64,000 nucleotides of DNA from assembly GCA_021372615.1 (NCBI GenBank), contig JAJFUB010000074.1:1-64000 (forward strand), read 5' to 3'. The notes below the pieces were generated by a model. It was given only the letters and a program-made list of their open reading frames with translations. It had not been told where the DNA came from and did not search any database. Each line of letters opens with the position of its first letter. Position 1 is the first letter of the stretch. The position numbers were made by a program, and so were the translations under genes. This DNA is from a bacterium (GTDB lineage Bacteria; Armatimonadota; Zipacnadia; Zipacnadales; UBA11051). Positions 1 through 64,000 of this stretch are shown here, piece after piece.

Positions 1-677
1 AAGCGGGGTATGCCGTGGTCAATGCCGGCGACCGTCTGGACCGCACGGCGCAGCTCAAGCCGATGATGTACCTGCGCGGCATGGAGCAGACGTACCTGGA
101 CCTGGCGCTCAACCCCTACGTGGCCGAGGCCATCATTGCCCACATCGTGGCCTACTTCCTGCAGTACAATGAGCGCGTCTTCGCCGCGGCTGGCGGGGCC
201 ATTGACATCTTCATGATGGGCGACGACTTCGGCACCCAGCAGGGCCCGATGATGAGCCTGGTGACGTGGCGGCGCTTCTTCCGCCCCGGCTTCGCGGCGT
301 TCATCGAGCTGGCGCACCGGCATGGCCTGCGGGTCATGCACCACACGTGCGGCAGCGTCGTGGAGCTGATCCCGGACTTCATCGCCTGCGGGCTGGATAT
401 CCTCCAGTCGCTGCAACCGCAGGCCGCGGGGATGGACCTGGGGCGACTGCGGCGGGAGTTCGGGCGCGACCTGTGCTTCCAGGGCGGCATCGACATCCAG
501 GGAGTGCTGCCGCACGGCACGCCGGCGCAGGTGCGCGAGCACGTGCGGAGCCAGATCGAGGCCGCCGGGCGCGAGGGCGGCTACATCCTGTGCACCGCCC
601 ACAACCTCCAGCCCGACACGCCCCTGGACAATGCCCTGGCGCTGTTCGAGGCGTACGAGGAGTTCGGCCGAGGCTAG
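1..677 (+). CDS. Uroporphyrinogen decarboxylase-like (URO-D family) protein, C-terminal part
   Basis: The reading frame is open to the left edge, so the 5' end lies outside the window; the codons before the GTG at 15 continue in frame. The visible ~225 residues show the C-terminal half of the URO-D/corrinoid-methyltransferase TIM barrel: a GDDFGTQ segment, HTCGSV (His-Thr-Cys-Gly), LDILQSLQPQA and FQGGIDIQ strands, ending near a PDTPLDN loop. Proteins of this type in carbohydrate-rich environmental genomes are usually not haem-pathway HemE but uncharacterised or methyl-transfer members; the HTCG segment resembles the zinc/methyl-handling region of that group. Substrate cannot be decided. The gene is followed by a 333-nt non-coding stretch with hairpins, so it probably ends its own transcript. 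Confidence 0.8.
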   Translation, partial: AGYAVVNAGDRLDRTAQLKPMMYLRGMEQTYLDLALNPYVAEAIIAHIVAYFLQYNERVFAAAGGAIDIFMMGDDFGTQQGPMMSLVTWRRFFRPGFAAFIELAHRHGLRVMHHTCGSVVELIPDFIACGLDILQSLQPQAAGMDLGRLRREFGRDLCFQGGIDIQGVLPHGTPAQVREHVRSQIEAAGREGGYILCTAHNLQPDTPLDNALALFEAYEEFGRG

Positions 678-1010
678 GGTCGTGTCCGGGACGGCGGTCC
701 TGCCCGACCCCATCCGACAGTAGCGCGGGCGGCCTCGCCCGCGCGGGCAGGCGAGGCCGCCTGCCCTACTGGGATTCGTCTTCTCGCAGGGGGCAGGTGA
801 CGTGCCTGCAGCCCCGGGAAGGGGTCAGGGCCTCGGCGGCGAATAGGGGAACCGTGCGGACGCCGGACACTCTGGCGTCCGCGACACCCCATGTGACGTG
901 GGACACCAGCGCGGCGGGCCGAGGCCCGCCGCGACATCGGGGTGCGGGCCGGGCGTCATCGGTACGGCCGTGCGCCACCCCCACCATCTACAGAGAGGAC
1001 GTAAGACCGC
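678..1010. other. Long intergenic region with several hairpins, no gene
   Basis: This 333-nt gap holds no convincing reading frame on either strand. It contains the double-hairpin repeat at 718-771, a perfect 9-bp stem at 856-864/874-882 and an 11-bp GC-rich stem at 910-920/923-933 with almost no loop. The end carries a purine-rich AGAGAGGA a few bases before the ATG at 1011, which can serve as ribosome binding site for the GH4 gene. No clear sigma-70 promoter was found. Confidence 0.6.
718..771. repeat. Double-hairpin intergenic repeat, copy 1
   Basis: The copy begins with CAGTA and ends with TACTG. Between them sit two perfect 9-bp hairpins back to back: 723-744 (stem GCGCGGGCG, loop GCCT) and 745-766 (stem GGGCAGGCG, loop AGGC). 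The two hairpins are diverged inverted copies of each other that differ by paired changes keeping the stems intact. The same design recurs at 22137, 59262 and, rearranged, 61734. It resembles REP/BIME-type elements in form; no transposase is linked. Confidence 0.8.
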
Positions 1011-2345
1011 ATGGCGAAGATCGCTTTCATCGGCGCAGGCAGTTTTGGTTTCACCCGCACCCTGGTCAAGGACATTCTCACCTTTCCGGCGCTGGCGGAT
1101 GCCGAGTTGGCCCTGATGGACATTGACCCGGAGCGTCTGGAGTACAGCAAGCGCGCCTGCGAGCGCATTGTCAAAGAGGGGAACTACCCCGCCAAGGTGA
1201 CGGCGACGATGGACCGGCGCGAGGCCCTGGCGGGCGCCGACGCCGTGCTGGTGACGATCCTCGCCGGCAGCACGCAAGTATGGCGGCATGACATCGAGAT
1301 CCCCAAGAAGTTCGGGGTAGACACCAACGTGGGCGACACGCGCGGCCCGTCCGGCATCTTCCGCGCCCTGCGCACCATCCCCGTGATGGTCAGCATCTGC
1401 AAGGACATGGAAGAGTTGTGCCCCAAGGCCATCATGCTCAACTACACCAACCCGATGGCGATGAACTGTCGGGCCATGCAGCGCTCGACGAGCGTGGCCG
1501 TGAGCGGCCTGTGTCACAGCGTCCAGGGCACCGCGTACATGATGGCCAACTGGATCGGCGCGCCGGCCAACGAGATTGACTACGTCTGCGCCGGTATCAA
1601 CCACCTATCGTGGTTTGTCAAGTTCCTGTGGAAGGGCGAGGACGCCTACCCGCTGCTGCGCCAGGCGATGAAGAAGAAGGCCGTCTACGAGCACGAGCGG
1701 GTGCGCAACGAGATGTTCCTGGCCTTCGACTACTATGTGACCGAGTCCAGCGGCCACAACTCCGAGTACAACGCCTGGTTCCGCAAGCGCCAGGACCTGA
1801 TCGACAAATACTGCCTGGACACCAATGACAACACCGGCTGGAACCCCGGCGAGTACGCCTACATCCTCAAGCACTACCTGGCCCGCGAGAAGAGCTGGAA
1901 GAAGGACATCATCGCCTGGCTCGACAACCCGGCGCCGCTGAACCTGGCCCGCGGCCATGAGTACGCCGCCTCGATCATCAACGCCTGGCTGGGCGGCGAC
2001 CCCTTCCAGTTCAACGGCAATGTGCCCAACACCGGCCTGGTCACGAACCTGCCGGACAACTGCTGCGTGGAGATCCCGGTCTTCGCCACGCGCGGCATGC
2101 TCAACCCGATCTTCGTCGGGGCGCTGCCGCCGCAGTGCGCGGCGCTGACCGGCCTGCAGGTCAATGTCGAGGAGATGGCCGTCGAGGCCGCCCTCACCGG
2201 CGACCCGCGCCAGGTCTACTACGCCATCGCCCACGATCCGCTGACCGCCGCGGTGTTGTCGCTGGCCGAGATCCGCGACATGGTCAAGGCGATGCTCAAG
2301 AAGAACGAGGCCTACCTGCCACAGTTCAGCACGATCAAGTTCTGA
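1011..2345 (+). CDS. GH4 family NAD-dependent alpha-glycosidase (alpha-glucosidase/galactosidase type)
   Basis: The 444-residue protein matches the usual GH4 length. It opens with a Rossmann NAD-binding segment ([12 protein letters not shown], residues 4-15), has an acidic DID at the end of the second strand (~37-39), NYTNP at ~144, GLCHSVQG at ~166-173 and GINHLSW at ~195-201; Cys168 and His198 are the expected divalent-metal ligands. GH4 enzymes oxidise C3 of the sugar with NAD+, eliminate the glycosidic group and need Mn2+ and reducing conditions, so this is a cytoplasmic enzyme; no signal peptide is seen. The sequence style is closest to the MelA/LplD branch (alpha-galactosidase, alpha-glucosidase or galacturonosidase); the exact sugar cannot be named. 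It is followed by a terminator-like hairpin. Confidence 0.9.
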
Positions 2346-2370
2346 GCGGCCGGGCACGCGACAGTCTGGG

Positions 2371-2401
2371 GCGCCACGGCCGGCAGGTCCGGTCGTGGCG
2401 C
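2371..2401 (+). terminator. Putative terminator after the GH4 gene
   Basis: A 13-bp stem (2371-2383 with 2389-2401, one G-U pair in RNA) closes a 5-nt loop 26 nt after the GH4 stop codon and is followed by the pyrimidine-rich TTCGTCTTCC. There is no pure U tract, so this is a structure-based call. Confidence 0.5.
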
Positions 2402-2433
2402 TTCGTCTTCCTGGCCTACGGAGGTGCGCCGCC

Positions 2434-3795
2434 GTGAGAGGCGCTCACATCGTTGCCCTTGCCCTGCTCACCGGCGCCGCCATCACGAGTCCCTCAAGGA
2501 GTGCCCACATGGACTGGCAAGTCGGTCTCGCCCGTCGTGTGCTCACGCCGCAGACGCCGGTGTGGCTGGCCGGCTACGGCACCAAACGCGCCCCCGAGGG
2601 CAAGCTGCATGACCTGTGGGTCAAGGTGCTGGCCCTGCAGGACCCGTCGGGCAAGCGTGTGGTCATGGCCACGACCGACCACATGGGCATGTCACGCACC
2701 ATCTACGACAGCCTGACCGCCAAGGTCAAGGCCCGCTGTGGCCTCGCCGCCGCCGACTTCATGGTGACCTTCTCGCACAACCACTGCGGTCCGGTCCTCA
2801 AGGACGACCTGGTGGACTACTACCCCCTCGATGACGAGCAGCGCCGGCTCATTGATGAGTACACCGCGTGGATGGAAGACCAGGTGGTGGACGCCTGTGC
2901 CGAGGCGCTGGCGAACCTGCGTCCGGCGCGCCTCCTCAAGAGCGAGGGGAAGTGCACCTTCGCCGTCAACCGCCGCGAGAACACCGAGGCTGACGTGGCG
3001 GCCGGCAAGCCCCTGAAGGGTGTAGTGGACCATGCCGTGCCGGTGCTGGCGATCAAGAGCCCCGAGGGCGCCCTGCGCGGCGTCCTCTTCGGCTACGCCT
3101 GCCATCCGACGACCCTCTCGTTCAACCAGTGGTGCGGCGACTACCCCGGCTGGGCGCAACTGGCCCTGGAAGCCGACCATCCGGGCCTGACCGCCGCCTT
3201 CTTCAACGCCTGCGGCGCGGACGCCAACCCCATCCCCCGGCGGCAGCTCGAACTGGCCGAGAAGTACGGCAAGATGCTGGCCGAGTCGGTCGAGCAGGTG
3301 CTGGCCGGGGAGATGCAGCCGGTAGCCACGGGCCTGAGTACGGCGTTGGAGTGGGTGGACTTGCCCTACGAGAAGCTCGTGACACGCGAGACGCTGGAGC
3401 CGGTCGCCAACGGCCAGAGCGCCCTGCACGCCCGCTGGGCCAAGCGGATGCTCAAGCTGATTGACCAGGGCGTGCAGTTCCCGACCTCCTACTCGTACCC
3501 CGTGCAGGCGTGGCGGATCGGCGACGAACTGCTGCTCATCGCCATCGGCGGCGAAGCAGTGGTGGACTACGCGCTGCGCTTCAAGCGGGAGTTCGGGCCG
3601 CGCGCGTGGGTGTGCGGCTATGCCAACGACATGGCAGCGTACATCCCCTCGCGGCGAGTGTGGGAGGAGGGCGGCTATGAGGGCGGCCCGCACCTGGACG
3701 AGTACGGCCGCCCGGCCTGGCGCTGGGCGGGGGACGTGGAGGACCGCATCGCGGGGGCGGTGCACCGGGTCGGTGCGCAGGCGGAGGCAAGGTAG
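2434..3795 (+). CDS. Neutral/alkaline ceramidase-like N-terminal domain protein
   Basis: The 453-residue protein has the neutral-ceramidase N-terminal fold pattern: an opening with LTPQTPVWLAGYG, TDHMGM, FSHNHCGP (His-x-His zinc-ligand region), GYACHPTTL and GDYPGW, then FNACGADANP. Family members hydrolyse the amide of ceramides or act on related lipids or sugars; environmental homologues of this length lack the C-terminal Ig-like domain of true ceramidases (~650-700 aa). GTG at 2434 has a strong GGAGG at 2420-2424 and would add a hydrophobic leader (IVALALLTGAAI), implying export. ATG at 2509 also has AAGGAG at 2496-2501 and begins exactly at the conserved fold, so a leaderless cytoplasmic form is possible. 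It abuts the next gene (stop followed directly by ATG 3796), indicating one operon through 6676. Confidence 0.75.
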   Translation: MRGAHIVALALLTGAAITSPSRSAHMDWQVGLARRVLTPQTPVWLAGYGTKRAPEGKLHDLWVKVLALQDPSGKRVVMATTDHMGMSRTIYDSLTAKVKARCGLAAADFMVTFSHNHCGPVLKDDLVDYYPLDDEQRRLIDEYTAWMEDQVVDACAEALANLRPARLLKSEGKCTFAVNRRENTEADVAAGKPLKGVVDHAVPVLAIKSPEGALRGVLFGYACHPTTLSFNQWCGDYPGWAQLALEADHPGLTAAFFNACGADANPIPRRQLELAEKYGKMLAESVEQVLAGEMQPVATGLSTALEWVDLPYEKLVTRETLEPVANGQSALHARWAKRMLKLIDQGVQFPTSYSYPVQAWRIGDELLLIAIGGEAVVDYALRFKREFGPRAWVCGYANDMAAYIPSRRVWEEGGYEGGPHLDEYGRPAWRWAGDVEDRIAGAVHRVGAQAEAR

Positions 3796-4602
3796 ATGCG
3801 TCCGATCGTGTTGGCAGCACTGGCCATGGTGGCCTTCACGTCGGTCTGCCTCGCCCAGCCCGGCCCACCGGTGCTGGCGCCGGGGCGCTGGTTCACCGTC
3901 ACCTTCCCGGACCTGCCGCCGACGCTGTTCGCGCTGAACACCCAGCGCACCGACCCGGCGCAGATGACCGTCTTCCTCCCGCGCAACTACGATCCGCAAC
4001 ACAGCCATCCACTGTTCATCTTCCTGAACGGCTGGGACGGCGGCAACGCCGGCAACCCTGGCATCGCGCGGGCCCTATCGGAGGAACGGGACTTCGTGTG
4101 CGTAGCCATGCCCCTGTTCAAGGAGCGTCTCGACCTCTCGATTGCGCCCGAGACCCGCAGGATCCTGGTCCAGGACGGTGACGGTCGCTACGCTTGGCCG
4201 TACTACAAGGCGATGCTGCAGAAGCTCGATGAACTGGTACCGAACCTCGACCCCGCGCACCAGATACTGGGTGGCTTCTCGAATGGGGCCCACATGGTTG
4301 CCGGGCTGGTCAACGAGAGTGACGGCGAGGCCGCCGGCCGCTTCTCCGCGTTCCTGCTCGGCGATGGCGGAGGCGGCTTGCGCCGCTTCGACCTGCTGAA
4401 GGGCAGGCCGCTGCTGATGGTGTGCGGCGTGTGGCGACCGAAGCCCGAACCCGCGCTCGCGGCAGGGGTCAAGCTAACCATATACCGGATGGCCGAGGCC
4501 AGGCACGCCTTTCCCGACACGGAGTACCCCGCAGTGCGGGAGTGGCTGCGCGGGCCGGCGTTGCAGACAGTCGTGCCTGAGGCGAATGGAGGAATGGAAT
4601 GA
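3796..4602 (+). CDS. Secreted esterase-like alpha/beta hydrolase, paralog A
   Basis: The 268-residue protein has a cleavable signal peptide (residues 1-20, ending CLAQ) and an alpha/beta-hydrolase body resembling poly-specific esterases or the PHB-depolymerase-like group: MTVFLPRNYD strand, FIFLNGWDGG oxyanion region, GGFSNGAH nucleophile elbow (Ser near residue 164) and a late His in EARHAFPDTEYP. It starts directly after the ceramidase-like gene and overlaps the next gene by ATGA, so it is translationally coupled. The following gene is a close paralog; the first ~60 residues after the leader are almost identical, the C-terminal halves differ clearly. Substrate is unknown; deacylation of a sugar or lipid fits the neighbours. 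Confidence 0.65.
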   Translation: MRPIVLAALAMVAFTSVCLAQPGPPVLAPGRWFTVTFPDLPPTLFALNTQRTDPAQMTVFLPRNYDPQHSHPLFIFLNGWDGGNAGNPGIARALSEERDFVCVAMPLFKERLDLSIAPETRRILVQDGDGRYAWPYYKAMLQKLDELVPNLDPAHQILGGFSNGAHMVAGLVNESDGEAAGRFSAFLLGDGGGGLRRFDLLKGRPLLMVCGVWRPKPEPALAAGVKLTIYRMAEARHAFPDTEYPAVREWLRGPALQTVVPEANGGME

Positions 4603-5438
4603 TGTCTGGCGCAGCCCCTCGACCCGGTCTTCTGGCCGCACTCGTACTGTTGGCCTCCGGCTGCGTCGCCCAGCCTGGCCCACCGGTGCTGGCGCCGGGT
4701 CGCTGGTTCACCGTCACCTTCCCGGACCTGCCGCCCACGCTCTTCGACCTGCGCAACGAGCGGACCGACCCGGCGCAGATGACCGTCTTCCTGCCGCGCA
4801 ACTACGACCCTCAGCGCCAGCACCCGCTGCTCATCTTCCTCAATGGCGGTGACGGCGGCAACGCCGGCAACCCCGGCGTGGCGCGGGCGCTGACGGAGGA
4901 GCAGGACTTCATCTGCGTGGCCCTGCCGCTGTTCAAGATCAGTCTCGACCCGAACTCGCCGGTCAATAAGTCGCCGGTCATCATCGTTCGGGGCGCGGAT
5001 GGTCAGTACGGCTGGCCGTTCGTTCGGACCATGCTGACCAAGCTCGAACAGATCGTGCCCAACATGGACCCGGCCCATCGCATTCTCGGTGGTTTCTCCA
5101 ACGGCGCGCACGCGACCGCCGCGCTCATTGACGGGTCGGGCGGGGAAGTCACTCGCCTGTTCTCCGCGGTCATGTTCGGCGAGGGCGGGGGTGGGCTGCA
5201 GCACTATGAGCTGCTCAAGGGCAAGCCTTTCCTCATGATCTCCAGCAACGCCAAGTCCCTGCCACGCGCTCAGGAGATCACTGACGCGGCGAAGGCGGCT
5301 GGAGCGCAGACGACGCTCATCTTCGAGGACATCGGCCAGCACGGCTTCCCGCCGGCCGCGTACCCGAAGATCAGGGAGTGGCTGCGCGGACCGGCACTCG
5401 GAGGAGCCGCGAGGGAAGACAACGGAGGCGTCGAATGA
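4599..5438 (+). CDS. Secreted esterase-like alpha/beta hydrolase, paralog B
   Basis: The 279-residue protein is a tandem duplicate of the preceding gene. It has a short leader ending near GCVAQ, where the Cys could also form a weak lipobox (LLASGC), so a lipid anchor is possible here but not in paralog A. It keeps MTVFLPRNYD, the glycine-rich FLNGGDGGN loop, GGFSNGAH with the presumed nucleophile Ser, and a C-terminal GQHGFP with the candidate catalytic His. The ATG overlaps the previous stop (ATGATG context) and its own stop overlaps the next start by ATGA. Coupling to two secreted neighbours suggests joint action on one extracellular substrate. Confidence 0.65.
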   Translation: MMSGAAPRPGLLAALVLLASGCVAQPGPPVLAPGRWFTVTFPDLPPTLFDLRNERTDPAQMTVFLPRNYDPQRQHPLLIFLNGGDGGNAGNPGVARALTEEQDFICVALPLFKISLDPNSPVNKSPVIIVRGADGQYGWPFVRTMLTKLEQIVPNMDPAHRILGGFSNGAHATAALIDGSGGEVTRLFSAVMFGEGGGGLQHYELLKGKPFLMISSNAKSLPRAQEITDAAKAAGAQTTLIFEDIGQHGFPPAAYPKIREWLRGPALGGAAREDNGGVE

Positions 5439-6676
5439 CCTTAGCACGGATGGCTCTGTCGGCGCTATTGCTGCACGGTGGTCTCATCTCACTTGCGGAG
5501 GCGGTGCCTGTGGCCCAACTGACTCTCAAGAGCAGCGAACCCCTGAGTGCCTCGTCCAAGCTGATGCACGCCAGCTACCTCAAGGCCGAAGGCCCGGAGA
5601 TGGTGCGCCTGGGCGGTGTCTCGCCCGACAACGGCCGCACCTGGCACGACGTGCCGGTCACGCCCAACTTCGACCAGGACCTCCCGCAAGGCTACCGTCG
5701 CGAGAGCTTTCCGCTCTTCGTGGACCACACCAACGGGCGGATCGTCCGGCTGGTGCCCTCGATGGACACCGAGGGCCTCGACCCCACCATCGTCGAGCCG
5801 CCCATTGCCCTGCAGACGTACTACCTCCGCTACCGCGTGAGCCTCGACCAGGGCAAGACGTGGCTCTTCGATGACGTGGTCGTGCAGAACGGTCACACGC
5901 CGGTGAAGCCCTTCGAGGGCGTGGTTCGCGGCCGCAACGGCATCTTCATGGGCGATGTCGGCTCGCAGATCATCCGCACGCAGGCCGGCAAGATCATCAT
6001 CCCGGCGCAAGCGTGCCTGCTGGGCGAGGACGGCAAGCTGTCCAACCCCGGCGGCGGCTTCACCTACACCGATGTGGTGATGGTCATCGGCACCTGGCAG
6101 GAGGACGGCCACCTCACGTGGGAGATCAGCCGCGTTGAGGGCGACCCGGCGCGGACCACGCGCGGGGTCATTGAGCCCACCCTCGCGCAGTTCGACGACG
6201 GACGGATCCTGTGCGTCATGCGCGGGAGCAACGGGGGCAGCAAGGACCCGGACTGCAAGCTCCCCGGCACCCGCTGGTGGTGCATGTCGGCAGACGGCGG
6301 ATACCACTGGACGAAGCCGGAGCCGTGGACCTATGAGGATGGACAGCCGTTCTTCTCGCCCTCAAGCATGTCGCAACTGCTGCAGCACTCCAGCGGGCGC
6401 GTGTTCTGGATCGGGAACTTGTGCGCCACGAACCCACGGGCTAACGACCCGCGCCACCCGCTGGTGATCGGGCAGGTGGACCCGAAGACACTGGGTCTGA
6501 TCCGCCAGAGCGTGCTCGTCGTGGATGACAAGCAGCCGGAGGAGGCGGGGCTGAACCTGTCGCACTTCTGGGGGATAGAGGACCGCGAGACCGGCGACAT
6601 CGTCATCGCCGGGGCGCGCTACTCGCAGGGCTACAAGGAAACCCACCCGCACCTGTGGCGTATTGGTGTGAAGTAG
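5435..6676 (+). CDS. Exported BNR/Asp-box (sialidase-superfamily) protein
   Basis: The start chosen is ATG 5435, which overlaps the previous stop by ATGA and has GGAGG just upstream; it gives a 413-residue protein with a signal peptide (ALSALLLHGGLISLAEA). The body contains Asp-box motifs of six-bladed beta-propellers: SPDNGRTW (~68), SLDQGKTW (~140) and SADGGYHW (~287), plus EPTLAQFDDGRILCVMRG, which matches an active-site strand (E and R) of exo-alpha-sialidases. Such proteins are annotated as sialidase or exo-alpha-sialidase, but most uncharacterised ones act on other sugars. As last gene of the ceramidase-esterase run it suggests an operon that strips a complex glycolipid or glycan. Confidence 0.7.
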   Translation: MTLARMALSALLLHGGLISLAEAVPVAQLTLKSSEPLSASSKLMHASYLKAEGPEMVRLGGVSPDNGRTWHDVPVTPNFDQDLPQGYRRESFPLFVDHTNGRIVRLVPSMDTEGLDPTIVEPPIALQTYYLRYRVSLDQGKTWLFDDVVVQNGHTPVKPFEGVVRGRNGIFMGDVGSQIIRTQAGKIIIPAQACLLGEDGKLSNPGGGFTYTDVVMVIGTWQEDGHLTWEISRVEGDPARTTRGVIEPTLAQFDDGRILCVMRGSNGGSKDPDCKLPGTRWWCMSADGGYHWTKPEPWTYEDGQPFFSPSSMSQLLQHSSGRVFWIGNLCATNPRANDPRHPLVIGQVDPKTLGLIRQSVLVVDDKQPEEAGLNLSHFWGIEDRETGDIVIAGARYSQGYKETHPHLWRIGVK

Positions 6677-6760
6677 TAGCGCCACCGGGCAGGAACGGTC
6701 GGGCCGGACCGCGAACGATACTATAGTCTTCCACGGGGTCCACCCGAAAGGAGCACTACC

Positions 6761-7465
6761 ATGTGGCGCCGCAACGGTTTCACACTGATTGAGCTTCTCG
6801 TGGTCATCGCCATCATCGCGATTCTCGCGGCCATTCTCTTCCCCGTGTTTGCCAAGGCGAGAGAGAAGGCTCGGCAGGCGAGCTGTTTGTCCAACTGCAA
6901 GCAGCTCGGATTGGCTTTCATGCAGTACGCCCAGGACTATGACGAACTGATGCCCCCGGCACGGACGGACTGCGCAACGCCGGGCTATGTCTATGGCAAC
7001 TACCGGTACTGGTCGGAACTGATGGAGCCCTACCTGAAGAACCGCCAGATACTGCTGTGTCCGTCGGACGCCTCGCCCTGGGGGTCCGGCGTCGGCGCCA
7101 TACAGCCCTACCTCTATTTCTCGTATGGCTACAACATCAACTACCTGGCGACCGAGCCCAGTCCCAGCGTGCCTGTCCTGGGCCTGGCCGGCCGCTCACT
7201 GAGCATCATCCAGCGCCCCGCGGAGAAGGTCCTGCTCTGCGACAGCGACTCGCTGTTCTCCAGCGGCATCGCTGTCAACCTCTGGACGGGCGACCCCAAC
7301 GGCTACGGCGACGACGTGGCTACGGCCGGCGCGACCCGCCACAACGGCGGGGTGAACGTGGGCTACTGCGATGGCCACGGCAAGTGGCAGCAGTGCGCCG
7401 CAAAGACAGCGCCCTGGCCCGGCTTTGTCACCAACCTGTGGAAGTGGCAGGCCGACGCGCAGTAG
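6761..7465 (+). CDS. Type II secretion/prepilin-like protein with H-X9-DG motif (DUF1559-like)
   Basis: The 234-residue protein begins with a prepilin N-terminus: short basic leader, Gly-Phe cleavage site and the helix [18 protein letters not shown], then [19 protein letters not shown] and [10 protein letters not shown]. The C-terminus carries [16 protein letters not shown], the His-X9-Asp-Gly motif of this family. AAAGGAG at 6747-6753 gives a good ribosome site. Such genes occur in dozens to hundreds of copies in Armatimonadota and planctomycetes, and their role (pseudopilin, surface fibre) is not established. No pilus assembly gene is nearby. It is the best taxonomic marker in the window. 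Confidence 0.9.
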
Positions 7466-7492
7466 GGCCAGACCGTACCCGACTTGACCTCC

Positions 7493-7518
7493 CAGGCAGC
7501 GCCACCCGGCGCTGCCTG
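7493..7518 (+). terminator. Perfect 11-bp hairpin downstream of the prepilin-like gene
   Basis: The stem 7493-7503 pairs perfectly with 7508-7518 around an ACCC loop, 27 nt after the stop codon. It is followed by TGTGGTTCTG rather than a U run. It probably protects or ends the prepilin-like transcript. Confidence 0.5.
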
Positions 7519-7609
7519 TGTGGTTCTGCGGGCAGGTCGCCGCGGGCGGGCGGGCGAACAGGCCAGCAGCGAGCGTTGCCGCATACCTCATGGCTCGCCC
7601 TCAGGCTCC

Positions 7610-9679
7610 ATGCACCCGGCGCCGGCCAGCCGACCAACCCACGACGCCTCCGCAGCCGCCGCGACCGCCCCGGCGCCGTTGCGCCGCGGCTTCGTCCGGG
7701 CCGGCGTGCTCGGCGCGGTGTTGCTGATCGCCCTGCTCGGCCTCACCCCCTACAACGACTACTTCATCCGCGGCAGTTACATGGCCAACCACCATGTGCC
7801 CGTGGCCGCCAGCTTCGTGCTCCTGCTGCTGTGCCTGATCGTCAACCCGGTGCTGATCGCGTGGGGCCGGAGAGCCGCGTGGGGCCGCGTGCCCTCACGC
7901 GCCCAATGCGGGTGTGAGGACACGCCCGCCCACGCCACCCGTGCGGCGTTCTCGACCCGTGAGCTGGCTGTCATCTGGGGCATGATGGCGGTCTCCTCGG
8001 GCCTGGCCTCGGCGGGGTTCCTGCGCTTCCTCTTCCCCACGCTGGCGGCCCTGCACGGTCTCGCGACGCCGGAGAACAAGTGGGAAGATGTGCTGTTCCC
8101 GCTGGTGCCCTCGTGCCTGGCGCCGAGCACCCCGCGCGGATTGCGCTGGTTCTATGACGGGGGTACCTCGTTCGGCGCCATCCCCTGGGACGACTGGCTG
8201 CTCCCCATCGTGTGCTGGTCGCTCGTGGCGATGCTGCTGTGGAGCGTCATGCTGTGTCTGGCGACGATCCTGCGCGCACAGTGGGTCGAGCACGAGCGCA
8301 TGACCTTCATCCATGTGCAGCTCCCGATGGCGCTGATCGAGGCGCCCGAGCCGGGGCGGCTGGTCAACCAGTTCCTCCGCGACCGCCTGATGTGGATCGG
8401 CTTCCTCGTCCCGGTCGTGCTCTACGGGGTCATGGGGCTGGGCAGCTACTTCCCGGCCATGCCCAAGTTCTCGATCATCTACCCCAACTTCTATTCCAAG
8501 GCGGTGCACTTCGACGCGCGGCCGTGGAACGCCGCCGGGCCGATCTACTTCGCCTTCATGCCCTCGGTCCTGGGCTTCGGGTTTCTGCTGACCACCGAGG
8601 TGTCGCTCTCGGCCTGGGCCTTCTTCATTCTCTTCCGGCTGCAGGCCGTGATGCTCGCCGCGGCAGGGCTGCAACTGAAGACGATGGCCTCCAGCTACGG
8701 CGCGAAGGCCTTCATGGCCTACCAGGACATGGGGGCGTATCTCGCGCTGGCGGTCCTGACGGCCTACATGGCGCGAGGGCACCTGCGGCGGGTGTGGGAG
8801 TACGCCGTGAGCGGCGCGGACGACCGCACCGAGGCCATGCCCTACCGCGTCGCGGTCTTCGGGGGGATGGGGGCGCTGGCGGCGCTGGTGCTGCTCGCCA
8901 ATCTGATCGGCTTCCGCGTGCCGGTGGCCCTGGGCTTCCTCGGGGCGTTCTTCGTCGTGTGCCTGGGGGTGAGCTGGCTCACGTCCACGACCGGCGTGCT
9001 GCAACTGCCGGTGTCGTTCCGGGCGGAAGACTACCTGTACTCGATGGCCGGCACGCGGTCGTTGCTCCCACGCGAGCTGGCGAACCTCGCCCTCCCCTCG
9101 CGCGCCTTCACGTTCTACTACAACGAACTGCAGATGCCCCACTACCTCAATCTCTTCAAGCTGTCGGGAGAGACCGGGGTGCCGCTGCGCACGATGGGCC
9201 GCTCGATCGTCGTGGCCGTCCTGCTGGGGCTGGTGGTCGCGTGGGTGGCGCAGTTGGCGCTCGTGAACCAGAAGGGGGCGTACGCGCTGCAGCAGATGTC
9301 GTACATCAGTTGGCCGCGCACGCCCTTTGAGGTGGCGGCGACGACCATCGCCAACCCGCAGGGCCCCGACCCGATGAGCTACCTGTTCGTCACCATCGGC
9401 GCCCTGTCGTTCGTGGGGCTGATGGCGCTGCGAGCCAACCTGATGTGGTGGCCGCTGCACCCCGCCGGGCTGCTCATGGGCGGGACGATGCAGGAGATGT
9501 GGTTCTCGCTCTTCGTGGCGTGGCTGTGCAAGACCGCCATCATGCGCTACAGCGGCGCGCGGGGCTACCAGCGGGCGCGCGGGTTCTTCCTGGGCCTGGC
9601 CATGGGCGAGGCGGCCATCGCCTGCCTCTGGATCGCCATCGGCTTCGTCACCGGCACGGGGGTGCGGCTGCTGCCGTAG
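7610..9679 (+). CDS. Large polytopic membrane protein, DUF6785/DUF6784-like
   Basis: From ATG 7610 the protein has 689 residues; the frame is open further upstream, but that part is Arg/Ala-rich and has no membrane character. About 12-14 hydrophobic segments are spread over the length (for example VLGAVLLIALLGL, ASFVLLLLCLIV, LAVIWGMMAVSS, LALVNQ region). Features such as NDYFIRGSYMANHH, WGMMAVSSGLAS, PENKWEDVLFPL, WFYDGG, IPWDDWLLPI and a C-terminal MQEMWFSLFVAWLCK match my memory of the DUF6785 plus DUF6784 pair common in planctomycetes and Armatimonadota; the function of that family is unknown. The gene converges on the beta-helix gene, with a perfect inverted repeat between them. Confidence 0.65.
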   Translation: MHPAPASRPTHDASAAAATAPAPLRRGFVRAGVLGAVLLIALLGLTPYNDYFIRGSYMANHHVPVAASFVLLLLCLIVNPVLIAWGRRAAWGRVPSRAQCGCEDTPAHATRAAFSTRELAVIWGMMAVSSGLASAGFLRFLFPTLAALHGLATPENKWEDVLFPLVPSCLAPSTPRGLRWFYDGGTSFGAIPWDDWLLPIVCWSLVAMLLWSVMLCLATILRAQWVEHERMTFIHVQLPMALIEAPEPGRLVNQFLRDRLMWIGFLVPVVLYGVMGLGSYFPAMPKFSIIYPNFYSKAVHFDARPWNAAGPIYFAFMPSVLGFGFLLTTEVSLSAWAFFILFRLQAVMLAAAGLQLKTMASSYGAKAFMAYQDMGAYLALAVLTAYMARGHLRRVWEYAVSGADDRTEAMPYRVAVFGGMGALAALVLLANLIGFRVPVALGFLGAFFVVCLGVSWLTSTTGVLQLPVSFRAEDYLYSMAGTRSLLPRELANLALPSRAFTFYYNELQMPHYLNLFKLSGETGVPLRTMGRSIVVAVLLGLVVAWVAQLALVNQKGAYALQQMSYISWPRTPFEVAATTIANPQGPDPMSYLFVTIGALSFVGLMALRANLMWWPLHPAGLLMGGTMQEMWFSLFVAWLCKTAIMRYSGARGYQRARGFFLGLAMGEAAIACLWIAIGFVTGTGVRLLP

Positions 9680-9694
9680 CGGGGGGCGCCGGTG

Positions 9695-9754
9695 GTACGC
9701 CCGACACTCCTGTCGGGCGCGCAGGCTCTCGCCCGACAGGAGTGTCGGGCGTAC
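9695..9754. terminator. Perfect 25-bp inverted repeat between convergent genes (bidirectional terminator-like)
   Basis: Arm 9695-9719 is the exact reverse complement of 9730-9754, with a 10-nt loop. Each arm is itself a hairpin (9-bp stem CGCCCGACA with CTCC-type loop), so the element is two inverted copies of one hairpin. It starts 15 nt after the stop of the membrane protein and reaches the first base of the stop codon of the minus-strand beta-helix gene, so it can act on both convergent transcripts. Confidence 0.75.
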
Positions 9755-12700
9755 TACGGTCCCCGGTAGATCCGCACCTTGGCGAACACGCCCTCCGGCC
9801 CCCAGGTCCACAGCCCGGGGTGCCTGGGCGCGCCCGGGGCCGGGCCCTGGAAGTCCAGCGACAACTGGTCATCCACGATGAGCTGGGCATGGCCGTCGGC
9901 CAACACCTGCGCGATGACATGGTGCCACTTGCCCGGCGTCACCAGCGGCCGCGGGGACGTGAGGACCTCGGCCCCGTCCACCAGCAGCTTGTTGCAGGTG
10001 TTGCCATTGGAGCCGAAGCCAAAGAGATAGCCGCTGCCGTAGTTGGTCGGGTCGGTCAGCCAGAAGGGTGACAAGTCGCCGCCGGCGCCGCCGATGACGC
10101 GGGTGTCGTACTCGACCCGCACGGGCGCGGGCAGCTTCTCGGCATACGCCAGGAACGCCTTGTCGCCGCTCGACTGGACGAAGCCGTCGTGCGCGGTCCA
10201 CTTCCCCACTGCCTCGCGCCAGCGCCCCGACAGCGCCTGCCCGGTGAAGTCGTCCCCGTAGGCCAGTTGCCAGTTTGCGCCGGCGGGATACCTGATCTCC
10301 CCGGCCTGGGGCGCCGAGCGGGGCTTGGGGGTGGCGAAGGCTTCCCGGTTGGCGAACTGGTCGGCCGGTACGACGGCGACCGCAGCGGGGAAGCTCGCGC
10401 CCATGGGCGTCAACTCCGCCGTCAGGCGCCACTGGTTGGTGTTGGTGCACGTCTTGATCAGCAGCACGTTGTCGCCTGCCCGTAGCGTCAGCGGCACCCT
10501 ATCCTGGGCCGGGGCGGCGTTGCGGCTCTGGTTCGCCGACCAGACGTAGCCGCCGTTGAGCACGACAGTCAGCCCGCCCGAACTGCCCACTTGCAGCACC
10601 GCCGGGGTCTCGGTGGCGGCATTGAGGCAGGCCACGGCGTAGGCCACGCCGGGCTCCTTCGTCTTCAGCAGCGCCCCCAGGTCCAGCCATTCGTTGCCGA
10701 GCTTGACCGGCTGCCACTTCCGCCCGTCCACATCCGCGTGGATGTTCAGCGCGTCTTCGGGCGGGTAGAGCGTCAGGTCCAGCGGCTGGCCGGACTCGTT
10801 GGGGAAGGGCCCGACCACCAGCCAGTCCCTGATCTGGCCGCTGCCCACCGTGAGGGTCGGCGACAGCCACACCTGCGTGTGCGGGAGGATGACGCCGACA
10901 TGCAGGCACACCTGTCGGCGGCCCCATGTGCCGGGCGGCACCGTGACCGGCAGCGTCAGTGAGGCGCGGCCGTCCTGCAGCGCCGTGGCCGAGCCATCTC
11001 TCGCGCAGGTCAGCGGCTCCGCCACATGGGCGGCGATCTGCCAGCCCGGCTGCCAACGCGCCAGCGACAGGTCGAGCACCAGCGTCGCCTCGCCGCCCCC
11101 GCCCTTCTGCAGCAACGCCGGCAACGTGCTGACCTTGTTCACCTGCAGGCTGAAGCCCACCAGCCGCGCGGCGGTCGCATGCGGCAGCACCACACCCCGG
11201 TTGTCCGCCTCCCGGAAGAAGGCCGTCAGCACCCCCAGCGACGCCTCGCGCGTCGCGGCGGCCGGAGCCTGCTCCAGCGCCGTGAGGGTCTGCGCCACCT
11301 CGGGCCAGGTCGCCGGGTCGTCCGTACGCCCGGCCTCGCGGGCCGCAACGCGCAGGCGGGAGCGCTCGGCGGCGGCCCACTGCGCCCCGTCGCACAGCCC
11401 GCGCTCCAGCCCGTCGCCCGTCAGTGGATCGCGCACGTTCTCGACCGTGTTGCCACGCACGACGATCCCGCGGATGGCGCGATCGAGCCGCACTGCCTCC
11501 TCGGCGTCGCGGATCGTGTTGTCCTCGATGACCGCATCGCTGACGCTGGGTCTGTCGTTCCCACTGCCGCCGACGTGGATGCGGGCATTGTTGTCCAGGC
11601 GGTTGCCCCGCACGACGGAGCCGACGTTGTACGGCCAGGGCCAGTCGCGCGTCAGCGGCCAGCCATACAGGCCGATGACCGAGTCACCCGACAGGATCGC
11701 GTTGTTCGCCCCCGAACGATAGATGCTGCCCTCGGTGATGGCGTTGTCCACGTACTGACAGAACCACGAGGGTTGATGGCAGGGGTTCTTGTCGGGCGGC
11801 AGCGTGTAGCCGCCGTAAGGCTTCCCAATCCCCTGGTAGCCGCCCGCGCGGGCGCAGGTGTTGCCGGACACGATGTGCTCGGACGAGCTGCCGTAGAACT
11901 GGATGGCGATGCCCGCGTCGCTGAAGCTGTTGCCCGAGAGGATGTAGTGCCGCTGCAGCATGGTGATGCCGACGAGCGACGTGGCGTCGGGTGGCACGTC
12001 CCAGGGGCGATCCACCGTGACCGTGTCCCCCTCCACCTTCACGACGCGCCGCATCTGCGTCCAGCCCTTGCCGGAGAAGACGAAGACCGCGGCGTCGGCC
12101 CAGTTCCTGGCCCCCGGCTTGAGTGCCTCGGGCAGCGTCAGGGCCGTACCCTTGGCTCTGGCGATGGGGCCATAGTACAGCCCGCCGCCCGCGTCCGACG
12201 TCATGGCCTCGCGATCCCACCCGTGCATGAGCCGCAGCGTGTTGTGCGCGTAGTACACGTTCTGCGAGGCGCTGGAGCCGTCGAGGCAGTTCAGGCCCCC
12301 GCCGGTGGCCATCAGGTCCGCGCCGGTGATGGTGTTGTTCTCGAAGATCAGCCCGTCCGATCCGGAGAGGCAGTACCAGCCATGCCGGCCGTTGTACAGG
12401 GCGTTGCCCTGGACGACGCTGTTGCGGGCGCGGCTGAGGAACAGCGCCCGGCCGCTGCCGTACAGGTCGCAGTTCAGGATGCGGAGGTTGTCTCCGCCCA
12501 GGCGCACGCTGTCGCCGCCGGAGATGCGCGCCAGGTCGCGGTGCCGCAGGTCGGTCTCCTCGGCCGTGAGGTGGCCGCGATAGGCATCCACCCGCGTCCG
12601 CACGCAGGCCAGCTCGACGTTGCCGGCGTCGGGCTTGTCGCCCAGGTCGCCCACGATGATGTGCCGGGCCTTGGAGGCGTAGAGGGTCAGATTCGCGATG

Positions 12701-13581
12701 GCGAACGAGTTGGTGCCCTGGATCAGGGCCTCAGGCGGGTTGGTCATGTCGGGCCAGAACAGTGCGACCGACTCCAGCGGCTCGCCAAGCAGACGCACGA
12801 AGCGGGGGATCCTCAGCCCCGCCGTCACCTGATAGCGCCCACGCGGCAGCATCACGAACCCGCCGCCGTTGGCTCCGGCCTTGTCGAGGGCGGCCTGGAT
12901 GGCGGCGGTGTCATCGCGCGCGCCGGTGCCGTCGGCGCCGAAGTCGCGGACGCTGAAGCTGGCTATGGGCCAGGGCTTGCGCTCGGGGATGATGAGCGGG
13001 AGGGGCGCGCTCCAGCCCCTCGGCCCGCCATAGCCGCAGTGGTAGAAGGCCTCGTAATGGCCGGGCGGCAGCTTCGCCGGCACGGCGACCCGCGCCGCCC
13101 AGGTGTCGCCCCACTTGCCGAGGAAGAGCGAGACGCTCTTGGGCCCCCTCAGGAACACCTGTGCCTTCGGCCCGGCGAGGTTCTTGCCGAAGAGGCGGAG
13201 GACCTGCCCCGGCGACACGCCCTCGGTCTGCGCCCACCATAGCGTCGGCCGGTTGACGAGAACGGGAGTGTTGCCGACCAGCAGGCTGTAGAGACCCGGC
13301 TTCTGGTTGGGGGCGATGAGCACCTTGAGGCACTGGTCGGAGGCCTGGAGCACGGTCACGCCGGCGCCGTGCGGATACGAGCCGGCGACCGGCTGGCCGG
13401 GCGTGCTGGCGGGGCCGTCGCCCAGGCGGCACAACTCGACCTGGGGCTTCTCGCCGAAGCCGTCGCCGAACAGCATGACCGTGTCGCCCGGCTGCACGGG
13501 GTCCTGGACCTGCCACACCACCGGGGCGGCGTGGGCCAGGGCGGTGATGACGAGGGCGAGCAGCATCAGTGGCACTCTCAT
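9754..13581 (-). CDS. Giant secreted parallel beta-helix (pectate-lyase-3-like) protein, paralog 1
   Basis: Start at 13581 (MRVPLMLLALVITALAHA leader, GGAG 8 nt upstream) gives 1275 residues. Order: signal peptide; IPT/TIG-like beta-sandwich (~20-200, PVQPGDTVMLFGDGFG); pectate-lyase-3 opening FSVRDFGADGTGARDDT (~209-225) and right-handed beta-helix with repeated NNxI/xGN turns to ~720; alpha-rich linker; NEW3/NPCBM-like sandwich region; C-terminal concanavalin-like module (~1110-1275, WHHVIAQVLADGHAQLIVDD). It is secreted, probably binding and cutting or debranching a polysaccharide. The block GWDREAMTSDAGGG (~454-467) is kept in the two paralogs at 13698 and 42701 and may mark the active groove. 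It is the last gene of the minus-strand run that begins at 20527. Confidence 0.8.
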   Translation of the reverse strand: MRVPLMLLALVITALAHAAPVVWQVQDPVQPGDTVMLFGDGFGEKPQVELCRLGDGPASTPGQPVAGSYPHGAGVTVLQASDQCLKVLIAPNQKPGLYSLLVGNTPVLVNRPTLWWAQTEGVSPGQVLRLFGKNLAGPKAQVFLRGPKSVSLFLGKWGDTWAARVAVPAKLPPGHYEAFYHCGYGGPRGWSAPLPLIIPERKPWPIASFSVRDFGADGTGARDDTAAIQAALDKAGANGGGFVMLPRGRYQVTAGLRIPRFVRLLGEPLESVALFWPDMTNPPEALIQGTNSFAIANLTLYASKARHIIVGDLGDKPDAGNVELACVRTRVDAYRGHLTAEETDLRHRDLARISGGDSVRLGGDNLRILNCDLYGSGRALFLSRARNSVVQGNALYNGRHGWYCLSGSDGLIFENNTITGADLMATGGGLNCLDGSSASQNVYYAHNTLRLMHGWDREAMTSDAGGGLYYGPIARAKGTALTLPEALKPGARNWADAAVFVFSGKGWTQMRRVVKVEGDTVTVDRPWDVPPDATSLVGITMLQRHYILSGNSFSDAGIAIQFYGSSSEHIVSGNTCARAGGYQGIGKPYGGYTLPPDKNPCHQPSWFCQYVDNAITEGSIYRSGANNAILSGDSVIGLYGWPLTRDWPWPYNVGSVVRGNRLDNNARIHVGGSGNDRPSVSDAVIEDNTIRDAEEAVRLDRAIRGIVVRGNTVENVRDPLTGDGLERGLCDGAQWAAAERSRLRVAAREAGRTDDPATWPEVAQTLTALEQAPAAATREASLGVLTAFFREADNRGVVLPHATAARLVGFSLQVNKVSTLPALLQKGGGGEATLVLDLSLARWQPGWQIAAHVAEPLTCARDGSATALQDGRASLTLPVTVPPGTWGRRQVCLHVGVILPHTQVWLSPTLTVGSGQIRDWLVVGPFPNESGQPLDLTLYPPEDALNIHADVDGRKWQPVKLGNEWLDLGALLKTKEPGVAYAVACLNAATETPAVLQVGSSGGLTVVLNGGYVWSANQSRNAAPAQDRVPLTLRAGDNVLLIKTCTNTNQWRLTAELTPMGASFPAAVAVVPADQFANREAFATPKPRSAPQAGEIRYPAGANWQLAYGDDFTGQALSGRWREAVGKWTAHDGFVQSSGDKAFLAYAEKLPAPVRVEYDTRVIGGAGGDLSPFWLTDPTNYGSGYLFGFGSNGNTCNKLLVDGAEVLTSPRPLVTPGKWHHVIAQVLADGHAQLIVDDQLSLDFQGPAPGAPRHPGLWTWGPEGVFAKVRIYRGP

Positions 13582-13665
13582 TGGGTCAGCTCCGTGTTGG
13601 GCCATGGCAACAGCGTGTTCCGCCCCTTCGGGGTGCACGGCAACGGCTCCTCCCCACGGCCGCGC

Positions 13666-13693
13666 GTTCCCGATTGCCGATTCCCGATCCCCC
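13666..13693. repeat. G-rich heptad array (4 units) just after the paralog 2 stop codon
   Basis: Read on the plus strand, four 7-base units run in register: GTTCCCG, ATTGCCG, ATTCCCG, ATCCCCC. On the minus (RNA-sense) strand they start 4 nt after the stop codon of the gene ending at 13698 and present GGG tracts spaced as in potential G-quadruplexes. A second array with the same placement is at 22265-22306. Units resemble short tandem heptamers known from cyanobacteria; function unknown. Confidence 0.7.
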
Positions 13694-13697
13694 ACCC

Positions 13698-16460
13698 TCA
13701 CTTACCGGCCGCTACTTCCGCGTCTGTCAGCGCCCGGGTCCAGATGCGCACCTGGTCCATCAGGCCGATGAAGCAGCCCGGGCCGGCGGTGGTCGGCGGG
13801 TCGCCACCCCATGCTTCGCGCCCGATGATCAGCGGCTCCATGTTCTCCTGCCGGCCCAAAGGGTTCTGCTTCTCGGACACGAGCTTGCCGTCCACAAAGA
13901 CGCGGACGCCCTGGCCGGTCTTCATCACGACCGTGACGCGCGACCACTGGTTCTCCTTGAGGGTCGCCGGACCGCCGAAGTTGAGGCTCCACTTGCCCTG
14001 CTCGTCCGTGGCCTCAAAGCCTACGCTCGCGCCGGTCTGGTTGATGACGAAGGGGCAGCCGGCATTGCCGAAGCGCTTGGCGATCAGCCCCCGCCGGCCC
14101 TTGAGCGTGGCGGGCTTGATCCAGAAATCCACGGTCAGGTCGGGCGCGTTGAAGACCGCCGGCTCGTTGATCCGCAGGTAGCCCTTGCCGTCGAGCTGGA
14201 CGGCCTTGCCGGTCACGCCACCGTCTACGAGCTTCGCCCCGTCCTCGAGCCGGGCCGCGAAGTTGTTGCCCGAGGCATCGGGGGTGGTGTTGCCCGGCGC
14301 CTCCTCGAAGTTCAGCACGAGCACCGGGTCGGGCCGGTTGAGGTACTTGGCCAGCCGCGCCATGGCCGCCTGGCGCGCCGCCGGCTCATCCATCAGTTCG
14401 TGCGCCACGTTCGTGAACGTGTTGCCTTGTGCCAGCACGTTCTGGCAGCTCTGGCTCACGAAGATACCGGTGTCGCTGTTGGCCACCTGGTTCTGCGCGA
14501 CGAGTACATTGGCGCAACTGCCGGTGATCTTGATCTGGCTGTTGGCCTGCAGCTTGTTGCCCCGCACGACTGCACCGCGCGTCAGCGGCCCTTCGTACTC
14601 CGCGCGGCGCGCACCGTAGATGCTGATGACGCTGTCGCCGGCGGAGGTCCAGTGGTAGTAGTTCCCCTCGGCGATGGTGTTGCCCAGGAACTGGCAGTAC
14701 CAACTAGGCTGGAAGCCATGGTACCACAGGCCGAGAGCCTGGTAGCCCTGATTACGGGCAGCGGTGTTGCCGACGACATCACACTCGATGGAGGTGCCAT
14801 AGAACTGGAAGGCGCCGCAATCGGTGAAGCTGTTGCCCACAAAGGCATAGCGCCCGTGGAACATGGTGATGCCGAGGGTGGATGACTCATCGGGCGCGAC
14901 CTGCCAGGGCTGGTCCAGCGTCACATTCCGGCCTTCCCAGGCCTTGACCCAGCGCCACTGGCCGGCCCCCTTGCCGTCGAGGATGAAAACCCCGCCGTTG
15001 GTCCAGTCGCGCGCCCCCCACTTCGCGTCTGCGGCGAGGACCATCTGCGCGCCGGATGCCGAGGCGACCTTGCCGAAGTATGCCTCACCGCCGGCGTCGG
15101 TCGTCATCACCTCGCGGTCCCACCCGTGACAGAAGCGCATGTCATTGTAGGCGTAGTAGATGTTGCGGCTGCAGGCGGTGGAGTAGTTGGCGATGCCGCC
15201 GCCGGTGCTCATCAGGTCCGCGCCCTGCAGCGTGTTGTGCTCGAAGATCAGCCCGTCGCTGCCCTCCAGGCAATACCACCCCCAGCGGCCGTTGTAGAGC
15301 TGGTTGTTAGCGACCAGCGCATGCCGCGCGCGGGACAGGTACAGCGACCGACCGCTGCCGTACAGGTCGCAGTCGGTGATGGTCACGTTCTCCCCGCCGA
15401 CCCGCACTGTGTCGCCGCCGCCGGTGGACCACTTCAGCGACATGCGGAAGCGCTCGTCTACCTCCTCGGGCTTCAGGTGCCCGCGGTAGGCGTCACCGCG
15501 CACGCGCAGGCGCTGCAGCCACACGTTCCCGGCGCCCGGCTTGCTGCCCAGATCCCCGGTGATGATGTTGCGGTGGTTGCTGGCGTAGACGGTGAAGTCG
15601 GTGAGGGTGAAGGAGTTCGTGCCGAGGATGAGGTGCTCGGGCGGGTTGGCGAAGTCGGGCCAGAAGAGCGCCACCCACTCCCGCTTCTCGCCCGCGAGCC
15701 AGACCTTGGGCGGGATGCGCAGCGTGTCGCTGCACTGGTAGCGGCCACGCGGGAGGTGGACGACGCCCCCCTTCTCCCCCGCCTTGTCCAGCGCCGCCTG
15801 GATGGCCGCGGTGTCATCGCGCTGGCCGGTGCCGTCGGCGCCGAAGTCGCGCACGTTGAAGGACGGAGCGGGCACCATAGCCGGCACGGGCAGTTGCTTG
15901 ACGGTGAGGGTCACCGGGGCGCTCTCGGCATAGCCGTTGCTCACCGTGACCCGGCAGTCACCGGACATCGGCGGGCACACGAGACTGACCGAGTAGCCAT
16001 CCGACTTCGCCGCGACGGTCTGCGTGCGCTTGCCCGTGAAAGTGACGCTCGTCTTCTGCCCCGGCATGGCGAGGTTGCGGCCGAGCAGGCGCATCTCGCC
16101 GCCGCCACCCACCACTGCGCCGAAGGCCCCCCGCCACCACCAGATCGCCGGGCGGTTGAGGTCGCGGGTCGCCGTCCCGCCCGGGGTCTTGATGGCGAGG
16201 GTGAACAGGCCAGGCTTGAGCGTGGCGGGGATGACGCACTTGAGACCGGTGTCGGTGGCCTGGAGCGCCGGCACGGCGACACCCCTGGCGTCCCCCGCCC
16301 GTGTGATCGTCACAGTGGCCTGGTCGCCGAATCCCTCCCCGGCGACCAGCACGATCTCACCGGGCTGCACAGGGTCGCTGGCCCAGTAGATGGCCGGGGC
16401 CGCCGCGAGCGGCGCCAGGGCGCCCAGCAGCAGCAGTGCGGCGGTCAGAGGTCGCGCCAT
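13698..16460 (-). CDS. Secreted parallel beta-helix protein with LamG-like C-terminus, paralog 2
   Basis: The 920-residue protein starts with a signal peptide (PLTAALLLLGALAPLAAAP), then an IPT/TIG-like sandwich (PVQPGEIVLVAGEGFGD), a short second sandwich, the pectate-lyase-3 signature FNVRDFGADGTGQRDDT near residue 206, a beta-helix to ~680 and a LamG/concanavalin-like domain (~700-915: VLNFEEAPGN, LTVDFWIKPATLKG, VRVFVDGKLV, MDQVRIWTRALTDAEV). It shares with paralog 1 the blocks YNGRWGWYCLEGSDGLIFE, GWDREVMTTDAGG and the DCDLYGSGR turn, but its C-terminal module is of another type, so the helix core is the constant part. It lies 8 bp after the polyferredoxin gene and is surely cotranscribed with it. 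Probable polysaccharide lyase or hydrolase, substrate unknown. Confidence 0.8.
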   Translation of the reverse strand: MARPLTAALLLLGALAPLAAAPAIYWASDPVQPGEIVLVAGEGFGDQATVTITRAGDARGVAVPALQATDTGLKCVIPATLKPGLFTLAIKTPGGTATRDLNRPAIWWWRGAFGAVVGGGGEMRLLGRNLAMPGQKTSVTFTGKRTQTVAAKSDGYSVSLVCPPMSGDCRVTVSNGYAESAPVTLTVKQLPVPAMVPAPSFNVRDFGADGTGQRDDTAAIQAALDKAGEKGGVVHLPRGRYQCSDTLRIPPKVWLAGEKREWVALFWPDFANPPEHLILGTNSFTLTDFTVYASNHRNIITGDLGSKPGAGNVWLQRLRVRGDAYRGHLKPEEVDERFRMSLKWSTGGGDTVRVGGENVTITDCDLYGSGRSLYLSRARHALVANNQLYNGRWGWYCLEGSDGLIFEHNTLQGADLMSTGGGIANYSTACSRNIYYAYNDMRFCHGWDREVMTTDAGGEAYFGKVASASGAQMVLAADAKWGARDWTNGGVFILDGKGAGQWRWVKAWEGRNVTLDQPWQVAPDESSTLGITMFHGRYAFVGNSFTDCGAFQFYGTSIECDVVGNTAARNQGYQALGLWYHGFQPSWYCQFLGNTIAEGNYYHWTSAGDSVISIYGARRAEYEGPLTRGAVVRGNKLQANSQIKITGSCANVLVAQNQVANSDTGIFVSQSCQNVLAQGNTFTNVAHELMDEPAARQAAMARLAKYLNRPDPVLVLNFEEAPGNTTPDASGNNFAARLEDGAKLVDGGVTGKAVQLDGKGYLRINEPAVFNAPDLTVDFWIKPATLKGRRGLIAKRFGNAGCPFVINQTGASVGFEATDEQGKWSLNFGGPATLKENQWSRVTVVMKTGQGVRVFVDGKLVSEKQNPLGRQENMEPLIIGREAWGGDPPTTAGPGCFIGLMDQVRIWTRALTDAEVAAGK

Positions 16461-16468
16461 GGTCTAGT

Positions 16469-17605
16469 TCACTCCTCAGGCGGCGGGGTCACAGCGGCGT
16501 CGGGCCCGGGCTTGTGGTCGGGCGGGGGGCGCAGGCCCCACGCAATGGCGTTCACCGGGCACACGCGCACACACGCGCCGCAGGCAAAGCAGTCCTGGGG
16601 GAAGGGGCGGCGGGCGCGGAGGCCGGCAATGGCGTGGGTCGGGCAGGTGCGCTCGCAGGTCTTGCAGTCCACGCATGTGTTCAGATTGACCCGGGGGCGC
16701 CACAGGGAGATGCGCTCGCCGAACCATGACACCAGCCCGAAGGGGCAGAACAAGTTGCACCAGGGGCGGTAGAACCAGATGCCCGCTACGAGCACGACGA
16801 CAGCCACGACGACTGCAGCGACCGCGCCGAAGCGGAAGATGCGGAAGGGGTCCACGGGTTCGAGCAGATCGGTGGCGGAACTTACCGCCGCCATAGCCAT
16901 GGTGAGGAAAGCCGCGACGCGGATGCTGTTGGTCAACACGAAGGGGAGCTTGAGCTTGCGGGGCCGGTCGCGCCAGACGAGGTCTTGCGCCGCCCCGAAC
17001 TGGCAGGCCCAGCCACAGAACACCTTGTTGCCGATGATGCTCATCAGCATGAAGCCCACGAAGGCGATCAGACGCGGGAGGAAGAGGCGCCCCGTCTGAC
17101 CGTACAGCACCAGGGCGTCCTTGACGGTCCCTGGGGCATTCGGCTCAACCCCAAGCCACACGCCGAACACGAGGACGGACCCGGCTAACACCGCCTGGCG
17201 TGCCCGGCGGCTGACCTTCGTGCGCGCGAGCAGCACCATCACGGTGACGAACAGCACCCCCCAAAGCAGGAACTTCAGGCGGATCTTGCGCCAGTCCTTG
17301 CTTGCGGCCTCCCCGGCGACGGGGTCGAGGCGGCCGAGCGCGGCCTGCACGTCGGCCGGCTGCAGGCCGTGCTGGCGCAGGATCTGGCTCATCGGCTGGT
17401 TCAGGTCGGCCTCCGGCCCCAGGCCCAACTCCCGCGCCAGGGCCTCGGGGGCGACGTGCCGTGCCTGCGCGAAGTCGCGCAGCGACATGTTCAGCCCGGC
17501 GCCAGGCTGTGCGGGCGACCCGCCCCCAATCTCCTGGGCTATGGCGCTGGCGGCCACGAGTACGAGCAGAAGCGCTGGCAGCCACGTCCCGAATCGGAAC
17601 CTCAT
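16469..17605 (-). CDS. Membrane polyferredoxin, NapH/NosR-like 4Fe-4S protein
   Basis: The 378-residue protein has a signal-like N-terminus (residues 1-23), an extracytoplasmic helical segment (~38-95: SLRDFAQARHV, then ADLNQPMSQILRQHGLQ, two related halves), about five membrane helices, and four cysteine clusters. Two are membrane-loop motifs of the NapH type, CGWACQFG (usual Pro replaced by Gln) and CNLFCPFG; two are classic ferredoxin repeats, CVDCKTCERTCP and CFACGACVRVCP, binding two [4Fe-4S] clusters. Such proteins pass electrons between the quinol pool and periplasmic redox enzymes. The partner is not in the window. It sits between the carbohydrate-binding-like gene (35 bp) and beta-helix paralog 2 (8 bp), an unusual place for a redox protein. 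Confidence 0.85.
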   Translation of the reverse strand: MRFRFGTWLPALLLVLVAASAIAQEIGGGSPAQPGAGLNMSLRDFAQARHVAPEALARELGLGPEADLNQPMSQILRQHGLQPADVQAALGRLDPVAGEAASKDWRKIRLKFLLWGVLFVTVMVLLARTKVSRRARQAVLAGSVLVFGVWLGVEPNAPGTVKDALVLYGQTGRLFLPRLIAFVGFMLMSIIGNKVFCGWACQFGAAQDLVWRDRPRKLKLPFVLTNSIRVAAFLTMAMAAVSSATDLLEPVDPFRIFRFGAVAAVVVAVVVLVAGIWFYRPWCNLFCPFGLVSWFGERISLWRPRVNLNTCVDCKTCERTCPTHAIAGLRARRPFPQDCFACGACVRVCPVNAIAWGLRPPPDHKPGPDAAVTPPPEE

Positions 17606-17640
17606 GGCACATTCCCTCTTGGGGCACCCCCGGCGGCAAG

Positions 17641-18738
17641 CTACGGTGCGGTGGTGATCTCATCGAGCCAGAGCGTGTTGGCGGTCTCCTTCTGCCCGAA
17701 GGCGGCGGAGGCGTCCACGAACCCGAGCGAGCGGATCGTCTCGGGCTGGATCCCCTCGTCCGGGTCCTTCGTGTCCTCGGACAGCGTCATGTCCGCCCAG
17801 GTGATGACCGGCGTCTGCCACCGGCCCGGCGCCAATTCGATGACCTTCTGGTACCGCGAGCGGTCGTCTTCCTCCACCAGGAGCAGCAGGGGCAGGGCTG
17901 CGCCGCTGCGCACCGAGAAGGTGATCCCACGGGCGCCGGCCAGCGCCCCGGCCGCGACCTGGCGCAGTGCCGCCAGGAGGGTGCCCCGGGGCAGCGTGTA
18001 GTCGAGCCGGAGCGACTTGCCCCGCACCGCCGGGTCGTCGCAGGCCGCAGCCCGCAGATCGCGCCCACCAAAGACCATGAAGTAGCCGGGGTCGCCGTCG
18101 CAGTCCTCCAGCATGACCGTGCCCGCTGCCGCCGGCGCCGCCAGACGGTCTGGCTCACCCTCGAGTAGCTCGACTTCGTCCACCCAGAGGGTACGCTGGT
18201 TGGGGCGGGCATAGAAGAACGGCAGGTTGCCCTGGGCCAGGAAGACGCCGGGGTCGGCGAGGCCGATGAAGTTGACTTGCTCGGGGTCCAGCCGGCCGTT
18301 CTCATCCTGGCTGTGCTCGTCGAGGCGGAACTCGGTGAGGGGGAAGTCGAGGACGTGCCACTCGTCGGCGGTGAGGTAGGCAAAGAGGAGGTAGTTGGAC
18401 TCGTCGGTCTCGCGCAGGGCAAGGACCACAGGGCCGGCCACGGAGGTCTGCACGGCCAGGTGCAGACACCGTGCGCTGGTGAGGCCCTGCACCGGAACGC
18501 CCATGATCCCGGGTAGTTCACCGGGCTGGGCCGCGCGTGCCCCGAAGCTGAAGCGCAGGCTGGCGGCGCCCTCGTGGACGTGCCCGCCCTCCTTTTCCTG
18601 CACCAGCTCGGCCTGCTTGTCCAGCGACAGCCAGCCCTGGACGCCCTGCTCGAAGTCCCAGGCGGGCAGGTCGGCTGCCCGTGCCCCCGGCATCCCCCCC
18701 AGCAGCAACGTCATCACCAGGCAGATGCGAGATGTCAT
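17641..18738 (-). CDS. Exported protein with two carbohydrate-binding-like (CBM11/CIA30-type) domains
   Basis: ATG 18738 with GGAGG upstream gives 365 residues with a signal peptide (ICLVMTLLLGGMPGARA). The rest is two beta-sandwich repeats of ~170 residues. Each begins with an acidic WDFEQGVQGW or LEDCDGDPGYF motif, runs through a ligand-face region (GITFSVRSG; LHLAVQTSV), has an EWHVLDFPLTEF or RWQTPVITWADM strand, and ends LWVDEVEL or LWLDEIT. This is the pattern of galactose-binding-like CBM domains. No catalytic domain is seen, so it is probably a periplasmic or surface glycan binder for the operon 20527-9754. The family is assigned by pattern only. Confidence 0.6.
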   Translation of the reverse strand: MTSRICLVMTLLLGGMPGARAADLPAWDFEQGVQGWLSLDKQAELVQEKEGGHVHEGAASLRFSFGARAAQPGELPGIMGVPVQGLTSARCLHLAVQTSVAGPVVLALRETDESNYLLFAYLTADEWHVLDFPLTEFRLDEHSQDENGRLDPEQVNFIGLADPGVFLAQGNLPFFYARPNQRTLWVDEVELLEGEPDRLAAPAAAGTVMLEDCDGDPGYFMVFGGRDLRAAACDDPAVRGKSLRLDYTLPRGTLLAALRQVAAGALAGARGITFSVRSGAALPLLLLVEEDDRSRYQKVIELAPGRWQTPVITWADMTLSEDTKDPDEGIQPETIRSLGFVDASAAFGQKETANTLWLDEITTAP

Positions 18739-18763
18739 GGCAGCCTCCGGGACGGCCTTGCTC

Positions 18764-20527
18764 TCACTGCAGGCGCGCCATCTCCCCCTCGACGCGACGC
18801 ATGATCCCCGGCGCAAAGAGGGCGCCGCTGTCGGCATGGCGCTGCGCGAAGTCCACTAACTCCTGCGCCGCCACGATCGCGTCGTCAGCTAGCTTGGCTA
18901 TCTTCATTGCCTGATGCAGCGAGTCCTGCCAGCGCCCCAGCAGCAGGAGCAGTTGCGCCGACACCTGGGCCTGGGCGACAGCCTCGCGGTGGCGGGGCTC
19001 GGCGGATGCCGCGAGGGCCACGGCCCGCCCCAGGCAGTCCAGCGCCGGGCGCAGGAGCTGGTGCGTGGCGCGGCGGGTGTAGCCGAGGTCATAGTGGTGC
19101 ACACACCCGCCGCCCTGGCCGAAGCGTTCCTCCAGGCTGGTCCAGAAGGCCATCATCTCCCCGGCCGCCGGGCCGTAGAGGTCGGAGAAGTGCCCGTCCA
19201 GGGCCGCCTGGACATCGGCGTCCGCGTCCCACGACAGCTCGCCGATCAGGTGGGCATGTTGCCCGTATGGCCCCCACTCGGCGGGGCGGTACTCCAGCAC
19301 GTAGCCCTCGACGCCGAGGTCCCGGTAGAAGCGGAAGTCTTCGGGCAGCAGCCGGTACAGCGGGTAGGGCACCGAGACCATGTCTATGAGCATCAGGTAC
19401 TCGAACAAGAGTAGTTGCCCCGGCACCAGCGGGCGCCACTGCCGCAGCATCTCGGCGTACTGGACGTTGGGGCGGCGACAATCGGGGGCTCCCCCCAGGG
19501 GGTGCCGGAAGCAGCGCTGGAAGGGCGCGAAGTACACCTTCACCTGCGGCAGCACCTCCACCTGGCGCGGCGGCTCGACGTAGTTGACGTAGAACAGGGC
19601 GCTGAGGAACCCGTCGGGGTGGTCCTGCGCTACGAGTTCAGCCACCTGGTTGACGAACTGCAGGTAGGTGTCCGTGCGGCGCGGGTAGCCGGGCCACAGC
19701 CGCGACGGCTCCTGCGGCTCGAGGGCCAGGCAGCGCTCGCACTCGCACCACCCGTAGCCGTCGTTGGGCCACAGGCCCACGGTGTCAATCTCCGGGTGGG
19801 CGCTCATCAGGCGGCTGATGCGCTCGGCCACCAGCGCCACGACCTCCGGGCTGGAGGTGCAGAGCTGGCCGCGCGGGCTGCGCTCGCCCTGGATCAGGGC
19901 GAAGTACTCCGGGTGGGTGTCGAACAACTCGGAGGGGGGCATGAAGTACTTGCAGCTATGGTGCCCCAGCTCGATCTTCAGCCCGCGCGCGACGACCTCG
20001 CGCTGCAGCACCTGCTCGTACGCCTCAAAGGCGCCCTCGGCATTGGCGAAGATCATGAAGCGGTTGAAGCGCTGCTTGGCCATCCAGTCGCACATGGCGA
20101 CGGTGAGGCGATCGATGTCGGGGTAGTTGGTGAAGGCGCGCTGGGCGAAGTCGGGCCGGAAGCGCCGCTGCTCGCAGGGCACGCTGAGCGTCTCACGGCG
20201 GGGGATGATCTCCCCGTCCTCGAACTCCGCCAGCCAGCGGCAGCCGCAGTGCTCCTCCAGGAAGTGGTAGACGGCGTGCAGCACGCTCAGCGTGTCATGG
20301 CCGAAGAGCGTGAGGCCATCCGGACGGATGTCCCAGCCATGCTCCTCGGTGGGCGCGTCGTTGATCTGCAGGCTGACGGCGCGCTCGGGCCCCTCCCCGA
20401 GCGGAAAGTGCGCGCCGGTGACGATGGCGAGATACCGCGCTAGCTCATCGGCGGCAAAGGCCAACCGCGCATCGGCGGCGGCGACGGTGAGGTCAGTGGT
20501 GCTGTTGTTGGAGACGCAGAGACTCAT
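18764..20527 (-). CDS. DUF4838 domain protein, glycosidase-like
   Basis: The 587-residue protein (from ATG 20527) has an alpha-glucuronidase/GH20-type N-terminal domain (residues ~8-110: AADELARYLAIVTGA, LLHAVYHFLEE) and then the DUF4838 TIM-barrel-like region with GHHSCKYFMPP, YFALIQGERSPRGQLCTSSPEV, the hallmark DGYGWCECERCLALE (Cys-x-Cys-x-x-Cys) and YVEPPRQVEVLPQV. The C-terminal ~130 residues are helical. No signal peptide is seen, unlike the downstream genes. The catalytic activity of DUF4838 proteins is not settled; the context supports uronic acid or amino sugar removal. A GTG at 20539 would add four residues, but it lies inside the left arm of the 208-bp inverted-repeat element, so ATG 20527 is preferred. 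Confidence 0.75.
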   Translation of the reverse strand: MSLCVSNNSTTDLTVAAADARLAFAADELARYLAIVTGAHFPLGEGPERAVSLQINDAPTEEHGWDIRPDGLTLFGHDTLSVLHAVYHFLEEHCGCRWLAEFEDGEIIPRRETLSVPCEQRRFRPDFAQRAFTNYPDIDRLTVAMCDWMAKQRFNRFMIFANAEGAFEAYEQVLQREVVARGLKIELGHHSCKYFMPPSELFDTHPEYFALIQGERSPRGQLCTSSPEVVALVAERISRLMSAHPEIDTVGLWPNDGYGWCECERCLALEPQEPSRLWPGYPRRTDTYLQFVNQVAELVAQDHPDGFLSALFYVNYVEPPRQVEVLPQVKVYFAPFQRCFRHPLGGAPDCRRPNVQYAEMLRQWRPLVPGQLLLFEYLMLIDMVSVPYPLYRLLPEDFRFYRDLGVEGYVLEYRPAEWGPYGQHAHLIGELSWDADADVQAALDGHFSDLYGPAAGEMMAFWTSLEERFGQGGGCVHHYDLGYTRRATHQLLRPALDCLGRAVALAASAEPRHREAVAQAQVSAQLLLLLGRWQDSLHQAMKIAKLADDAIVAAQELVDFAQRHADSGALFAPGIMRRVEGEMARLQ

Positions 20528-20533
20528 ACGGAA

Positions 20534-20741
20534 ACCCACCCCCGGCCCTGCGGGCCGACCCCTCCCCAGGGGGGAGGGGTTACTCGGTCAGACAACGTTG
20601 TGGCTACCATGTCGGTCACGTAGGCACTCGCCGCCTTCAGCAGCCGCACGCACCCACCAGCCCTCGGGCAATCCCACCAACCGTCGCACCAGGAACCCCT
20701 CCCCCGTGGGGAGGGGTCGGCCCGCAGGGCCGGGGGTGGGT
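20534..20741. repeat. 208-bp element with 48-bp near-perfect terminal inverted repeats (MITE-like)
   Basis: Arm 20534-20581 and arm 20694-20741 are reverse complements over 48 nt with one mismatch, around a 112-nt centre without a gene. Each arm contains two smaller hairpins (GGCCC-GCA-GGGCC and CCCCTCCCC/GGGGAGGGG). The element fills nearly the whole gap between glmM and the DUF4838 gene, so the left arm supplies the 5' leader of the DUF4838 gene and the right arm lies 4 nt after the glmM stop. No target duplication is evident. Confidence 0.8.
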
Positions 20742-20745
20742 GCCG

Positions 20746-22104
20746 TTAGGCCAGCGTACCGTGCAACTCCTGCGCCAGCACCTCCGCCATCCGGTCCGCC
20801 AACTGCCCGATCTGCGTCTCGTCCTCGCCCTCGATCATGATGCGGGCCAGGGGCTCAGTGCCCGAGTAGCGCAGGATGATGCGTCCGCGGTCGCCCAACG
20901 TCTCCTCGACCTCGCCGAGGGCCTGGATGATGGCCGGGCAGTCCTCCAGCGGTGGCTTGGAGACCACGCGCAGGTTGCGCACGGCTTGCGGCAGCACCGT
21001 CAGCACCTGCGCCATCTGCGACAGGGGGCGGCCGTCATCGAGCATGGCCGCCAGCATGTGCAGGGCCGTGATGACGCCGTCGCCGGTATGGGCGAACTCG
21101 CTGAAGATCACGTGGCCGGCCTGCTCACCCCCCAGGGCCGCGCCCACCTCGCGCATCTTCTCCCACACGAAGCGGTCGCCGACGGGGCTACGCACCACGC
21201 GAATGCCGTGAGGCTGCAGCGACAGGTCCAGGCCCTTGTTCCCCAGCACGGTCGTGACGATCACATCGTCGGTGAGCCGCCCGAGCTGCTGCAGATACAG
21301 GCCGCAGATGGCCAGGATGTAGTCGCCGTCGAGCACGGTGCCGCGCTCGTCCACAAAGAGCGTGCGGTCGCCGTCGCCATCGTGGGCGAGGCCCACGTCG
21401 GCCAGGTGGGTCTTGACCGCCAGTTGCAGCGGCGCCAGGTGCGTTGAGCCGCACCCCTCGTTGATGTTCAGCCCGTCGGGCGTGCAATTGATGGCGAAGA
21501 CCTGAGCCCCGTATTCCTCCAGCAGCTGCGGGGTGATCTCGGACTGCGCGCCGTTCGCGCCGTCCACGACGATGGTCAGGCCGGAGAGGTCGAAGCCGGG
21601 CGGGGCGGCCTGGCGCACATGGGCCAGGTAGCGCTCCACCACATTGGTGCGCTCGACGACGCGGCCGATCGCGGCGCCGGTGGGGTGCAGGTCCTGGTGG
21701 CTGCGTTCGGCGTAGGCATGCTCGATCTCGCGCTCCAGCTCATCATCAATCTTCGTGCCGTCACGGTTGAAGAACTTGATGCCATTGTCGGCCACGGGGT
21801 TGTGTGAGGCGGAGATCATGACCCCCAGTTGCGCCGACAGCACGCCGGTGAGGTGCGAGATCGCCGGCGTCGGCACGATGCCCGCCCGGCAGACGGAGGT
21901 GCCCACGGCACACAGGCCGGCGACGAGTGCACATTCGAGCATGTCGCCCGACAGCCGGCCGTCGCGACCAATCAGCACCGTGTCGGCGCCGTAGCGCTGG
22001 AAGACATAGCCCGCCGCGCGGCCCAACTCGTACGCGACCTCGGGGGTCATCGGGGGCTCGTTCGCCCTGCCGCGCACACCGTCCGTGCCAAAAAGGCGCT
22101 GCAT
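20746..22104 (-). CDS. glmM: Phosphoglucosamine mutase
   Basis: The 452-residue protein converts glucosamine-6-phosphate to glucosamine-1-phosphate for UDP-GlcNAc synthesis (peptidoglycan, LPS). It starts with the GlmM signature RLFGTDGVRG, carries the phosphoserine loop MISASHNP (Ser100), the Mg-binding DGDGDR (Asp242/244/246), the sugar loop in CGSTHLAPLQ and the phosphate-binding RYSGTEP (~412-418). Length and motifs are those of a normal bacterial GlmM. ATG 22104 is chosen because it begins exactly at the family start and GGGAGG lies ~9 nt upstream; ATG 22110 and GTG 22113 are also possible. Its 3' end is 4 nt from an inverted-repeat arm. Confidence 0.95.
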   Translation of the reverse strand: MQRLFGTDGVRGRANEPPMTPEVAYELGRAAGYVFQRYGADTVLIGRDGRLSGDMLECALVAGLCAVGTSVCRAGIVPTPAISHLTGVLSAQLGVMISASHNPVADNGIKFFNRDGTKIDDELEREIEHAYAERSHQDLHPTGAAIGRVVERTNVVERYLAHVRQAAPPGFDLSGLTIVVDGANGAQSEITPQLLEEYGAQVFAINCTPDGLNINEGCGSTHLAPLQLAVKTHLADVGLAHDGDGDRTLFVDERGTVLDGDYILAICGLYLQQLGRLTDDVIVTTVLGNKGLDLSLQPHGIRVVRSPVGDRFVWEKMREVGAALGGEQAGHVIFSEFAHTGDGVITALHMLAAMLDDGRPLSQMAQVLTVLPQAVRNLRVVSKPPLEDCPAIIQALGEVEETLGDRGRIILRYSGTEPLARIMIEGEDETQIGQLADRMAEVLAQELHGTLA

Positions 22105-22136
22105 GTCCATCACCCTCCCCGGTTACCTGTCTGTTG

Positions 22137-22192
22137 CAGTAGGGCCGGCGGCTCGCCGGACTGCGCGCGGGCGAGACCGCCCGCGCTACTGG
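22137..22192. repeat. Double-hairpin intergenic repeat, copy 2 (diverged)
   Basis: The copy runs CAGTA to TACTGG upstream of glmM. The second hairpin is intact (GCGCGGGCG, loop AGAC, CGCCCGCGC); the first (GGGCCGGCG, loop GCT) has a mismatch near the stem base. It lies between glmM and the M14 gene on the minus strand and so would be in the glmM leader if these are cotranscribed. Confidence 0.7.
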
Positions 22193-22264
22193 AGGTGAGG
22201 GAGGCGCGGGGGATCGTGGGGCCCCGTCCGCCTTCGCGCTGCGCGCTCCGGCCAACACCCCACG

Positions 22265-22306
22265 ACTCCACCGTCTCCCGTCTCCCAACTCCCAACTCCT
22301 ACCCCC
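22265..22306. repeat. G-rich heptad array (about 5 units) at the M14 stop codon
   Basis: Plus-strand units are CGTCTCC twice, CAACTCC twice and TACCCCC, with a degenerate unit before them. The last unit covers the stop codon of the minus-strand M14 gene (22299-22301), so on the RNA-sense strand the array starts right at the end of translation and gives GGGGGG, GGG, GGG, GGG tracts with short spacers, a good G-quadruplex candidate. Confidence 0.75.
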
Positions 22307-23306
22307 CGAACGTCTCGGCATTCGCCTCCGCCCACAGGCCGTCGGCGCCTAGTTCGAGGAAGATCATCACGGCGCTCAGGTAGTCGTCAATGATCTCCCA
22401 CTCGGTCGGCAGGGGCATGAAGCTGGCGCTGCCCAGGTAGCCCTGCCGGCCCTCGAAGCTCATCCACCCCAGCTTCGCCTGCCGGTGGAAGAGGATGGAG
22501 TTGAAGAAGTAGCCGGGAGGCTCCGGCGGGTCGCCATCACCATAGAGGGGGCTCAGTTGCCGGCCTTTGTGGGCGAAGAGTCGCTCGGCGCGGGCGTGCC
22601 ATTCGCGCAGGATGGGCCAGTAGGGCGCCGGGTGGCTGCGGGCCTGCATGGCGAAGTTGTACCCGCAGGCGTGCAGGTCCAAGATGGCGTCCAGGTCCAG
22701 AGGCCGGACGAAATCGAGCAACTGCTGCACCTCGACCGCCTCGCTGAACTCGTCGGACAGGCGGCGGTTGATCGCCCAGCCGGCGGCGTTGAACTGCCCG
22801 CCCACGAAGAGCGCGTCCGCCGGATCGAAGTAGTAGCAGGGCTCGTCACTGTCGGCATCGTACGGCACGAGGTCGCCGCTGTGCTGCAGGCCCGAGGCGT
22901 AGACTTCGCACGTGTTGACGCCCTGGGCGTAGAAGCTGTCCAGGCACACCGCGCGGCCGTCGGGATTGAGCATCGGCATGATGTACAGGTGCACCTGGTC
23001 GAGTACGGACTCCAGGTCCGGGTGCTTCTCACCGGCGAGGTCCTGTCCGGTCTCGAGCAGGTGGATCAGGTTCATGCACGCGGCTACCGTGCCGGGCTCG
23101 TGGCCGTGTGTGCCGCCGATGACCAGCAACTTGCGCCGGCCGATGGCCGCCGAGTACTCGACGACGCGCAGCCGCCGCCCCTGCACGGACGCGCCGGCGG
23201 TGTGGACGACGCCGCGCGCGACGTTGTGGTCCAGATACGCCTCGACCCGGTCGAGGTTCGCCAGCCAGAAGTCGGGCAGGACAAGCTGCGGTATCTTGAT
23301 CTGCAT
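22299..23306 (-). CDS. M14-family zinc carboxypeptidase-like protein
   Basis: Start at ATG 23306 gives 335 residues; the frame is open further upstream, but that part is not conserved in type and lies over the non-coding region. The zinc ligands of M14 peptidases are visible: THGHEPG (His67, Glu70) and LDLHACGYNF (His212), with the substrate-binding NPDGR (~114-118) and NRRLSDEF. No signal peptide is seen, so the protein is cytoplasmic unless the start is wrong. Members remove C-terminal amino acids or act on gamma-glutamyl and cell-wall peptides; the short length and lack of a pro-region favour the bacterial succinylglutamate-desuccinylase/carboxypeptidase-like branch. Upstream of glmM, a link to envelope peptides is possible but unproven. 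Confidence 0.75.
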   Translation of the reverse strand: MQIKIPQLVLPDFWLANLDRVEAYLDHNVARGVVHTAGASVQGRRLRVVEYSAAIGRRKLLVIGGTHGHEPGTVAACMNLIHLLETGQDLAGEKHPDLESVLDQVHLYIMPMLNPDGRAVCLDSFYAQGVNTCEVYASGLQHSGDLVPYDADSDEPCYYFDPADALFVGGQFNAAGWAINRRLSDEFSEAVEVQQLLDFVRPLDLDAILDLHACGYNFAMQARSHPAPYWPILREWHARAERLFAHKGRQLSPLYGDGDPPEPPGYFFNSILFHRQAKLGWMSFEGRQGYLGSASFMPLPTEWEIIDDYLSAVMIFLELGADGLWAEANAETFGG

Positions 23307-23632
23307 GGCGTTCCCGCTCCTCGTGCGCGACCCGCCAATGGCACAGGCCTCGCCTGTCGCCGGCGAACGGTGGCGGTCCTCTTCCCCGCTGGGGGGGGCT
23401 TGACCTGTCACAGCGTCTCGCCCAAACGTTACGTGCCTTTGCCACAGAGACCCTTGCGTCCAGGACAGCGAACCGTTAGAATGACCCGTAGAGGCCGGCA
23501 GGAGGCGATCTGCAGCCGAGCGGGTGTCTGACACCGGGCCTGGTTTGAGACAACAGCAACAGACAGCGCGTGGTGCGGTTCTGGGCCGGACGACGCGCAC
23601 ATCGCAGCACTACGACACAGGAGGCCGGGTCA
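23307..23632. other. Divergent intergenic region
   Basis: This 326-nt gap separates the M14 gene (minus) from the barrel-protein gene (plus). No supported gene is seen. It holds a run of eight G (23391-23398) and a plausible plus-strand promoter at 23454-23482. No minus-strand promoter with a good -10 was found. Confidence 0.5.
23454..23482 (+). promoter_or_regulatory. Putative sigma-70-type promoter for the barrel-protein gene
   Basis: A -35-like TTGCGT (23454-23459) is followed after 17 nt by TAGAAT (23477-23482). The predicted leader before GTG 23633 is about 145 nt, long for this window. Confidence 0.45.
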
Positions 23633-24631
23633 GTGAATCCCTCACATGTCCTGAGGATGTGGGCTGTTCTGTTGCTGCTTGCCGTCGTCGTGCCGGCGGC
23701 AGCACAGGTTGACCTCTACGCCGTCACCCACCCCTTTGCCTTGCCCACCGCCACAACGACCCGTCTCTTCGGCATGGGCGGCTTCTCCAGCTGTATCCCT
23801 GATGTCGGCTTCGCCAACCCGGCCTTTGCCGGGGCGCTGACACGCGACGCCGTCGTCCTGCGCAACCAGGTGACGAGCTTCGAGGGCGACTTGGGCCTCG
23901 TCGGCCAGCAGGGCTCGTTCGCCATCCCGCTGGAGGCCAACCGCCAGGGGATGCAGGTCACGGCCTTCCGGCTGCACAGCAATGACGCCGCCTTCGGCGG
24001 CTTTGGTGTGCCGGCGACGCTGTCGCTGGACGAGTATGATGTGTCGGTGCACTACGGCCGGCGCCTGGACTCCCATTGGCTGGCGGGCGTGGCCATGTCG
24101 CCGGTCTTCCACAACAGCCTGGACGTGACGGCAGACGGGGCTCCCGCGCCGCTGGTGGCCCTGCGGGCGAAGGCCGAGTGGGGCGGCCGAGTGGGCGTCG
24201 TGTATGAACTGGGCGACCGCGGCTGGATTGGCGCGGTGTACGACCGCTATGATGAGAAGGTGCGTGCCTCGGGCCTCAGCCTGGGCGGCGCATCGTCCAC
24301 CACCTTCCACTCCGAGGAGATCGTCACCGGGATCGCCTATCGCCTGACCGACCGCTTCCTGGCCGGCGTGGAATGGCAGCAACTGAGCCACAAGAGCGGG
24401 AGCATGGATGACGACGTGGCCGGCCTGCGGCTTGGCTGCGAGGGCCTGCTGGATGACGGCATGTCCTTCCGCATCGGCGACAACATGGGCTCTTTCTCCA
24501 TCGGTGTGGGCTGGGCCAACGCGGACTGGAGCGTCAACTACGCCTACATTCAGGACTGGAACGACAACCTGTTGCACGACGTATATGGCGGGTCGGAGAC
24601 GCACAGCTTCGAGGTGACACACTCCTGGTAG
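23633..24631 (+). CDS. Exported beta-barrel-like outer-membrane protein
   Basis: GTG 23633 is set by a strong AGGAGG at 23619-23624. The 332-residue product has a signal peptide (LRMWAVLLLLAVVVPAAAQ) and then an almost all-beta body with alternating hydrophobic residues and aromatic girdles (YDVSVHYGRRL, RVGVVYELGDRGWIGAVYD, SWANADWSVNYAYIQDW-like strands), ending in a terminal Trp (EVTHSW), as many outer-membrane barrels end in an aromatic residue. A FadL/PorV-like or opacity-like barrel of ~12-14 strands fits the length. No specific family was recognised. It is evidence for a diderm envelope. The gene is separated by 127 nt from the ketosynthase. Confidence 0.6.
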   Translation: MNPSHVLRMWAVLLLLAVVVPAAAQVDLYAVTHPFALPTATTTRLFGMGGFSSCIPDVGFANPAFAGALTRDAVVLRNQVTSFEGDLGLVGQQGSFAIPLEANRQGMQVTAFRLHSNDAAFGGFGVPATLSLDEYDVSVHYGRRLDSHWLAGVAMSPVFHNSLDVTADGAPAPLVALRAKAEWGGRVGVVYELGDRGWIGAVYDRYDEKVRASGLSLGGASSTTFHSEEIVTGIAYRLTDRFLAGVEWQQLSHKSGSMDDDVAGLRLGCEGLLDDGMSFRIGDNMGSFSIGVGWANADWSVNYAYIQDWNDNLLHDVYGGSETHSFEVTHSW

Positions 24632-24758
24632 GCCGGCCCTGAGGCTGAGGGGCCGGGTAGAGCCTGCCCATAGAGCCAACATGGCAGGCGCGGCGGCGGG
24701 GGCCGCGTCAGGTCGCCCGCTGGTCGGCAATCGTCCCGGGGAAGGGTCTTGCAGGTCC

Positions 24759-26027
24759 ATGAACGCCAGCTTGCTTGCGCCGCGGGAGCGCGTCGTCATC
24801 ACCGGCCTGGGAGTCGTGACGCCGTGCGGCATCGGGATCGGGCCCTTCTGGGAGGGTCTGACCGAGGGGCGGTCCGGCATAGACTGGATACGCGGCTTCG
24901 ACACCTCGCAGATCTACTGCAAGATCGGCGGCGAGGTGCGGGACTTCGTGGCCTCCGACTACCGGCCGGCCAAGAAGGCAGCGCGCAGCGGTCGCTTCTC
25001 CAACCTCGCGGTCGCGGCCGCCAAACTGGCCGTGCGCGACGCAGCCCTGGATCTGGGCCGGATGGATCCCTACCTGATGGGGGCCATCTTCGGAACCACC
25101 ATGGCCGGACAGGGGAGCATCGGGGATGATGTCTACGCCTCGCTGCACCAGAACGGGATGAGCGCCGAGGGCATTGACATCCTGGCGCCCAGCGAGATGG
25201 CGGCCCATGCGGCCACGGCCAATGTCTTCATTGACCTGGGCCTGAAGGGCCCGAACACCACCTCGGGCGTGGGGTGCGTTTCGACGCTGGATGCGATCAA
25301 CAGCGCGATGGCGCTGCTGCGCGCCGGGCGGGCCAAGATGATGATCGCCGGGGCCAGCGAGGCATGCTTGAGCCAGGTGGGGCTGAGCCTGCTGGCGGCG
25401 CAGAAGGTACTCACGCGGCGCAACGACCCGCCCCAGGCCGCCGCATGCCCGTATGACAAGCGGCGCGATGGCCTGGTGCTCAGTGAAGGCAGTGCGGCCA
25501 TCGTGCTCGAGACGGCTGAGCACGCGATGGATCGCGGCGCGCGCATCTACGCCGAGGTGATCGGCTATGCCGCCACGACCGAGGCCCACAATCTGCTGCT
25601 GGCCAAGCCTGATGGCGAGGAACTGGCCCGGGCCTTTCGGCAGGCGCTGCTGCAGGCCAAGATCTCCCATGACGAGATCGACTACATCTGCGCGCACGGC
25701 ATCTCGAACCGCCAGTACGATGTGGCCGAGACGAACGCAGTGAAGGCCGTGATGGGCGAGCGCGCCTATCATGTGCCCATGAGCTCGATCAAGTCCATGA
25801 CGGGGCAACCGTTTGCCGCCGGGGGCGGCTGGCAGGTGGCCGCGGCGTGTCTGGCCATGGAGGCGGGCCTGATTCCGCCGACGATTAACCTGCACGAGCC
25901 CGACCCGGAGTGTGACCTGGACTACGTGCCTCACGAAGCGCGCCGCGCGCGCATCGAGACGATCATGCTCAACTCGCATAGCGTCGGCGGCACCCATGCC
26001 TGTCTGCTGATCCGCCGCTTCGCCTAA
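24759..26027 (+). CDS. Beta-ketoacyl-ACP synthase (KAS II-like), divergent active site
   Basis: ATG 24759 begins at the family start (ERVVITGLGVVTPCGIG) and gives 422 residues, normal for FabF. The nucleophile Cys173 (GVGCVST), His313 (CAHGIS) and Lys345 (SIKSMTGQ) are present, but the second catalytic His of FabF (the His in MTGH) is Gln350, and the C-terminal gate GFGGTN is SVGGTH (409-412 region). In FabF both histidines hold the malonyl thioester for decarboxylative condensation, so this C-H-Q enzyme may use other extender chemistry or be impaired. No ACP, FabG, FabD or polyketide genes lie nearby. Housekeeping FabF is probably elsewhere. Called KAS-like rather than fabF for that reason. 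Confidence 0.85.
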   Translation: MNASLLAPRERVVITGLGVVTPCGIGIGPFWEGLTEGRSGIDWIRGFDTSQIYCKIGGEVRDFVASDYRPAKKAARSGRFSNLAVAAAKLAVRDAALDLGRMDPYLMGAIFGTTMAGQGSIGDDVYASLHQNGMSAEGIDILAPSEMAAHAATANVFIDLGLKGPNTTSGVGCVSTLDAINSAMALLRAGRAKMMIAGASEACLSQVGLSLLAAQKVLTRRNDPPQAAACPYDKRRDGLVLSEGSAAIVLETAEHAMDRGARIYAEVIGYAATTEAHNLLLAKPDGEELARAFRQALLQAKISHDEIDYICAHGISNRQYDVAETNAVKAVMGERAYHVPMSSIKSMTGQPFAAGGGWQVAAACLAMEAGLIPPTINLHEPDPECDLDYVPHEARRARIETIMLNSHSVGGTHACLLIRRFA

Positions 26028-26079
26028 CCCGGGCCGCAGCACGGTCACGTGCGGGGGACTGCGGAGAGGCGACCTTATC

Positions 26080-28572
26080 ATGCCGGACCTGGATGCTCTT
26101 GTGCTGATCGCAAGCTCGTTGGCCAGCGCCGTCCTCGCGGTGGCGGTCTACAGCCGCGCACCCGATCGCGTGTGGAACCGGCTGTTCGCCGTGCACGCCG
26201 GAGCGGTCACCTTCTGGATCCTGTTCAACTACCTGCTGCAGCAGGCCGACACGGTCGCGGAGGCCGACCTGTGGCTGCGCCTCACCCACCCGGCCGTGGC
26301 GCTGGTCATCTGCACCTGTCTGGACCTGTTCTGGGTCTTCCCCGAACAGACGCACCCCGCGCCGATCCGCCAGCGGGTCGGCCTGTACAGCGTCGGCGTC
26401 CTGATGGGCCTGGTGGGCCTGGCGCCCAACCTGTACCGCAGCCTGAGCATCAGCGCCGACACGGTGTTGGTCGAATACGGCTGGCCGTTCTGGACCTTCG
26501 GCATGTTCACCGCCGGTACGCTGGGGTACGCGGACTACGTGCTGATCCGCAAGATGCCGCGGCTGACCGGCCTGCAACGCGCGCAGGTCAAGTACGTACT
26601 CACCGGCATGATCATGAGCCAGTTCGTGCCGCTGGTAACGATGATCATGTTGCCGCTGATCTGGCACAACACCTTCTACAGCCGCTGGGGCTCGGCGGCG
26701 TATATCTTCCTGATCGGCTTCGTGGCCTACGCCATCGCCAAGCATGGCATCGTCCGGCCCATCGTGGCCCTGACGAGGGTGAGCGCGTACCTCTTGACCG
26801 CGCTGGCGATGGCCCTCCTGGTGGGTCTGTGGGTGTGGCTGGTGGAACCCCACATCGCCGCCAATGGTCATCGCTATGCGTGCCAGATGGCTGGCGGCAT
26901 TGCCATGGGCCTGGTCGGCGTCCCGCTGTACCTGATGCTGCGGCGGCGACTGGAGCGAGCGCTGCCCGGCGCCCAGATGGCCCAGAGCGCGGGTCAGGCT
27001 TCGGAGGCCATCCTGCGGACGCTCGAGAGCCAGAAGCTCCCGGGGTCGTTGGCCCGGCTCATCTTGGAGCTGCTGCAGGCGACGCACGTCAGTGTCTTCA
27101 TCCGCGACCCGGCGGGCCTGTGCCGCCTGATGGCGCGCGAGGTCGCGCCCGGCGCCCGGGAGCCGTTGGAGACGCCGCAGGTGCTCTCCATGCGGTCGCC
27201 CGTGGTGGCGCTGGTGCGGCTCAGCCGCAGCCTGCTGGTGCGCGCCCAGGTGCGACGGTTCTCATCGGTGGGGCAGGCGGACCTGATCCTCCCGGAGCTC
27301 CGCGAGTTCGACGCGGAAGTCGTGGCGCCGATCCTGTGGGAAGATCAGCTGATGGGCCTGGTGGTGATCGGCGAGCGCCTGGCGGGCGACATGTACGGCC
27401 CGGAGGAGCTGCAGGCGCTCCGGGATCTGCTGCCCCAGGTCTCGCTGGCCGTGCGCAACGCCCAGCTGTTCGACGATGTCGTGCAGATGAAGCGATACTA
27501 TGAGAACGTTGTCAAACAGATGCAGAGCGGCGTGATCGCGGCCAACGCGGACCGGACGATCTCGATGTTCAACCCGGCCGCCGAGCAGATGCTGGGGCTG
27601 TCGGCTGACGCGGTGATCGGCCAGCCGTTGGACGTGCTGCCCGATCCGATTGCCACGCGCCTGGCGCGGGCCCTGTCAGGCGTGCCGGTCCGCTCTGAGG
27701 AGCGGCTGGAGGTGGAGGCCGCCGGGGGCGGGAAGATACCAGTAGCCTGTAACACCTCGCGTTGGCGCGGTTCGCCGCTGGTGGAGGAGGGGGCCATCGC
27801 GGTCCTCAGCGACCTGACGCTGGTCGAGGAGCTCGAGCGCGAGCGACGCGATGCGGAGCATCTCAGCACGATCCGGCTGCTCTCGGCGGGCATGGCCCAC
27901 GAGTTGCGCAACCCGCTGGTGGCCATCCGCACTTTCGCCGAGCTGCTGCCGACCCGCTGGGAGGACGCCGAGTTCCGCATGGACTTCCTGGCGATGGCCC
28001 AGGACGAGATTGACCGCATTGACCGCCTGCTGGGCAACATGCTGATGCTGTCGAAGCCCGCGGACGCCGTCGTCGAGGCGACCGACGTGGACGTGGTCTG
28101 CGAGGGCGTGGTGCGGGCGATGACACCCAGCGCCGAGGCCAAGCACGTGCGGCTGATCGCGGATCTGCAGGTGGGGGCGCAACGTCCCTTCTTCGGCGAT
28201 CGCAGCCGCCTGCACCAGGCGCTCATCAATCTGGTCAAGAACGCTGTGGAGGCCGAGGCCGAGGGCGGCACCGTGCGGGTTATGACGCGCGAGACCCGGG
28301 CGTTCGGGGGCGTGCCGGTGCTGGCGATCACCGTCCACAACGACCATAGCCACATTCCGGAGGATCAGATCGACCTGATCTTCCGGCCGTTCTATACGCG
28401 CCGCACTGGCGGCACGGGGCTGGGTCTGCCGGTGTGTCAGACGATTATTGAGGAGCACCACGGCACGATCCGGGTAGTTTCACCGCTCGGAGCAGGTACG
28501 AGTTTCATCGTCGAGCTACCGTTGGATTCGGTCACCGGGGAGACCGCGCATGATCGTAGCGTTCGCCATTGA
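26080..28572 (+). CDS. Membrane sensor histidine kinase (7TM-like N-terminus, GAF, PAS) with altered G1 box
   Basis: The 830-residue kinase has seven or eight hydrophobic helices (~7-285), a GAF domain (~305-465), a PAS domain (~475-585), an H-box AHELRNPL (His607) and a HATPase_c domain: N-box INLVKNAVEA (717, 721), F-box FRPFYT (768-773), G2 GGTGLGL (777-783). The G1 box, normally Asp-x-Gly-x-Gly, reads HNDHSH (753-758) just before IPEDQ, so the adenine-contacting Asp and both Gly are gone while everything around is intact. This may change nucleotide use or kinase activity, or mark a phosphatase-biased kinase. The gene overlaps the next by 23 nt, so the kinases are coupled. The ligand is not known. 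Confidence 0.85.
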   Translation: MPDLDALVLIASSLASAVLAVAVYSRAPDRVWNRLFAVHAGAVTFWILFNYLLQQADTVAEADLWLRLTHPAVALVICTCLDLFWVFPEQTHPAPIRQRVGLYSVGVLMGLVGLAPNLYRSLSISADTVLVEYGWPFWTFGMFTAGTLGYADYVLIRKMPRLTGLQRAQVKYVLTGMIMSQFVPLVTMIMLPLIWHNTFYSRWGSAAYIFLIGFVAYAIAKHGIVRPIVALTRVSAYLLTALAMALLVGLWVWLVEPHIAANGHRYACQMAGGIAMGLVGVPLYLMLRRRLERALPGAQMAQSAGQASEAILRTLESQKLPGSLARLILELLQATHVSVFIRDPAGLCRLMAREVAPGAREPLETPQVLSMRSPVVALVRLSRSLLVRAQVRRFSSVGQADLILPELREFDAEVVAPILWEDQLMGLVVIGERLAGDMYGPEELQALRDLLPQVSLAVRNAQLFDDVVQMKRYYENVVKQMQSGVIAANADRTISMFNPAAEQMLGLSADAVIGQPLDVLPDPIATRLARALSGVPVRSEERLEVEAAGGGKIPVACNTSRWRGSPLVEEGAIAVLSDLTLVEELERERRDAEHLSTIRLLSAGMAHELRNPLVAIRTFAELLPTRWEDAEFRMDFLAMAQDEIDRIDRLLGNMLMLSKPADAVVEATDVDVVCEGVVRAMTPSAEAKHVRLIADLQVGAQRPFFGDRSRLHQALINLVKNAVEAEAEGGTVRVMTRETRAFGGVPVLAITVHNDHSHIPEDQIDLIFRPFYTRRTGGTGLGLPVCQTIIEEHHGTIRVVSPLGAGTSFIVELPLDSVTGETAHDRSVRH

Positions 28573-30565
28573 TCTGAGTCGGGATTGGTTCGAGCGGGTC
28601 CGCGACCGACTGGCGGATCGCGCCATGCTTGTGCCTGTGCCGGCAGGCGGAGCCCAGCAGGCGGTGCACCGTCTGCCTGCCTCGCTGGTCATCATGAATG
28701 CCGAGCCGCTGACCACGGCCAAGCTCGTGGACTACCGCGCACTGTGTGAGATGCGAGCGCCGGTGACGGTCTGTATCGGCCCCGCCGACGTGCGCGAACA
28801 GGTCCGCAACGACGGCCTCTTTGTGCCGGATTACTGGCTGGCGCCGGAGGCGACGCTGACGGAGGCGCAGGAGAGCCTGGACCTGGCCCTGGAGAAGGCA
28901 CGACTGCGTGAAGCCCAGGCCGCGGCACCGCTGGCTCTCACGCCCCAGTTGCCCGAGACTGCGCCGGCCGGCCTCGCGTCGGCTGACCGGGGGCTACGGA
29001 ACCTCCTGGCCGCCATGGCGGGCAACCCCGATGTGGATCGGCTGTTGACGGCCTATGTGGAATCGGCGCAGCAGATGGCGTACTGCGCCAGCTACTGCCT
29101 GCTGTGGGAGGACCCGGCGCGCGGTGTGCTGACGGTGCGTGGCTCGCAGGGCTTGCCGCCGGAACTGGCCGAGCACGGCCGTCTGGCGCCCGATGACGCC
29201 ATCGTCCGCTGGTACGGTCGCAACTGCCGCGCCCTCACGCGCCAGGAGCTGAGCCGCTGGACGGACGCCCAGGAGGCCGCCGCACTCGGCCAGGAACTGG
29301 GCATCTTCCGGGGCGAGGTCGCGATTCCGCTCCTGCCCGGCGGCCGGCTACAAGGGCTGCTCATGCTGGGCGAGAAGGTGATCGGTGAGTCCTACACGCC
29401 CGCCGAGCTCGAGGCGTTGTTTGCGCTGACCGGCTACGTGATCCTGCGCCTGGAGAACCTGCAACTGCAGGAGCGGATGCGGCACACTCAGGCCTACATG
29501 GAACGCAGCCTGACGAGCATGCGCTGTGGGCTGATCACCCTGGGGCACGACGGGCGCATTGCGGTCTGCAACCCCTACGCCGCCCGGCTGCTGGGCTGCA
29601 CGCAGGCGGAGCTGGAGGGGGCCGACCTGCGGGCCTTGCCCTCACCCATCGGCGATCTGCTGTATGCGGCCTGCCAGTCACCCGAAGCCGCGGTGGTCGG
29701 CGAACACGTCGCGTTGGCCCGTCGCCAGCAGCACCTGCGCCTGACCACCTCCACGCTCTTCGGTGATGATGGGCGGCAGATGGGAGCCGTGGTGCTGCTC
29801 GAGGACATGAGCGGCGCGGTGGAGGACGCCGCGGCCGCGGCCCGGCAGGAGACTGTGCACGCGCTGACGCGCATCATCGGCCGCCTTGCCCACGAAGTGC
29901 GCACGCCACTGACGGCCATCAAGACCTATGCCGAACTCATGTCCGAGCCGGATGACTTCCAGGAGTTGGCGCGCTTCTGGCGCGATACGGTCAACCCCGA
30001 GCTGGAGCGGCTGGACCGCCTGATCACCGAGCAGGTGCGCCTGGTCGAGCAGCCGTCGCCGGAGTTCCAGCTCGTGCAGCTAGAGAAGATCGTCGAGGAG
30101 GCGGTGGCCCGGGCTGCACAGCAGCACGAGGCTGCGCCACCGGCGCTCAAGGTCGTGCCGCCGCTGCCACAGGTCGTGGCTGACCCCGGACCGACGCTGG
30201 ACGCCTTCAGCTACCTGATGCGCTATCTCTACGACCACGGCACCAGTGGTGTCGGGGTGGTTGTCGAGCAGCAGCGCAAGGGCCCGGTGCCCCGGGTGCG
30301 GGTGCGGATGCGCGTGCGCGCCAACGGGGTGCGCGAGGACCCGGCCGACATCCTCGACCCGCTGGCCGTGCTGCAACTGGAGCAGGGCGACCTGGGTCCG
30401 GCCATCGGCAAGCAACTGGTGGACCGCCAGGGCGGCAGCGTCGAGGCGGCGCATGGCGAAGACTACTTCGAGTTCCGGGTGAGCTTCCCGGTGACGGTGG
30501 CGCAGCAGCAAGACCCCGCGAGAGGCGGCGATGATGTCCAAGCCCCTGGTGCTGATCATAGATGA
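28550..30565 (+). CDS. Histidine-kinase-like protein: pseudo-receiver, GAF, PAS, HisKA, degenerate ATPase
   Basis: The 671-residue protein is soluble. Residues 1-115 look like a receiver fold without the phospho-acceptor (LVIMNAEP, with Asn50 where Asp is expected); then GAF (~145-305), PAS (~315-425) and a well-kept dimerisation H-box LAHEVRTPL (His448). The C-terminal ATPase region is degenerate: the N-box Asn residues are replaced (FSYLMRYLYDHG), no Asp-x-Gly-x-Gly is found, and the G2 region is GDLGPAIGKQLVD instead of GxGLGL. It could receive phosphate on His448 from a partner or regulate the flanking kinases by heterodimer formation, but should not bind ATP normally. It overlaps both neighbours (23 and 35 nt). 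Confidence 0.75.
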   Translation: MIVAFAIDLSRDWFERVRDRLADRAMLVPVPAGGAQQAVHRLPASLVIMNAEPLTTAKLVDYRALCEMRAPVTVCIGPADVREQVRNDGLFVPDYWLAPEATLTEAQESLDLALEKARLREAQAAAPLALTPQLPETAPAGLASADRGLRNLLAAMAGNPDVDRLLTAYVESAQQMAYCASYCLLWEDPARGVLTVRGSQGLPPELAEHGRLAPDDAIVRWYGRNCRALTRQELSRWTDAQEAAALGQELGIFRGEVAIPLLPGGRLQGLLMLGEKVIGESYTPAELEALFALTGYVILRLENLQLQERMRHTQAYMERSLTSMRCGLITLGHDGRIAVCNPYAARLLGCTQAELEGADLRALPSPIGDLLYAACQSPEAAVVGEHVALARRQQHLRLTTSTLFGDDGRQMGAVVLLEDMSGAVEDAAAAARQETVHALTRIIGRLAHEVRTPLTAIKTYAELMSEPDDFQELARFWRDTVNPELERLDRLITEQVRLVEQPSPEFQLVQLEKIVEEAVARAAQQHEAAPPALKVVPPLPQVVADPGPTLDAFSYLMRYLYDHGTSGVGVVVEQQRKGPVPRVRVRMRVRANGVREDPADILDPLAVLQLEQGDLGPAIGKQLVDRQGGSVEAAHGEDYFEFRVSFPVTVAQQQDPARGGDDVQAPGADHR

Positions 30566-32186
30566 TGAGGCCGGCCCGCGCGAATCGATGCGGATGATCC
30601 TCAAGAACCGCTACGACGTGCTCCTGGCTGATGGCGCCGAGGCCGGGCTGGCTCTGGCGCGTGATCGCAAGCCGGATGTCGTCTTCTGCGATATCCGCAT
30701 GCCCGAGATCGAGGGCCCCGAGGTCCTGCGCCGCCTCAAGGTGATTGACCCGGAGGTACAGGTCGCACTCATCACGGCCTATGCGGCGGTGGACACCGCG
30801 CAGCAGGCCGTCCGCCACGGCGCCATTGACTACATCACCAAGCCCTTCTCGGTGCAGGAGATCCTGCAGGTGGCCGAGCGCGGGATGGAGCGGCGGCGCG
30901 AAGCTGCGCGGCGCGAAGCGCTGCTGCAGCAGTTGCAGCCCGCGGCCCAGGTGCTGTCCGGGCAACTCGGGGCGCTCAGCACCCAACCAGGGCTGCCGGA
31001 TCAGACGGCGATCTACCAGAACCTCGCCCAGGCCCACAACTCCATCGAGACGCAACTGAGTAAGCTCGCCAAGCTCAACGCCATCGGTGAGGTGGCGGCC
31101 GAGGTGGCGCACGACGTGCGCAACTTCCTGACCGCCATCCTGCTGCGCATCGAGATTCTGCTGATGGATCTGAAGGACCCCGGCGAAGTCAACTCCGAGT
31201 CCGTGAAGGAGGCGCTGCAGGATATCCTGCGCGCGGCTTCGGACGGAGCCCAGGCCGTGCAGCGCATTTCCTCCATCGCCAAATCCGATCCGTACGAACC
31301 TTTTACGCTGCTGAACGTCAATGAGGTAGTCAACGATGTCGTCAACATGGCCTTCGGCCAGTTCCAGGCTCACCAGAACGTTGGCATCGAGGTGCACACC
31401 CAGGACGTGCCGATGATCTACGGCAGTCCCACGGCGCTGCGCACCGCGGTGATGAACATCGTCATCAACGCCCGGCAAGCGCTGCCGGACACGGGCGGCC
31501 GGGTGACCATGTCCACCGGCGTGGAGGACGACCAGGTCTTCATCCGCGTCCATGACACCGGCCGCGGCATCGCCGCCGACGTCATGCCCTACATCACGGA
31601 GCCCTTCTTCACCACCAAGGGCGAGCACGGGTCGGGCCTGGGGCTGAGCGTGGCCCGCAAGGTCGTCTCGTGTCACGATGGCCGCATCGAGTTCGAGAGC
31701 GTGCCGGACGCGGGCACCACCGTGACCCTGTGGCTACCCATGGGGAGCGAGACGGAGGGCGCCCCGGTCGCCACGGCCCCCGCAGCCACGCCGCAGGCCG
31801 GCGCCGTGGATGTGCCCGATGTCCTCGTGGTGGAGGACGATGTCGAGACGCTGACGTACATGAACTCCTCGCTCACCGCGATGGGCTTTCGGACCGAGGG
31901 CGCGCGGGCGGCGGATGAGGCGCTGACCAAGTTCGAGCAGTACCTGCGCGAGCAGGGGCAGGGCCCGTCGGCCCTGATCACCGATCTGCACCTGCCCGGC
32001 CTGTTGGGGACAGAGCTGGCGCGGCGCGTCAAGAGGATGGCCCCCGCCACCCGGATCGTGCTCATCAGTGGCTACATCACCGAGGAGTCAACACAGATCA
32101 CCTGCCCCTATGTGGATGCCATCATCAAGAAGCCCTTCCGCTTCCCTGATCTCGTACAGCATCTGAGGCAGGACCGGCCCGCCTGA
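30531..32186 (+). CDS. Hybrid signalling kinase: receiver - HisKA - HATPase - receiver
   Basis: The 551-residue cytoplasmic protein (ATG at 30531 or 30534) has an N-terminal receiver with intact site (Asp11/Asp12, Asp54 in FCDIRMP, Lys104 in TKPF), a coiled linker, an H-box VAHDVRNFL (His194), a complete ATPase (Asn309/Asn313; DTGRG 342-346; TEPFF; GSGLGL 367-372) and a second intact receiver (VVEDD, Asp485 in ITDLHLP, KKPF). It is the only one of the three adjacent kinases with a textbook ATP site, so it is the likely phosphate source of the system and its two receivers allow branching. It starts 35 nt inside the preceding gene. A promoter follows it at 32217. Confidence 0.88.
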   Translation: MMSKPLVLIIDDEAGPRESMRMILKNRYDVLLADGAEAGLALARDRKPDVVFCDIRMPEIEGPEVLRRLKVIDPEVQVALITAYAAVDTAQQAVRHGAIDYITKPFSVQEILQVAERGMERRREAARREALLQQLQPAAQVLSGQLGALSTQPGLPDQTAIYQNLAQAHNSIETQLSKLAKLNAIGEVAAEVAHDVRNFLTAILLRIEILLMDLKDPGEVNSESVKEALQDILRAASDGAQAVQRISSIAKSDPYEPFTLLNVNEVVNDVVNMAFGQFQAHQNVGIEVHTQDVPMIYGSPTALRTAVMNIVINARQALPDTGGRVTMSTGVEDDQVFIRVHDTGRGIAADVMPYITEPFFTTKGEHGSGLGLSVARKVVSCHDGRIEFESVPDAGTTVTLWLPMGSETEGAPVATAPAATPQAGAVDVPDVLVVEDDVETLTYMNSSLTAMGFRTEGARAADEALTKFEQYLREQGQGPSALITDLHLPGLLGTELARRVKRMAPATRIVLISGYITEESTQITCPYVDAIIKKPFRFPDLVQHLRQDRPA

Positions 32187-32216
32187 TCCTCCCTGTTCCC
32201 CGATGGCATTTGCTCG

Positions 32217-32245
32217 TTGACAGCGCCAGTAACGCTGTGTACAAT
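32217..32245 (+). promoter_or_regulatory. Consensus sigma-70-type promoter
   Basis: TTGACA (32217-32222), 17-nt spacer, TACAAT (32240-32245). It lies 88 nt upstream of the ATG at 32333 in the only real gap inside the signalling island, so the TPR/regulator half can be transcribed separately from the kinases. A second -10-like TATAAG follows at 32257. Confidence 0.8.
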
Positions 32246-32332
32246 ACCGGGTGCTGTATAAGTTTCCCTGCGCAAACTGATACACTGGCATCCATATCGG
32301 TACATCCCTATTGCGCCGAAGGACGAGCACTG

Positions 32333-33730
32333 ATGAGAACCTGCAATAGCTGTGGGGCGCGTAACACCGCCGACGCCACGTTCTGCGTCCGCTGCGGGGC
32401 CTCGTTTGTGGACCTGGGCCGAGATCCGGCGGACGGGACCGATGCGTTCCTTGTGACACCGGAGAGGATCCCCGATACGCTCGTGGATCAGGCGGCCACG
32501 CAACTGGCCGATGGGGACGCGGCTGCTGCCATCGAGAACTGCCGTCGGGCAGTCGCGCTCAACCCCCGGCATGTAGAGGCCTACGCCGTGCTGGGCATGG
32601 CCTTCGAGCAGACGGGCGATCTGCCGGACGCGCTGGACGCCTACGACACCGTGCTGCGGCTGGCGCCGGATCGCGCGGTGGAGCGCCAGAAGGCGGCGCT
32701 GCTGCGCCTGCGCCTCGGCCATACGCCGCCGCCGGCTCCACGACGCGCCCATGGCGAGTCGGCGTTCTCGCGCGCGGTAGCCTGGTGCCAGGAGCAGATT
32801 CGCGCCAACCCGGCGCTGGCGGCGGGGCTCGGCGCGGCCGCAGTGGTGCTCATCATCGGCTCGATCCTGCTGGTCCATGCCGGGCGGGTACAGGCCCGCG
32901 AGCAACTCCAGGCCCAGTACGATAGCGAGATCCAACTCGCCCGCCAGGCCCTCGCCGCCCAGCAGTACGCCCAGGCGACGGCGCACTACCAGGCGGCCTG
33001 GCAGCTTCTTCCTGGCGATCGTAGCGTCCGCGATGAATGGGACCAGGCGTATCGCCTGTCGCAGATCGCGGCGGCGCAGTACGCGCGCGAGATGGAGATT
33101 GCAGGGGCGCCCAAGTACATACCCAACACCACGGGCCGTAACCCCTTCGAGCCGGTGCCCATCGCTGGCTCCACCCCGGCCGTGCCCCCACCGGCCGCGA
33201 CGCAGCCGAGCGCGGCACTGACAGCGCCCATTCCGGGGACGCCTCCGCCGACGGTCAACGGTGGCGCGCGGCCGTACACCGGCTGGCAGCAGCCGACGCC
33301 CTCGGCGACGACGCCGACGGTGCCCACGCCGCCCAGCTCTCGGCGCACGACGACCGTGGGTGGCAACAAGATCATCACCCCGGTGACACCGCCCAAGCCG
33401 GTCGAGAAGCCGGCGGCGCCGGCCGCTACCGACACCAGTGGCAAGCGGGGCGGCGAGATCACGATCTGGATGAGCCCGAAGCAGTCAAGCCGGCCGGCGA
33501 CGCCGCAGGCCACCGACACGAGCGCGGCATCCGATGCCGCGACGCTGCGCGCCCGGGGGGAGCAGGCGGGGCGAGCCGGACGGACCGATGAGGCCATCGG
33601 CGACCTGCAACGCGCCGCCAGCGCCTATGATGATCTCGCGCGCCGCGACCCGAACAACGCGGCCGCGCATAGCCAGGCCGCGGATACGTGCCGCGCCCGG
33701 ATAGAAATCCTGCGCCAGCCCAACAGGTGA
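32333..33730 (+). CDS. Zinc-ribbon, TPR and single-TM protein
   Basis: ATG 32333 is chosen because it starts at the zinc ribbon and follows a GAAGGA; the frame upstream covers the promoter. In the 465 residues: zinc ribbon with Cys4, Cys7, Cys18, Cys21; a TPR pair (~52-118: DAAAAIENCRRAVALNP); one membrane helix (~162-183); an extracytoplasmic helical repeat region (ARQALAAQQYAQATAHYQAA); a ~150-residue Pro/Thr/Ala-rich linker and a C-terminal TPR-like helix pair (EQAGRAGRTDEAIGDL). It is an inner-membrane scaffold connecting cytoplasm and periplasm. The next gene encodes a similar TPR and Pro-rich protein 4 nt on, so the two probably form a pair. Confidence 0.7.
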   Translation: MRTCNSCGARNTADATFCVRCGASFVDLGRDPADGTDAFLVTPERIPDTLVDQAATQLADGDAAAAIENCRRAVALNPRHVEAYAVLGMAFEQTGDLPDALDAYDTVLRLAPDRAVERQKAALLRLRLGHTPPPAPRRAHGESAFSRAVAWCQEQIRANPALAAGLGAAAVVLIIGSILLVHAGRVQAREQLQAQYDSEIQLARQALAAQQYAQATAHYQAAWQLLPGDRSVRDEWDQAYRLSQIAAAQYAREMEIAGAPKYIPNTTGRNPFEPVPIAGSTPAVPPPAATQPSAALTAPIPGTPPPTVNGGARPYTGWQQPTPSATTPTVPTPPSSRRTTTVGGNKIITPVTPPKPVEKPAAPAATDTSGKRGGEITIWMSPKQSSRPATPQATDTSAASDAATLRARGEQAGRAGRTDEAIGDLQRAASAYDDLARRDPNNAAAHSQAADTCRARIEILRQPNR

Positions 33731-33734
33731 GGCC

Positions 33735-35645
33735 ATGCCCCGCGCGTCGTTTGCTTTGCTGCTCGTCGTGATGGCGTCCCTGGCGCATGACGCGGGAGCG
33801 GCCACCGCACCGCGGTCCATCGGTCTCATCGTGGACGCCTCACCGACGACCCACCCGGTTGCCTTCATGCGCTTCGCCGATGCGCTGGTGGAGGCTCTCG
33901 CGGCCTCGCGCCAGTGGGAGCCGACGGTGCTGCACGCCGACAGCCCGGTCGTGCGGGTATCGGGCGCCACCTGGCCCCAGCCGACCCGAGACAACTGGAT
34001 GACCGTCGCCGACGCGCTGCAGACGCTGCTGCTCACGACCGAACTGGATGATCTGGTGGTGCTGCGCCCCATCCCGGCGGCCACCAACGACCTGGAGGTC
34101 TTCTGGCTGCGGCAGGGCGAGAAGGAAGTCCGCCGCCTACACCTGTCCGAGCCGGGGGCCGGCGATCAGGCCTATGCGGCGCTGTCGCGGAAGCTCTTGG
34201 CGCAACTGGACCAGGGCACGCAGAGTGCGCCGCTGGCCGAGCGCTTCGCGCTCGTGCCACCGTCCACGCCCGCCACTCCGGCGGCTCCACCCGCCACTGC
34301 TCCGACTGCGCCAGCCTCGTCGTCCGCGCCGGCCACGGGAGCGGCCGTGGGGGTCGGCGGGCACGAGCCGCCGACGACCGTGGTGGCCGCCGCTCCCCCT
34401 GCGACGCCCGCTACACCTGCGACGGAGCTGACCAAGCCCGGGGCGACAGAGGCCCGACCGGGGGGCCAAGCCGCCAAGCCCGACGTGCCCGCCGCTCAGC
34501 CGGCGACCGAACCCGTGGGACCTCAGGCTCCGACGACACCGGCCACACCCGAGACGCCCGCCGTCCCAACAGGGCCGACGTCCCCGCCTGCCACGCCAAC
34601 CACCGCGCCGCCGGCAGCCGCGCCCGCCAAACCCGGAGAGCCCTCGACATTCCTGACTGCCGCGCAGAAGCTCATCCGTGAAGGCGACCTGCGCCGGGCG
34701 GAGGATCTGCTCGTCAAAGCGCAGGATGCCGGCGACTCGCGCGCCCAGGTGTATGCTCTGTGGGCCGAATTGGAGAAGGCGCGCCAGAACCCGATTGCCG
34801 AGCGCGCGTGGCTGCAGCGCGCCCTGGCTGAGGACGACAGTCTCACTGCGGCCCATCTGCGCCTGGCCGAGCTGCTGCGCCTGTCCGGCCTGTGGCGCAA
34901 GGCCGCCGAGGAGTACCAGACCGTCATCAAGCAGGACCCGGCCAACGTGTACGGCTACGTGGGCCTGTCAGCACTCTATGCCCGACAGTCGCAACCACGG
35001 CGCGCGGCCGAGATTCTCACCGAGGCGGTGCAGCATGTCGCGCCGGACCCGAGCCTCTACCTGCGCATCGGCGCTCTGCACGCGCAGCGCCAGGCCTGGG
35101 CGGAGGCGGAGAATGCGTACGACCGCGCCGTGCGCCTGACCCAGGGCGTCCAGCGCGCCGAGGCTCTCGACCAGCTCGGCGACCTGTACCTGCAGGCCGG
35201 GCGCGACCGCGAGGGCTTCATCTGTTACGCCGAGGCCTCCAAGCTGCGCGCCGGTGGGTCGTCCACCATGGCCGAGAAGCGCTATGATCAGATCATGCGG
35301 GCTGCTGACGCCGCCCTGCTCGATACCAGTACCCGCGCGCAGGCTGCTCTCGAGGCCTACCTGGCGGGCCAGAACGTCTACCGCGAGGAAGTCTGGGCGG
35401 CCTTCAACGACTTCCGGACGCAGGTACAGGAGATGTCCAGCTTCATCGGCAGCGTAGTGCCGCCGGCGACGGCCAAGAGTGCGCATCTGGAGCGCAAGCT
35501 GGCCTACAGCCTGGCTACCGAGGCCGCGCTGGCCGGGCTGGACTACATTGACCAGGGCGCGAGCAAGCGGCAGCGCCTGGACGACTACCGCCGCCTGGTG
35601 GGTGAGGCGCTCACCACCATCCGGGGCCTCCAGCGCCCGGCCTAG
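33735..35645 (+). CDS. Exported TPR-repeat protein with Pro/Ala-rich linker
   Basis: The 636-residue protein has a signal peptide (FALLLVVMASLAHDAGA), an alpha/beta region (~28-170, IGLIVDASPTTHPVAFMRFADALVEAL) that may be a small ligand- or nucleotide-like fold, a Pro/Ala/Thr-rich linker (~175-305), then at least five TPR units (~310-530: AAQKLIREGDLRRAEDLLVKAQ; LRLAELLRLSGLWRKAAEEYQTVIKQDPANV; LYLQAGRDREGFICY), and a C-terminal helical cap. It is a periplasmic scaffold, 4 nt downstream of the zinc-ribbon/TPR gene and coupled to it. A role in sensing or envelope complex assembly is inferred from the island only. Confidence 0.65.
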   Translation: MPRASFALLLVVMASLAHDAGAATAPRSIGLIVDASPTTHPVAFMRFADALVEALAASRQWEPTVLHADSPVVRVSGATWPQPTRDNWMTVADALQTLLLTTELDDLVVLRPIPAATNDLEVFWLRQGEKEVRRLHLSEPGAGDQAYAALSRKLLAQLDQGTQSAPLAERFALVPPSTPATPAAPPATAPTAPASSSAPATGAAVGVGGHEPPTTVVAAAPPATPATPATELTKPGATEARPGGQAAKPDVPAAQPATEPVGPQAPTTPATPETPAVPTGPTSPPATPTTAPPAAAPAKPGEPSTFLTAAQKLIREGDLRRAEDLLVKAQDAGDSRAQVYALWAELEKARQNPIAERAWLQRALAEDDSLTAAHLRLAELLRLSGLWRKAAEEYQTVIKQDPANVYGYVGLSALYARQSQPRRAAEILTEAVQHVAPDPSLYLRIGALHAQRQAWAEAENAYDRAVRLTQGVQRAEALDQLGDLYLQAGRDREGFICYAEASKLRAGGSSTMAEKRYDQIMRAADAALLDTSTRAQAALEAYLAGQNVYREEVWAAFNDFRTQVQEMSSFIGSVVPPATAKSAHLERKLAYSLATEAALAGLDYIDQGASKRQRLDDYRRLVGEALTTIRGLQRPA

Positions 35646-35696
35646 CCGCGTGGGCGCGGACGTCCCGGACGTGCCATACAGAAAGGACTGGCGGGG

Positions 35697-35921
35697 TTGG
35701 AGGCCGTGGGCCGAGTACTTCTGATTGCGGGCCTGAGCCTGGCGGTGGTGGGGATAGGACTGATCGTGCTGGCGCGGCTGGGCGTGTCGTGGCGGCCGCT
35801 GCCGGGCGACATCATGGTGCGGCGGCCGGGCCTGGTGATCGCCGTACCTCTGGGGACGATGCTGCTGCTGAGCCTCGTGCTCACGCTGGTACTGAACTTC
35901 ATCGCCTGGCTGCGGCGCTAG
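35697..35921 (+). CDS. DUF2905 small membrane protein
   Basis: The 74-residue protein has two membrane helices (VLLIAGLSLAVVGIGLIVLARLG and VIAVPLGTMLLLSLVLTLVLNF) joined by the DUF2905 loop LPGDIMVRRPG (usual Gly-Asp-Ile), so the family assignment is good; its function is unknown. TTG 35697 has AAAGGA 9 nt upstream; GTG 35706 is an alternative with too close a GGAGG. It is 51 nt after the TPR gene. Confidence 0.75.
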   Translation: MEAVGRVLLIAGLSLAVVGIGLIVLARLGVSWRPLPGDIMVRRPGLVIAVPLGTMLLLSLVLTLVLNFIAWLRR

Positions 35922-36002
35922 GGCAAGGGGCGGCGGCACAGGCAGCAGGGGGGCGTGGCACACATGCATCGCACTACCTGTGAAGACTGAGGGCACCGGA
36001 CC

Positions 36003-36533
36003 ATGTTGATGCACGAATGGCGCAAGTACCGAGACCGACAGATCAGCAAGGTGCTCAAGGAAGCGCGCGAGGCCGAGCCGGAAGGGGCGGCCGACGAGAC
36101 CACCGCGGGCGAGAACCTGGCGCCGGCGGCTGTCGCGCAGCCGACGGAGCGTAACGGCGCCACCCTCAAGTCCGGCGCGCCCAGGCCGAAGCAGATACTG
36201 GAGCGGCTGACGGCGGGCAATGACGAGGTGCGCGAGAAGCTGGAGGCGCTCGACCTCCGTCAGCAGGTGCTGCCGCTGGACATCGAGGCGGCGGCCGCGC
36301 CCCCCAAGCGCACGGGCCGCGTGACCGAAAGCCGCGAGGAACTGGTCCAGCGCCTCATGGACCCGGTACTCTCGCTGGAAGAGGCCGCGATCCTGCTGGA
36401 TGTCTGTCCCACGACGGTCCGGCGCTACACCAATCGGGGCGTGCTCAAATGCTATCGCACGCCGGGCAATCAGCGTCGCTTCCGCCTGTCGGAGATCATG
36501 AGCTTCATGGAGAGGCGCCAGCGGGGGAGCTAA
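36003..36533 (+). CDS. MerR/excisionase-type helix-turn-helix regulator
   Basis: In the 176 residues the N-terminal ~110 are charged and low-complexity (coiled or disordered: KVLKEAREAEPEGAADETT). The C-terminal ~55 form a MerR/HTH_17 DNA-binding domain: LSLEEAAILLDVCPTTVRRYTNRGVL followed by the wing GNQRRFRLSEIMSFMER. The typical wing motif (RRFR) is kept. No effector domain follows, so the sensor part may be the N-terminal tail or a partner. A position between the TPR scaffold and the response-regulator-like gene suggests it works in the same circuit. The start could also be the second ATG at 36009. Confidence 0.75.
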   Translation: MLMHEWRKYRDRQISKVLKEAREAEPEGAADETTAGENLAPAAVAQPTERNGATLKSGAPRPKQILERLTAGNDEVREKLEALDLRQQVLPLDIEAAAAPPKRTGRVTESREELVQRLMDPVLSLEEAAILLDVCPTTVRRYTNRGVLKCYRTPGNQRRFRLSEIMSFMERRQRGS

Positions 36534-36560
36534 CGACCTGATTGCCCGGCCCGGAGCGCC

Positions 36561-37250
36561 ATGGACAAACAGGTTCTGTTGATCGGCTGCATACCGAGCC
36601 TCGAACACGAACTGCGGGGGCACTGCGGTAACCGGCTGTTGGACTTCGTTGTCCTGCCGGACCTGCGCCATCCCACCTTCCTGGGCCTCCTGCACACCGC
36701 CGACGCGATTGTATTGCACCAGGGCGGCGCCCCTCGCGACCTCCCCAACGTCTGCGCCCACGTGCGCGGCCATACCCATCGGCCGCTGCTGGTGGTGCTA
36801 CACGATGCCTCGGAGGACGCCATCGCCGAGGTGCTGACGGCCGGCGCCGATGATGCGATGGCGGCCTCGACCTCCCCCCGTGAACTGCTGGCGCGCCTGC
36901 GCGCCCACCTGCGGCGCGACCAGGAGTACGCCAACGGTCATGTCCGCCCGGCCGTCGCAGTGGGAGAGCTGCTGCTGGACACCGCCCGGCACGAGGTGCA
37001 GGTGCGGGGCCGAGCGGTGGACCTGACGCCGCGCGAGTTCGACCTGCTCGAGCACCTGGCGCGCCACGCGGGACGAGCCGTGCGCCGGCAGGAGCTGCTG
37101 GAGGAGGTGTGGGGCTACAACAGCGAGATGACCACCCGCACGCTAGATGTGCATGTCGGCCGCCTACGCCAGAAGGTCGAGCACAACCCGCGCGAGCCGC
37201 AGATGATCGTGACCGTGCCGGGGGTGGGGTACAAGCTCAAGGGCGGCTAG
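36561..37250 (+). CDS. OmpR/PhoB-type regulator with a receiver lacking its phosphorylation site
   Basis: The 229-residue protein ends in a typical OmpR winged-helix domain (~128-227: LTPREFDLLEHLARHAGRAV, RQELLEEVWGY, TRTLDVHVGRLRQKVE, TVPGVGYKL). The N-terminal receiver fold is present in pattern (GADDAMAASTSPRELLARLRAHLRR aligns with the last strand-helix), but the acidic pocket is Gly-Cys (LLIGCI), the phospho-acceptor Asp is His53 (AIVLHQGGAP), the switch Thr/Ser is His (VVLHDAS) and the Lys is missing (Ala-Ala-Ser). It cannot be phosphorylated in the normal way; such atypical regulators are controlled by ligands or partners. It overlaps the convergent stalk-domain gene by 14 bp. Confidence 0.85.
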   Translation: MDKQVLLIGCIPSLEHELRGHCGNRLLDFVVLPDLRHPTFLGLLHTADAIVLHQGGAPRDLPNVCAHVRGHTHRPLLVVLHDASEDAIAEVLTAGADDAMAASTSPRELLARLRAHLRRDQEYANGHVRPAVAVGELLLDTARHEVQVRGRAVDLTPREFDLLEHLARHAGRAVRRQELLEEVWGYNSEMTTRTLDVHVGRLRQKVEHNPREPQMIVTVPGVGYKLKGG

Positions 37251-37764
37251 GAGCGGGGCTTTGGTCGGCCTGAGGGGTGTCGGTGACTGCCACCGTCCGT
37301 GTCGCGGCTTCCCAGCGGACGGCGCAACCCAGGGCCTCGCCGGCCAGCCGCAGGGGCAGATACGTCACGCCATCCACCAGCAGCGGCGGCACGGCGAGTT
37401 GCACCGGATTGCGGTTCACCTGCGCGACAGGCGTCCGCACCCACATCTCCACCAGGGACCCGGCGCGGCGCAGCTCGATCTTGCGCTCCGTCGGGTACCA
37501 CTGTATCTGCGCCCCGAGGGCCGCGCACACGTCGCGCATGGGCAGCAACAGGGCTCCCGCCCGCTGAACGACAGGATGCGTGGGGGCCAGCGGCCGTCCG
37601 TTGATCACGACCTTCGGGCCCTGCGCGAGCGCTGCGCCCGGTGCGAGCCAGGCGAGGACCAACAGTACAGCGAGGGCCTGGCGAAGCGGGGGACAGGGCC
37701 CTATGGCCCCGACTCTCGCTGCCCGGCCCTCGCCGCGACACGACTGTTGTTCACGTGACTTCAT
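37237..37764 (-). CDS. Copper-amine-oxidase-N-like (stalk domain) exported protein
   Basis: The 175-residue protein has a long basic N-terminus, a signal peptide (LAVLLVLAWLAPGAALA), and then the stalk domain: VVINGRPLAPTHPVVQRAGALLLPMRDVCAALGAQIQW, KIELRRAG, PPLLVDGVTYLPLRLAGEALGCAVRW. These are the two VNG...PLR repeats of the copper amine oxidase N-terminal domain, common in extracytoplasmic proteins of Firmicutes and Armatimonadota as a wall- or glycan-associated module without oxidase activity. No catalytic domain follows. It overlaps the thioredoxin gene by ATGA. Confidence 0.75.
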   Translation of the reverse strand: MKSREQQSCRGEGRAARVGAIGPCPPLRQALAVLLVLAWLAPGAALAQGPKVVINGRPLAPTHPVVQRAGALLLPMRDVCAALGAQIQWYPTERKIELRRAGSLVEMWVRTPVAQVNRNPVQLAVPPLLVDGVTYLPLRLAGEALGCAVRWEAATRTVAVTDTPQADQSPAPSRP

Positions 37765-38222
37765 GGCTTGTGCTTGCTCAGTAGCTCCAGCATCGCCGCG
37801 GCGTCCACGAACCCCACCGAGCGATCCCTCTCCTTGCCGCTCGCATCCAGGAACACGACGGTCGGTATGCCGGTTACGCCGAACTGCGCTGCGGTCTGCT
37901 GGTTGGCGTCCACGTCCAGCCGTACGGCAATGTACTTCCCCGCTGCCGCCACGACTTCCGTCTGGGGCCAGGTCTCCTCATCCATCAGGCGACACGGTCC
38001 GCACCAGGTGGCGAAGAAGTCCACAAGGATCGGCTTGTGCTGGGTCCGGGCTGCCTCAAGGGCCTCGGGCAGGGACGTGAGCCAGGCGATCTTGCCGGTG
38101 TCGGCGGCGGGCTCAGCCGTGGCCTGTCCCGCGCCGGAGTTACTGGGCCAACGTCCGACAGCGAGGGTGGCCAGCAGGATCGCTACAACGGCCACTACAA
38201 GTATGCTCTTCCACATGCGCAT
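37761..38222 (-). CDS. Membrane-anchored thioredoxin-like protein
   Basis: The 153-residue protein has an N-terminal membrane anchor or signal (residues 5-24, SILVVAVVAILLATLAVG), then a thioredoxin fold with FFATWCGPCRLMDEE (active-site Cys-Gly-Pro-Cys near 75-78), GVTGIPTVVFLD (cis-Pro) and a C-terminal helix. CGPC and the DUF255-like opening EALEAARTQHKPILVDF indicate a thiol reductase acting on the periplasmic side. AGGAG is 6 nt upstream of ATG 38222. It is in one operon with OsmC upstream and the stalk-domain protein downstream, a peroxide/thiol stress set. Confidence 0.85.
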   Translation of the reverse strand: MRMWKSILVVAVVAILLATLAVGRWPSNSGAGQATAEPAADTGKIAWLTSLPEALEAARTQHKPILVDFFATWCGPCRLMDEETWPQTEVVAAAGKYIAVRLDVDANQQTAAQFGVTGIPTVVFLDASGKERDRSVGFVDAAAMLELLSKHKP

Positions 38223-38242
38223 TCAGACTCCTGTTTCCGCCC

Positions 38243-38644
38243 CTACAAGACGACCTCTTCCACCTTGGCGCCATGAGCGAGGGTCTTGCCGACCTTGCAC
38301 AGCTCGAAGGCACTCTCGACGATCTTGCGCTGACGGGCGTCGAGCTGCTGTGGCATCGTGACCGCGGCGCGGAAGTTGTCCACACGCTTGCCGTCGTCCA
38401 CCAAGTCGGCGGTGACCTTGACTTCGAGACCCTCGTACGGAATGCCCTTGTTCAGGCAGGTGAGGGCGATGACCATGCCGAGGCAGTTGCCCAGGGAAGC
38501 CAGGAGGCTCTCGGGGGGCAGCATGCCCTCATCTTCGCCGCCCATGGCAGGAGGCACGTCACAGTAGGACTGATGTCCGCGGGCCTCGCCACAAAAACGC
38601 GTCTTGCCCACATTGCGGCACGTCACTTCAAGGCTACCAGTCAT
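38243..38644 (-). CDS. OsmC-family peroxiredoxin
   Basis: The 133-residue protein has the OsmC/YhfA pattern: PPESLLASLGNCLGM with peroxidatic Cys54, KVTADLVDDGKRVDNFR and the resolving Cys (FELCKVGKTLAHG). These enzymes reduce organic hydroperoxides in the cytoplasm. It is the first gene of the minus-strand operon with thioredoxin and stalk protein, behind a perfect promoter. The downstream thioredoxin has a membrane anchor, so it is not an obvious direct reductant. Confidence 0.88.
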   Translation of the reverse strand: MTGSLEVTCRNVGKTRFCGEARGHQSYCDVPPAMGGEDEGMLPPESLLASLGNCLGMVIALTCLNKGIPYEGLEVKVTADLVDDGKRVDNFRAAVTMPQQLDARQRKIVESAFELCKVGKTLAHGAKVEEVVL

Positions 38645-38690
38645 GGTCGTTCTCTCCCGTCTTTATTGTCGTATTCTCGATAACACTTGA

Positions 38691-38718
38691 ATTATAGCCA
38701 GATCATCTTGTTTGTCAA
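38691..38718 (-). promoter_or_regulatory. Perfect consensus sigma-70 promoter for the osmC operon
   Basis: On the minus strand: TTGACA (38718-38713), 16-nt spacer, TATAAT (38696-38691), about 46 nt before the ATG at 38644. It is an AT-rich island in a GC-rich genome and faces the rodA promoter. Confidence 0.85.
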
Positions 38719-38779
38719 GGGGGTTCTTTGCCCGTCCGGCTACCAGCGCCTCCGGGCTCGCCCGCCACCCAGCCATCTG

Positions 38780-38788
38780 TGGTATAAT
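38780..38788 (+). promoter_or_regulatory. Extended -10 promoter of the rodA-like gene
   Basis: TGG directly precedes TATAAT (38783-38788). No -35 match lies 16-18 nt upstream, as expected for extended -10 promoters. Leader to TTG 38819 is about 25 nt. Confidence 0.7.
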
Positions 38789-38818
38789 GATTGGCGTTGT
38801 TGCGAGAGGAGGTCTCAG

Positions 38819-39916
38819 TTGCCCCGGAAGCTCACCCAGCGGTTGGACTGGACGCTGTTGCTGGCCGTCCTGCTGCTTGTCGCCGTCGGGTGCCTGATGA
38901 TCTACAGTTCCACCCGGGCGGAGCAGGGCGCGCGCAAGCTCATGCTGCAGTTGGTGTGGTTGGCGCTGGGGCTGGTCATTCTGGCCTCGGTCACGGTGGT
39001 GGACTACAACCGCCTGGTGAACCTCGCTGTCCCCTTCCTCGGCTTCTGTGGCTTCCTGCTGATCGTGGTGCTCTTCACCGGCCACCTGGTCAAGGGGGCC
39101 GAGCGCTGGATCCCCCTCGGGCCCCTGAATATCCAGCCCTCCGAGTTGCTCAAGCTCGCCCTGATCCTGTTCCTGGGGGGCTTCCTGGCCAGCCGCGAGG
39201 AGGAGGCCCATGACTTCGGTCTGGTGTTGACCTCCCTGGCCTACGTGGGGGCGCCGACGCTGCTCGTGCTGGCCCAGCCAGACCTGGGCACACCGGTGTT
39301 GATCTTCCTGGTGTGGCTGGCCATGCTGTTTGTGGCCGGGGCGCGGGTGCTGCAACTGGGGGCCATCGCCTTTGCGTTCATCATGCTGTTCACGGCCGCC
39401 TGGGGGCTGAACATCATCCGCCCGCACCAGAAGCAGCGCCTGACCGCGTTCATCAACCCGGACGCGGACCCGCACGGGCAGGGCTGGCAACTCAAGCAGT
39501 CGCTCATCGCCGTTGGCTCCGGGCACCTGCTCGGCCAGGGCGTCTTCAAGGGCACTCAGAGCCGGCTGCAGTTTGTGCCCGACCAGGAGACGGACTTCAT
39601 CTTCACGGTCATCGGTGAGGAGTTGGGCTTCGTGGGGTCGGTCGCAGTGCTGGCGCTGTTCGGGCTGGTTCTGTATCGGGCCGTGAGCATCGCGGCGGAG
39701 GCCAAGGACACCAGCGGCCGGCTGATTGCCAGCGGCGTAGCCGCGATGCTGCTGGTCCACATCGTCGTCAATGTCGGCATGGCGCTGGGCATGATGCCCG
39801 TGAAGGGCATGCCCTTGCCGTTTGTGAGCTACGGCGGCAGTAACATGCTGACGATGATGGCGGCGGCCGGACTGCTGCAGAGCGTGTACATCCACCGCCA
39901 GAAGATCACCTTCTGA
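38819..39916 (+). CDS. rodA: Rod-shape SEDS peptidoglycan polymerase (RodA type)
   Basis: TTG 38819 is chosen because GGAGG lies 6-7 nt upstream and the TATAAT box at 38783 would be inside a longer frame. The 365-residue protein has ten membrane helices and the SEDS hallmarks: MIYSSTR, RWIPLGPLNIQPSELLKL, QPDLGTP, the long loop INPDADPHGQGWQLKQSLIAVGSG...GQG with FVPDQETDFIF and the terminal GMMPVKGMPLPFVSYGGSN. SEDS proteins polymerise lipid II with a class B PBP. The loop DPHGQGWQ and PVKGMPLPFVSYGGS favour RodA over FtsW. No mreBCD or pbp2 gene is near. Confidence 0.88.
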   Translation: MPRKLTQRLDWTLLLAVLLLVAVGCLMIYSSTRAEQGARKLMLQLVWLALGLVILASVTVVDYNRLVNLAVPFLGFCGFLLIVVLFTGHLVKGAERWIPLGPLNIQPSELLKLALILFLGGFLASREEEAHDFGLVLTSLAYVGAPTLLVLAQPDLGTPVLIFLVWLAMLFVAGARVLQLGAIAFAFIMLFTAAWGLNIIRPHQKQRLTAFINPDADPHGQGWQLKQSLIAVGSGHLLGQGVFKGTQSRLQFVPDQETDFIFTVIGEELGFVGSVAVLALFGLVLYRAVSIAAEAKDTSGRLIASGVAAMLLVHIVVNVGMALGMMPVKGMPLPFVSYGGSNMLTMMAAAGLLQSVYIHRQKITF

Positions 39917-40020
39917 TCGCTACCGGCGACCAGGGAGCGTCGGCGGCGGGAGGCGAGGCCCCGGCGCGAGACGTTCGTACCTCATGTCGAAGCCAACTCC
40001 ACCGAGATCGCGTGCGATTG

Positions 40021-40896
40021 ATGGCAACAGAGTCACCCGAGCGCGTCCCCTCGCTCCGGCAGCGGCGACGCCGACCGGGGCATGTGCTGTTGCTGCTGTT
40101 GCCGGTCGCCATCCTGGCGCTCCCGGCGCAGGAGGCCCAACGCTTGCAGATCACCACACCGGTTGTGCGTGTACCGGGACTGCCACCGGAGTTCGCCGGG
40201 CTGCGCCTGGCACTCCTGGCCGACATCCACCGCGGGCCGTTCATGTCCGAGCGGCGCGTGGTGCGACTCGTGCACAGGACCAACGAGCAGAAGCCCGATG
40301 TCGTCGCCCTCGGCGGGGACTATGTGCACCGCAACCGCAAGTATATCCCCTCGGTATGGAAGGACCTGGGCGGGCTTCACGCCCCGCTGGGCGTGTATGC
40401 CGTCCTGGGCAACCACGACCACTGGGAGGGCGCCGAACTCACCGCGAAGGCCATGGCCCATGCCCACATCACGAACCTGACCAACCGCAGCGTGCGCCTG
40501 CAGCGGGGCAAGCACTCCCTCGTCATCGCGGGCCTGGATGACCCGTGGGCGGGGCGCCCGGACCTGCCGGCGGCGCTGGCGGGTGTTGGGCCCCGCGAGG
40601 TTGCCATCGTCATCTGTCACAATCCCGACTACGTCGAGCAGGCCCACGACCCGCGGGTGAAGCTGTGGCTGACGGGGCACACGCACGGTGGGCAGGTCTG
40701 CCTGCCGGGTGGTCGGCCCCTCGTCAACATCTCCCGCTGCGGCTATGTCAGCGGCCTGAGGCAGCTTCAGGGGACGCAAGTCTACACGACGCGCGGGGTC
40801 GGCACGGTGGCGCCGCCGGTGCGCTGGAACTGCCCGGCCGAGTTGCCGGTCATAGAGCTGCAGCCCGCGACGCCGCACGCGAAGGCTGGTGAGTAG
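40021..40896 (+). CDS. Metallophosphoesterase, YkuE/LpxG-like
   Basis: The 291-residue protein has one N-terminal hydrophobic helix (HVLLLLLPVAILALP) and then the calcineurin-like motifs: LADIHRG, GGDYVHRN, GNHDHWEG, CHNP and GHTHGGQV. Order and spacing match membrane-associated phosphoesterases of the YkuE/YaeI/LpxG type, which act on UDP-diacylglucosamine or other phospholipid headgroups at the inner membrane. GTG 40012 would add three residues. The NUDIX gene begins directly after the stop codon. Confidence 0.85.
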   Translation: MATESPERVPSLRQRRRRPGHVLLLLLPVAILALPAQEAQRLQITTPVVRVPGLPPEFAGLRLALLADIHRGPFMSERRVVRLVHRTNEQKPDVVALGGDYVHRNRKYIPSVWKDLGGLHAPLGVYAVLGNHDHWEGAELTAKAMAHAHITNLTNRSVRLQRGKHSLVIAGLDDPWAGRPDLPAALAGVGPREVAIVICHNPDYVEQAHDPRVKLWLTGHTHGGQVCLPGGRPLVNISRCGYVSGLRQLQGTQVYTTRGVGTVAPPVRWNCPAELPVIELQPATPHAKAGE

Positions 40897-41370
40897 ATGC
40901 GCGTCCGAGTAGCCGCCATCGTCGTGCATGAGGGCCGTGTCCTGCTGGTCTCCACCAAGCGCGGGAAGCCGGGCTATCTCGTCCCGCCCGGTGGGGGGGT
41001 GGAGGAGGGCGAGGGGCTGGCGGAGGCGGTGGAGCGCGAGGTGCGCGAAGAGGCGGGGCTGGTGGTGCGAGCGGGCAAGCTGCTGGCATACCGCGAGCTG
41101 CAGATGAGCCGGGGCCTGGCGCTGGAGCTGTACCTGAGCGCGTGGCTCGACCCCGGCGAGGCCCCTCCCGACGAGCCGGCGGAGGAGCGAGACGTCCTGT
41201 GGGTGGCACTGGACGAGCTGCCCGGCCTGCCGCACTTCCCGGAGCAACTGGCCGAGCTGGCGTGCCTCTCCGCGTCCGGTGAGGGCGGGGCGCTGTTCCT
41301 GGGAACAGCCGATCTGCGGGCGGTCGTCGAGGCGTCAAACATGACGAAGAGGGAAGCGAACGGTGAGTAA
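40897..41370 (+). CDS. NUDIX hydrolase
   Basis: The 157-residue protein shows the Nudix box GGVEEGEGLAEAVEREVREE followed by AGL, i.e. G-x5-E-x7-R-E-x2-E-E-x-G-L near 33-56, and a VLLVSTKRG beta strand before it. It cleaves nucleoside diphosphates linked to another group; the substrate cannot be predicted from the box. It begins right after the TAG of the phosphoesterase gene and its end overlaps the next gene by 8 nt. Confidence 0.9.
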   Translation: MRVRVAAIVVHEGRVLLVSTKRGKPGYLVPPGGGVEEGEGLAEAVEREVREEAGLVVRAGKLLAYRELQMSRGLALELYLSAWLDPGEAPPDEPAEERDVLWVALDELPGLPHFPEQLAELACLSASGEGGALFLGTADLRAVVEASNMTKREANGE

Positions 41371-42598
41371 GCGCCTGTGGCAGATCGTCGTGGCCGCCGC
41401 GGTCGTTCTTGTGCTGGGCATCCTGGTGGGCCTGTACGCGACCGGGCGCCTGCCCGGCCGGCAGGCGGCAGTAACGCAGCCGGTGCCGCCGACCCCAGAG
41501 CGCACGACGACACGGCAGCCCCGGCCGCGACCGGCGGGCCTGTCCCTGCGCGGCCAGGTGGAGGCCGCCCAGACCCGGGAAGTCACGTCGCCGCGGGACG
41601 GCCGCGTCGTGGCCCTGGGGTGCAGCGAGAGACAGCCCGTAGCCCAGGGGCAGTTGCTCATGCAGGTGGACGTGCCGGCCCTGCGCCAGCAGCTTGCGGA
41701 CGCCAAGAAGCGCCAGGCGCATCTGCAGGCCCTGCTGGAGAAGGCCGATGACCCGGAGTTGAGGGACAAGCTGCAGGCGGCGGAGGCACACGCGTCCGAG
41801 GCGGTCGCGAAGCAGCAGCAGATGCAGGCGGAGCTAAGCGAGTTCGAGAGCCAGCACCCCGAGGTCGCGGCGGTGCTCAACACCTACCAGGCGGCGCAGG
41901 CCGAGGCAGCGAGCGCCGACCTCGCCTACCAGAACGCCCAGCGCGCGCTCGACGAGGCTCAGAAACAGATCGCGACCACGGGCAAGCGCTCGGCCCAGTA
42001 CGACCAGGTGATGAGCCGGTACCAGGCCGCCTACGCGCGCCAGCGGGCCGCCCAGAGCAGTCTGGAGCAGGCGCGTGGAGCGCGATGGCGGCTGCAGAGC
42101 GATGCGGTCAAGCTCAACGTCCTGCGCCAGCGTGTTGCGAGCGGCAAGAACCTGGTTCCCCAGGCCCAGGCGGCGCTGGAGAAGCTGCGCCGGCGGCCCG
42201 AGGTGGCCATGATCGCCAAAGGCAAGCAGCAGGCGGAGGAGGCTGCCGCGCAGGTGTCTCGTCTGGAGGCCGAGGTGGCGAAGCTGGCGCTCACCGCGCC
42301 AGCCAGTGGCCTGCTGCGGGAGGTCAGGGCTCGCCCCGGCCAGCAGGTGCGGGCGGGGCAGTGCGTGGCCGTCATCAGCGAGAGTGGCGGCGCCCGTCTC
42401 GTCTTCCAGGCCAGCCTGAAGGACGGTCAGCGTCTGGCAGTCGGCATGAAGGCGACTGTCAGCCTGCCTGACGGCAGCACCTTCGCCGGGACGCTCAGTC
42501 AACTCGCCCCGGAGAAGACACTGGTGCGCGTCTACGTCGTGCCGCTCAAGTACAGGGAACAGCCTGCCCCGGGGACGCCCCTGACCGTGAAGCTGTAG
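41363..42598 (+). CDS. HlyD/RND-type membrane-fusion adaptor
   Basis: GTG 41363 overlaps the NUDIX stop by 8 nt. The 411-residue protein has an N-terminal anchor helix (IVVAAAVVLVLGILVGLYATG), a split biotinyl-lipoyl-like domain (SPRDGRVVALGCSERQPVAQGQLLMQVD at ~75-102; ALTAPASGLLREVRARPGQQVRAGQ at ~312-335), a long coiled-coil hairpin (~105-300, Ala/Gln-rich) and a beta-barrel (LVFQASLKDGQRLAVGMKATVSL). This is the layout of periplasmic adaptors of ABC or RND exporters. No pump or TolC gene is next to it, so the partner is elsewhere or the protein is a stand-alone adaptor. Confidence 0.8.
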   Translation: MSKRLWQIVVAAAVVLVLGILVGLYATGRLPGRQAAVTQPVPPTPERTTTRQPRPRPAGLSLRGQVEAAQTREVTSPRDGRVVALGCSERQPVAQGQLLMQVDVPALRQQLADAKKRQAHLQALLEKADDPELRDKLQAAEAHASEAVAKQQQMQAELSEFESQHPEVAAVLNTYQAAQAEAASADLAYQNAQRALDEAQKQIATTGKRSAQYDQVMSRYQAAYARQRAAQSSLEQARGARWRLQSDAVKLNVLRQRVASGKNLVPQAQAALEKLRRRPEVAMIAKGKQQAEEAAAQVSRLEAEVAKLALTAPASGLLREVRARPGQQVRAGQCVAVISESGGARLVFQASLKDGQRLAVGMKATVSLPDGSTFAGTLSQLAPEKTLVRVYVVPLKYREQPAPGTPLTVKL

Positions 42599-42700
42599 GC
42601 CTCCCGCCCCCGGCCTGCGCGCAGGTCCCCCGCCGTGTCTTGTCCAACCTGACTCCGCCCGGCCGCATGGGCCACACGTGCGGCCGCGCGGAGGTGCCGG

Positions 42701-45700
42701 ATGCCCGCTCGCCGCCTCGTCTGCTGCCTGCTCCTGCTGATCCCCTCACTCCTGTGCGCCGCCCCGCATCTCTTCTGGGCCTCCAGCCCGGTGGCGCCGG
42801 GAGAGACCGTGCTGCTCGTCGGTGACGAGCTGGCCGCGGTCACGGTGTCTCTCTCCCGCCTGCCCGACAGTCCCAAGGACCCCAGGCAGGCCGTCGAGAT
42901 CACGGGCGCGGGCCTGATGCAGCCCACCAACGGCTCGGTCAAGTTCGTGGTTCCGGCGTCGTGGCGGCGGGGGCTGTACCGGTGCGAGGTGAAGAGCGCC
43001 ACCGGCGCGGCGACGACCCTCCTGAACCGGCCGGTCATCTGGTGGCTGCAGGGCGAGGGGCATGTGGAGCTGCCGCCGGGGGAGCGGCTGCACCTGTTCG
43101 GCAACTGCCTGGGCAACACCGAGCAGCGGCCGGTGACGGTCGAGCTGACCGGGCCGAAGACCGTGCGGCTGCAGGCGCCCGCGGGGGTGGAGATCGTGAC
43201 CACCCTCCCCTCGAGCCTGCCCGAGGGCTCGTACCAGGTGCGCCTGAGCAACGGCTACGGCGGCGCTGCGGCCTGGAGCGACCCCGTGCCGCTGACGGTC
43301 CGCCGCGAGCAGCCGTGGCCGACGCAGCGCTTTGACGTGACGGACTTCGGCGCGGATCCCCAGGGACAGGCGGACTGCAGTGCCGCCGTGGCCGCCGCCA
43401 TCGCCAAAGCGGCCGCGGGCAGCGGCGGGGTCGTGTTCTTCCCGCGCGGGCGCTATCAACTGACGCAGACGATCGAGCTGCCGCGCTTCGTGACGCTCCA
43501 GGGCGAGGGGCGCGAGTTGGTCAACCTCTACTGGCCGGACCTGAGGGATCCCCTCCCGGCGCAGATCAAGGGCACGAACTCCTTCGCCCTCCAAGACCTC
43601 ACGCTCTACTGCAGCAACTACAGCCGCTTCCTGGTGGGTGACGACCGGCAGCCCGAGGCGGGTCACGTTCGCCTGGAGCGCCTCACGATCCGCGCCGACC
43701 GCTACCGGGGCCACATGACCGCCGATGAGGTGGACCGCCGGATGCGCAGCGGCGGGGGCAACCAGTGCCCGCTGCTGTCGCTGGGCGGGCGCGATGTCGT
43801 CATCACCGATTGCGACCTGCAGTCCAGCGGCATGGTGTTCTGGCTGTCGCGGCTGCGCGGCGCATACGTCGCGCGCAACACGCTGCGCAACGGGCGCTGG
43901 GGCTGGTACTGTCTGTCCGGCAGCGATGGCGTGATCCTCGACGGCAACCGGTTCATCGGCGGCGACCTCATGGCCACCGGCGGGGGGCTGAACTGTCTGG
44001 ACGGCTCCTCGTATTCCCAGCACGTCTACTATGCTCACAACACGCTCACCGACATGTTCGGGTGGGACCGCGAGGCCATGACCTCGGACGCCGGTGGGGG
44101 CGCGTACTTCGGCAAGGTCGCCGCCTCCACGCCGACGGTGACGACCACGGCCGAGGACACGAAGGACGGTGCGCGCTGGGGCGGGGGCGGTGTCTACATC
44201 CTCGACGGCAAGGGCATGGGCCAGTACCGCCGCGTGGCGGCGATCAACGGCCGCGAGATCACCGTGGACCGCCCCTGGGACGTGCCGCCCGACGCGACCT
44301 CGATCCTCACCGTCTGCGCCTTCCAGGGCCGCTGCCTCTTCGTCGGCAATGACTTCACCGATGCCGGCGTGGCGCTGCAGTTCTATGGCAACGCCATCGA
44401 GCACCTCATGATCGGCAACGTGTCGCGGCGCACGGCCGGCTTCCACAACTTCGGCATGAACTACAGCAACGGCATCCAGCCCAGTTGGTACCTGCAGTGG
44501 CTCGACAACACCATCAGCGAGGGCAACACCTACTGGAGCGATCACGACAACTGGCGGCTGTCGGGCGAGGCGCACATCGGCGTCTACATCTTCCCCCCGG
44601 CCGCCAACTGGCAGACGCCGCTGACGCTGGGGACGATGGTGCGGCGCAACAAGCTGCAGAGCAACGCCCACATCATGCTGGGCTGCGAGTGGAACGGCCC
44701 CGGGGCGGACCGGCCGGGGCGACACGTGCGCGATGCCATCGTGGAGCACAACCAGATCGCCCGGTCCGAACTGGGCATCTACGCATACACGCCGGTCGAG
44801 GGCCTGGTCATCCGCGAGAACAGGTTCGACCGCGTCCGCCGGCCGCTGGACGGGCCGGGGCTGGCGGGGGCCTACGTGACGCCGGAGGAGCGGGCAGTGG
44901 GTCTGCGGGCGACGCTGCTGGCGATGGGGGCCGACCTGGGCCTGTGGCCGGCGGGCGCCAACTCAGCGACGCCCGAGCCACTGGCCGCGAAGCTGGAGGC
45001 GTTGGTGGCACGGGTGCGAGAGGGCGGGGTACAAGCCCCTGAGGCCGGCGGGGTACGAGCCCCCGCCCTGCAGTGGGAGGGTCTGCGGCTGATCCTGACG
45101 GAGGCGGGGCGCAAGTTCCCGCAGGGCCTGCCCATGGAGAAGGTCGCGCCCTACCTGGGCCTGCGCATGGTGATGCCCTGGTCGGCGCCGCTGCACAACC
45201 ACCTGCAGGGCCGGCCCGGCGGCGGGCCGTCGCGCCTGGACCTGACGGTCACCTCCAGTGGTGTCGTGGCCGAGCCGATGAGTGTCCGGGCGGAGGTCAC
45301 CGTGCCTGCGGGCTGGCAGGCCTCGCCGGGCCAGGAGGTGTCCCTGCCGCCGGGCGGCAAGGCGGACCTAAGCGTGCCGGTCGTTGTGCCCGAGAAGGCC
45401 TGGGCTGGGCATGAGCTGCCGGTGGCGCTGCTGGTGCAGGTCGGCGACACGAGCCTGCGCCTGAACCAGACGATCCGCGTGGGCAGTGGCTTCATCACGC
45501 AGTGGGCGGTGCTCGGCCCGTTCGCCAACAAGGCGGGCGAGCCGCTGGACCGGACGCTGCGCCCGCCGGACGACGGCGTGGACTTCGCCGCCGCCTACGA
45601 CGGCGTCGCGGGCAAGGTGTCCTGGACGCCGGTGACACAGTATGAGAACGGGTTCTGGATCAACTTCGCCAGGCTGTTCGGTCAGCCGCAGGGCGGGACG

Positions 45701-46582
45701 GCGTACATCGCCGCGTGCCTCAACGCGCCAAGGGCCATGCCGGCGCAGATTCGTCTGGGCTGCTCGGGCGGGGCGGTGGCGATGGCGAACGGGGAGGTGG
45801 TGTGGACGTGGGAGAAGTCGCAGGGGGCCGGACCGGGGCAGTTCGCATTCCCCATCCACCTCAAGGCCGGTGACAATGCGCTGGTGCTGAAGCTGTCGAG
45901 CGTGACCGAGCAGTGGACGGAGGTCTGCGAGATCGGCCCGGCGCCCGGCGGGGAGCCGCTCACGGGCGTGACGGTCGTTCCGGCCGGGGAACTCAAGGGA
46001 CGCCCGTGCTTCGCCCCACCACAGCGCTCCGGCTCCCCCACCGATCAGCCCCAACACACCGGCGGCGTGAACTGGAAGCTACGGTATGCCGACGACCTCA
46101 GCCGCCCGACCCTCGGCCCGCGCTGGCTGGTGGGGTCGGGCAACTGGAAGATCACCGAGGGGGTGTTGTACTCCAGCGGTACCGCGTTCCTGTGCTATGC
46201 CGAGAAGGTCCCGGCGCCGGTGCGCATCGAATATGACGCCCGCGCCGCCACGGCCGCGCTGGGCGACCTGTCGGCCTGCTGGCTGAAGGACCCGAAGGAC
46301 TACCAGAGCGGCCTGCTGTGCGGCTTCGGCGCCAACGGGAACACGGTGAACAAGGTCGTCCTCGGTGGCGAGCAGGTAGCGCAGTCGGCCGGGCCGCTGG
46401 TGAGGCCGAACACCTGGCACCACGTCATCGTCCAGATCCTGCCGTCGGGCAAGGTGCAGTTGATCGTGGACGATCAGCTATCGCTGGAGCAGCAGATCAG
46501 TCCCGGCGAGGCCAAGTTCCCGGGCCTCTGGAGTTGGGGGGCGGAGGGGTCGTTCCGGAGTATCAGAATCTGGGCCCCGTAG
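42701..46582 (+). CDS. Giant secreted parallel beta-helix protein, paralog 3
   Basis: The 1293-residue protein (GGAGG 6-7 nt upstream; GC-rich 8-bp hairpin 42660-42686 in the leader) has a signal peptide (LLLIPSLLCAAP), a TIG-like region, the pectate-lyase-3 opening FDVTDFGADPQGQADCS (~210), a beta-helix to ~700, a linker with an in-frame hairpin insertion, a NEW3-like sandwich, an NPCBM-like part (VLGPFANKAGEPLDR) and a C-terminal concanavalin-like module (WHHVIVQILPSGKVQLIVDD). It has the same layout as paralog 1 at 9754 and keeps GWDREAMTSDAGGG (conserved block), GRWGWYCLSGSDG and NSFALQDLTLY. It heads a plus-strand run of carbohydrate genes. Likely polysaccharide-active; substrate unknown. 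Confidence 0.8.
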   Translation: MPARRLVCCLLLLIPSLLCAAPHLFWASSPVAPGETVLLVGDELAAVTVSLSRLPDSPKDPRQAVEITGAGLMQPTNGSVKFVVPASWRRGLYRCEVKSATGAATTLLNRPVIWWLQGEGHVELPPGERLHLFGNCLGNTEQRPVTVELTGPKTVRLQAPAGVEIVTTLPSSLPEGSYQVRLSNGYGGAAAWSDPVPLTVRREQPWPTQRFDVTDFGADPQGQADCSAAVAAAIAKAAAGSGGVVFFPRGRYQLTQTIELPRFVTLQGEGRELVNLYWPDLRDPLPAQIKGTNSFALQDLTLYCSNYSRFLVGDDRQPEAGHVRLERLTIRADRYRGHMTADEVDRRMRSGGGNQCPLLSLGGRDVVITDCDLQSSGMVFWLSRLRGAYVARNTLRNGRWGWYCLSGSDGVILDGNRFIGGDLMATGGGLNCLDGSSYSQHVYYAHNTLTDMFGWDREAMTSDAGGGAYFGKVAASTPTVTTTAEDTKDGARWGGGGVYILDGKGMGQYRRVAAINGREITVDRPWDVPPDATSILTVCAFQGRCLFVGNDFTDAGVALQFYGNAIEHLMIGNVSRRTAGFHNFGMNYSNGIQPSWYLQWLDNTISEGNTYWSDHDNWRLSGEAHIGVYIFPPAANWQTPLTLGTMVRRNKLQSNAHIMLGCEWNGPGADRPGRHVRDAIVEHNQIARSELGIYAYTPVEGLVIRENRFDRVRRPLDGPGLAGAYVTPEERAVGLRATLLAMGADLGLWPAGANSATPEPLAAKLEALVARVREGGVQAPEAGGVRAPALQWEGLRLILTEAGRKFPQGLPMEKVAPYLGLRMVMPWSAPLHNHLQGRPGGGPSRLDLTVTSSGVVAEPMSVRAEVTVPAGWQASPGQEVSLPPGGKADLSVPVVVPEKAWAGHELPVALLVQVGDTSLRLNQTIRVGSGFITQWAVLGPFANKAGEPLDRTLRPPDDGVDFAAAYDGVAGKVSWTPVTQYENGFWINFARLFGQPQGGTAYIAACLNAPRAMPAQIRLGCSGGAVAMANGEVVWTWEKSQGAGPGQFAFPIHLKAGDNALVLKLSSVTEQWTEVCEIGPAPGGEPLTGVTVVPAGELKGRPCFAPPQRSGSPTDQPQHTGGVNWKLRYADDLSRPTLGPRWLVGSGNWKITEGVLYSSGTAFLCYAEKVPAPVRIEYDARAATAALGDLSACWLKDPKDYQSGLLCGFGANGNTVNKVVLGGEQVAQSAGPLVRPNTWHHVIVQILPSGKVQLIVDDQLSLEQQISPGEAKFPGLWSWGAEGSFRSIRIWAP
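45022..45067 (+). repeat. In-frame duplicated hairpin unit inside beta-helix paralog 3
   Basis: Two near-identical units (GGCGGGGTAC, one base changed, then AGCCCC), 45023-45040 and 45047-45067, each a palindrome, are placed in the linker between helix and sandwich domains; they encode EGGVQAPEAGGVRAPA. Paralog 1 lacks a counterpart, so this looks like a REP-type element fixed in coding sequence. Confidence 0.6.
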
Positions 46583-46609
46583 AGGGACCCACCTGGAGGG
46601 CACTTCATC

Positions 46610-48586
46610 GTGCAACTCAACTTCCGCCAAGTCCATCTCGACTTCCACACCAGCGAGGCCATTGCTGGCATTGGTGCTGACTTTGACGCCAACGAGTTCG
46701 CCGATACGCTGGCCGCCGCGAGTGTGAACTCCATCACGTGCTTCTCCCGCTGCCACCACGGGTGGATCTATCACGATACGGCGCAGTTCCCCGAGCGGCG
46801 GCATCCGCATCTGACCTGCAATCTCCTGGCCCGACAGATCGAGGCCTGCCATGCGCGGGGCATTCGTGTGCCCATCTACATTACCGTGCGCTGGGACCAC
46901 TTCACCGCCCGGCAACACCCCGAGTGGCTCGTCGTGGATGAGAACGGGACGTTCGTGGGCACCAAGCCCTATGACGCGGGCTTCTACCGGCAACTGTGCC
47001 TCAACAGCCCCTACGTGGACTTCCTGGAGCAGCAGACGCTCGAGGTGTGCCGCACGCTGCCGACCGACGGCCTCTTCTTCGACATCGTCTTCCCTACCGC
47101 GTGTAGCTGCGAGCACTGCAAGCGTGACATGATCGCCGCGGGGCTGGACCCGTCCGACGCGGCGGCCCGCAAGAAGTTCGCCGACCGGGTGCTGCTGAAG
47201 TTCGAGGAGCGGATGACGGCGGCCGTGCACAGCGTCCAGCCGGAGGCGACCATCTTCTACAACGGCGGCCACGTCGGTCCGTACCACCGGGGCATCCTGC
47301 ACAGCTACACGCACCTGGAGCTGGAGTCGCTGCCCAGCGGCGGCTGGGGCTACATGCACTTCCCCGTCGCCCAGCGCTTCGCGCGGACCCTCGGTGTGCC
47401 CACGCTGGGCATGACCGGCAAGTTCCACACCTCGTGGGGCGACTTCTCCTCCTACAAGAACCAGCCGGCGCTGGAGTTCGAGTGCTTCAACATGGTCGCC
47501 ATGGGCGCGCAGTGCTCCGTGGGCGACCAGCTCCACCCCTCCGGCAAGATAGACGCCGAGACCTACAAGCTCACCGGCAGCGTGTACAGCCAGATCGAGG
47601 CGATCGAGCCGTGGTGCCGGGGGGCCGAGCCGGTGGCGGAGATCGGCGTGTTCACCCCCGAGGAGTTCCTCGGCGGCGGGCACGGCGCCATGCGCCCGGC
47701 GATCATCGGCGCCACGCGTATCCTGCAGGAGCTGCGGCAGCAGTTCGACATCATTGACAGCCAATCGGACCTGAGCCGCTACAAGCTGCTCATCCTGCCC
47801 GACGAGATCCCGACCGACGACAGGCTGGCCGAGAAGCTCCAGCAGTTCGTGCAGGCGGGCGGAGCGCTGATCGCGTCGTACCAGTCGGGCCTGAACCCCG
47901 AGGGACAGGGCTTCAATCTGGCGGCGCTCGGCGTGGACGACCTGGGCGAGGCGCCGTACTCGCCCGACTTCATTCTGGCCGGCAAGCTGGGCGGGGCGCG
48001 ACCGGACACCGGGCAGGTCATGTATAGCCAGGGGCGGCAGGTAGCGCCGCGCGCGGGCACCGAGGTGCTGTCCGGGATGATCCAGCCGTACTTCAACCGG
48101 ACCTGGGAGCACTTCTGCTCGCATCGGCACACGCCCGCCGACAAGCCGGCGACCTACCCGGGGGGGACACGCTGCGGCAACTGCATCTACCTCATGCACC
48201 CGCTCTTCGGCCTGTACGAGGCGAAGGCGCCGCTGTGGTGCAAGGAACTGGTGCGCGGGGCGCTGGACCTGCTGCTGCCCGAGCCGGTGCTGCGGGTAGA
48301 GGGGCCGTCCACGCTGCAGGCGTCGCTGAACGTGCAGCCCGAGCAGGGCCGGCAGATCATCCACCTGCTGCACTATATCCCCGAGCGGCGCGGCCGCGAG
48401 TTCGACATCATCGAGGATGTCATCCCGCTGTACAACGTAGGGGTGTCGGTGCGCGTGGGCGCGCGTGTCGCCACGCGCGTCACCCTCGAGCCGCAAGGGG
48501 ACGAGCTGCCGTTCGAGCAGCGGGGCGGCCGTGTGGAGTTCGTGGTGCCGGAGCTGAACGGGCACCAGATCGTCGTTGTGCAGTGA
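46610..48586 (+). CDS. TIM-barrel glycosidase-like protein with beta-galactosidase trimerisation-like domain
   Basis: The 658-residue protein (GTG 46610, GGAGG ~10 nt upstream) begins with a barrel of the hypothetical glycosyl hydrolase 6 type: VHLDFHTSE, DANEFADTLAAASVNSITCFSRCHHGWIY, GIRVPIYITVRWDHF, DGLFFDIVF and the Cys cluster ACSCEHC. A flavodoxin-like domain follows (~365-480: ILPDEIPTDDRLAEKLQQFVQAGGALIASY), as in the trimerisation domain of GH42 beta-galactosidases, then a C-terminal sandwich. No signal peptide. It may hydrolyse oligosaccharides released by the beta-helix proteins. Catalytic residues are not certain. Confidence 0.65.
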   Translation: MQLNFRQVHLDFHTSEAIAGIGADFDANEFADTLAAASVNSITCFSRCHHGWIYHDTAQFPERRHPHLTCNLLARQIEACHARGIRVPIYITVRWDHFTARQHPEWLVVDENGTFVGTKPYDAGFYRQLCLNSPYVDFLEQQTLEVCRTLPTDGLFFDIVFPTACSCEHCKRDMIAAGLDPSDAAARKKFADRVLLKFEERMTAAVHSVQPEATIFYNGGHVGPYHRGILHSYTHLELESLPSGGWGYMHFPVAQRFARTLGVPTLGMTGKFHTSWGDFSSYKNQPALEFECFNMVAMGAQCSVGDQLHPSGKIDAETYKLTGSVYSQIEAIEPWCRGAEPVAEIGVFTPEEFLGGGHGAMRPAIIGATRILQELRQQFDIIDSQSDLSRYKLLILPDEIPTDDRLAEKLQQFVQAGGALIASYQSGLNPEGQGFNLAALGVDDLGEAPYSPDFILAGKLGGARPDTGQVMYSQGRQVAPRAGTEVLSGMIQPYFNRTWEHFCSHRHTPADKPATYPGGTRCGNCIYLMHPLFGLYEAKAPLWCKELVRGALDLLLPEPVLRVEGPSTLQASLNVQPEQGRQIIHLLHYIPERRGREFDIIEDVIPLYNVGVSVRVGARVATRVTLEPQGDELPFEQRGGRVEFVVPELNGHQIVVVQ

Positions 48587-48609
48587 CAACACAACCGGGA
48601 GTTGGTGTC

Positions 48610-50724
48610 ATGCGCATGTTCATCCTGGTCTGTCTGGCCCTGTTGTGCCTGGCCGGCGGAGTGCTGGCGCAGGCCGCGCCCGATGCCTTCGTGGCCAAGC
48701 GCCATGAACTCGCCCACCGTCAGCGCCGCATCATCCTCAACGACGACGGCAATGTGGTCATCTACTACCCCAAGAGCCTGCCGCTGACGGCCGAGAACGT
48801 GCTGGTCCAGCGCACCTCGCCGCTGCTGGGGTCGCAGGTGGACAGCCTGTTCTACTGCCCGATCAGCTCGGGCTTCAGCTACTTCACCCACAACACGAAG
48901 GTGGGGGCGGTGCTGGAGCACCCGATCGCTGACAAGAGCGGCGACTATGTACCGAGCACCCGCAACATCACCCGCGATCTCATCAACCAGGGCACCGATG
49001 CGCTCAAGATGATCGTGGACTTCGCGCGGGCGAACCGCATCGAGGTCTTCTTCTCGATGCGCATGAACGACACGCACGATGCCGCGCACTCACCCGACAA
49101 CCCGTACCCGCTGTTCCCGCCGCTCAAGGAGCAACACCCCGACTGGCTCATCGGCTCTCGGGACAAGCGATCGCCCTATGCCCCGTGGAGTTCGGTGGAC
49201 TATACCCGCCCCGAGATCCGCGACCTGGCCTTCAGGTTCTGCCAGGAGGTCTGCCAGAACTACGACGTGGACGGGGTGGAGCTGGACTTCTTCCGCCACA
49301 TGGCCTACTTCAAGTCGGTCGGCTGGGGCGGTACGGCCAGTCAGGCCGAGCTGGACATGATGACCGACCTGGTGCGCCGCCTCCGCGCCATGGCTGACGA
49401 AGAGGGCCGCAAGCGCGGGCGGCCGATCCTCATTGCCATGCGTGTGCCGGACTCGGTCGAGTACAGCAAGGGCGTGGGGCTGGACCTCGAGCGCTGGCTG
49501 TCGGAGGGGCTGGTGGACCTGCTGGTGGGGAGCGGCTACTTCCAGCTCAACCCCTGGGAGACGCTGGTGGCGCTGGGACACAAGTACAACGTGCCGGTCT
49601 ACCCGTCGCTGGATGAGAGCCGGGTGCGCAGTGATGGGCCGCCGTACAAGCGCAACGCGTCCGAGGCCTACCGGGCCCGGGCGGCGCGCGTGTGGCAGAG
49701 CGGCGCGGACGGCGTCTACCTGTTCAACTTCTTCAGCCCCAAGGCGCCGATGCTGCGGGAGATTGGCGATCCGGCGACCCTGGCCGGTCTGGACAAGACG
49801 TACTTCGTGACGGTGCGCAACTACTCGCCGGACATGTACCTCAAGGGCGGCACGGCCTGCCGGACGCTGCCGCTGCTGTCGCCCGACAACCCCATGGCGC
49901 TGGCGCCGGGCAAGCCCCTGACGGTGCCGATCTACCTGGGCGAGCAGCCGGCCAGGGCGGGGGCGGCCCAGCCGCAGGTGAAGCTGTGCCTGCTGGCCTC
50001 GGGCCCGCAGGCGCCGCAGGCGGCACTCAACGGGACGGCGCTGCCGGCGGGGCAGGCCGCGGGCAAGTGGTGGGAGTACGCCGTCCCACCGCAGGCGGTC
50101 AAGCCAGGGGAGAACCGGGTGGCGGTCAGCCTGGCCCCGCAGGCTGCCGGGACCGACCAGCCGTGGGAAGTGAGCTGGACGGGCGACAAGAAGCCGGCCC
50201 AACCCTGGAGCAGCGACCGCCCCAGCGCAGACGTCACCGCCGAGATCAAGGACGGCGCCCTGCTCATCGCCGACCGGGGCATCGCGGGCGGCAACTACCT
50301 GTACTACTACTACTCGTGGAATGCCAGCCCGGAGCGCGAGGCGATGGCGGAGGTCGAGGTGAAGGCCATCTCGGGCCTGAGCAACATCATCGTCTCCAAC
50401 GGCGTGGCCTGCGACCGCGTGGGGATCTTTCCCGACCACATCGCGATGTACTCCACCCACGCCCGCTACGACATGAACACGACCGACGACTTCCACACCT
50501 ATCGCCTGGAGCTGAAGGGCCAGGACCTGAAGGTGCTTGTGGACGGCAAGGTGGCGCTGGACTCGACAGGCAAGTTCACCGACCCCTCGCCCGCGGGGCG
50601 CAACGCGCTGCAGATCGGCGCAGCCACGAGCAGCGAGCTCGGCGAGGCCCTGTGGCGGGCCGTACGTCTGCGGACCGGGGCCATGACCCTCTTCGATCTG
50701 GTGATGAGGTTCGACTATCCGTGA
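48610..50724 (+). CDS. Exported TIM-barrel glycosidase-like protein
   Basis: ATG 48610 (GGGAG 8 nt upstream) gives 704 residues with a signal peptide (ILVCLALLCLAGGVLAQAA). The N-terminal ~420 residues form a GH10-like/GHL10-type barrel: IEVFFSMRMNDTHDA, WSSVDYTRPEIRDLAF, CQNYDVDGVELDFFRHM (candidate acidic residues Asp and Glu at the strand end), GRPILIAMRVPDSVEYSKGVGLDLERW. The C-terminal part is a sandwich with a DFHTYRLELKGQDLKVLVDGKV strand pair, laminin-G-like. Reaction unknown; the periplasmic place and the neighbours indicate polysaccharide breakdown. Confidence 0.6.
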   Translation: MRMFILVCLALLCLAGGVLAQAAPDAFVAKRHELAHRQRRIILNDDGNVVIYYPKSLPLTAENVLVQRTSPLLGSQVDSLFYCPISSGFSYFTHNTKVGAVLEHPIADKSGDYVPSTRNITRDLINQGTDALKMIVDFARANRIEVFFSMRMNDTHDAAHSPDNPYPLFPPLKEQHPDWLIGSRDKRSPYAPWSSVDYTRPEIRDLAFRFCQEVCQNYDVDGVELDFFRHMAYFKSVGWGGTASQAELDMMTDLVRRLRAMADEEGRKRGRPILIAMRVPDSVEYSKGVGLDLERWLSEGLVDLLVGSGYFQLNPWETLVALGHKYNVPVYPSLDESRVRSDGPPYKRNASEAYRARAARVWQSGADGVYLFNFFSPKAPMLREIGDPATLAGLDKTYFVTVRNYSPDMYLKGGTACRTLPLLSPDNPMALAPGKPLTVPIYLGEQPARAGAAQPQVKLCLLASGPQAPQAALNGTALPAGQAAGKWWEYAVPPQAVKPGENRVAVSLAPQAAGTDQPWEVSWTGDKKPAQPWSSDRPSADVTAEIKDGALLIADRGIAGGNYLYYYYSWNASPEREAMAEVEVKAISGLSNIIVSNGVACDRVGIFPDHIAMYSTHARYDMNTTDDFHTYRLELKGQDLKVLVDGKVALDSTGKFTDPSPAGRNALQIGAATSSELGEALWRAVRLRTGAMTLFDLVMRFDYP

Positions 50725-50745
50725 GCAATTGCTTGGAGGCGCAAG

Positions 50746-51771
50746 GTGGGCAAGTTCATGAAGGACCTGCTGGAGGCCCCATGGTACGAGGCTGACCCGG
50801 CCCTGTGGGTGCAGCGACGGGAGAAGATCCAGGAGGCGTTTGTGGGGCTGCTGGGCGACAGCGATGTGGTTCCACCCGCCGACCCTGGTCTGCAGTGGCA
50901 CGAGGAGACGCGGGAGGATGGCTTGACCATCCGCAAGCTCAGCTTCCTGTCCGAGCCGGAGGACCGCATCTACGCCTACCTGGTCGTTCCAGACGGCCTG
51001 ACTGGGCCGGCGCCCGCGGTCGTGTGCATCCACGGCACGACCGCCGACGCCAAGGAGGCGTGCTTGGGGCGTGGGGAGAAGCCCGGCGGCTCCAACGGCA
51101 CCGCCATAGACCTGGCCCGCCGGGGTTTTGTCACCCTCTCCCCCGACCACTTCTGCGCGGGCGAGCGACTCAAGCCGGGCGAGGCGCCCTATGATCCCCG
51201 CCCCTTCTACGCGCGCCACCCGCAGTGGAGTGAGATGGGCAAGGACATCTACGACCACCAGCTCTGCCTGGATGTGCTGCAGGGACTTCCCGAGGTGGAT
51301 GGCAGCCGGCTCGGGTGCATCGGGCACTCCCTCGGCGGCTATGGGTCGGTCTTCCTCGCGGCGATGGATGAACGCATCCGGGCGGGGGTGTCCAGTTGCG
51401 GCATTACCCTGTGGGCCGCCGACCCGCTGAAGTTCAACTGGTCGCGCTTCCACGCCGGGGAGTATGTCCACTTCCCGAAGCTGCGCGACTTCTGGCGCAA
51501 GGGCCTGCCCGCGCCGGTGGACTTCCACGAGATCATGGCCCTCATCGCCCCGCGCGCGTTCCTGAACGTCAGCGCGGTCGGCAATGATAGCTGCTTCCCG
51601 ATCTTTGAGCCGTTCGCGGAACTGTACTGCCAGGTGGAGAGCGTCTACAAGATGCTGGGCGCGGAGGGCAAGTTCGCCTGCCACTTCCACTCGTCGGGGC
51701 ACTCGTTCAACGCCTCGCCGCGTGGGCTGGCGTATGCGTGGCTGGAGGAACAGCTCGGTGCCGATGGCTGA
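50746..51771 (+). CDS. Alpha/beta hydrolase (dienelactone hydrolase/acetyl-esterase-like)
   Basis: GTG 50746 has GGAGG at 50735-50739. The 341-residue protein has AVVCIHGTTAD (oxyanion region), GFVTLSPDHFCAGE, the nucleophile elbow GHSLGGYG (Ser ~193), a candidate Asp in SAVGNDSCFP and His in SSGHSFN. It resembles acetyl xylan or cephalosporin-C deacetylases without a signal peptide, so an intracellular deacylase of oligosaccharides is likely. It is 21 nt after the glycosidase-like gene. Confidence 0.8.
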   Translation: MGKFMKDLLEAPWYEADPALWVQRREKIQEAFVGLLGDSDVVPPADPGLQWHEETREDGLTIRKLSFLSEPEDRIYAYLVVPDGLTGPAPAVVCIHGTTADAKEACLGRGEKPGGSNGTAIDLARRGFVTLSPDHFCAGERLKPGEAPYDPRPFYARHPQWSEMGKDIYDHQLCLDVLQGLPEVDGSRLGCIGHSLGGYGSVFLAAMDERIRAGVSSCGITLWAADPLKFNWSRFHAGEYVHFPKLRDFWRKGLPAPVDFHEIMALIAPRAFLNVSAVGNDSCFPIFEPFAELYCQVESVYKMLGAEGKFACHFHSSGHSFNASPRGLAYAWLEEQLGADG

Positions 51772-51859
51772 TGGCGCCACACGGCAGGGGCACATGGAGC
51801 AGGGCCGGCCGATGGGCGGAGGAAGGCCGTGGGGGCCATGGCGGAATGAGGGAGAGCAC

Positions 51860-52888
51860 ATGGTTACACCTATGGGTGGGGTTACACTCCGCGGCGGGTC
51901 AGTGATGACCATCACGATGGTCGAGCCGCCGCAGGAGGATGTGGCGCAGCGGCTTCTGCACTTCCTGGAGCACAAGGACAACGACAGCTACCGCGGCATC
52001 CGGCAACGGCTGGAGGGCATGTACGCGTCGCACTGCCTGGACCGCTACTTCATCGGCGAGGTGGAGGGGCGGATCGTGGGGCACGTCTGGTACGGTCTGC
52101 CACGCGGCGGCGCGGGCGAGCCCACGTGGGGCGTCGGTAACTTCGGGCATGTCTATACCGAGCCCGAGTGGCGCGGCCAGGGCATCGCCTCCGAGATCGT
52201 GCGCGTGCTGGTAGACCACTTCAACGCCGAGCCGCAGGGCAAGTGCTTGCTGTGCTCCGCCAGCGCCCAGTCCGGCCGCATCTACCGCAAGTACGGCTTC
52301 GAGTTCATCCCCCCGACCGCGGAGTCCGGCGCGATGGGGCTGGTCAAGGGCGAGACCTTCGCCGAGTTGGAGCAGCGCTACTTCGCGCCGGACCGGCCGG
52401 TGCACGTGCGCGAGGGACACGTCGGCCACCGGCACGATGTGGACCGGATGATGGACTTCTCCCCGGCCTGGATCGAGGCCCGCCGGCACTGGCACCCCGC
52501 GTTCCTCAGCAGCAGCGTGCCCACGTACATGGCCGCGCTGCACAAGGTCGAGGACGGGCGCGGGCTGCTGACCGTGCTGCAGACCGAGGATGGCAGCGTG
52601 CTGGGCTATGCGACCGTGCTCAACCTCGGGTCGCCCTACGAGGCAAACCTGCGAACGCTGGACTTCGCCGTCCACCCGCACTACCTGGACCAGGCCGGGA
52701 CGCTGCTGACCGAGACGCTCACCATGGCGCAGCAGGAGGGCCTCCCCCGCCCCCACGCCTTCGTCGCCGCCTGCGACGAGAGCAAGCTCGCGGCGCTGCG
52801 GGAGGCGGGCTTCAGCGTCAGCCACACCTTCACCGGAGCCTTCGTCCTCGGCGGCACGGCGCATGATCTGCTGATGCTGCAGAGCTGA
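51860..52888 (+). CDS. Tandem GNAT-domain N-acetyltransferase-like protein
   Basis: ATG 51860 follows GGGAGAG; ATG 51905 would start closer to the fold. The 342-residue protein has an N-terminal GNAT with YTEPEWRGQGIASEIVRVLVDHF (acetyl-CoA loop RGQGIA) and AQSGRIYRKYGFEF, and a C-terminal GNAT-like half (LGYATVLNLGSPYEANLRTLDFAVHPHYLDQAGTLLTETL) where the RxxGxG loop is missing (YLDQAGT), so only the first half probably binds acetyl-CoA. The substrate is unknown. Confidence 0.8.
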   Translation: MVTPMGGVTLRGGSVMTITMVEPPQEDVAQRLLHFLEHKDNDSYRGIRQRLEGMYASHCLDRYFIGEVEGRIVGHVWYGLPRGGAGEPTWGVGNFGHVYTEPEWRGQGIASEIVRVLVDHFNAEPQGKCLLCSASAQSGRIYRKYGFEFIPPTAESGAMGLVKGETFAELEQRYFAPDRPVHVREGHVGHRHDVDRMMDFSPAWIEARRHWHPAFLSSSVPTYMAALHKVEDGRGLLTVLQTEDGSVLGYATVLNLGSPYEANLRTLDFAVHPHYLDQAGTLLTETLTMAQQEGLPRPHAFVAACDESKLAALREAGFSVSHTFTGAFVLGGTAHDLLMLQS

Positions 52889-52902
52889 CCAAGGGGTGAG
52901 TG

Positions 52903-53838
52903 ATGGCTCGCTTTGCCCGTGTCTCTGTTGTCGCCTACCCGGCCTGCGCCGGTGGGCCAGACTGGATCGAGCGCACGCGCGAGTCGGTCATCGCCCACCT
53001 GCGCGAGGCGGGGCGGGCCAGGCCCGACCTCGTCGTGTTCCCCGAGGGCCTCAACTGCCGTGGCCACACGCGCGAGCTGTGGTGGGAGGTGGCCGAGCCC
53101 ATCCCGGGCCCGACGTTCGCGGCTGTCGCTGAGGTGGCGGCGGAACTGGGGTGTTTCGTCGTGCTGCCACTGATCGAGCACGCGGGGACGCATTTGCTCA
53201 ACACGGCGGCCTTCATCGGGCGCGACGGCGGCCTGGTCGGCAAGTACCACAAGATCATGCCGACGATGATGGAACTGGAGTTCGGCGTGCGCCCGGGCAC
53301 CGAGGCGCCGGCCTTCACGCTGGACTTCGGCCGCGTTGGCGCCGCCATCTGCTTCGACATCCACTACGACCATGTCGGACGCATGCTGGCCGACAGCGGG
53401 TGCGAACTGGTGTGCTTCGTGGCGCAGACGCGCGGCGGCGACCGCCTGCTGCACTGGGTGCGTGACTACGGGTATTACATCGCGACGAGCTACCCGGAGA
53501 TGTCGTACCTCGTGGACATGGCCGGGCGCTTCCTGGGCCAGACGGGGTGGGAGATGGACCAGGTGCGGGCCGGCCTCGTCCCGCCCATCTGCTCGGCGGT
53601 CATCAACATGGACCGTATGCTCTTCCACCTGGCTGGCAACCAGGACAAGTTCCCCGAGATACTCAAGAAGTACGGCCCCGGTGTGGAGATCGAGATCCAC
53701 TACCCCGAGGCCCACTGCACGATCGCTTCGCTCATGGATGACGTGACGGTGGAGGACCTCGTGGCGGAGTTCGAGTTGGAACCGTGGGTGGACTACCTCA
53801 ACCGCTGCCGGCGGGTGCGGGAGGAGCATCTGCCGTGA
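52903..53838 (+). CDS. Carbon-nitrogen hydrolase (nitrilase superfamily)
   Basis: ATG 52903 with AAGGGG 6 nt upstream gives 311 residues. The catalytic triad is visible: Glu in VVFPEGLN (~49), Lys in GKYHKIMP (~127) and Cys in AAICFDIHYD (~154). The enzyme hydrolyses a C-N bond (amidase, beta-ureidopropionase or carbamoylase type); the pocket cannot be read from sequence. It ends 21 nt before the convergent DapA-like gene with no clear terminator between. Confidence 0.88.
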   Translation: MARFARVSVVAYPACAGGPDWIERTRESVIAHLREAGRARPDLVVFPEGLNCRGHTRELWWEVAEPIPGPTFAAVAEVAAELGCFVVLPLIEHAGTHLLNTAAFIGRDGGLVGKYHKIMPTMMELEFGVRPGTEAPAFTLDFGRVGAAICFDIHYDHVGRMLADSGCELVCFVAQTRGGDRLLHWVRDYGYYIATSYPEMSYLVDMAGRFLGQTGWEMDQVRAGLVPPICSAVINMDRMLFHLAGNQDKFPEILKKYGPGVEIEIHYPEAHCTIASLMDDVTVEDLVAEFELEPWVDYLNRCRRVREEHLP

Positions 53839-53859
53839 GGGTGCCTGGCGCTCGATCCG

Positions 53860-54753
53860 CTACAGCAGCCCGTTGCGCTTCAGGATCGCCTCGATTGCCG
53901 CGTCCTGCTCGGGCGTCGTGGGCGTGAACGGGTGCGAGGTGTAGGGCTCGCACAGGCCCAGCAGCGACATCGCCTTCTTCAGCCCCGACAGCGCGCTGCC
54001 AGGCTTGGTGAAGAAGACCGTGGTGACATCGGACACCACGGGCTGCAGCTTGCGCACGGCCGGGACATCGCCTCGCGCCGCCGCCTCATACAGCTCCACG
54101 CACAGCTTCGGGCACAGGTTGCAGATGCCCAGCAGGCCGCCGTCGCCGCCCATCAGCACACTGGCCCCGACGAAGAACTCCGAGCCGTTGAGCACCGTGA
54201 AGTCCGTATCCTTCATGCGGTGGATCAGGTCGAAGTGCAGGATCGGGTCCACGGCGCTGTCCTTGACGCCGTGGATGTTCGGGTGGTGGGACAGCTCCTG
54301 CAGCGTGTCGGCCGAGAGCGGCACCTGGGTGCGCTGGGGCACGTTGTAGATGTACAGCGGGATCGGGCAGGCGTCCGCCAGGCCGGTGAAGAAGCGGACG
54401 GCTTCCGCGCCCGCGTGGACGTAGTAGTACGGGAGCGTGGCCACGGCGGCTTCGGCGCCCAGGTCGGCGGCGATCTTCGCCCGGTCTATGGCGCGGGCGG
54501 TGCCGACATCGGCCACGTGCGCCAGGATCGGCACGCGATGGTTGACCTCGTCTATGACCCATTCGTGCAGTTGGCGCCAGTCCTCATCCCGCAGGATCGG
54601 CCCCTCGCCGGTCGAGCCGCCCACGAAGAAGCCGCTCACCCCGCCCTCAAGCTGGTACTGCACCAGCTTGCGGATACCGGCCTCGTCGGGCCGCCCGTCC
54701 TCCAGCAGCGGTGTCGCCAGCGCCGGCACGATGCCCTTCAACTTCTCAGCCAT
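53860..54753 (-). CDS. DapA-family class I aldolase/lyase (dihydrodipicolinate synthase-like)
   Basis: The 297-residue protein is a full-length DapA/NanA-type TIM barrel: VGGSTGEGP (~44-52), YIYNVPQRTQ (Tyr ~138) and the Schiff-base Lys in GVKDSA (~167). NVPQRT matches the active-site Tyr region of this superfamily; GGSTGEG is GlyGlySerThrGlyGlu as in N-acetylneuraminate lyases and 2-keto-deoxy-sugar aldolases rather than GTTGE of DapA. With no lysine genes near, a sugar-acid aldolase, perhaps for sialate or keto-deoxy acids, is more likely than lysine synthesis. It is divergent from dppA with 96 nt between. Confidence 0.85.
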   Translation of the reverse strand: MAEKLKGIVPALATPLLEDGRPDEAGIRKLVQYQLEGGVSGFFVGGSTGEGPILRDEDWRQLHEWVIDEVNHRVPILAHVADVGTARAIDRAKIAADLGAEAAVATLPYYYVHAGAEAVRFFTGLADACPIPLYIYNVPQRTQVPLSADTLQELSHHPNIHGVKDSAVDPILHFDLIHRMKDTDFTVLNGSEFFVGASVLMGGDGGLLGICNLCPKLCVELYEAAARGDVPAVRKLQPVVSDVTTVFFTKPGSALSGLKKAMSLLGLCEPYTSHPFTPTTPEQDAAIEAILKRNGLL

Positions 54754-54849
54754 GGGTCTCTCTCCTCACGTCCTGCCATCTTCTGAGTGCTCTGCGACAG
54801 GAGTTTCGCCGCGGGCGGGCGAACCCCTCTTCCACAGGAGGAGAACCCC

Positions 54850-55632
54850 ATGCGCGTGTACATTCTGACCGACCTCGAAGGCGTCTCGGGCCTGACGATG
54901 TGGAGCCAGTGCGGCCCCGACGGCGGCGACGCCTACCAGATGGCACGGCGGCTGCTGATGGGCGATGTCAACGCGGCCGTGGACGGCTGCTACGACGGCG
55001 GCGCCACGGAAGTCGTGGTGCTCGACGGTCACGGCTGGCCCTGCAACATGCACCCGGAGCTGATGCACCCGGGGGCCGAGTACCTCTGCGGCCGTGGCTT
55101 CCCCCGAGGCTGGGACATGGACCGCAGCTTCGACCTGGGGATGCAGGTCGGCGCCCATTCCATGAACCGCACGAAGGACGGCGTGCTGTGCCACACCCAG
55201 AACCACGCGACCGACGCCCGCTACTGGTACAACGGGCGGGAGATGGGCGAGTTGGGCCAGGGCGCCATCGAGATGGCCCACTTCGGCTTCCCCTGCGTGT
55301 TCGTCAGCGGCGATGTGGCGGCATGTCGGGAGGCGAAGGAGTTCTTCGGCGAGCACTGCGTCACGGTCGCCGTCAAGCAGGGCCTGGGGCGGCAGTGCGC
55401 GCGGCTCATGGCGCCGGCGAAGACGCGCGAGCTGATCCGCGCGGGCGCCTGCGAAGCGATGAAGCGCGGCCAGCAGGTGCCGCTCTTCACCATTGAGTTC
55501 CCCGCGCGGGCGCGGCTGGAGGCGCTCGAGGAGCGCGCGCCGGACGAATGGACCTGGGAGCAGATCGAGGCCGCCCCGCACCGCGTGCATGAGGGCGTGT
55601 GCGAGACGGCGCTGGATATCTACGGCTTCTGA
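54850..55632 (+). CDS. M55 family D-aminopeptidase (DppA-like)
   Basis: ATG 54850 follows GGAGGAG. The 260-residue protein has the zinc ligands of DppA: TDLEGVSG (Asp8, Glu10), DGHGW (His ~60) and VGAHSM (His ~104), and AVKQGLGRQCARL with HxxR-type closing. DppA enzymes release D-amino acids from D-Ala-containing peptides, from peptidoglycan turnover, in the cytoplasm. A lone gene; the next gene follows after 46 nt. Confidence 0.88.
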   Translation: MRVYILTDLEGVSGLTMWSQCGPDGGDAYQMARRLLMGDVNAAVDGCYDGGATEVVVLDGHGWPCNMHPELMHPGAEYLCGRGFPRGWDMDRSFDLGMQVGAHSMNRTKDGVLCHTQNHATDARYWYNGREMGELGQGAIEMAHFGFPCVFVSGDVAACREAKEFFGEHCVTVAVKQGLGRQCARLMAPAKTRELIRAGACEAMKRGQQVPLFTIEFPARARLEALEERAPDEWTWEQIEAAPHRVHEGVCETALDIYGF

Positions 55633-55678
55633 ACCACGGGAACGGTGAGGCGGGAACCCGGGGGGACGTGAGGGTAGC

Positions 55679-56341
55679 ATGGGTTCGGCCTGGCGCTACC
55701 GACTGCAGGGCGCAGTGGCGATGCTGGTGGTGCTGCTCGTGGCCACCATCGTCTACTACTGGGTCGGCTCCGGCTGGTTCACCTACCTGGGCTGGAAGCC
55801 GCGGGTGGTGGATGTCACCGCGCCGGCCCAGTACCCACTGGCCACGCCCCGGAACGACATCCCCGGCCTGAGCAACTTCGCCCGCGTGTCGCGCAACCTC
55901 TACCGCGGTGCTGATGCCGACGCCGCCGGCTACCGCATGCTCAAGCTGATGGGGGTGCGCACAATCGTGGACCTGCAGGAGTTCCACAGCGACCGGCAGG
56001 CCCTGCAAGGCCTCGGCCTGCGCTACGTGCACATTCCCATGAACCCCTCCGAGCTGGACGATGACGAGGTCGCGGCCTTTCTGCAGGTCGTGCGCGACCC
56101 GGACTGCCAGCCGGTGTTCGTCCACTGCAAGGCCGGGTCGGACCGCACGGGAACGGTGGTGGCGATCTACCGGGTGATGGAACAGCACTGGCCCCCCGAG
56201 CAGGCTGCGCTGGAGTTGCCGCGCTTCGGCTTCCACGAGATCTTCGTCCCCCTGCAGGAGTACCTCAAGGAGCTTGATCGCGGCAAGCTGAACAGCCTTG
56301 CCGCCACCCAGCCCCCGCCGCAAGTCGTCATCATCCCCTGA
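55679..56341 (+). CDS. Membrane-anchored dual-specificity phosphatase
   Basis: The 220-residue protein has one N-terminal membrane helix (VAMLVVLLVATIVYYWVG) and a dual-specificity phosphatase domain: LYRGADADAAGYRMLKLMG, VRTIVDLQEFHSD and the P-loop VFVHCKAGSDRTGTVVAIYR (catalytic Cys and Arg). It may dephosphorylate proteins, inositol phosphates or sugar phosphates on the outer face of the inner membrane. It ends before the sulfate promoter at 56384, so it is not part of that operon. Confidence 0.85.
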   Translation: MGSAWRYRLQGAVAMLVVLLVATIVYYWVGSGWFTYLGWKPRVVDVTAPAQYPLATPRNDIPGLSNFARVSRNLYRGADADAAGYRMLKLMGVRTIVDLQEFHSDRQALQGLGLRYVHIPMNPSELDDDEVAAFLQVVRDPDCQPVFVHCKAGSDRTGTVVAIYRVMEQHWPPEQAALELPRFGFHEIFVPLQEYLKELDRGKLNSLAATQPPPQVVIIP

Positions 56342-56383
56342 GAGCGCCGCCGCGCTGCCGAGCGCCGTCGTGCCCCCACACGA

Positions 56384-56413
56384 TTGACAGGCGGACCCCT
56401 GTGGCACTACAAT
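56384..56413 (+). promoter_or_regulatory. Consensus promoter of the sulfate transport operon
   Basis: TTGACA (56384-56389), 18-nt spacer, TACAAT (56408-56413); start codon at 56452, leader ~32 nt. The leader has no visible hairpin or riboswitch. Confidence 0.85.
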
Positions 56414-56451
56414 CAGGCTCTAATCTGAGTGCATAGCCGGAGATTGTCTCG

Positions 56452-57531
56452 ATGCGTCAGTTTCGTCTTCCTGTTGCGCTGTCATTGCTACTTGGCTTCA
56501 GTGTCCTGCTCTTCGCCGGTTGCCCCCGCACCAACGCGCCCTCGTCCAGCGGACCGGCGGCCGCCACCGAACCTACCGCACCGAGCGGTGGCACGGTGTC
56601 GCTGACGCTGGCCGCCTACACCGTGCCCAAAGAGGCCTATCAGAAGGTCGTCATCCCCGCCTTCCAGGCGTACTGGAAGCAGAAGACGGGGCAGGAAGTG
56701 AAGTTCGTCGAGTCCTACGAGGCCAGCGGGGCGCAGAGCCGCGCCATCTGTGCGGGCCTGGAGGCCGATGTGGCCTGCCTGTCGCTGGCGGCCGATGTGG
56801 ACCGCATCAAGGACAAGGGCCTCATCACCCACGACTGGACCGCCGCCGACCACGGGGGGATGATCACCCACTCCGTCGTGGCGCTGGGGGTGCGGGTGGG
56901 CAATCCGAAGCACATCACCGGCGACTGGGAGAGCCTCGCCCGGCCCGGCGTCGAGGTGCTGTGCCCCAACCCGGAGACCTCGGGCGGGGCCCAGTGGGAT
57001 GTCAACGCGATCTACGGTGGGGCCCTGAAGCGCAGCGAGAAGCAGGGCAAGAGGGACGAGACATACGCGGCCGACCTGCTCCGGCGCATCCGCCAGAACA
57101 TCAAGGTCATGGATAAGAGCGGTCGCGCCTCGATGACCACCTTTGAGACCGGCGTGGGCGATGTCGTCATCACCTACGAGAACGAGCTGAAGCTGCGCAA
57201 CCTGCAGGCCCACAAGTACGACGTGATCCTGCCGGACGCCACGTTGCTCATCGAGAACCCCGCCGCGCTGGTGGACGTCAACGCCGACAAGCACGGCGTG
57301 CGCCAGGTCGCCGAGGCGTTCGTCAGGTTCCTGTGGACCGCCGCAGCCCAGCGCGGCTTCGCGCAGCATGGCTTCCGGTCCGTGGACCCGGCTGTCGCCA
57401 GGGAGTTCGCGGACCAGTACCCCGTGCCGCCGCAGCTCTTCACCATGGAGTACCTGGGCGGCTGGGATACCGTCAACAAGACCATCTACGGCCCCGACGG
57501 CCTGTGGGCCAGGATTGGTCGCGAGCAGTAG
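56452..57531 (+). CDS. Sulfate/thiosulfate ABC transporter substrate-binding lipoprotein
   Basis: The 359-residue protein has a lipoprotein signal (lipobox LFAGC, Cys 24) and the Sbp/CysP fold: YTVPKEAYQKVVIPAFQAYWKQKTG, ESYEASGAQSRAI (anion-binding loop), ADVACLSLAADVDRI, NPETSGGAQWDVNAIYGG and GVGDVVITYENE. These are the conserved sulfate-binding motifs of CysP/Sbp. It brings sulfate to the permeases encoded directly downstream. A lipid-anchored form is unusual for Gram-negative Sbp, but is normal where the binding protein is tethered. Confidence 0.9.
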   Translation: MRQFRLPVALSLLLGFSVLLFAGCPRTNAPSSSGPAAATEPTAPSGGTVSLTLAAYTVPKEAYQKVVIPAFQAYWKQKTGQEVKFVESYEASGAQSRAICAGLEADVACLSLAADVDRIKDKGLITHDWTAADHGGMITHSVVALGVRVGNPKHITGDWESLARPGVEVLCPNPETSGGAQWDVNAIYGGALKRSEKQGKRDETYAADLLRRIRQNIKVMDKSGRASMTTFETGVGDVVITYENELKLRNLQAHKYDVILPDATLLIENPAALVDVNADKHGVRQVAEAFVRFLWTAAAQRGFAQHGFRSVDPAVAREFADQYPVPPQLFTMEYLGGWDTVNKTIYGPDGLWARIGREQ

Positions 57532-57558
57532 CGTCCGAGCCAAGAGAGCAGACGTGTC

Positions 57559-58407
57559 GTGACAGCCATTGCGCGAGACATCACGAACCGGGGGCGGAGC
57601 GGCAACGTGGCCGCCTACGGCCTCCGCGCCGTGGCCGTGGGCTACGTGGGCCTCCTGGTCGTGTTGCCGCTGCTGGCGGTTGTCGCGGCGGCGGGCCGCA
57701 TGCCGCTGCCTCAGCTCTGGCGCCACCTGACGGAGCCGGAGGCGCTGCACGCCCTGGCGCTTACCGTGGCCGCCGCGCTGCTGGTGGCGGGGCTGAGCCT
57801 GGTCACCGGCACCGCCATCGCGTACGTGCTGGTGCGGTACCGCTTCCCCGGCAAGTCCCTGCTCAACTCGCTCATTGACCTCCCCTTCGCCATCCCCACA
57901 GTCGTGACGGGTCTGATGCTGGTCGTGCTGTACGGCCCGCAGAGCCTGCTCGGCGGCTTCCTGGGGGCGCACGGCGTCCAGATCATGTACGCCCGGCCGG
58001 GCATCGTGCTGGCCCTGCTGTTCGTGACCTTCCCCTTTGTCGTCCGTGCCGTGCAGCCGGTGTTGCAGGAGATGGACCTGGAGACCGAGGAGGCGGCTCA
58101 GACGCTGGGAGCCGGCGGGTGGCTCATCTTCCGGCGGATCACATTGCCGACCATCATGCCGGCGCTGGCCACGGGCGTGACGCTGACGTTTGCCCGCGCC
58201 CTGGGCGAGTTCGGCTCCATTGTCATCGTCTCGGGCAACATCCCGCTCAAGACGCAGGTGGCCTCGGTGTATGTGTACGGCCAGGTGGAGAGCTGGCAGC
58301 CGGAGGCGGCGACCGCCATGTCGCTGGTGCTGCTCCTGGCCTCGCTGGCGTTCCTCGTGGCGGCGGACTTGCTGCAGCGGCGGCGGGTGAGGCGCCATGA
58401 GCGCTGA
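57559..58407 (+). CDS. cysT: Sulfate ABC transporter permease, CysT/CysU type
   Basis: GTG 57559; 282 residues with six membrane helices and the EAA loop LETEEAAQTLGAGGWLIFRRITLP. PFAIPTVVTGLMLV and ARALGEFGSIVIVSGNIP are characteristic of CysT. It overlaps cysW by 11 nt and forms the heterodimeric channel with it. Confidence 0.9.
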   Translation: MTAIARDITNRGRSGNVAAYGLRAVAVGYVGLLVVLPLLAVVAAAGRMPLPQLWRHLTEPEALHALALTVAAALLVAGLSLVTGTAIAYVLVRYRFPGKSLLNSLIDLPFAIPTVVTGLMLVVLYGPQSLLGGFLGAHGVQIMYARPGIVLALLFVTFPFVVRAVQPVLQEMDLETEEAAQTLGAGGWLIFRRITLPTIMPALATGVTLTFARALGEFGSIVIVSGNIPLKTQVASVYVYGQVESWQPEAATAMSLVLLLASLAFLVAADLLQRRRVRRHER

Positions 58408-59407
58408 AGCCATCACGGTGCTCCGGGGCGGCCCCGGCAGCGGCCGAGACCGGGCGCGCGGCCCCCTCATCGGGGGCACGTGGCTGTACTTCGCCCTCCT
58501 GATCTTGCTGCCCGTGGTCTGGATGCTCAAGGAGGCGGCAGCCCAGGGCCCCGCGCTCTTCCTGCGGCAACTGAGCCGCCCCGAGGCCCTGCACGCCTTC
58601 GGGCTCACGGCCCTGCTGACCATCGGGGCGGTGGTGCTGAACACCTGCTTCGGGGTGGTGGTGGCGGTCGTGCTGGTGCGCCAGCGGTTCCGGGGCCGCA
58701 GCCTGCTCAACGCCCTGGTGGACCTGCCCTTCGCCCTCTCGCCGGTCATCGCCGGGTACATGCTGATCCTGCTTTTCGGGCAGGGCGGCTGGCTGGCCCC
58801 GGGCGTCGAGCGTCTCGGCCTGAAGGTGGCCTTCGCGCTGCCGGGGATGCTCCTGGCGACAGTGTTCGTGACGCTGCCGTTCGTGATCCGCGAGGTGGGG
58901 CCGGTGCTGGCGGCGGTGGGGCGCGAGCAGGACGAGGCCGCCTACACGCTCGGCGCCGGGCGGCTGTACACCTTCTGGCGCATCACGCTGCCCTCGATCA
59001 AGTGGGGGTTGCTGTATGGCGTCACACTGACCATCGCCCGCGCCATCGGCGAGTTCGGCGCGGTGCTGGTCATCTCAGGCAACATCATCGGCCGGACGCA
59101 GACTGCCACGCTGCTCATCCACCAGGCCTGCGTGGACTTCGACCCGAACGCCGCCTTCGCCGCGGCCGCGGTGCTGGCGCTGGTCTCGTTCCTGGTGCTG
59201 ATCGCGTCCGAGATCATCCGCACGCGCGCCGAGGTCGCCGGCGAGAGCGGCGCCTCCACATCAGTAGCGCGGGCGGCCTCGCCCGCGCGCCGGGGACGGG
59301 CAGGCGAGGCCGCCTGCCCTACTGGCGACACTCGGCCCGCTACGGGCCCTCATACCGATACCGGAAGCGGCCCTGACGAGGGGACGCCCTCTACCCACCA
59401 TGACTGA
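58397..59407 (+). CDS. cysW: Sulfate ABC transporter permease, CysW type, with repeat-derived C-terminal tail
   Basis: The 336-residue protein has six membrane helices and an EAA loop ([25 protein letters not shown]), with [17 protein letters not shown]. Normal CysW ends near residue 280; here ~50 extra residues (Ala/Arg/Pro-rich, starting [16 protein letters not shown]) are encoded by the double-hairpin repeat at 59262-59325 and the sequence after it. The stop overlaps the start of the ATPase gene by 8 nt, so the reading frame through the repeat is kept. The tail should be cytoplasmic and is unlikely to carry function, but shows the repeat can be carried in coding DNA. Confidence 0.88.
59262..59325. 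repeat. Double-hairpin repeat, copy 3, inside the cysW coding region
   Basis: CAGTA, hairpin GCGCGGGCG-GCCT, 9-nt spacer, hairpin GGGCAGGCG-AGGC, TACTGG: the same units as copy 1, with a longer spacer. It is translated in frame in the cysW tail without a stop. Confidence 0.85.
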
Positions 59408-60449
59408 TGACCTCGAACTGCAGATCAGTGACCTGAGCTACCACTTCGGCGACCTGCCGGCAGTGGACCGCGTGAGCTTCGACGTCCGTCACGGCGAGCT
59501 GGTGACGCTGCTGGGCCCGAGCGGCAGCGGCAAGAGCACCATTCTCCGCCTGATCGCCGGGCTGCTGCGGCCCTCGACCGGCATGGTCCGCATCGGCGGC
59601 TCCGACGCGACTGACGTGCCGCCGCAGCGCCGCAACGTGGGCTTCGTCTTCCAGCAGTACGCGCTATTCCGGCACATGACGGTGTTCGAGAACGTGGCCT
59701 TCGGCCTGCGCGTGCGCAAGTGGAAGCGCGACCGGGTGGCGGCGCGCGTGGCCGAGCTGCTGCAGATGGTGCAACTACAAGGGAAGGAACGCCAGCGGCC
59801 GGACCAGCTCTCGGGCGGCGAGCGGCAGCGGGTGGCGCTGGCGCGGGCCCTGGCGCCCGAGCCGCGGGTGTTGCTGCTGGACGAGCCCTTCGGCGCCGTG
59901 GACGCCAAGGTGCGGGTCGAGCTGCGCGAATGGCTGCGCCACCTGCACGATGACTTCCACGTGACCTCGGTGTTCGTGACGCACGATCAGGACGAGGCGC
60001 TGGAGCTGTCGGACCGGCTGGTGGTGCTACATCGCGGCCGGGTGGAGCAGATCGGCAGCCCGGCGGAGGTCTACGAGCAGCCGGCCACACCCTTCGTGAC
60101 CAGCTTCGTCGGGCCGATCAACCAGCTCCAGGGCCAAGCGGCGGCGGGCGTGGCCCACGTGGGCGCCCTGACCGCCCCCGCGCCCTGGGCGAGCGACGGC
60201 ACGCAGCCGGCCGTGTACATGGTGCGGCCCACCGATGTCCTCATCGGGCCGGCGGGCAGCGGCGCCAGCGCGACCGTCCGCCGCTGCCTGCGCATCGGGA
60301 GCCTGACGCGGGTGGAAGTGGAACTGGCCGACGGGCAGACCCTCCACGCGCATCTGCGCAACGGCCAGGCCCGCCGGCTGGAGCCGGGGCAAGCAGTGGG
60401 GCTGTGCGCCGAGCGCGCCTGGGCGTATCCGGTCGAAGCGGGGCGATAG
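59400..60449 (+). CDS. cysA: Sulfate ABC transporter ATP-binding protein
   Basis: The 349-residue ATPase has Walker [11 protein letters not shown]-loop VFQQYALF, signature [15 protein letters not shown], Walker [13 protein letters not shown] and H-loop VTHDQDEA, followed by a C-terminal regulatory OB-like domain ([12 protein letters not shown]). It powers sulfate import by the CysT-CysW pair. It is the last gene of the operon; the convergent glycosyltransferase gene ends 21 nt on. Confidence 0.92.
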
Positions 60450-60470
60450 GCAGGTGTCGTTGGAGCGCGA

Positions 60471-61688
60471 CTACCCCTGCCGCAGTTCGTCGTAGACCCC
60501 GAGGGTCTCGCGCACCACGGCGCTGATGCTGAAACGCTCTTGGGCGCGGCGCACCGCCAGCCGTCGCTCCGACTCGTCCCCCCGCCACTGCGCCTCCAGG
60601 CCGATGCCGTCCAGATCGAACCCCAGGTTGGACACCAACATCTCGCCGGTGCTGAAGCCACCGAACTCGGCGTACGCATCGTCGTCCGGCGGGGGGAGTA
60701 TCTCCAGCCGCCGGGACAGCACCTGCGCCAAGGCCGTCGCGTCGTCGGCCGGAACGAAGGCCTCGGGGTCCACTCGCTCCAGCACCTCGGCCAGAGCCGG
60801 GGTGCGCACGGCCAGCACCGGCACCTCCATGGCCACGGCCTGCAGCGCGTAGCCGACGCTGCCGGACACCTCGCGGGGGATGATGAGGGTGTTGAGCGAG
60901 GCGATGATCTCGGGCACATCCGCCCGCGTCCCCCGGAAGACGACGGCCCCGCCGATGCCCATGTGGTGGGCCGCCAGCATCAGCTTCTCCTGGTCGGGCC
61001 CATCGCCGACGAAGAGGAACTCGACATTGGGGAAGTCGCGGGTGATGGCCACGGCGGCTTCCAGGACGGTCTCCAGCCCCAGGCCCGAGACCGCGGGACT
61101 GATGACGCCGACGGCTGCCGTCTCCGAGCGCAACCCCAGCGTCAGCCGCTTGCGCGCCAGGTCGAAGTCCGCCGTGACGGGCCGCACCTCGGCCGCCGGA
61201 GGCAGGAGCATCGCCCGCCCCGCCAGGCTGCGATGCACACGCGCCAGGGCCTCGTGGTCGCTGGCCGAGCTCACGATGAGGGCGCTGCAACGGCCCAGCA
61301 GCCGCCGCAGGCGCCAGCGTCCCCAGCCCTGCGGGTGGTACTGCGTAAGGTCGGAGAGGGTGACGACCAGCGGCGCGACGCCGCCGGCGGCGCGCAGGGC
61401 GGCCAGGCCGTAGGCGTGGACCACATCCGGCCGGAAGTCGCGCACCAGCCGCGCCACCTGCGTCCGCTCCGCCGCCACGGCGCTCTCGTCCGCATAGGGC
61501 TTGAGCGGCAGATTTACCCACCGGGCCTCGATGAAGTGGATCTGCTCCTGCTGGTGGCGCAGCAGCGGGCCGGCGATGACGGCGTGCCCGCCCTGTCGCA
61601 GGCATCGGCGCCCGACCGCCAGCGCCGCCGGGTACATCAGCGCCTCGTCGGGGCCGAGCAGTTGGAGCAGGCGGAGCGGTTCGGGCAT
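60471..61688 (-). CDS. GT4-family glycosyltransferase
   Basis: The 405-residue protein has two Rossmann domains of the GT-B fold: N-terminal LLQLLGPDEALMYPAALAVGRR and DVVHAYGLAALRAAG; C-terminal FPNVEFLFVGDGPDQEKL, VVFRGTRADVPEIIASL and VSGSVGYALQAVAMEVPVLAV with the position of the nucleotide-binding loop (E/P-x7-E usually; here Gln). It transfers a sugar from a nucleotide donor, probably in envelope polysaccharide synthesis. Acceptor unknown. A repeat cluster follows upstream. Confidence 0.8.
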   Translation of the reverse strand: MPEPLRLLQLLGPDEALMYPAALAVGRRCLRQGGHAVIAGPLLRHQQEQIHFIEARWVNLPLKPYADESAVAAERTQVARLVRDFRPDVVHAYGLAALRAAGGVAPLVVTLSDLTQYHPQGWGRWRLRRLLGRCSALIVSSASDHEALARVHRSLAGRAMLLPPAAEVRPVTADFDLARKRLTLGLRSETAAVGVISPAVSGLGLETVLEAAVAITRDFPNVEFLFVGDGPDQEKLMLAAHHMGIGGAVVFRGTRADVPEIIASLNTLIIPREVSGSVGYALQAVAMEVPVLAVRTPALAEVLERVDPEAFVPADDATALAQVLSRRLEILPPPDDDAYAEFGGFSTGEMLVSNLGFDLDGIGLEAQWRGDESERRLAVRRAQERFSISAVVRETLGVYDELRQG

Positions 61689-61733
61689 TGTCTAGGCCAA
61701 CATCCACGCGAGAAGTGTGGTTCCGGAGACGGC

Positions 61734-61860
61734 GCGCGGGCGAAGCCGCCCGCGCTACTGGTGCTGCAACGCACGAGCCTGGCCGCCCGCGCTACTGACA
61801 TCGTGACGCACAGGATAGGCAACACGACGACCCCAGTAGGGCAGGCGGCCTCGCCTGCCC
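61734..61860. repeat. Cluster of hairpin-repeat units, copy 4 (rearranged)
   Basis: A full hairpin (GCGCGGGCG, loop AAGC, CGCCCGCGC, then TACTGG) at 61734-61761, a half unit at ~61782-61798 and an opposite hairpin (CAGTA, GGGCAGGCG, loop GCCT) at 61834-61860. The last one starts 5 nt after the stop of the minus-strand gene at 61865 and may end its transcript. Confidence 0.75.
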
Positions 61861-61864
61861 GACC

Positions 61865-64000
61865 CTAGCGCAGTTCCATCTCTGTATCGAAGTGCTTCAG
61901 CAGCAGTGTGTCCGCGTCCTGCGTCAGCGGGCCGAGCGTCGGCTCGCGCATGGTCTTCGAGATGCGCAGCTCGTCCACCACACCGTTGGCAGGGGTGTTC
62001 GGGCTGTCCGTGGGATTCATACCCAGGGCGATCGTCTCGCTCGGGCGGCGGGGCGCGTTGGCCGCGTCCTTCTTCTCCGCCACGAGCTTGCCGTCCACGT
62101 ACAGTCGCAGCATGCCGGTCGCCTCGCCCGTCTTCTTCCAGGCAAAGCACAGATGATGCCACTCGCCCTGCTTCCACTGCACGCCCAGGGCGACACCATC
62201 GGACTTGTCCTTGTCGGCCCAGGCGGCCATGAGGCTCTTGCCGGCGTTCACCTCGCCCCCGTCGTACAGGTACAGCACGAAGCCGTAGTCGTACTCACTG
62301 TTGCGGCTGTCGAAGAGCTGGTGGTAGTGATACGGAACGGCGGTGGTGCGCCCGCTCGGGGCGTTCCAGCCCGGCTGGAACCACATCTCCACGGTGCCTT
62401 CGTCCATGTTGAGGTGGCCGGCGGCGGGGATGAGCAGCTTCGCCCCGTCGGCCAGGCGCACGCCCTGGCCGAGCTTGCCCGCGGCCAGTACCGGCGGCGG
62501 GCCGGCAGTGAGTGGGACCGACGCGCCATACCAATACCAGCACCCCGGCGCCTGAGCCTCGATCTTGTAGATGCCCTGCTCGCCCTCCGGCGGGATGGTC
62601 AGCCGGAAGACATCCAGGCTGCTGCGGGTGATCGGGGTCACCGTCTGCTTGCCCGAGGGCGAGGTGATTGTGATCTGCCCCTTGACCTCCTGCGAGCCCA
62701 CGCGGTAGCCGCTCTGCTGGTAGACGACCAGCTTGACCGGCTCGTCGCGCTCGTCCACCCAGAAGGCCTTGCTCTGGCGGATGGTCGGCGGGGGATCGCT
62801 AAAGGCCTCGATCTGCGCTTGGTCCAGGGCGTAGAGGTACTCCGGTATGGAGAAGAAGGCCGTGGAGTGGTAGGCGAAGTGCAGGTAGAAGTCCAGCGTG
62901 TTCAGAGCCTTGTCCAGGTACTTGCGGTCGCCGGTGAGGTTGTAGGCATAGGCCAGGTCGGCGAAGTCGGTGTGGCAGCGGCTGTCCTTGTACTCGCGGA
63001 TGTACTGGAAGACCGGGCCCATGCTGGTGTCGGCGGAGGGCACGTTGTCAATCCAGCGCGTGACCATGTCCAGGAACTTGGCTCGGACGCCCTCATCGCC
63101 GGTGAGCTGGTGAACGTGCTTGACGAACTGCAGGATCGTGTAGTACGGCGACATCAGCGTCTTGTCCTGGGCGGCGATGCGCTCGACCGTGGACTCCTTG
63201 TCGGCATAGAGCACCTCCAGGCCCTGGAGGAGACGGTCGAGGTACTCGCGCTTCCCCGTGGCCCTGTACAGCCACGCCAGGTCAATGTACTTCCAGTTGT
63301 CCCGGCCCCAGCCGGTCCCACCGTGCTTGAGTACCCACTGCCCGGCCAGTTCGGCCACCTCCAGCGAGCGCCGGTCGCCGGTGAGCAGGTAGTGGTCCAC
63401 CAGACCGACGACCCAGCCGTGCCCCCCGACGTCACAGCTCCCCGAGTACTGCTTCATACGCTTCTCGGGGTAGCGGCTGTCGGACGGCACGGGCGTGAAG
63501 GCGGCGTTGGCGAAGTGCATGTATGAGTGACGGTGCACCCCGCCGATCTCGGGGGGCTGGGTGCCGGTCCAGTAGAAGATCGAGTCGCGCAGCTTGTCAT
63601 CGGTCGCGCAGGCCTGCGCCAGCTTCTCGGGCATGTAGCCGGGCATGACCCACAGGCCCCAGTCCCACGGGCCGGGGATCTTCGCCTGCTGCACATCCAC
63701 ATCGCGGAAGTGATTGACGGCGCGGTCCAGGCCGTCCCACAGGTCGCGGTCGCCGGTGCGAATGAACTGCACGGCCATCCCGTGGTCGTAGGCCGTCTCC
63801 AGGTTCATATACGAGTTGCCGCCGCCGATGTCGCCCCAGTTGAGCATCCCGTAGGCGTTGGCGCCCTCGGCGCGTCCCAGGTAGCCGTTGCGGATCTCGC
63901 GCTCGACCTCACTCTCGTAGAGCGTGTAGCGCCCCTGTTGCCGGGGCAGGACATCACCCCAGACCTTCGAGGCGCAGTACACCTCGGGTGCGGGCAGATA
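61865..64000 (-). CDS. Alpha-barrel glycan protein with LamG-like C-terminus (partial)
   Basis: The frame is open to the right edge, so the N-terminus is missing; ~711 residues are visible. The N-terminal ~450 are a helical barrel with aromatic/His-rich loops (YGMLNWGDIGGGNSYMNLETAYDHGM; GGVHRHSYMHF; GGTGWGRDNWKYIDLAWLYRATGKREYLDR), as in six-hairpin glycosidases and the PcRGLX/YetA group of exo-rhamnogalacturonan lyases; then a sandwich and a LamG-like domain (~505-690: LNMDEGTVEMWFQPGWN, WHHLCFAWKKTGEATGMLRLYVDGKLV, VVDELRIS). The family is not certain. It fits the polysaccharide theme of the window. Confidence 0.6.
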   Translation of the reverse strand, partial: YLPAPEVYCASKVWGDVLPRQQGRYTLYESEVEREIRNGYLGRAEGANAYGMLNWGDIGGGNSYMNLETAYDHGMAVQFIRTGDRDLWDGLDRAVNHFRDVDVQQAKIPGPWDWGLWVMPGYMPEKLAQACATDDKLRDSIFYWTGTQPPEIGGVHRHSYMHFANAAFTPVPSDSRYPEKRMKQYSGSCDVGGHGWVVGLVDHYLLTGDRRSLEVAELAGQWVLKHGGTGWGRDNWKYIDLAWLYRATGKREYLDRLLQGLEVLYADKESTVERIAAQDKTLMSPYYTILQFVKHVHQLTGDEGVRAKFLDMVTRWIDNVPSADTSMGPVFQYIREYKDSRCHTDFADLAYAYNLTGDRKYLDKALNTLDFYLHFAYHSTAFFSIPEYLYALDQAQIEAFSDPPPTIRQSKAFWVDERDEPVKLVVYQQSGYRVGSQEVKGQITITSPSGKQTVTPITRSSLDVFRLTIPPEGEQGIYKIEAQAPGCWYWYGASVPLTAGPPPVLAAGKLGQGVRLADGAKLLIPAAGHLNMDEGTVEMWFQPGWNAPSGRTTAVPYHYHQLFDSRNSEYDYGFVLYLYDGGEVNAGKSLMAAWADKDKSDGVALGVQWKQGEWHHLCFAWKKTGEATGMLRLYVDGKLVAEKKDAANAPRRPSETIALGMNPTDSPNTPANGVVDELRISKTMREPTLGPLTQDADTLLLKHFDTEMELR

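Follow-up and report, generated by a model that had tools for sequence, protein, structure and literature searches.

G-rich heptad arrays placed after stop codons form a dispersed repeat class in an Armatimonadota genome

Known heptad repeats and the two arrays of the window

The closest described repeats are the quadruplex-forming heptads of Rehm et al. 2015 (PMC4692102): Xanthomonas has GGGAATC, and Nostoc has GGGGA(C/T)T. These repeats are intergenic and dispersed, with four G-tracts as the commonest number. On the sense strand they occur up to 50 bp past a stop codon; antisense copies stand upstream of ORFs. They lie nearer to their 5′ neighbour and form inverted pairs between convergent genes. 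The class is defined there as heptads of at least 14 bp with at least one GGGAATC, either perfect or of the form (GGGANTN)n. The oligonucleotide (GGGAATC)3GGG formed K+-dependent quadruplexes in vitro by CD, and most of the repeats were transcribed; the authors state that they could not identify a role in gene regulation. Of the Xcc repeats, 83% also occur in Xac, a much closer pair of genomes than the family members compared here.

A second seven-base repeat, TAACTGA, is described by MacGregor 2015 (PMC4679880) from Beggiatoaceae and some Cyanobacteria and Bacteroidetes. Like the arrays reported here, these are many-copy intergenic direct repeats next to gene boundaries; unlike them, they have no G-tracts, keep one fixed unit and lie mostly directly upstream of starts. 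A 2025 survey of 1566 bacterial genomes (PMC12563890) states that intergenic G4 motifs cluster near gene boundaries. A limited literature search returned no report of G-quadruplex or tandem/heptamer repeats for Armatimonadetes.

We analyzed a window of DNA that is the first 64 kb of contig 74 of a 6.41 Mb genome in 171 contigs. The original prediction was that two G-rich heptad arrays follow the stop codons of two unrelated minus-strand genes, with four G-tracts and short spacers. Both arrays are present in the sequence, at corrected coordinates. Array 1 (13669..13697, minus strand) consists of GGGTGGGGGATCGGGAATCGGCAATCGGG on the RNA strand and directly follows the TGA stop (13698..13700) of a gene for a beta-helix/pectate-lyase-like protein with a LamG domain (13698..16460, minus strand). 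The RNA strand reads TGA GGGTGGGGGATCGGGAATCGGCAATCGGGAACG, with G-runs of 3, 5, 3, and 3; one 7-base unit is broken (GGC), which leaves one spacer of 11 nt. By our gene calls the array sits in the intergenic region 13567..13697, which is bounded by the start, at 13566, of another minus-strand gene. Beta-helix-type paralogues occur in tandem and dispersed in the window (9754-13566, 13698-16460, and 42701-46582), with two more on the same contig.

Array 2 (22275..22306, minus strand; units GGAGTT, GGGAGTT, and GGGAGAC) overlaps the end of a gene of the M14 zinc carboxypeptidase family (22299..23306, minus strand), so the two genes are indeed unrelated. Here the RNA strand reads GGGGGG TAG GAGTTGGGAGTTGGGAGACGGGAGACGG. 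The last two codons of the gene form the first G-run, and the TAG stop (22299..22301) falls within the array, which thus starts in coding sequence. The intergenic region beyond (22111..22298) extends to a phosphoglucomutase/phosphomannomutase gene (20746-22110, minus strand). Near that gene, inverted copies of CACCCCCGGCCCTGCGGGCCGACCCCTCCCCA stand at both ends of one intergenic region (20539-20562 on the plus strand and 20713-20736 on the minus strand).

Each array has four G-runs of at least three bases, as predicted, but the spacers are not all short: one is of 11 nt in array 1, and the first is of 8 nt in array 2. With these loops both fail the strict G3+N1-7 quadruplex rule, and a reading of the window copies as good quadruplexes is not supported; both fit the quadruplex pattern once longer loops are allowed, and their G4Hunter-type scores are 1.62 (array 1) and 1.71 (array 2). 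Three TCCC motifs spaced by seven bases, with at most one mismatch, occur four times in the window, against 0.67 in shuffles, and three of the four lie within arrays 1 and 2. Rfam and tRNA scans of the window gave no matches.

Array 1 contains GGGAATC, with one unit broken, and falls within the definition of Rehm et al.; array 2 has no GGGAATC unit and falls outside it, yet is heptad-periodic and similarly placed. Homologues of the M14 gene with 60-68% identity (six loci) are all labelled Armatimonadetes or Candidatus Zipacnadia, so that, judged by this one gene, the source is most likely an uncultured member of the Armatimonadota. None of the six, all in other genomes, is followed by an array. 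For the LamG gene, the six other genomes of the family hold matches at the level of domains and no clear orthologue, and none of the three in-genome paralogues examined has an array after its stop. The arrays are therefore not conserved at these loci.

Placement, polarity, and G-tracts in the genome

The exact pattern TCCCN3TCCCN3TCCC has 113 placements in the 6.41 Mb genome, corresponding to about 48 loci among the matches listed (100 of 113). The units are mostly GGGAATC or GGGATTC, of the class GGGN4, and 37 of 48 arrays have at least four G3 tracts with loops of at most 7 nt, which passes the strict quadruplex rule. When the gap was allowed to vary, equal spacings of 7 and 8 bases were found 25 and 24 times among the matches listed (100 of 347), and spacings of 6, 9, 10, 11, and 12 bases 1, 2, 0, 3, and 1 times. 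Most of the 8-base class belongs to a distinct TCCCCTCA repeat, which is present at few loci. The reversed pattern is an unclean control for these searches because reversed heptads occur too.

Arrays of period 8, of the GGGATGAG type and related ones, are found at L210-L215; most of them follow a stop in sense orientation, and hairpins of the families seen beside the heptads often come next. Five of seven period-8 arrays are sense after a stop, at 3-44 nt, so that in these few cases the placement is like that of the heptads. At L042, two nearby genes (4997-5120 and 6395-6512) appear by eye to share a common end and a common array start, and the two arrays to differ at loop positions only, with GGG kept.

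For the analysis of placement we fetched 43 regions of the genome, chosen for holding arrays (from the first 100 of 113 placements), which biases counts and not positions. Genes were called with a purpose-built hexamer model (90% coding) rather than a published caller, and stops are more certain than starts. One region, with the array L061:8351, seems to contain tRNA genes; the gene calls carry no tRNA annotation. In the fetched regions and the window, 50 arrays were placed: 48 are intergenic, one is sense inside a gene, and one is antisense inside a gene. Placement was then counted for the 47 intergenic arrays with both neighbours known; array 1 and one array at the edge of a region are not in this set.

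Placement of the arrays after stops is a rule in this genome. The genome search for arrays at stops that the original prediction had proposed found 28 of the 47 that begin, in sense orientation, no more than 12 nt past a stop, with 4.0 expected and a maximum of 13 in 10,000 random placements within the same regions, which rules out chance placement. The distance from stop to array start is mostly 3-11 nt. In 43 of 47 arrays the nearer gene lies on the 5′ side of the G-strand (two-sided p = 3e-9), and with arrays defined instead as four GGG spaced by seven bases the count is 39 against 1, with one tie. The dispersion over many loci, the intergenic location, and the position within 50 bp after stops (most already within 12 nt) all agree with the description of the Xanthomonas and Nostoc repeats.

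The G-tracts vary less than the loops. A 24-mer search with up to three mismatches, in which all positions weigh alike, gave 39 matches at 22 places, and many of these matches contain GGGAATC. Taking one match per place (22), 6 of 54 differences are at G positions, against 27 expected, as G makes up half of the positions; the others are at loop positions 5 (31), 6 (11), 4 (5), and 7 (1). This pattern speaks for a constraint on the G-tracts, but part of it could also arise by homogenization between units, or because GGGATTC is simply another frequent unit.

Recurrence with other loops in the phylum

A GGGAATC probe (two and a half units, at most one mismatch) has matches in 4 of 61 genomes, namely this genome (27 matches) and three of the same order, and none in six other members of the family. 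Compared with the sharing reported for Xcc and Xac by Rehm et al., GGGAATC in Armatimonadota looks lineage-specific. Arrays of five GGGN4 units are present in all nine relatives chosen, which were selected partly for having matches to the earlier pattern or its reverse. Where arrays were listed, each lineage has loops of its own: G004, of the same family, has GGGRYGW-like units, G047 has GGGCTGA and GGGTCTA, G055 has GGGGATA and GGGTGTA, and G041 has GGGTTAA. Elsewhere in the phylum the class thus recurs with a different loop sequence. A CsrA-type reader of GGA is unlikely by reasoning, as GGA is not kept in the other lineages.

We fetched 20 regions from G004 (of 44 matches found), 20 from G047 (127), 12 from G055 (16), 3 from G041 (5), and 1 from G048 (4); two G048 arrays lie inside called genes and are left out of the tables. 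The G-strand 5′ end faces the nearer side in 14 against 6 arrays in G004, 25 against 14 in G047, 13 against 4 in G055, and 4 against 3 in G041, a weaker polarity than in the own genome. Boundaries were tabulated for five genomes, leaving out arrays at region edges and arrays with flanking distances that sum to more than 500 nt; p-values for this table are approximate because every array is counted twice, in a 5′ row and in a 3′ row, and because arrays that share an intergenic region depend on each other.

With the five genomes pooled, 49 of the 59 sense arrays that follow a stop lie no more than 25 nt from it, and 4 of the 56 antisense arrays do; in the other genomes alone the fractions are 24 of 32 and 2 of 39. 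Before starts the bias is the other way: among antisense arrays, for which the start is the 5′ neighbour of the G-strand, 20 of 44 lie no more than 25 nt from it, against 2 of 47 sense arrays in the five genomes (8 of 13 against 1 of 23 in the own genome, and 0 of 3 antisense in G004). This is the second site of the Rehm repeats, antisense upstream of ORFs. A reading of the arrays as a feature of stop codons only is therefore not supported; many, moreover, are pairs of a G-array and a C-array.

Sorted by gene arrangement in the five genomes, the 5′ side of the G-strand is nearer in 35 of 39 arrays between a stop and a start and in 19 of 20 between convergent genes (12 of 13 with the own genome left out). 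The counts of 22 of 35 between a start and a stop and 6 of 8 between divergent genes are not significant. Avoidance of ribosome-binding sites as the whole reason for the polarity is weakened, as polarity persists between convergent genes, where there is no such site.

Judged by sequence, the arrays are of the class of Rehm et al., a known kind that occurs here in a new phylum and with a sharper placement rule. They share with the Xanthomonas and Nostoc repeats the GGGAATC heptad, the dispersion, the placement, the nearer 5′ neighbour, and the convergent pairs. They differ in lying mostly 3-11 nt from the stop and in loops that change between genera of the phylum. Loop turnover, polarity kept between convergent genes, and frequent neighbouring hairpins are additions to what is described for the class.

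Hairpins, paired arms, and possible explanations

Dispersed hairpins often lie 3′ of the arrays on the G-strand. A REP-like one with a GTAG head stands downstream of array 2 (22163..22189, minus strand; ends judged by eye). GTAG-headed REP-like families (GTAGCGCGGGCGG and others) also occur in the window at 678-1010, 22111-22298, and 61689-61864, and in many intergenic regions of the own genome. Like the arrays, REP-type hairpins are dispersed, in the same intergenic regions, and several have the GTAG head; unlike the arrays, they are not tandem heptads and occur without arrays too. Of the 10 intergenic regions in which the CGCGTGGGCGCGCGTG hairpin family was found, five have a G-array 5′ of the hairpin, in both gene orientations, and five have no array. 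Its orientation relative to the array is fixed in the four readable cases; the fifth reads on both strands.

The far end of the region carries a C-rich partner array in 12 of 18 cases in G055, 14 of 32 in G047, 8 of 37 in the own genome, and 0 of 17 in G004. Two arms from one region resemble each other more than arms from different regions do in G047 (p = 0.002, 8 pairs) and in G055 (p = 0.013, 7 pairs); for the own genome this does not hold (p = 0.26, 4 pairs). L177 is a near-perfect palindrome, and L194, L195, L068, and L064 also have paired arms, while L186 pairs arms of unrelated units. In the 12 nt that follow the array on its 3′ side, 13 of 41 own-genome arrays have the motif ACGGC, against 2.3% of background 12-mers, and these arrays have different loop types.

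From the placement rule, which holds in this genome and the others, a 3′-end role can fairly be inferred. On this reading the window arrays either belong to a dispersed GGGN4 class of G-rich tandem repeats or are decayed forms of it, and arrays of this class may grow by repeat slippage in intergenic DNA. They would be kept where the G-rich strand is the sense strand directly after a stop, often followed by a GC-rich hairpin. At the 3′ end of the transcript the G-tracts may form a quadruplex or some other stacked structure beside the hairpin, which could slow 3′-to-5′ decay or help RNA polymerase to stop. What is kept would be the G-tracts and their spacing, with drift of the loop bases. A quadruplex at the mRNA 3′ end is plausible, and the explanation as a whole, a G-repeat class kept sense after stops that may form a quadruplex at the RNA 3′ end, we hold to be evenly balanced between right and wrong. 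As a mechanism, the quadruplex reading of the 3′ end leads, although we consider it somewhat less likely than not. Against the whole explanation stand the failure of both window arrays under the strict rule, the absence of arrays at the M14 homologues and LamG paralogues, the regulatory role that Rehm et al. looked for and could not identify, and the merely mild G excess after stops of genes without arrays, which shows that most genes do without; against the 3′-end role stand the antisense arrays before starts, which such a role does not explain.

A neutral or selfish repeat with built-in polarity is a close rival to the quadruplex reading of the 3′ end and, taken by itself, a somewhat doubtful but real possibility. 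It would be prone to slippage or carried by an element, spread in intergenic DNA, and be merely tolerated outside genes, with a polarity that comes from its manufacture (G-rich arm left, core hairpin, C-rich arm right) and not from an RNA function. The lineage-specific copies of the GGGAATC probe and the empty M14 and LamG loci fit such a repeat. So do the C-array partners on the far side (though G004 has none), the better arm matching within regions of G047 and G055 (though not of the own genome), and ACGGC, which stands 3′ of arrays as though the right end were defined. It needs a separate reason for the tight start 3-11 nt after stops, for the low variation of G positions, and for the polarity that unrelated loops share in several lineages.

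The palindrome L177 and the other paired arms, the arm matching in G047 and G055, and the hairpins adjoining arrays would also suit a cruciform or hairpin, in which a G-array and a C-rich stretch of one region pair as the stem of an ordinary REP-like or terminator-like inverted repeat and no quadruplex is needed. We consider this unlikely: few own-genome regions and none in G004 have a C-array partner, the arms of L186 are of unrelated units, and an inverted repeat alone does not predict G rather than C on the left. A by-product of composition, with sense strands G-rich after stops and the arrays as the extreme of this bias plus slippage, is more improbable still, as GGG exceeds CCC only mildly in the 30 nt after stops of genes without arrays (294 against 188, or 1.6 to 1), which is too small for the array placement given the sense and antisense fractions at stops, and as array positions exceed all random placements within regions.

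A far more speculative proposal is that unrelated bacterial lineages repeatedly re-invent a punctuation in which GGG returns with a period of seven bases and the G-strand points away from the gene, each lineage with loops of its own, through a general process or an RNA code rather than one inherited repeat. A process that extends the 3′ ends of broken intergenic DNA by G-rich repeats would fit, and a general RNA 3′-end quadruplex code would fit as the alternative. In paired arrays a G-repeat is followed by a C-repeat, as where two telomeres are fused; telomere-like healing is meant here as an analogy of orientation only.

With these arrays, a repeat class that is little understood and was described in two groups of bacteria extends to the Armatimonadota, in which GGG, spacing, and polarity stay while the loop bases turn over between lineages. 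The class bears on the question of whether quadruplexes may serve as marks of bacterial mRNA 3′ ends, or whether a process that generates repeats may be at work.
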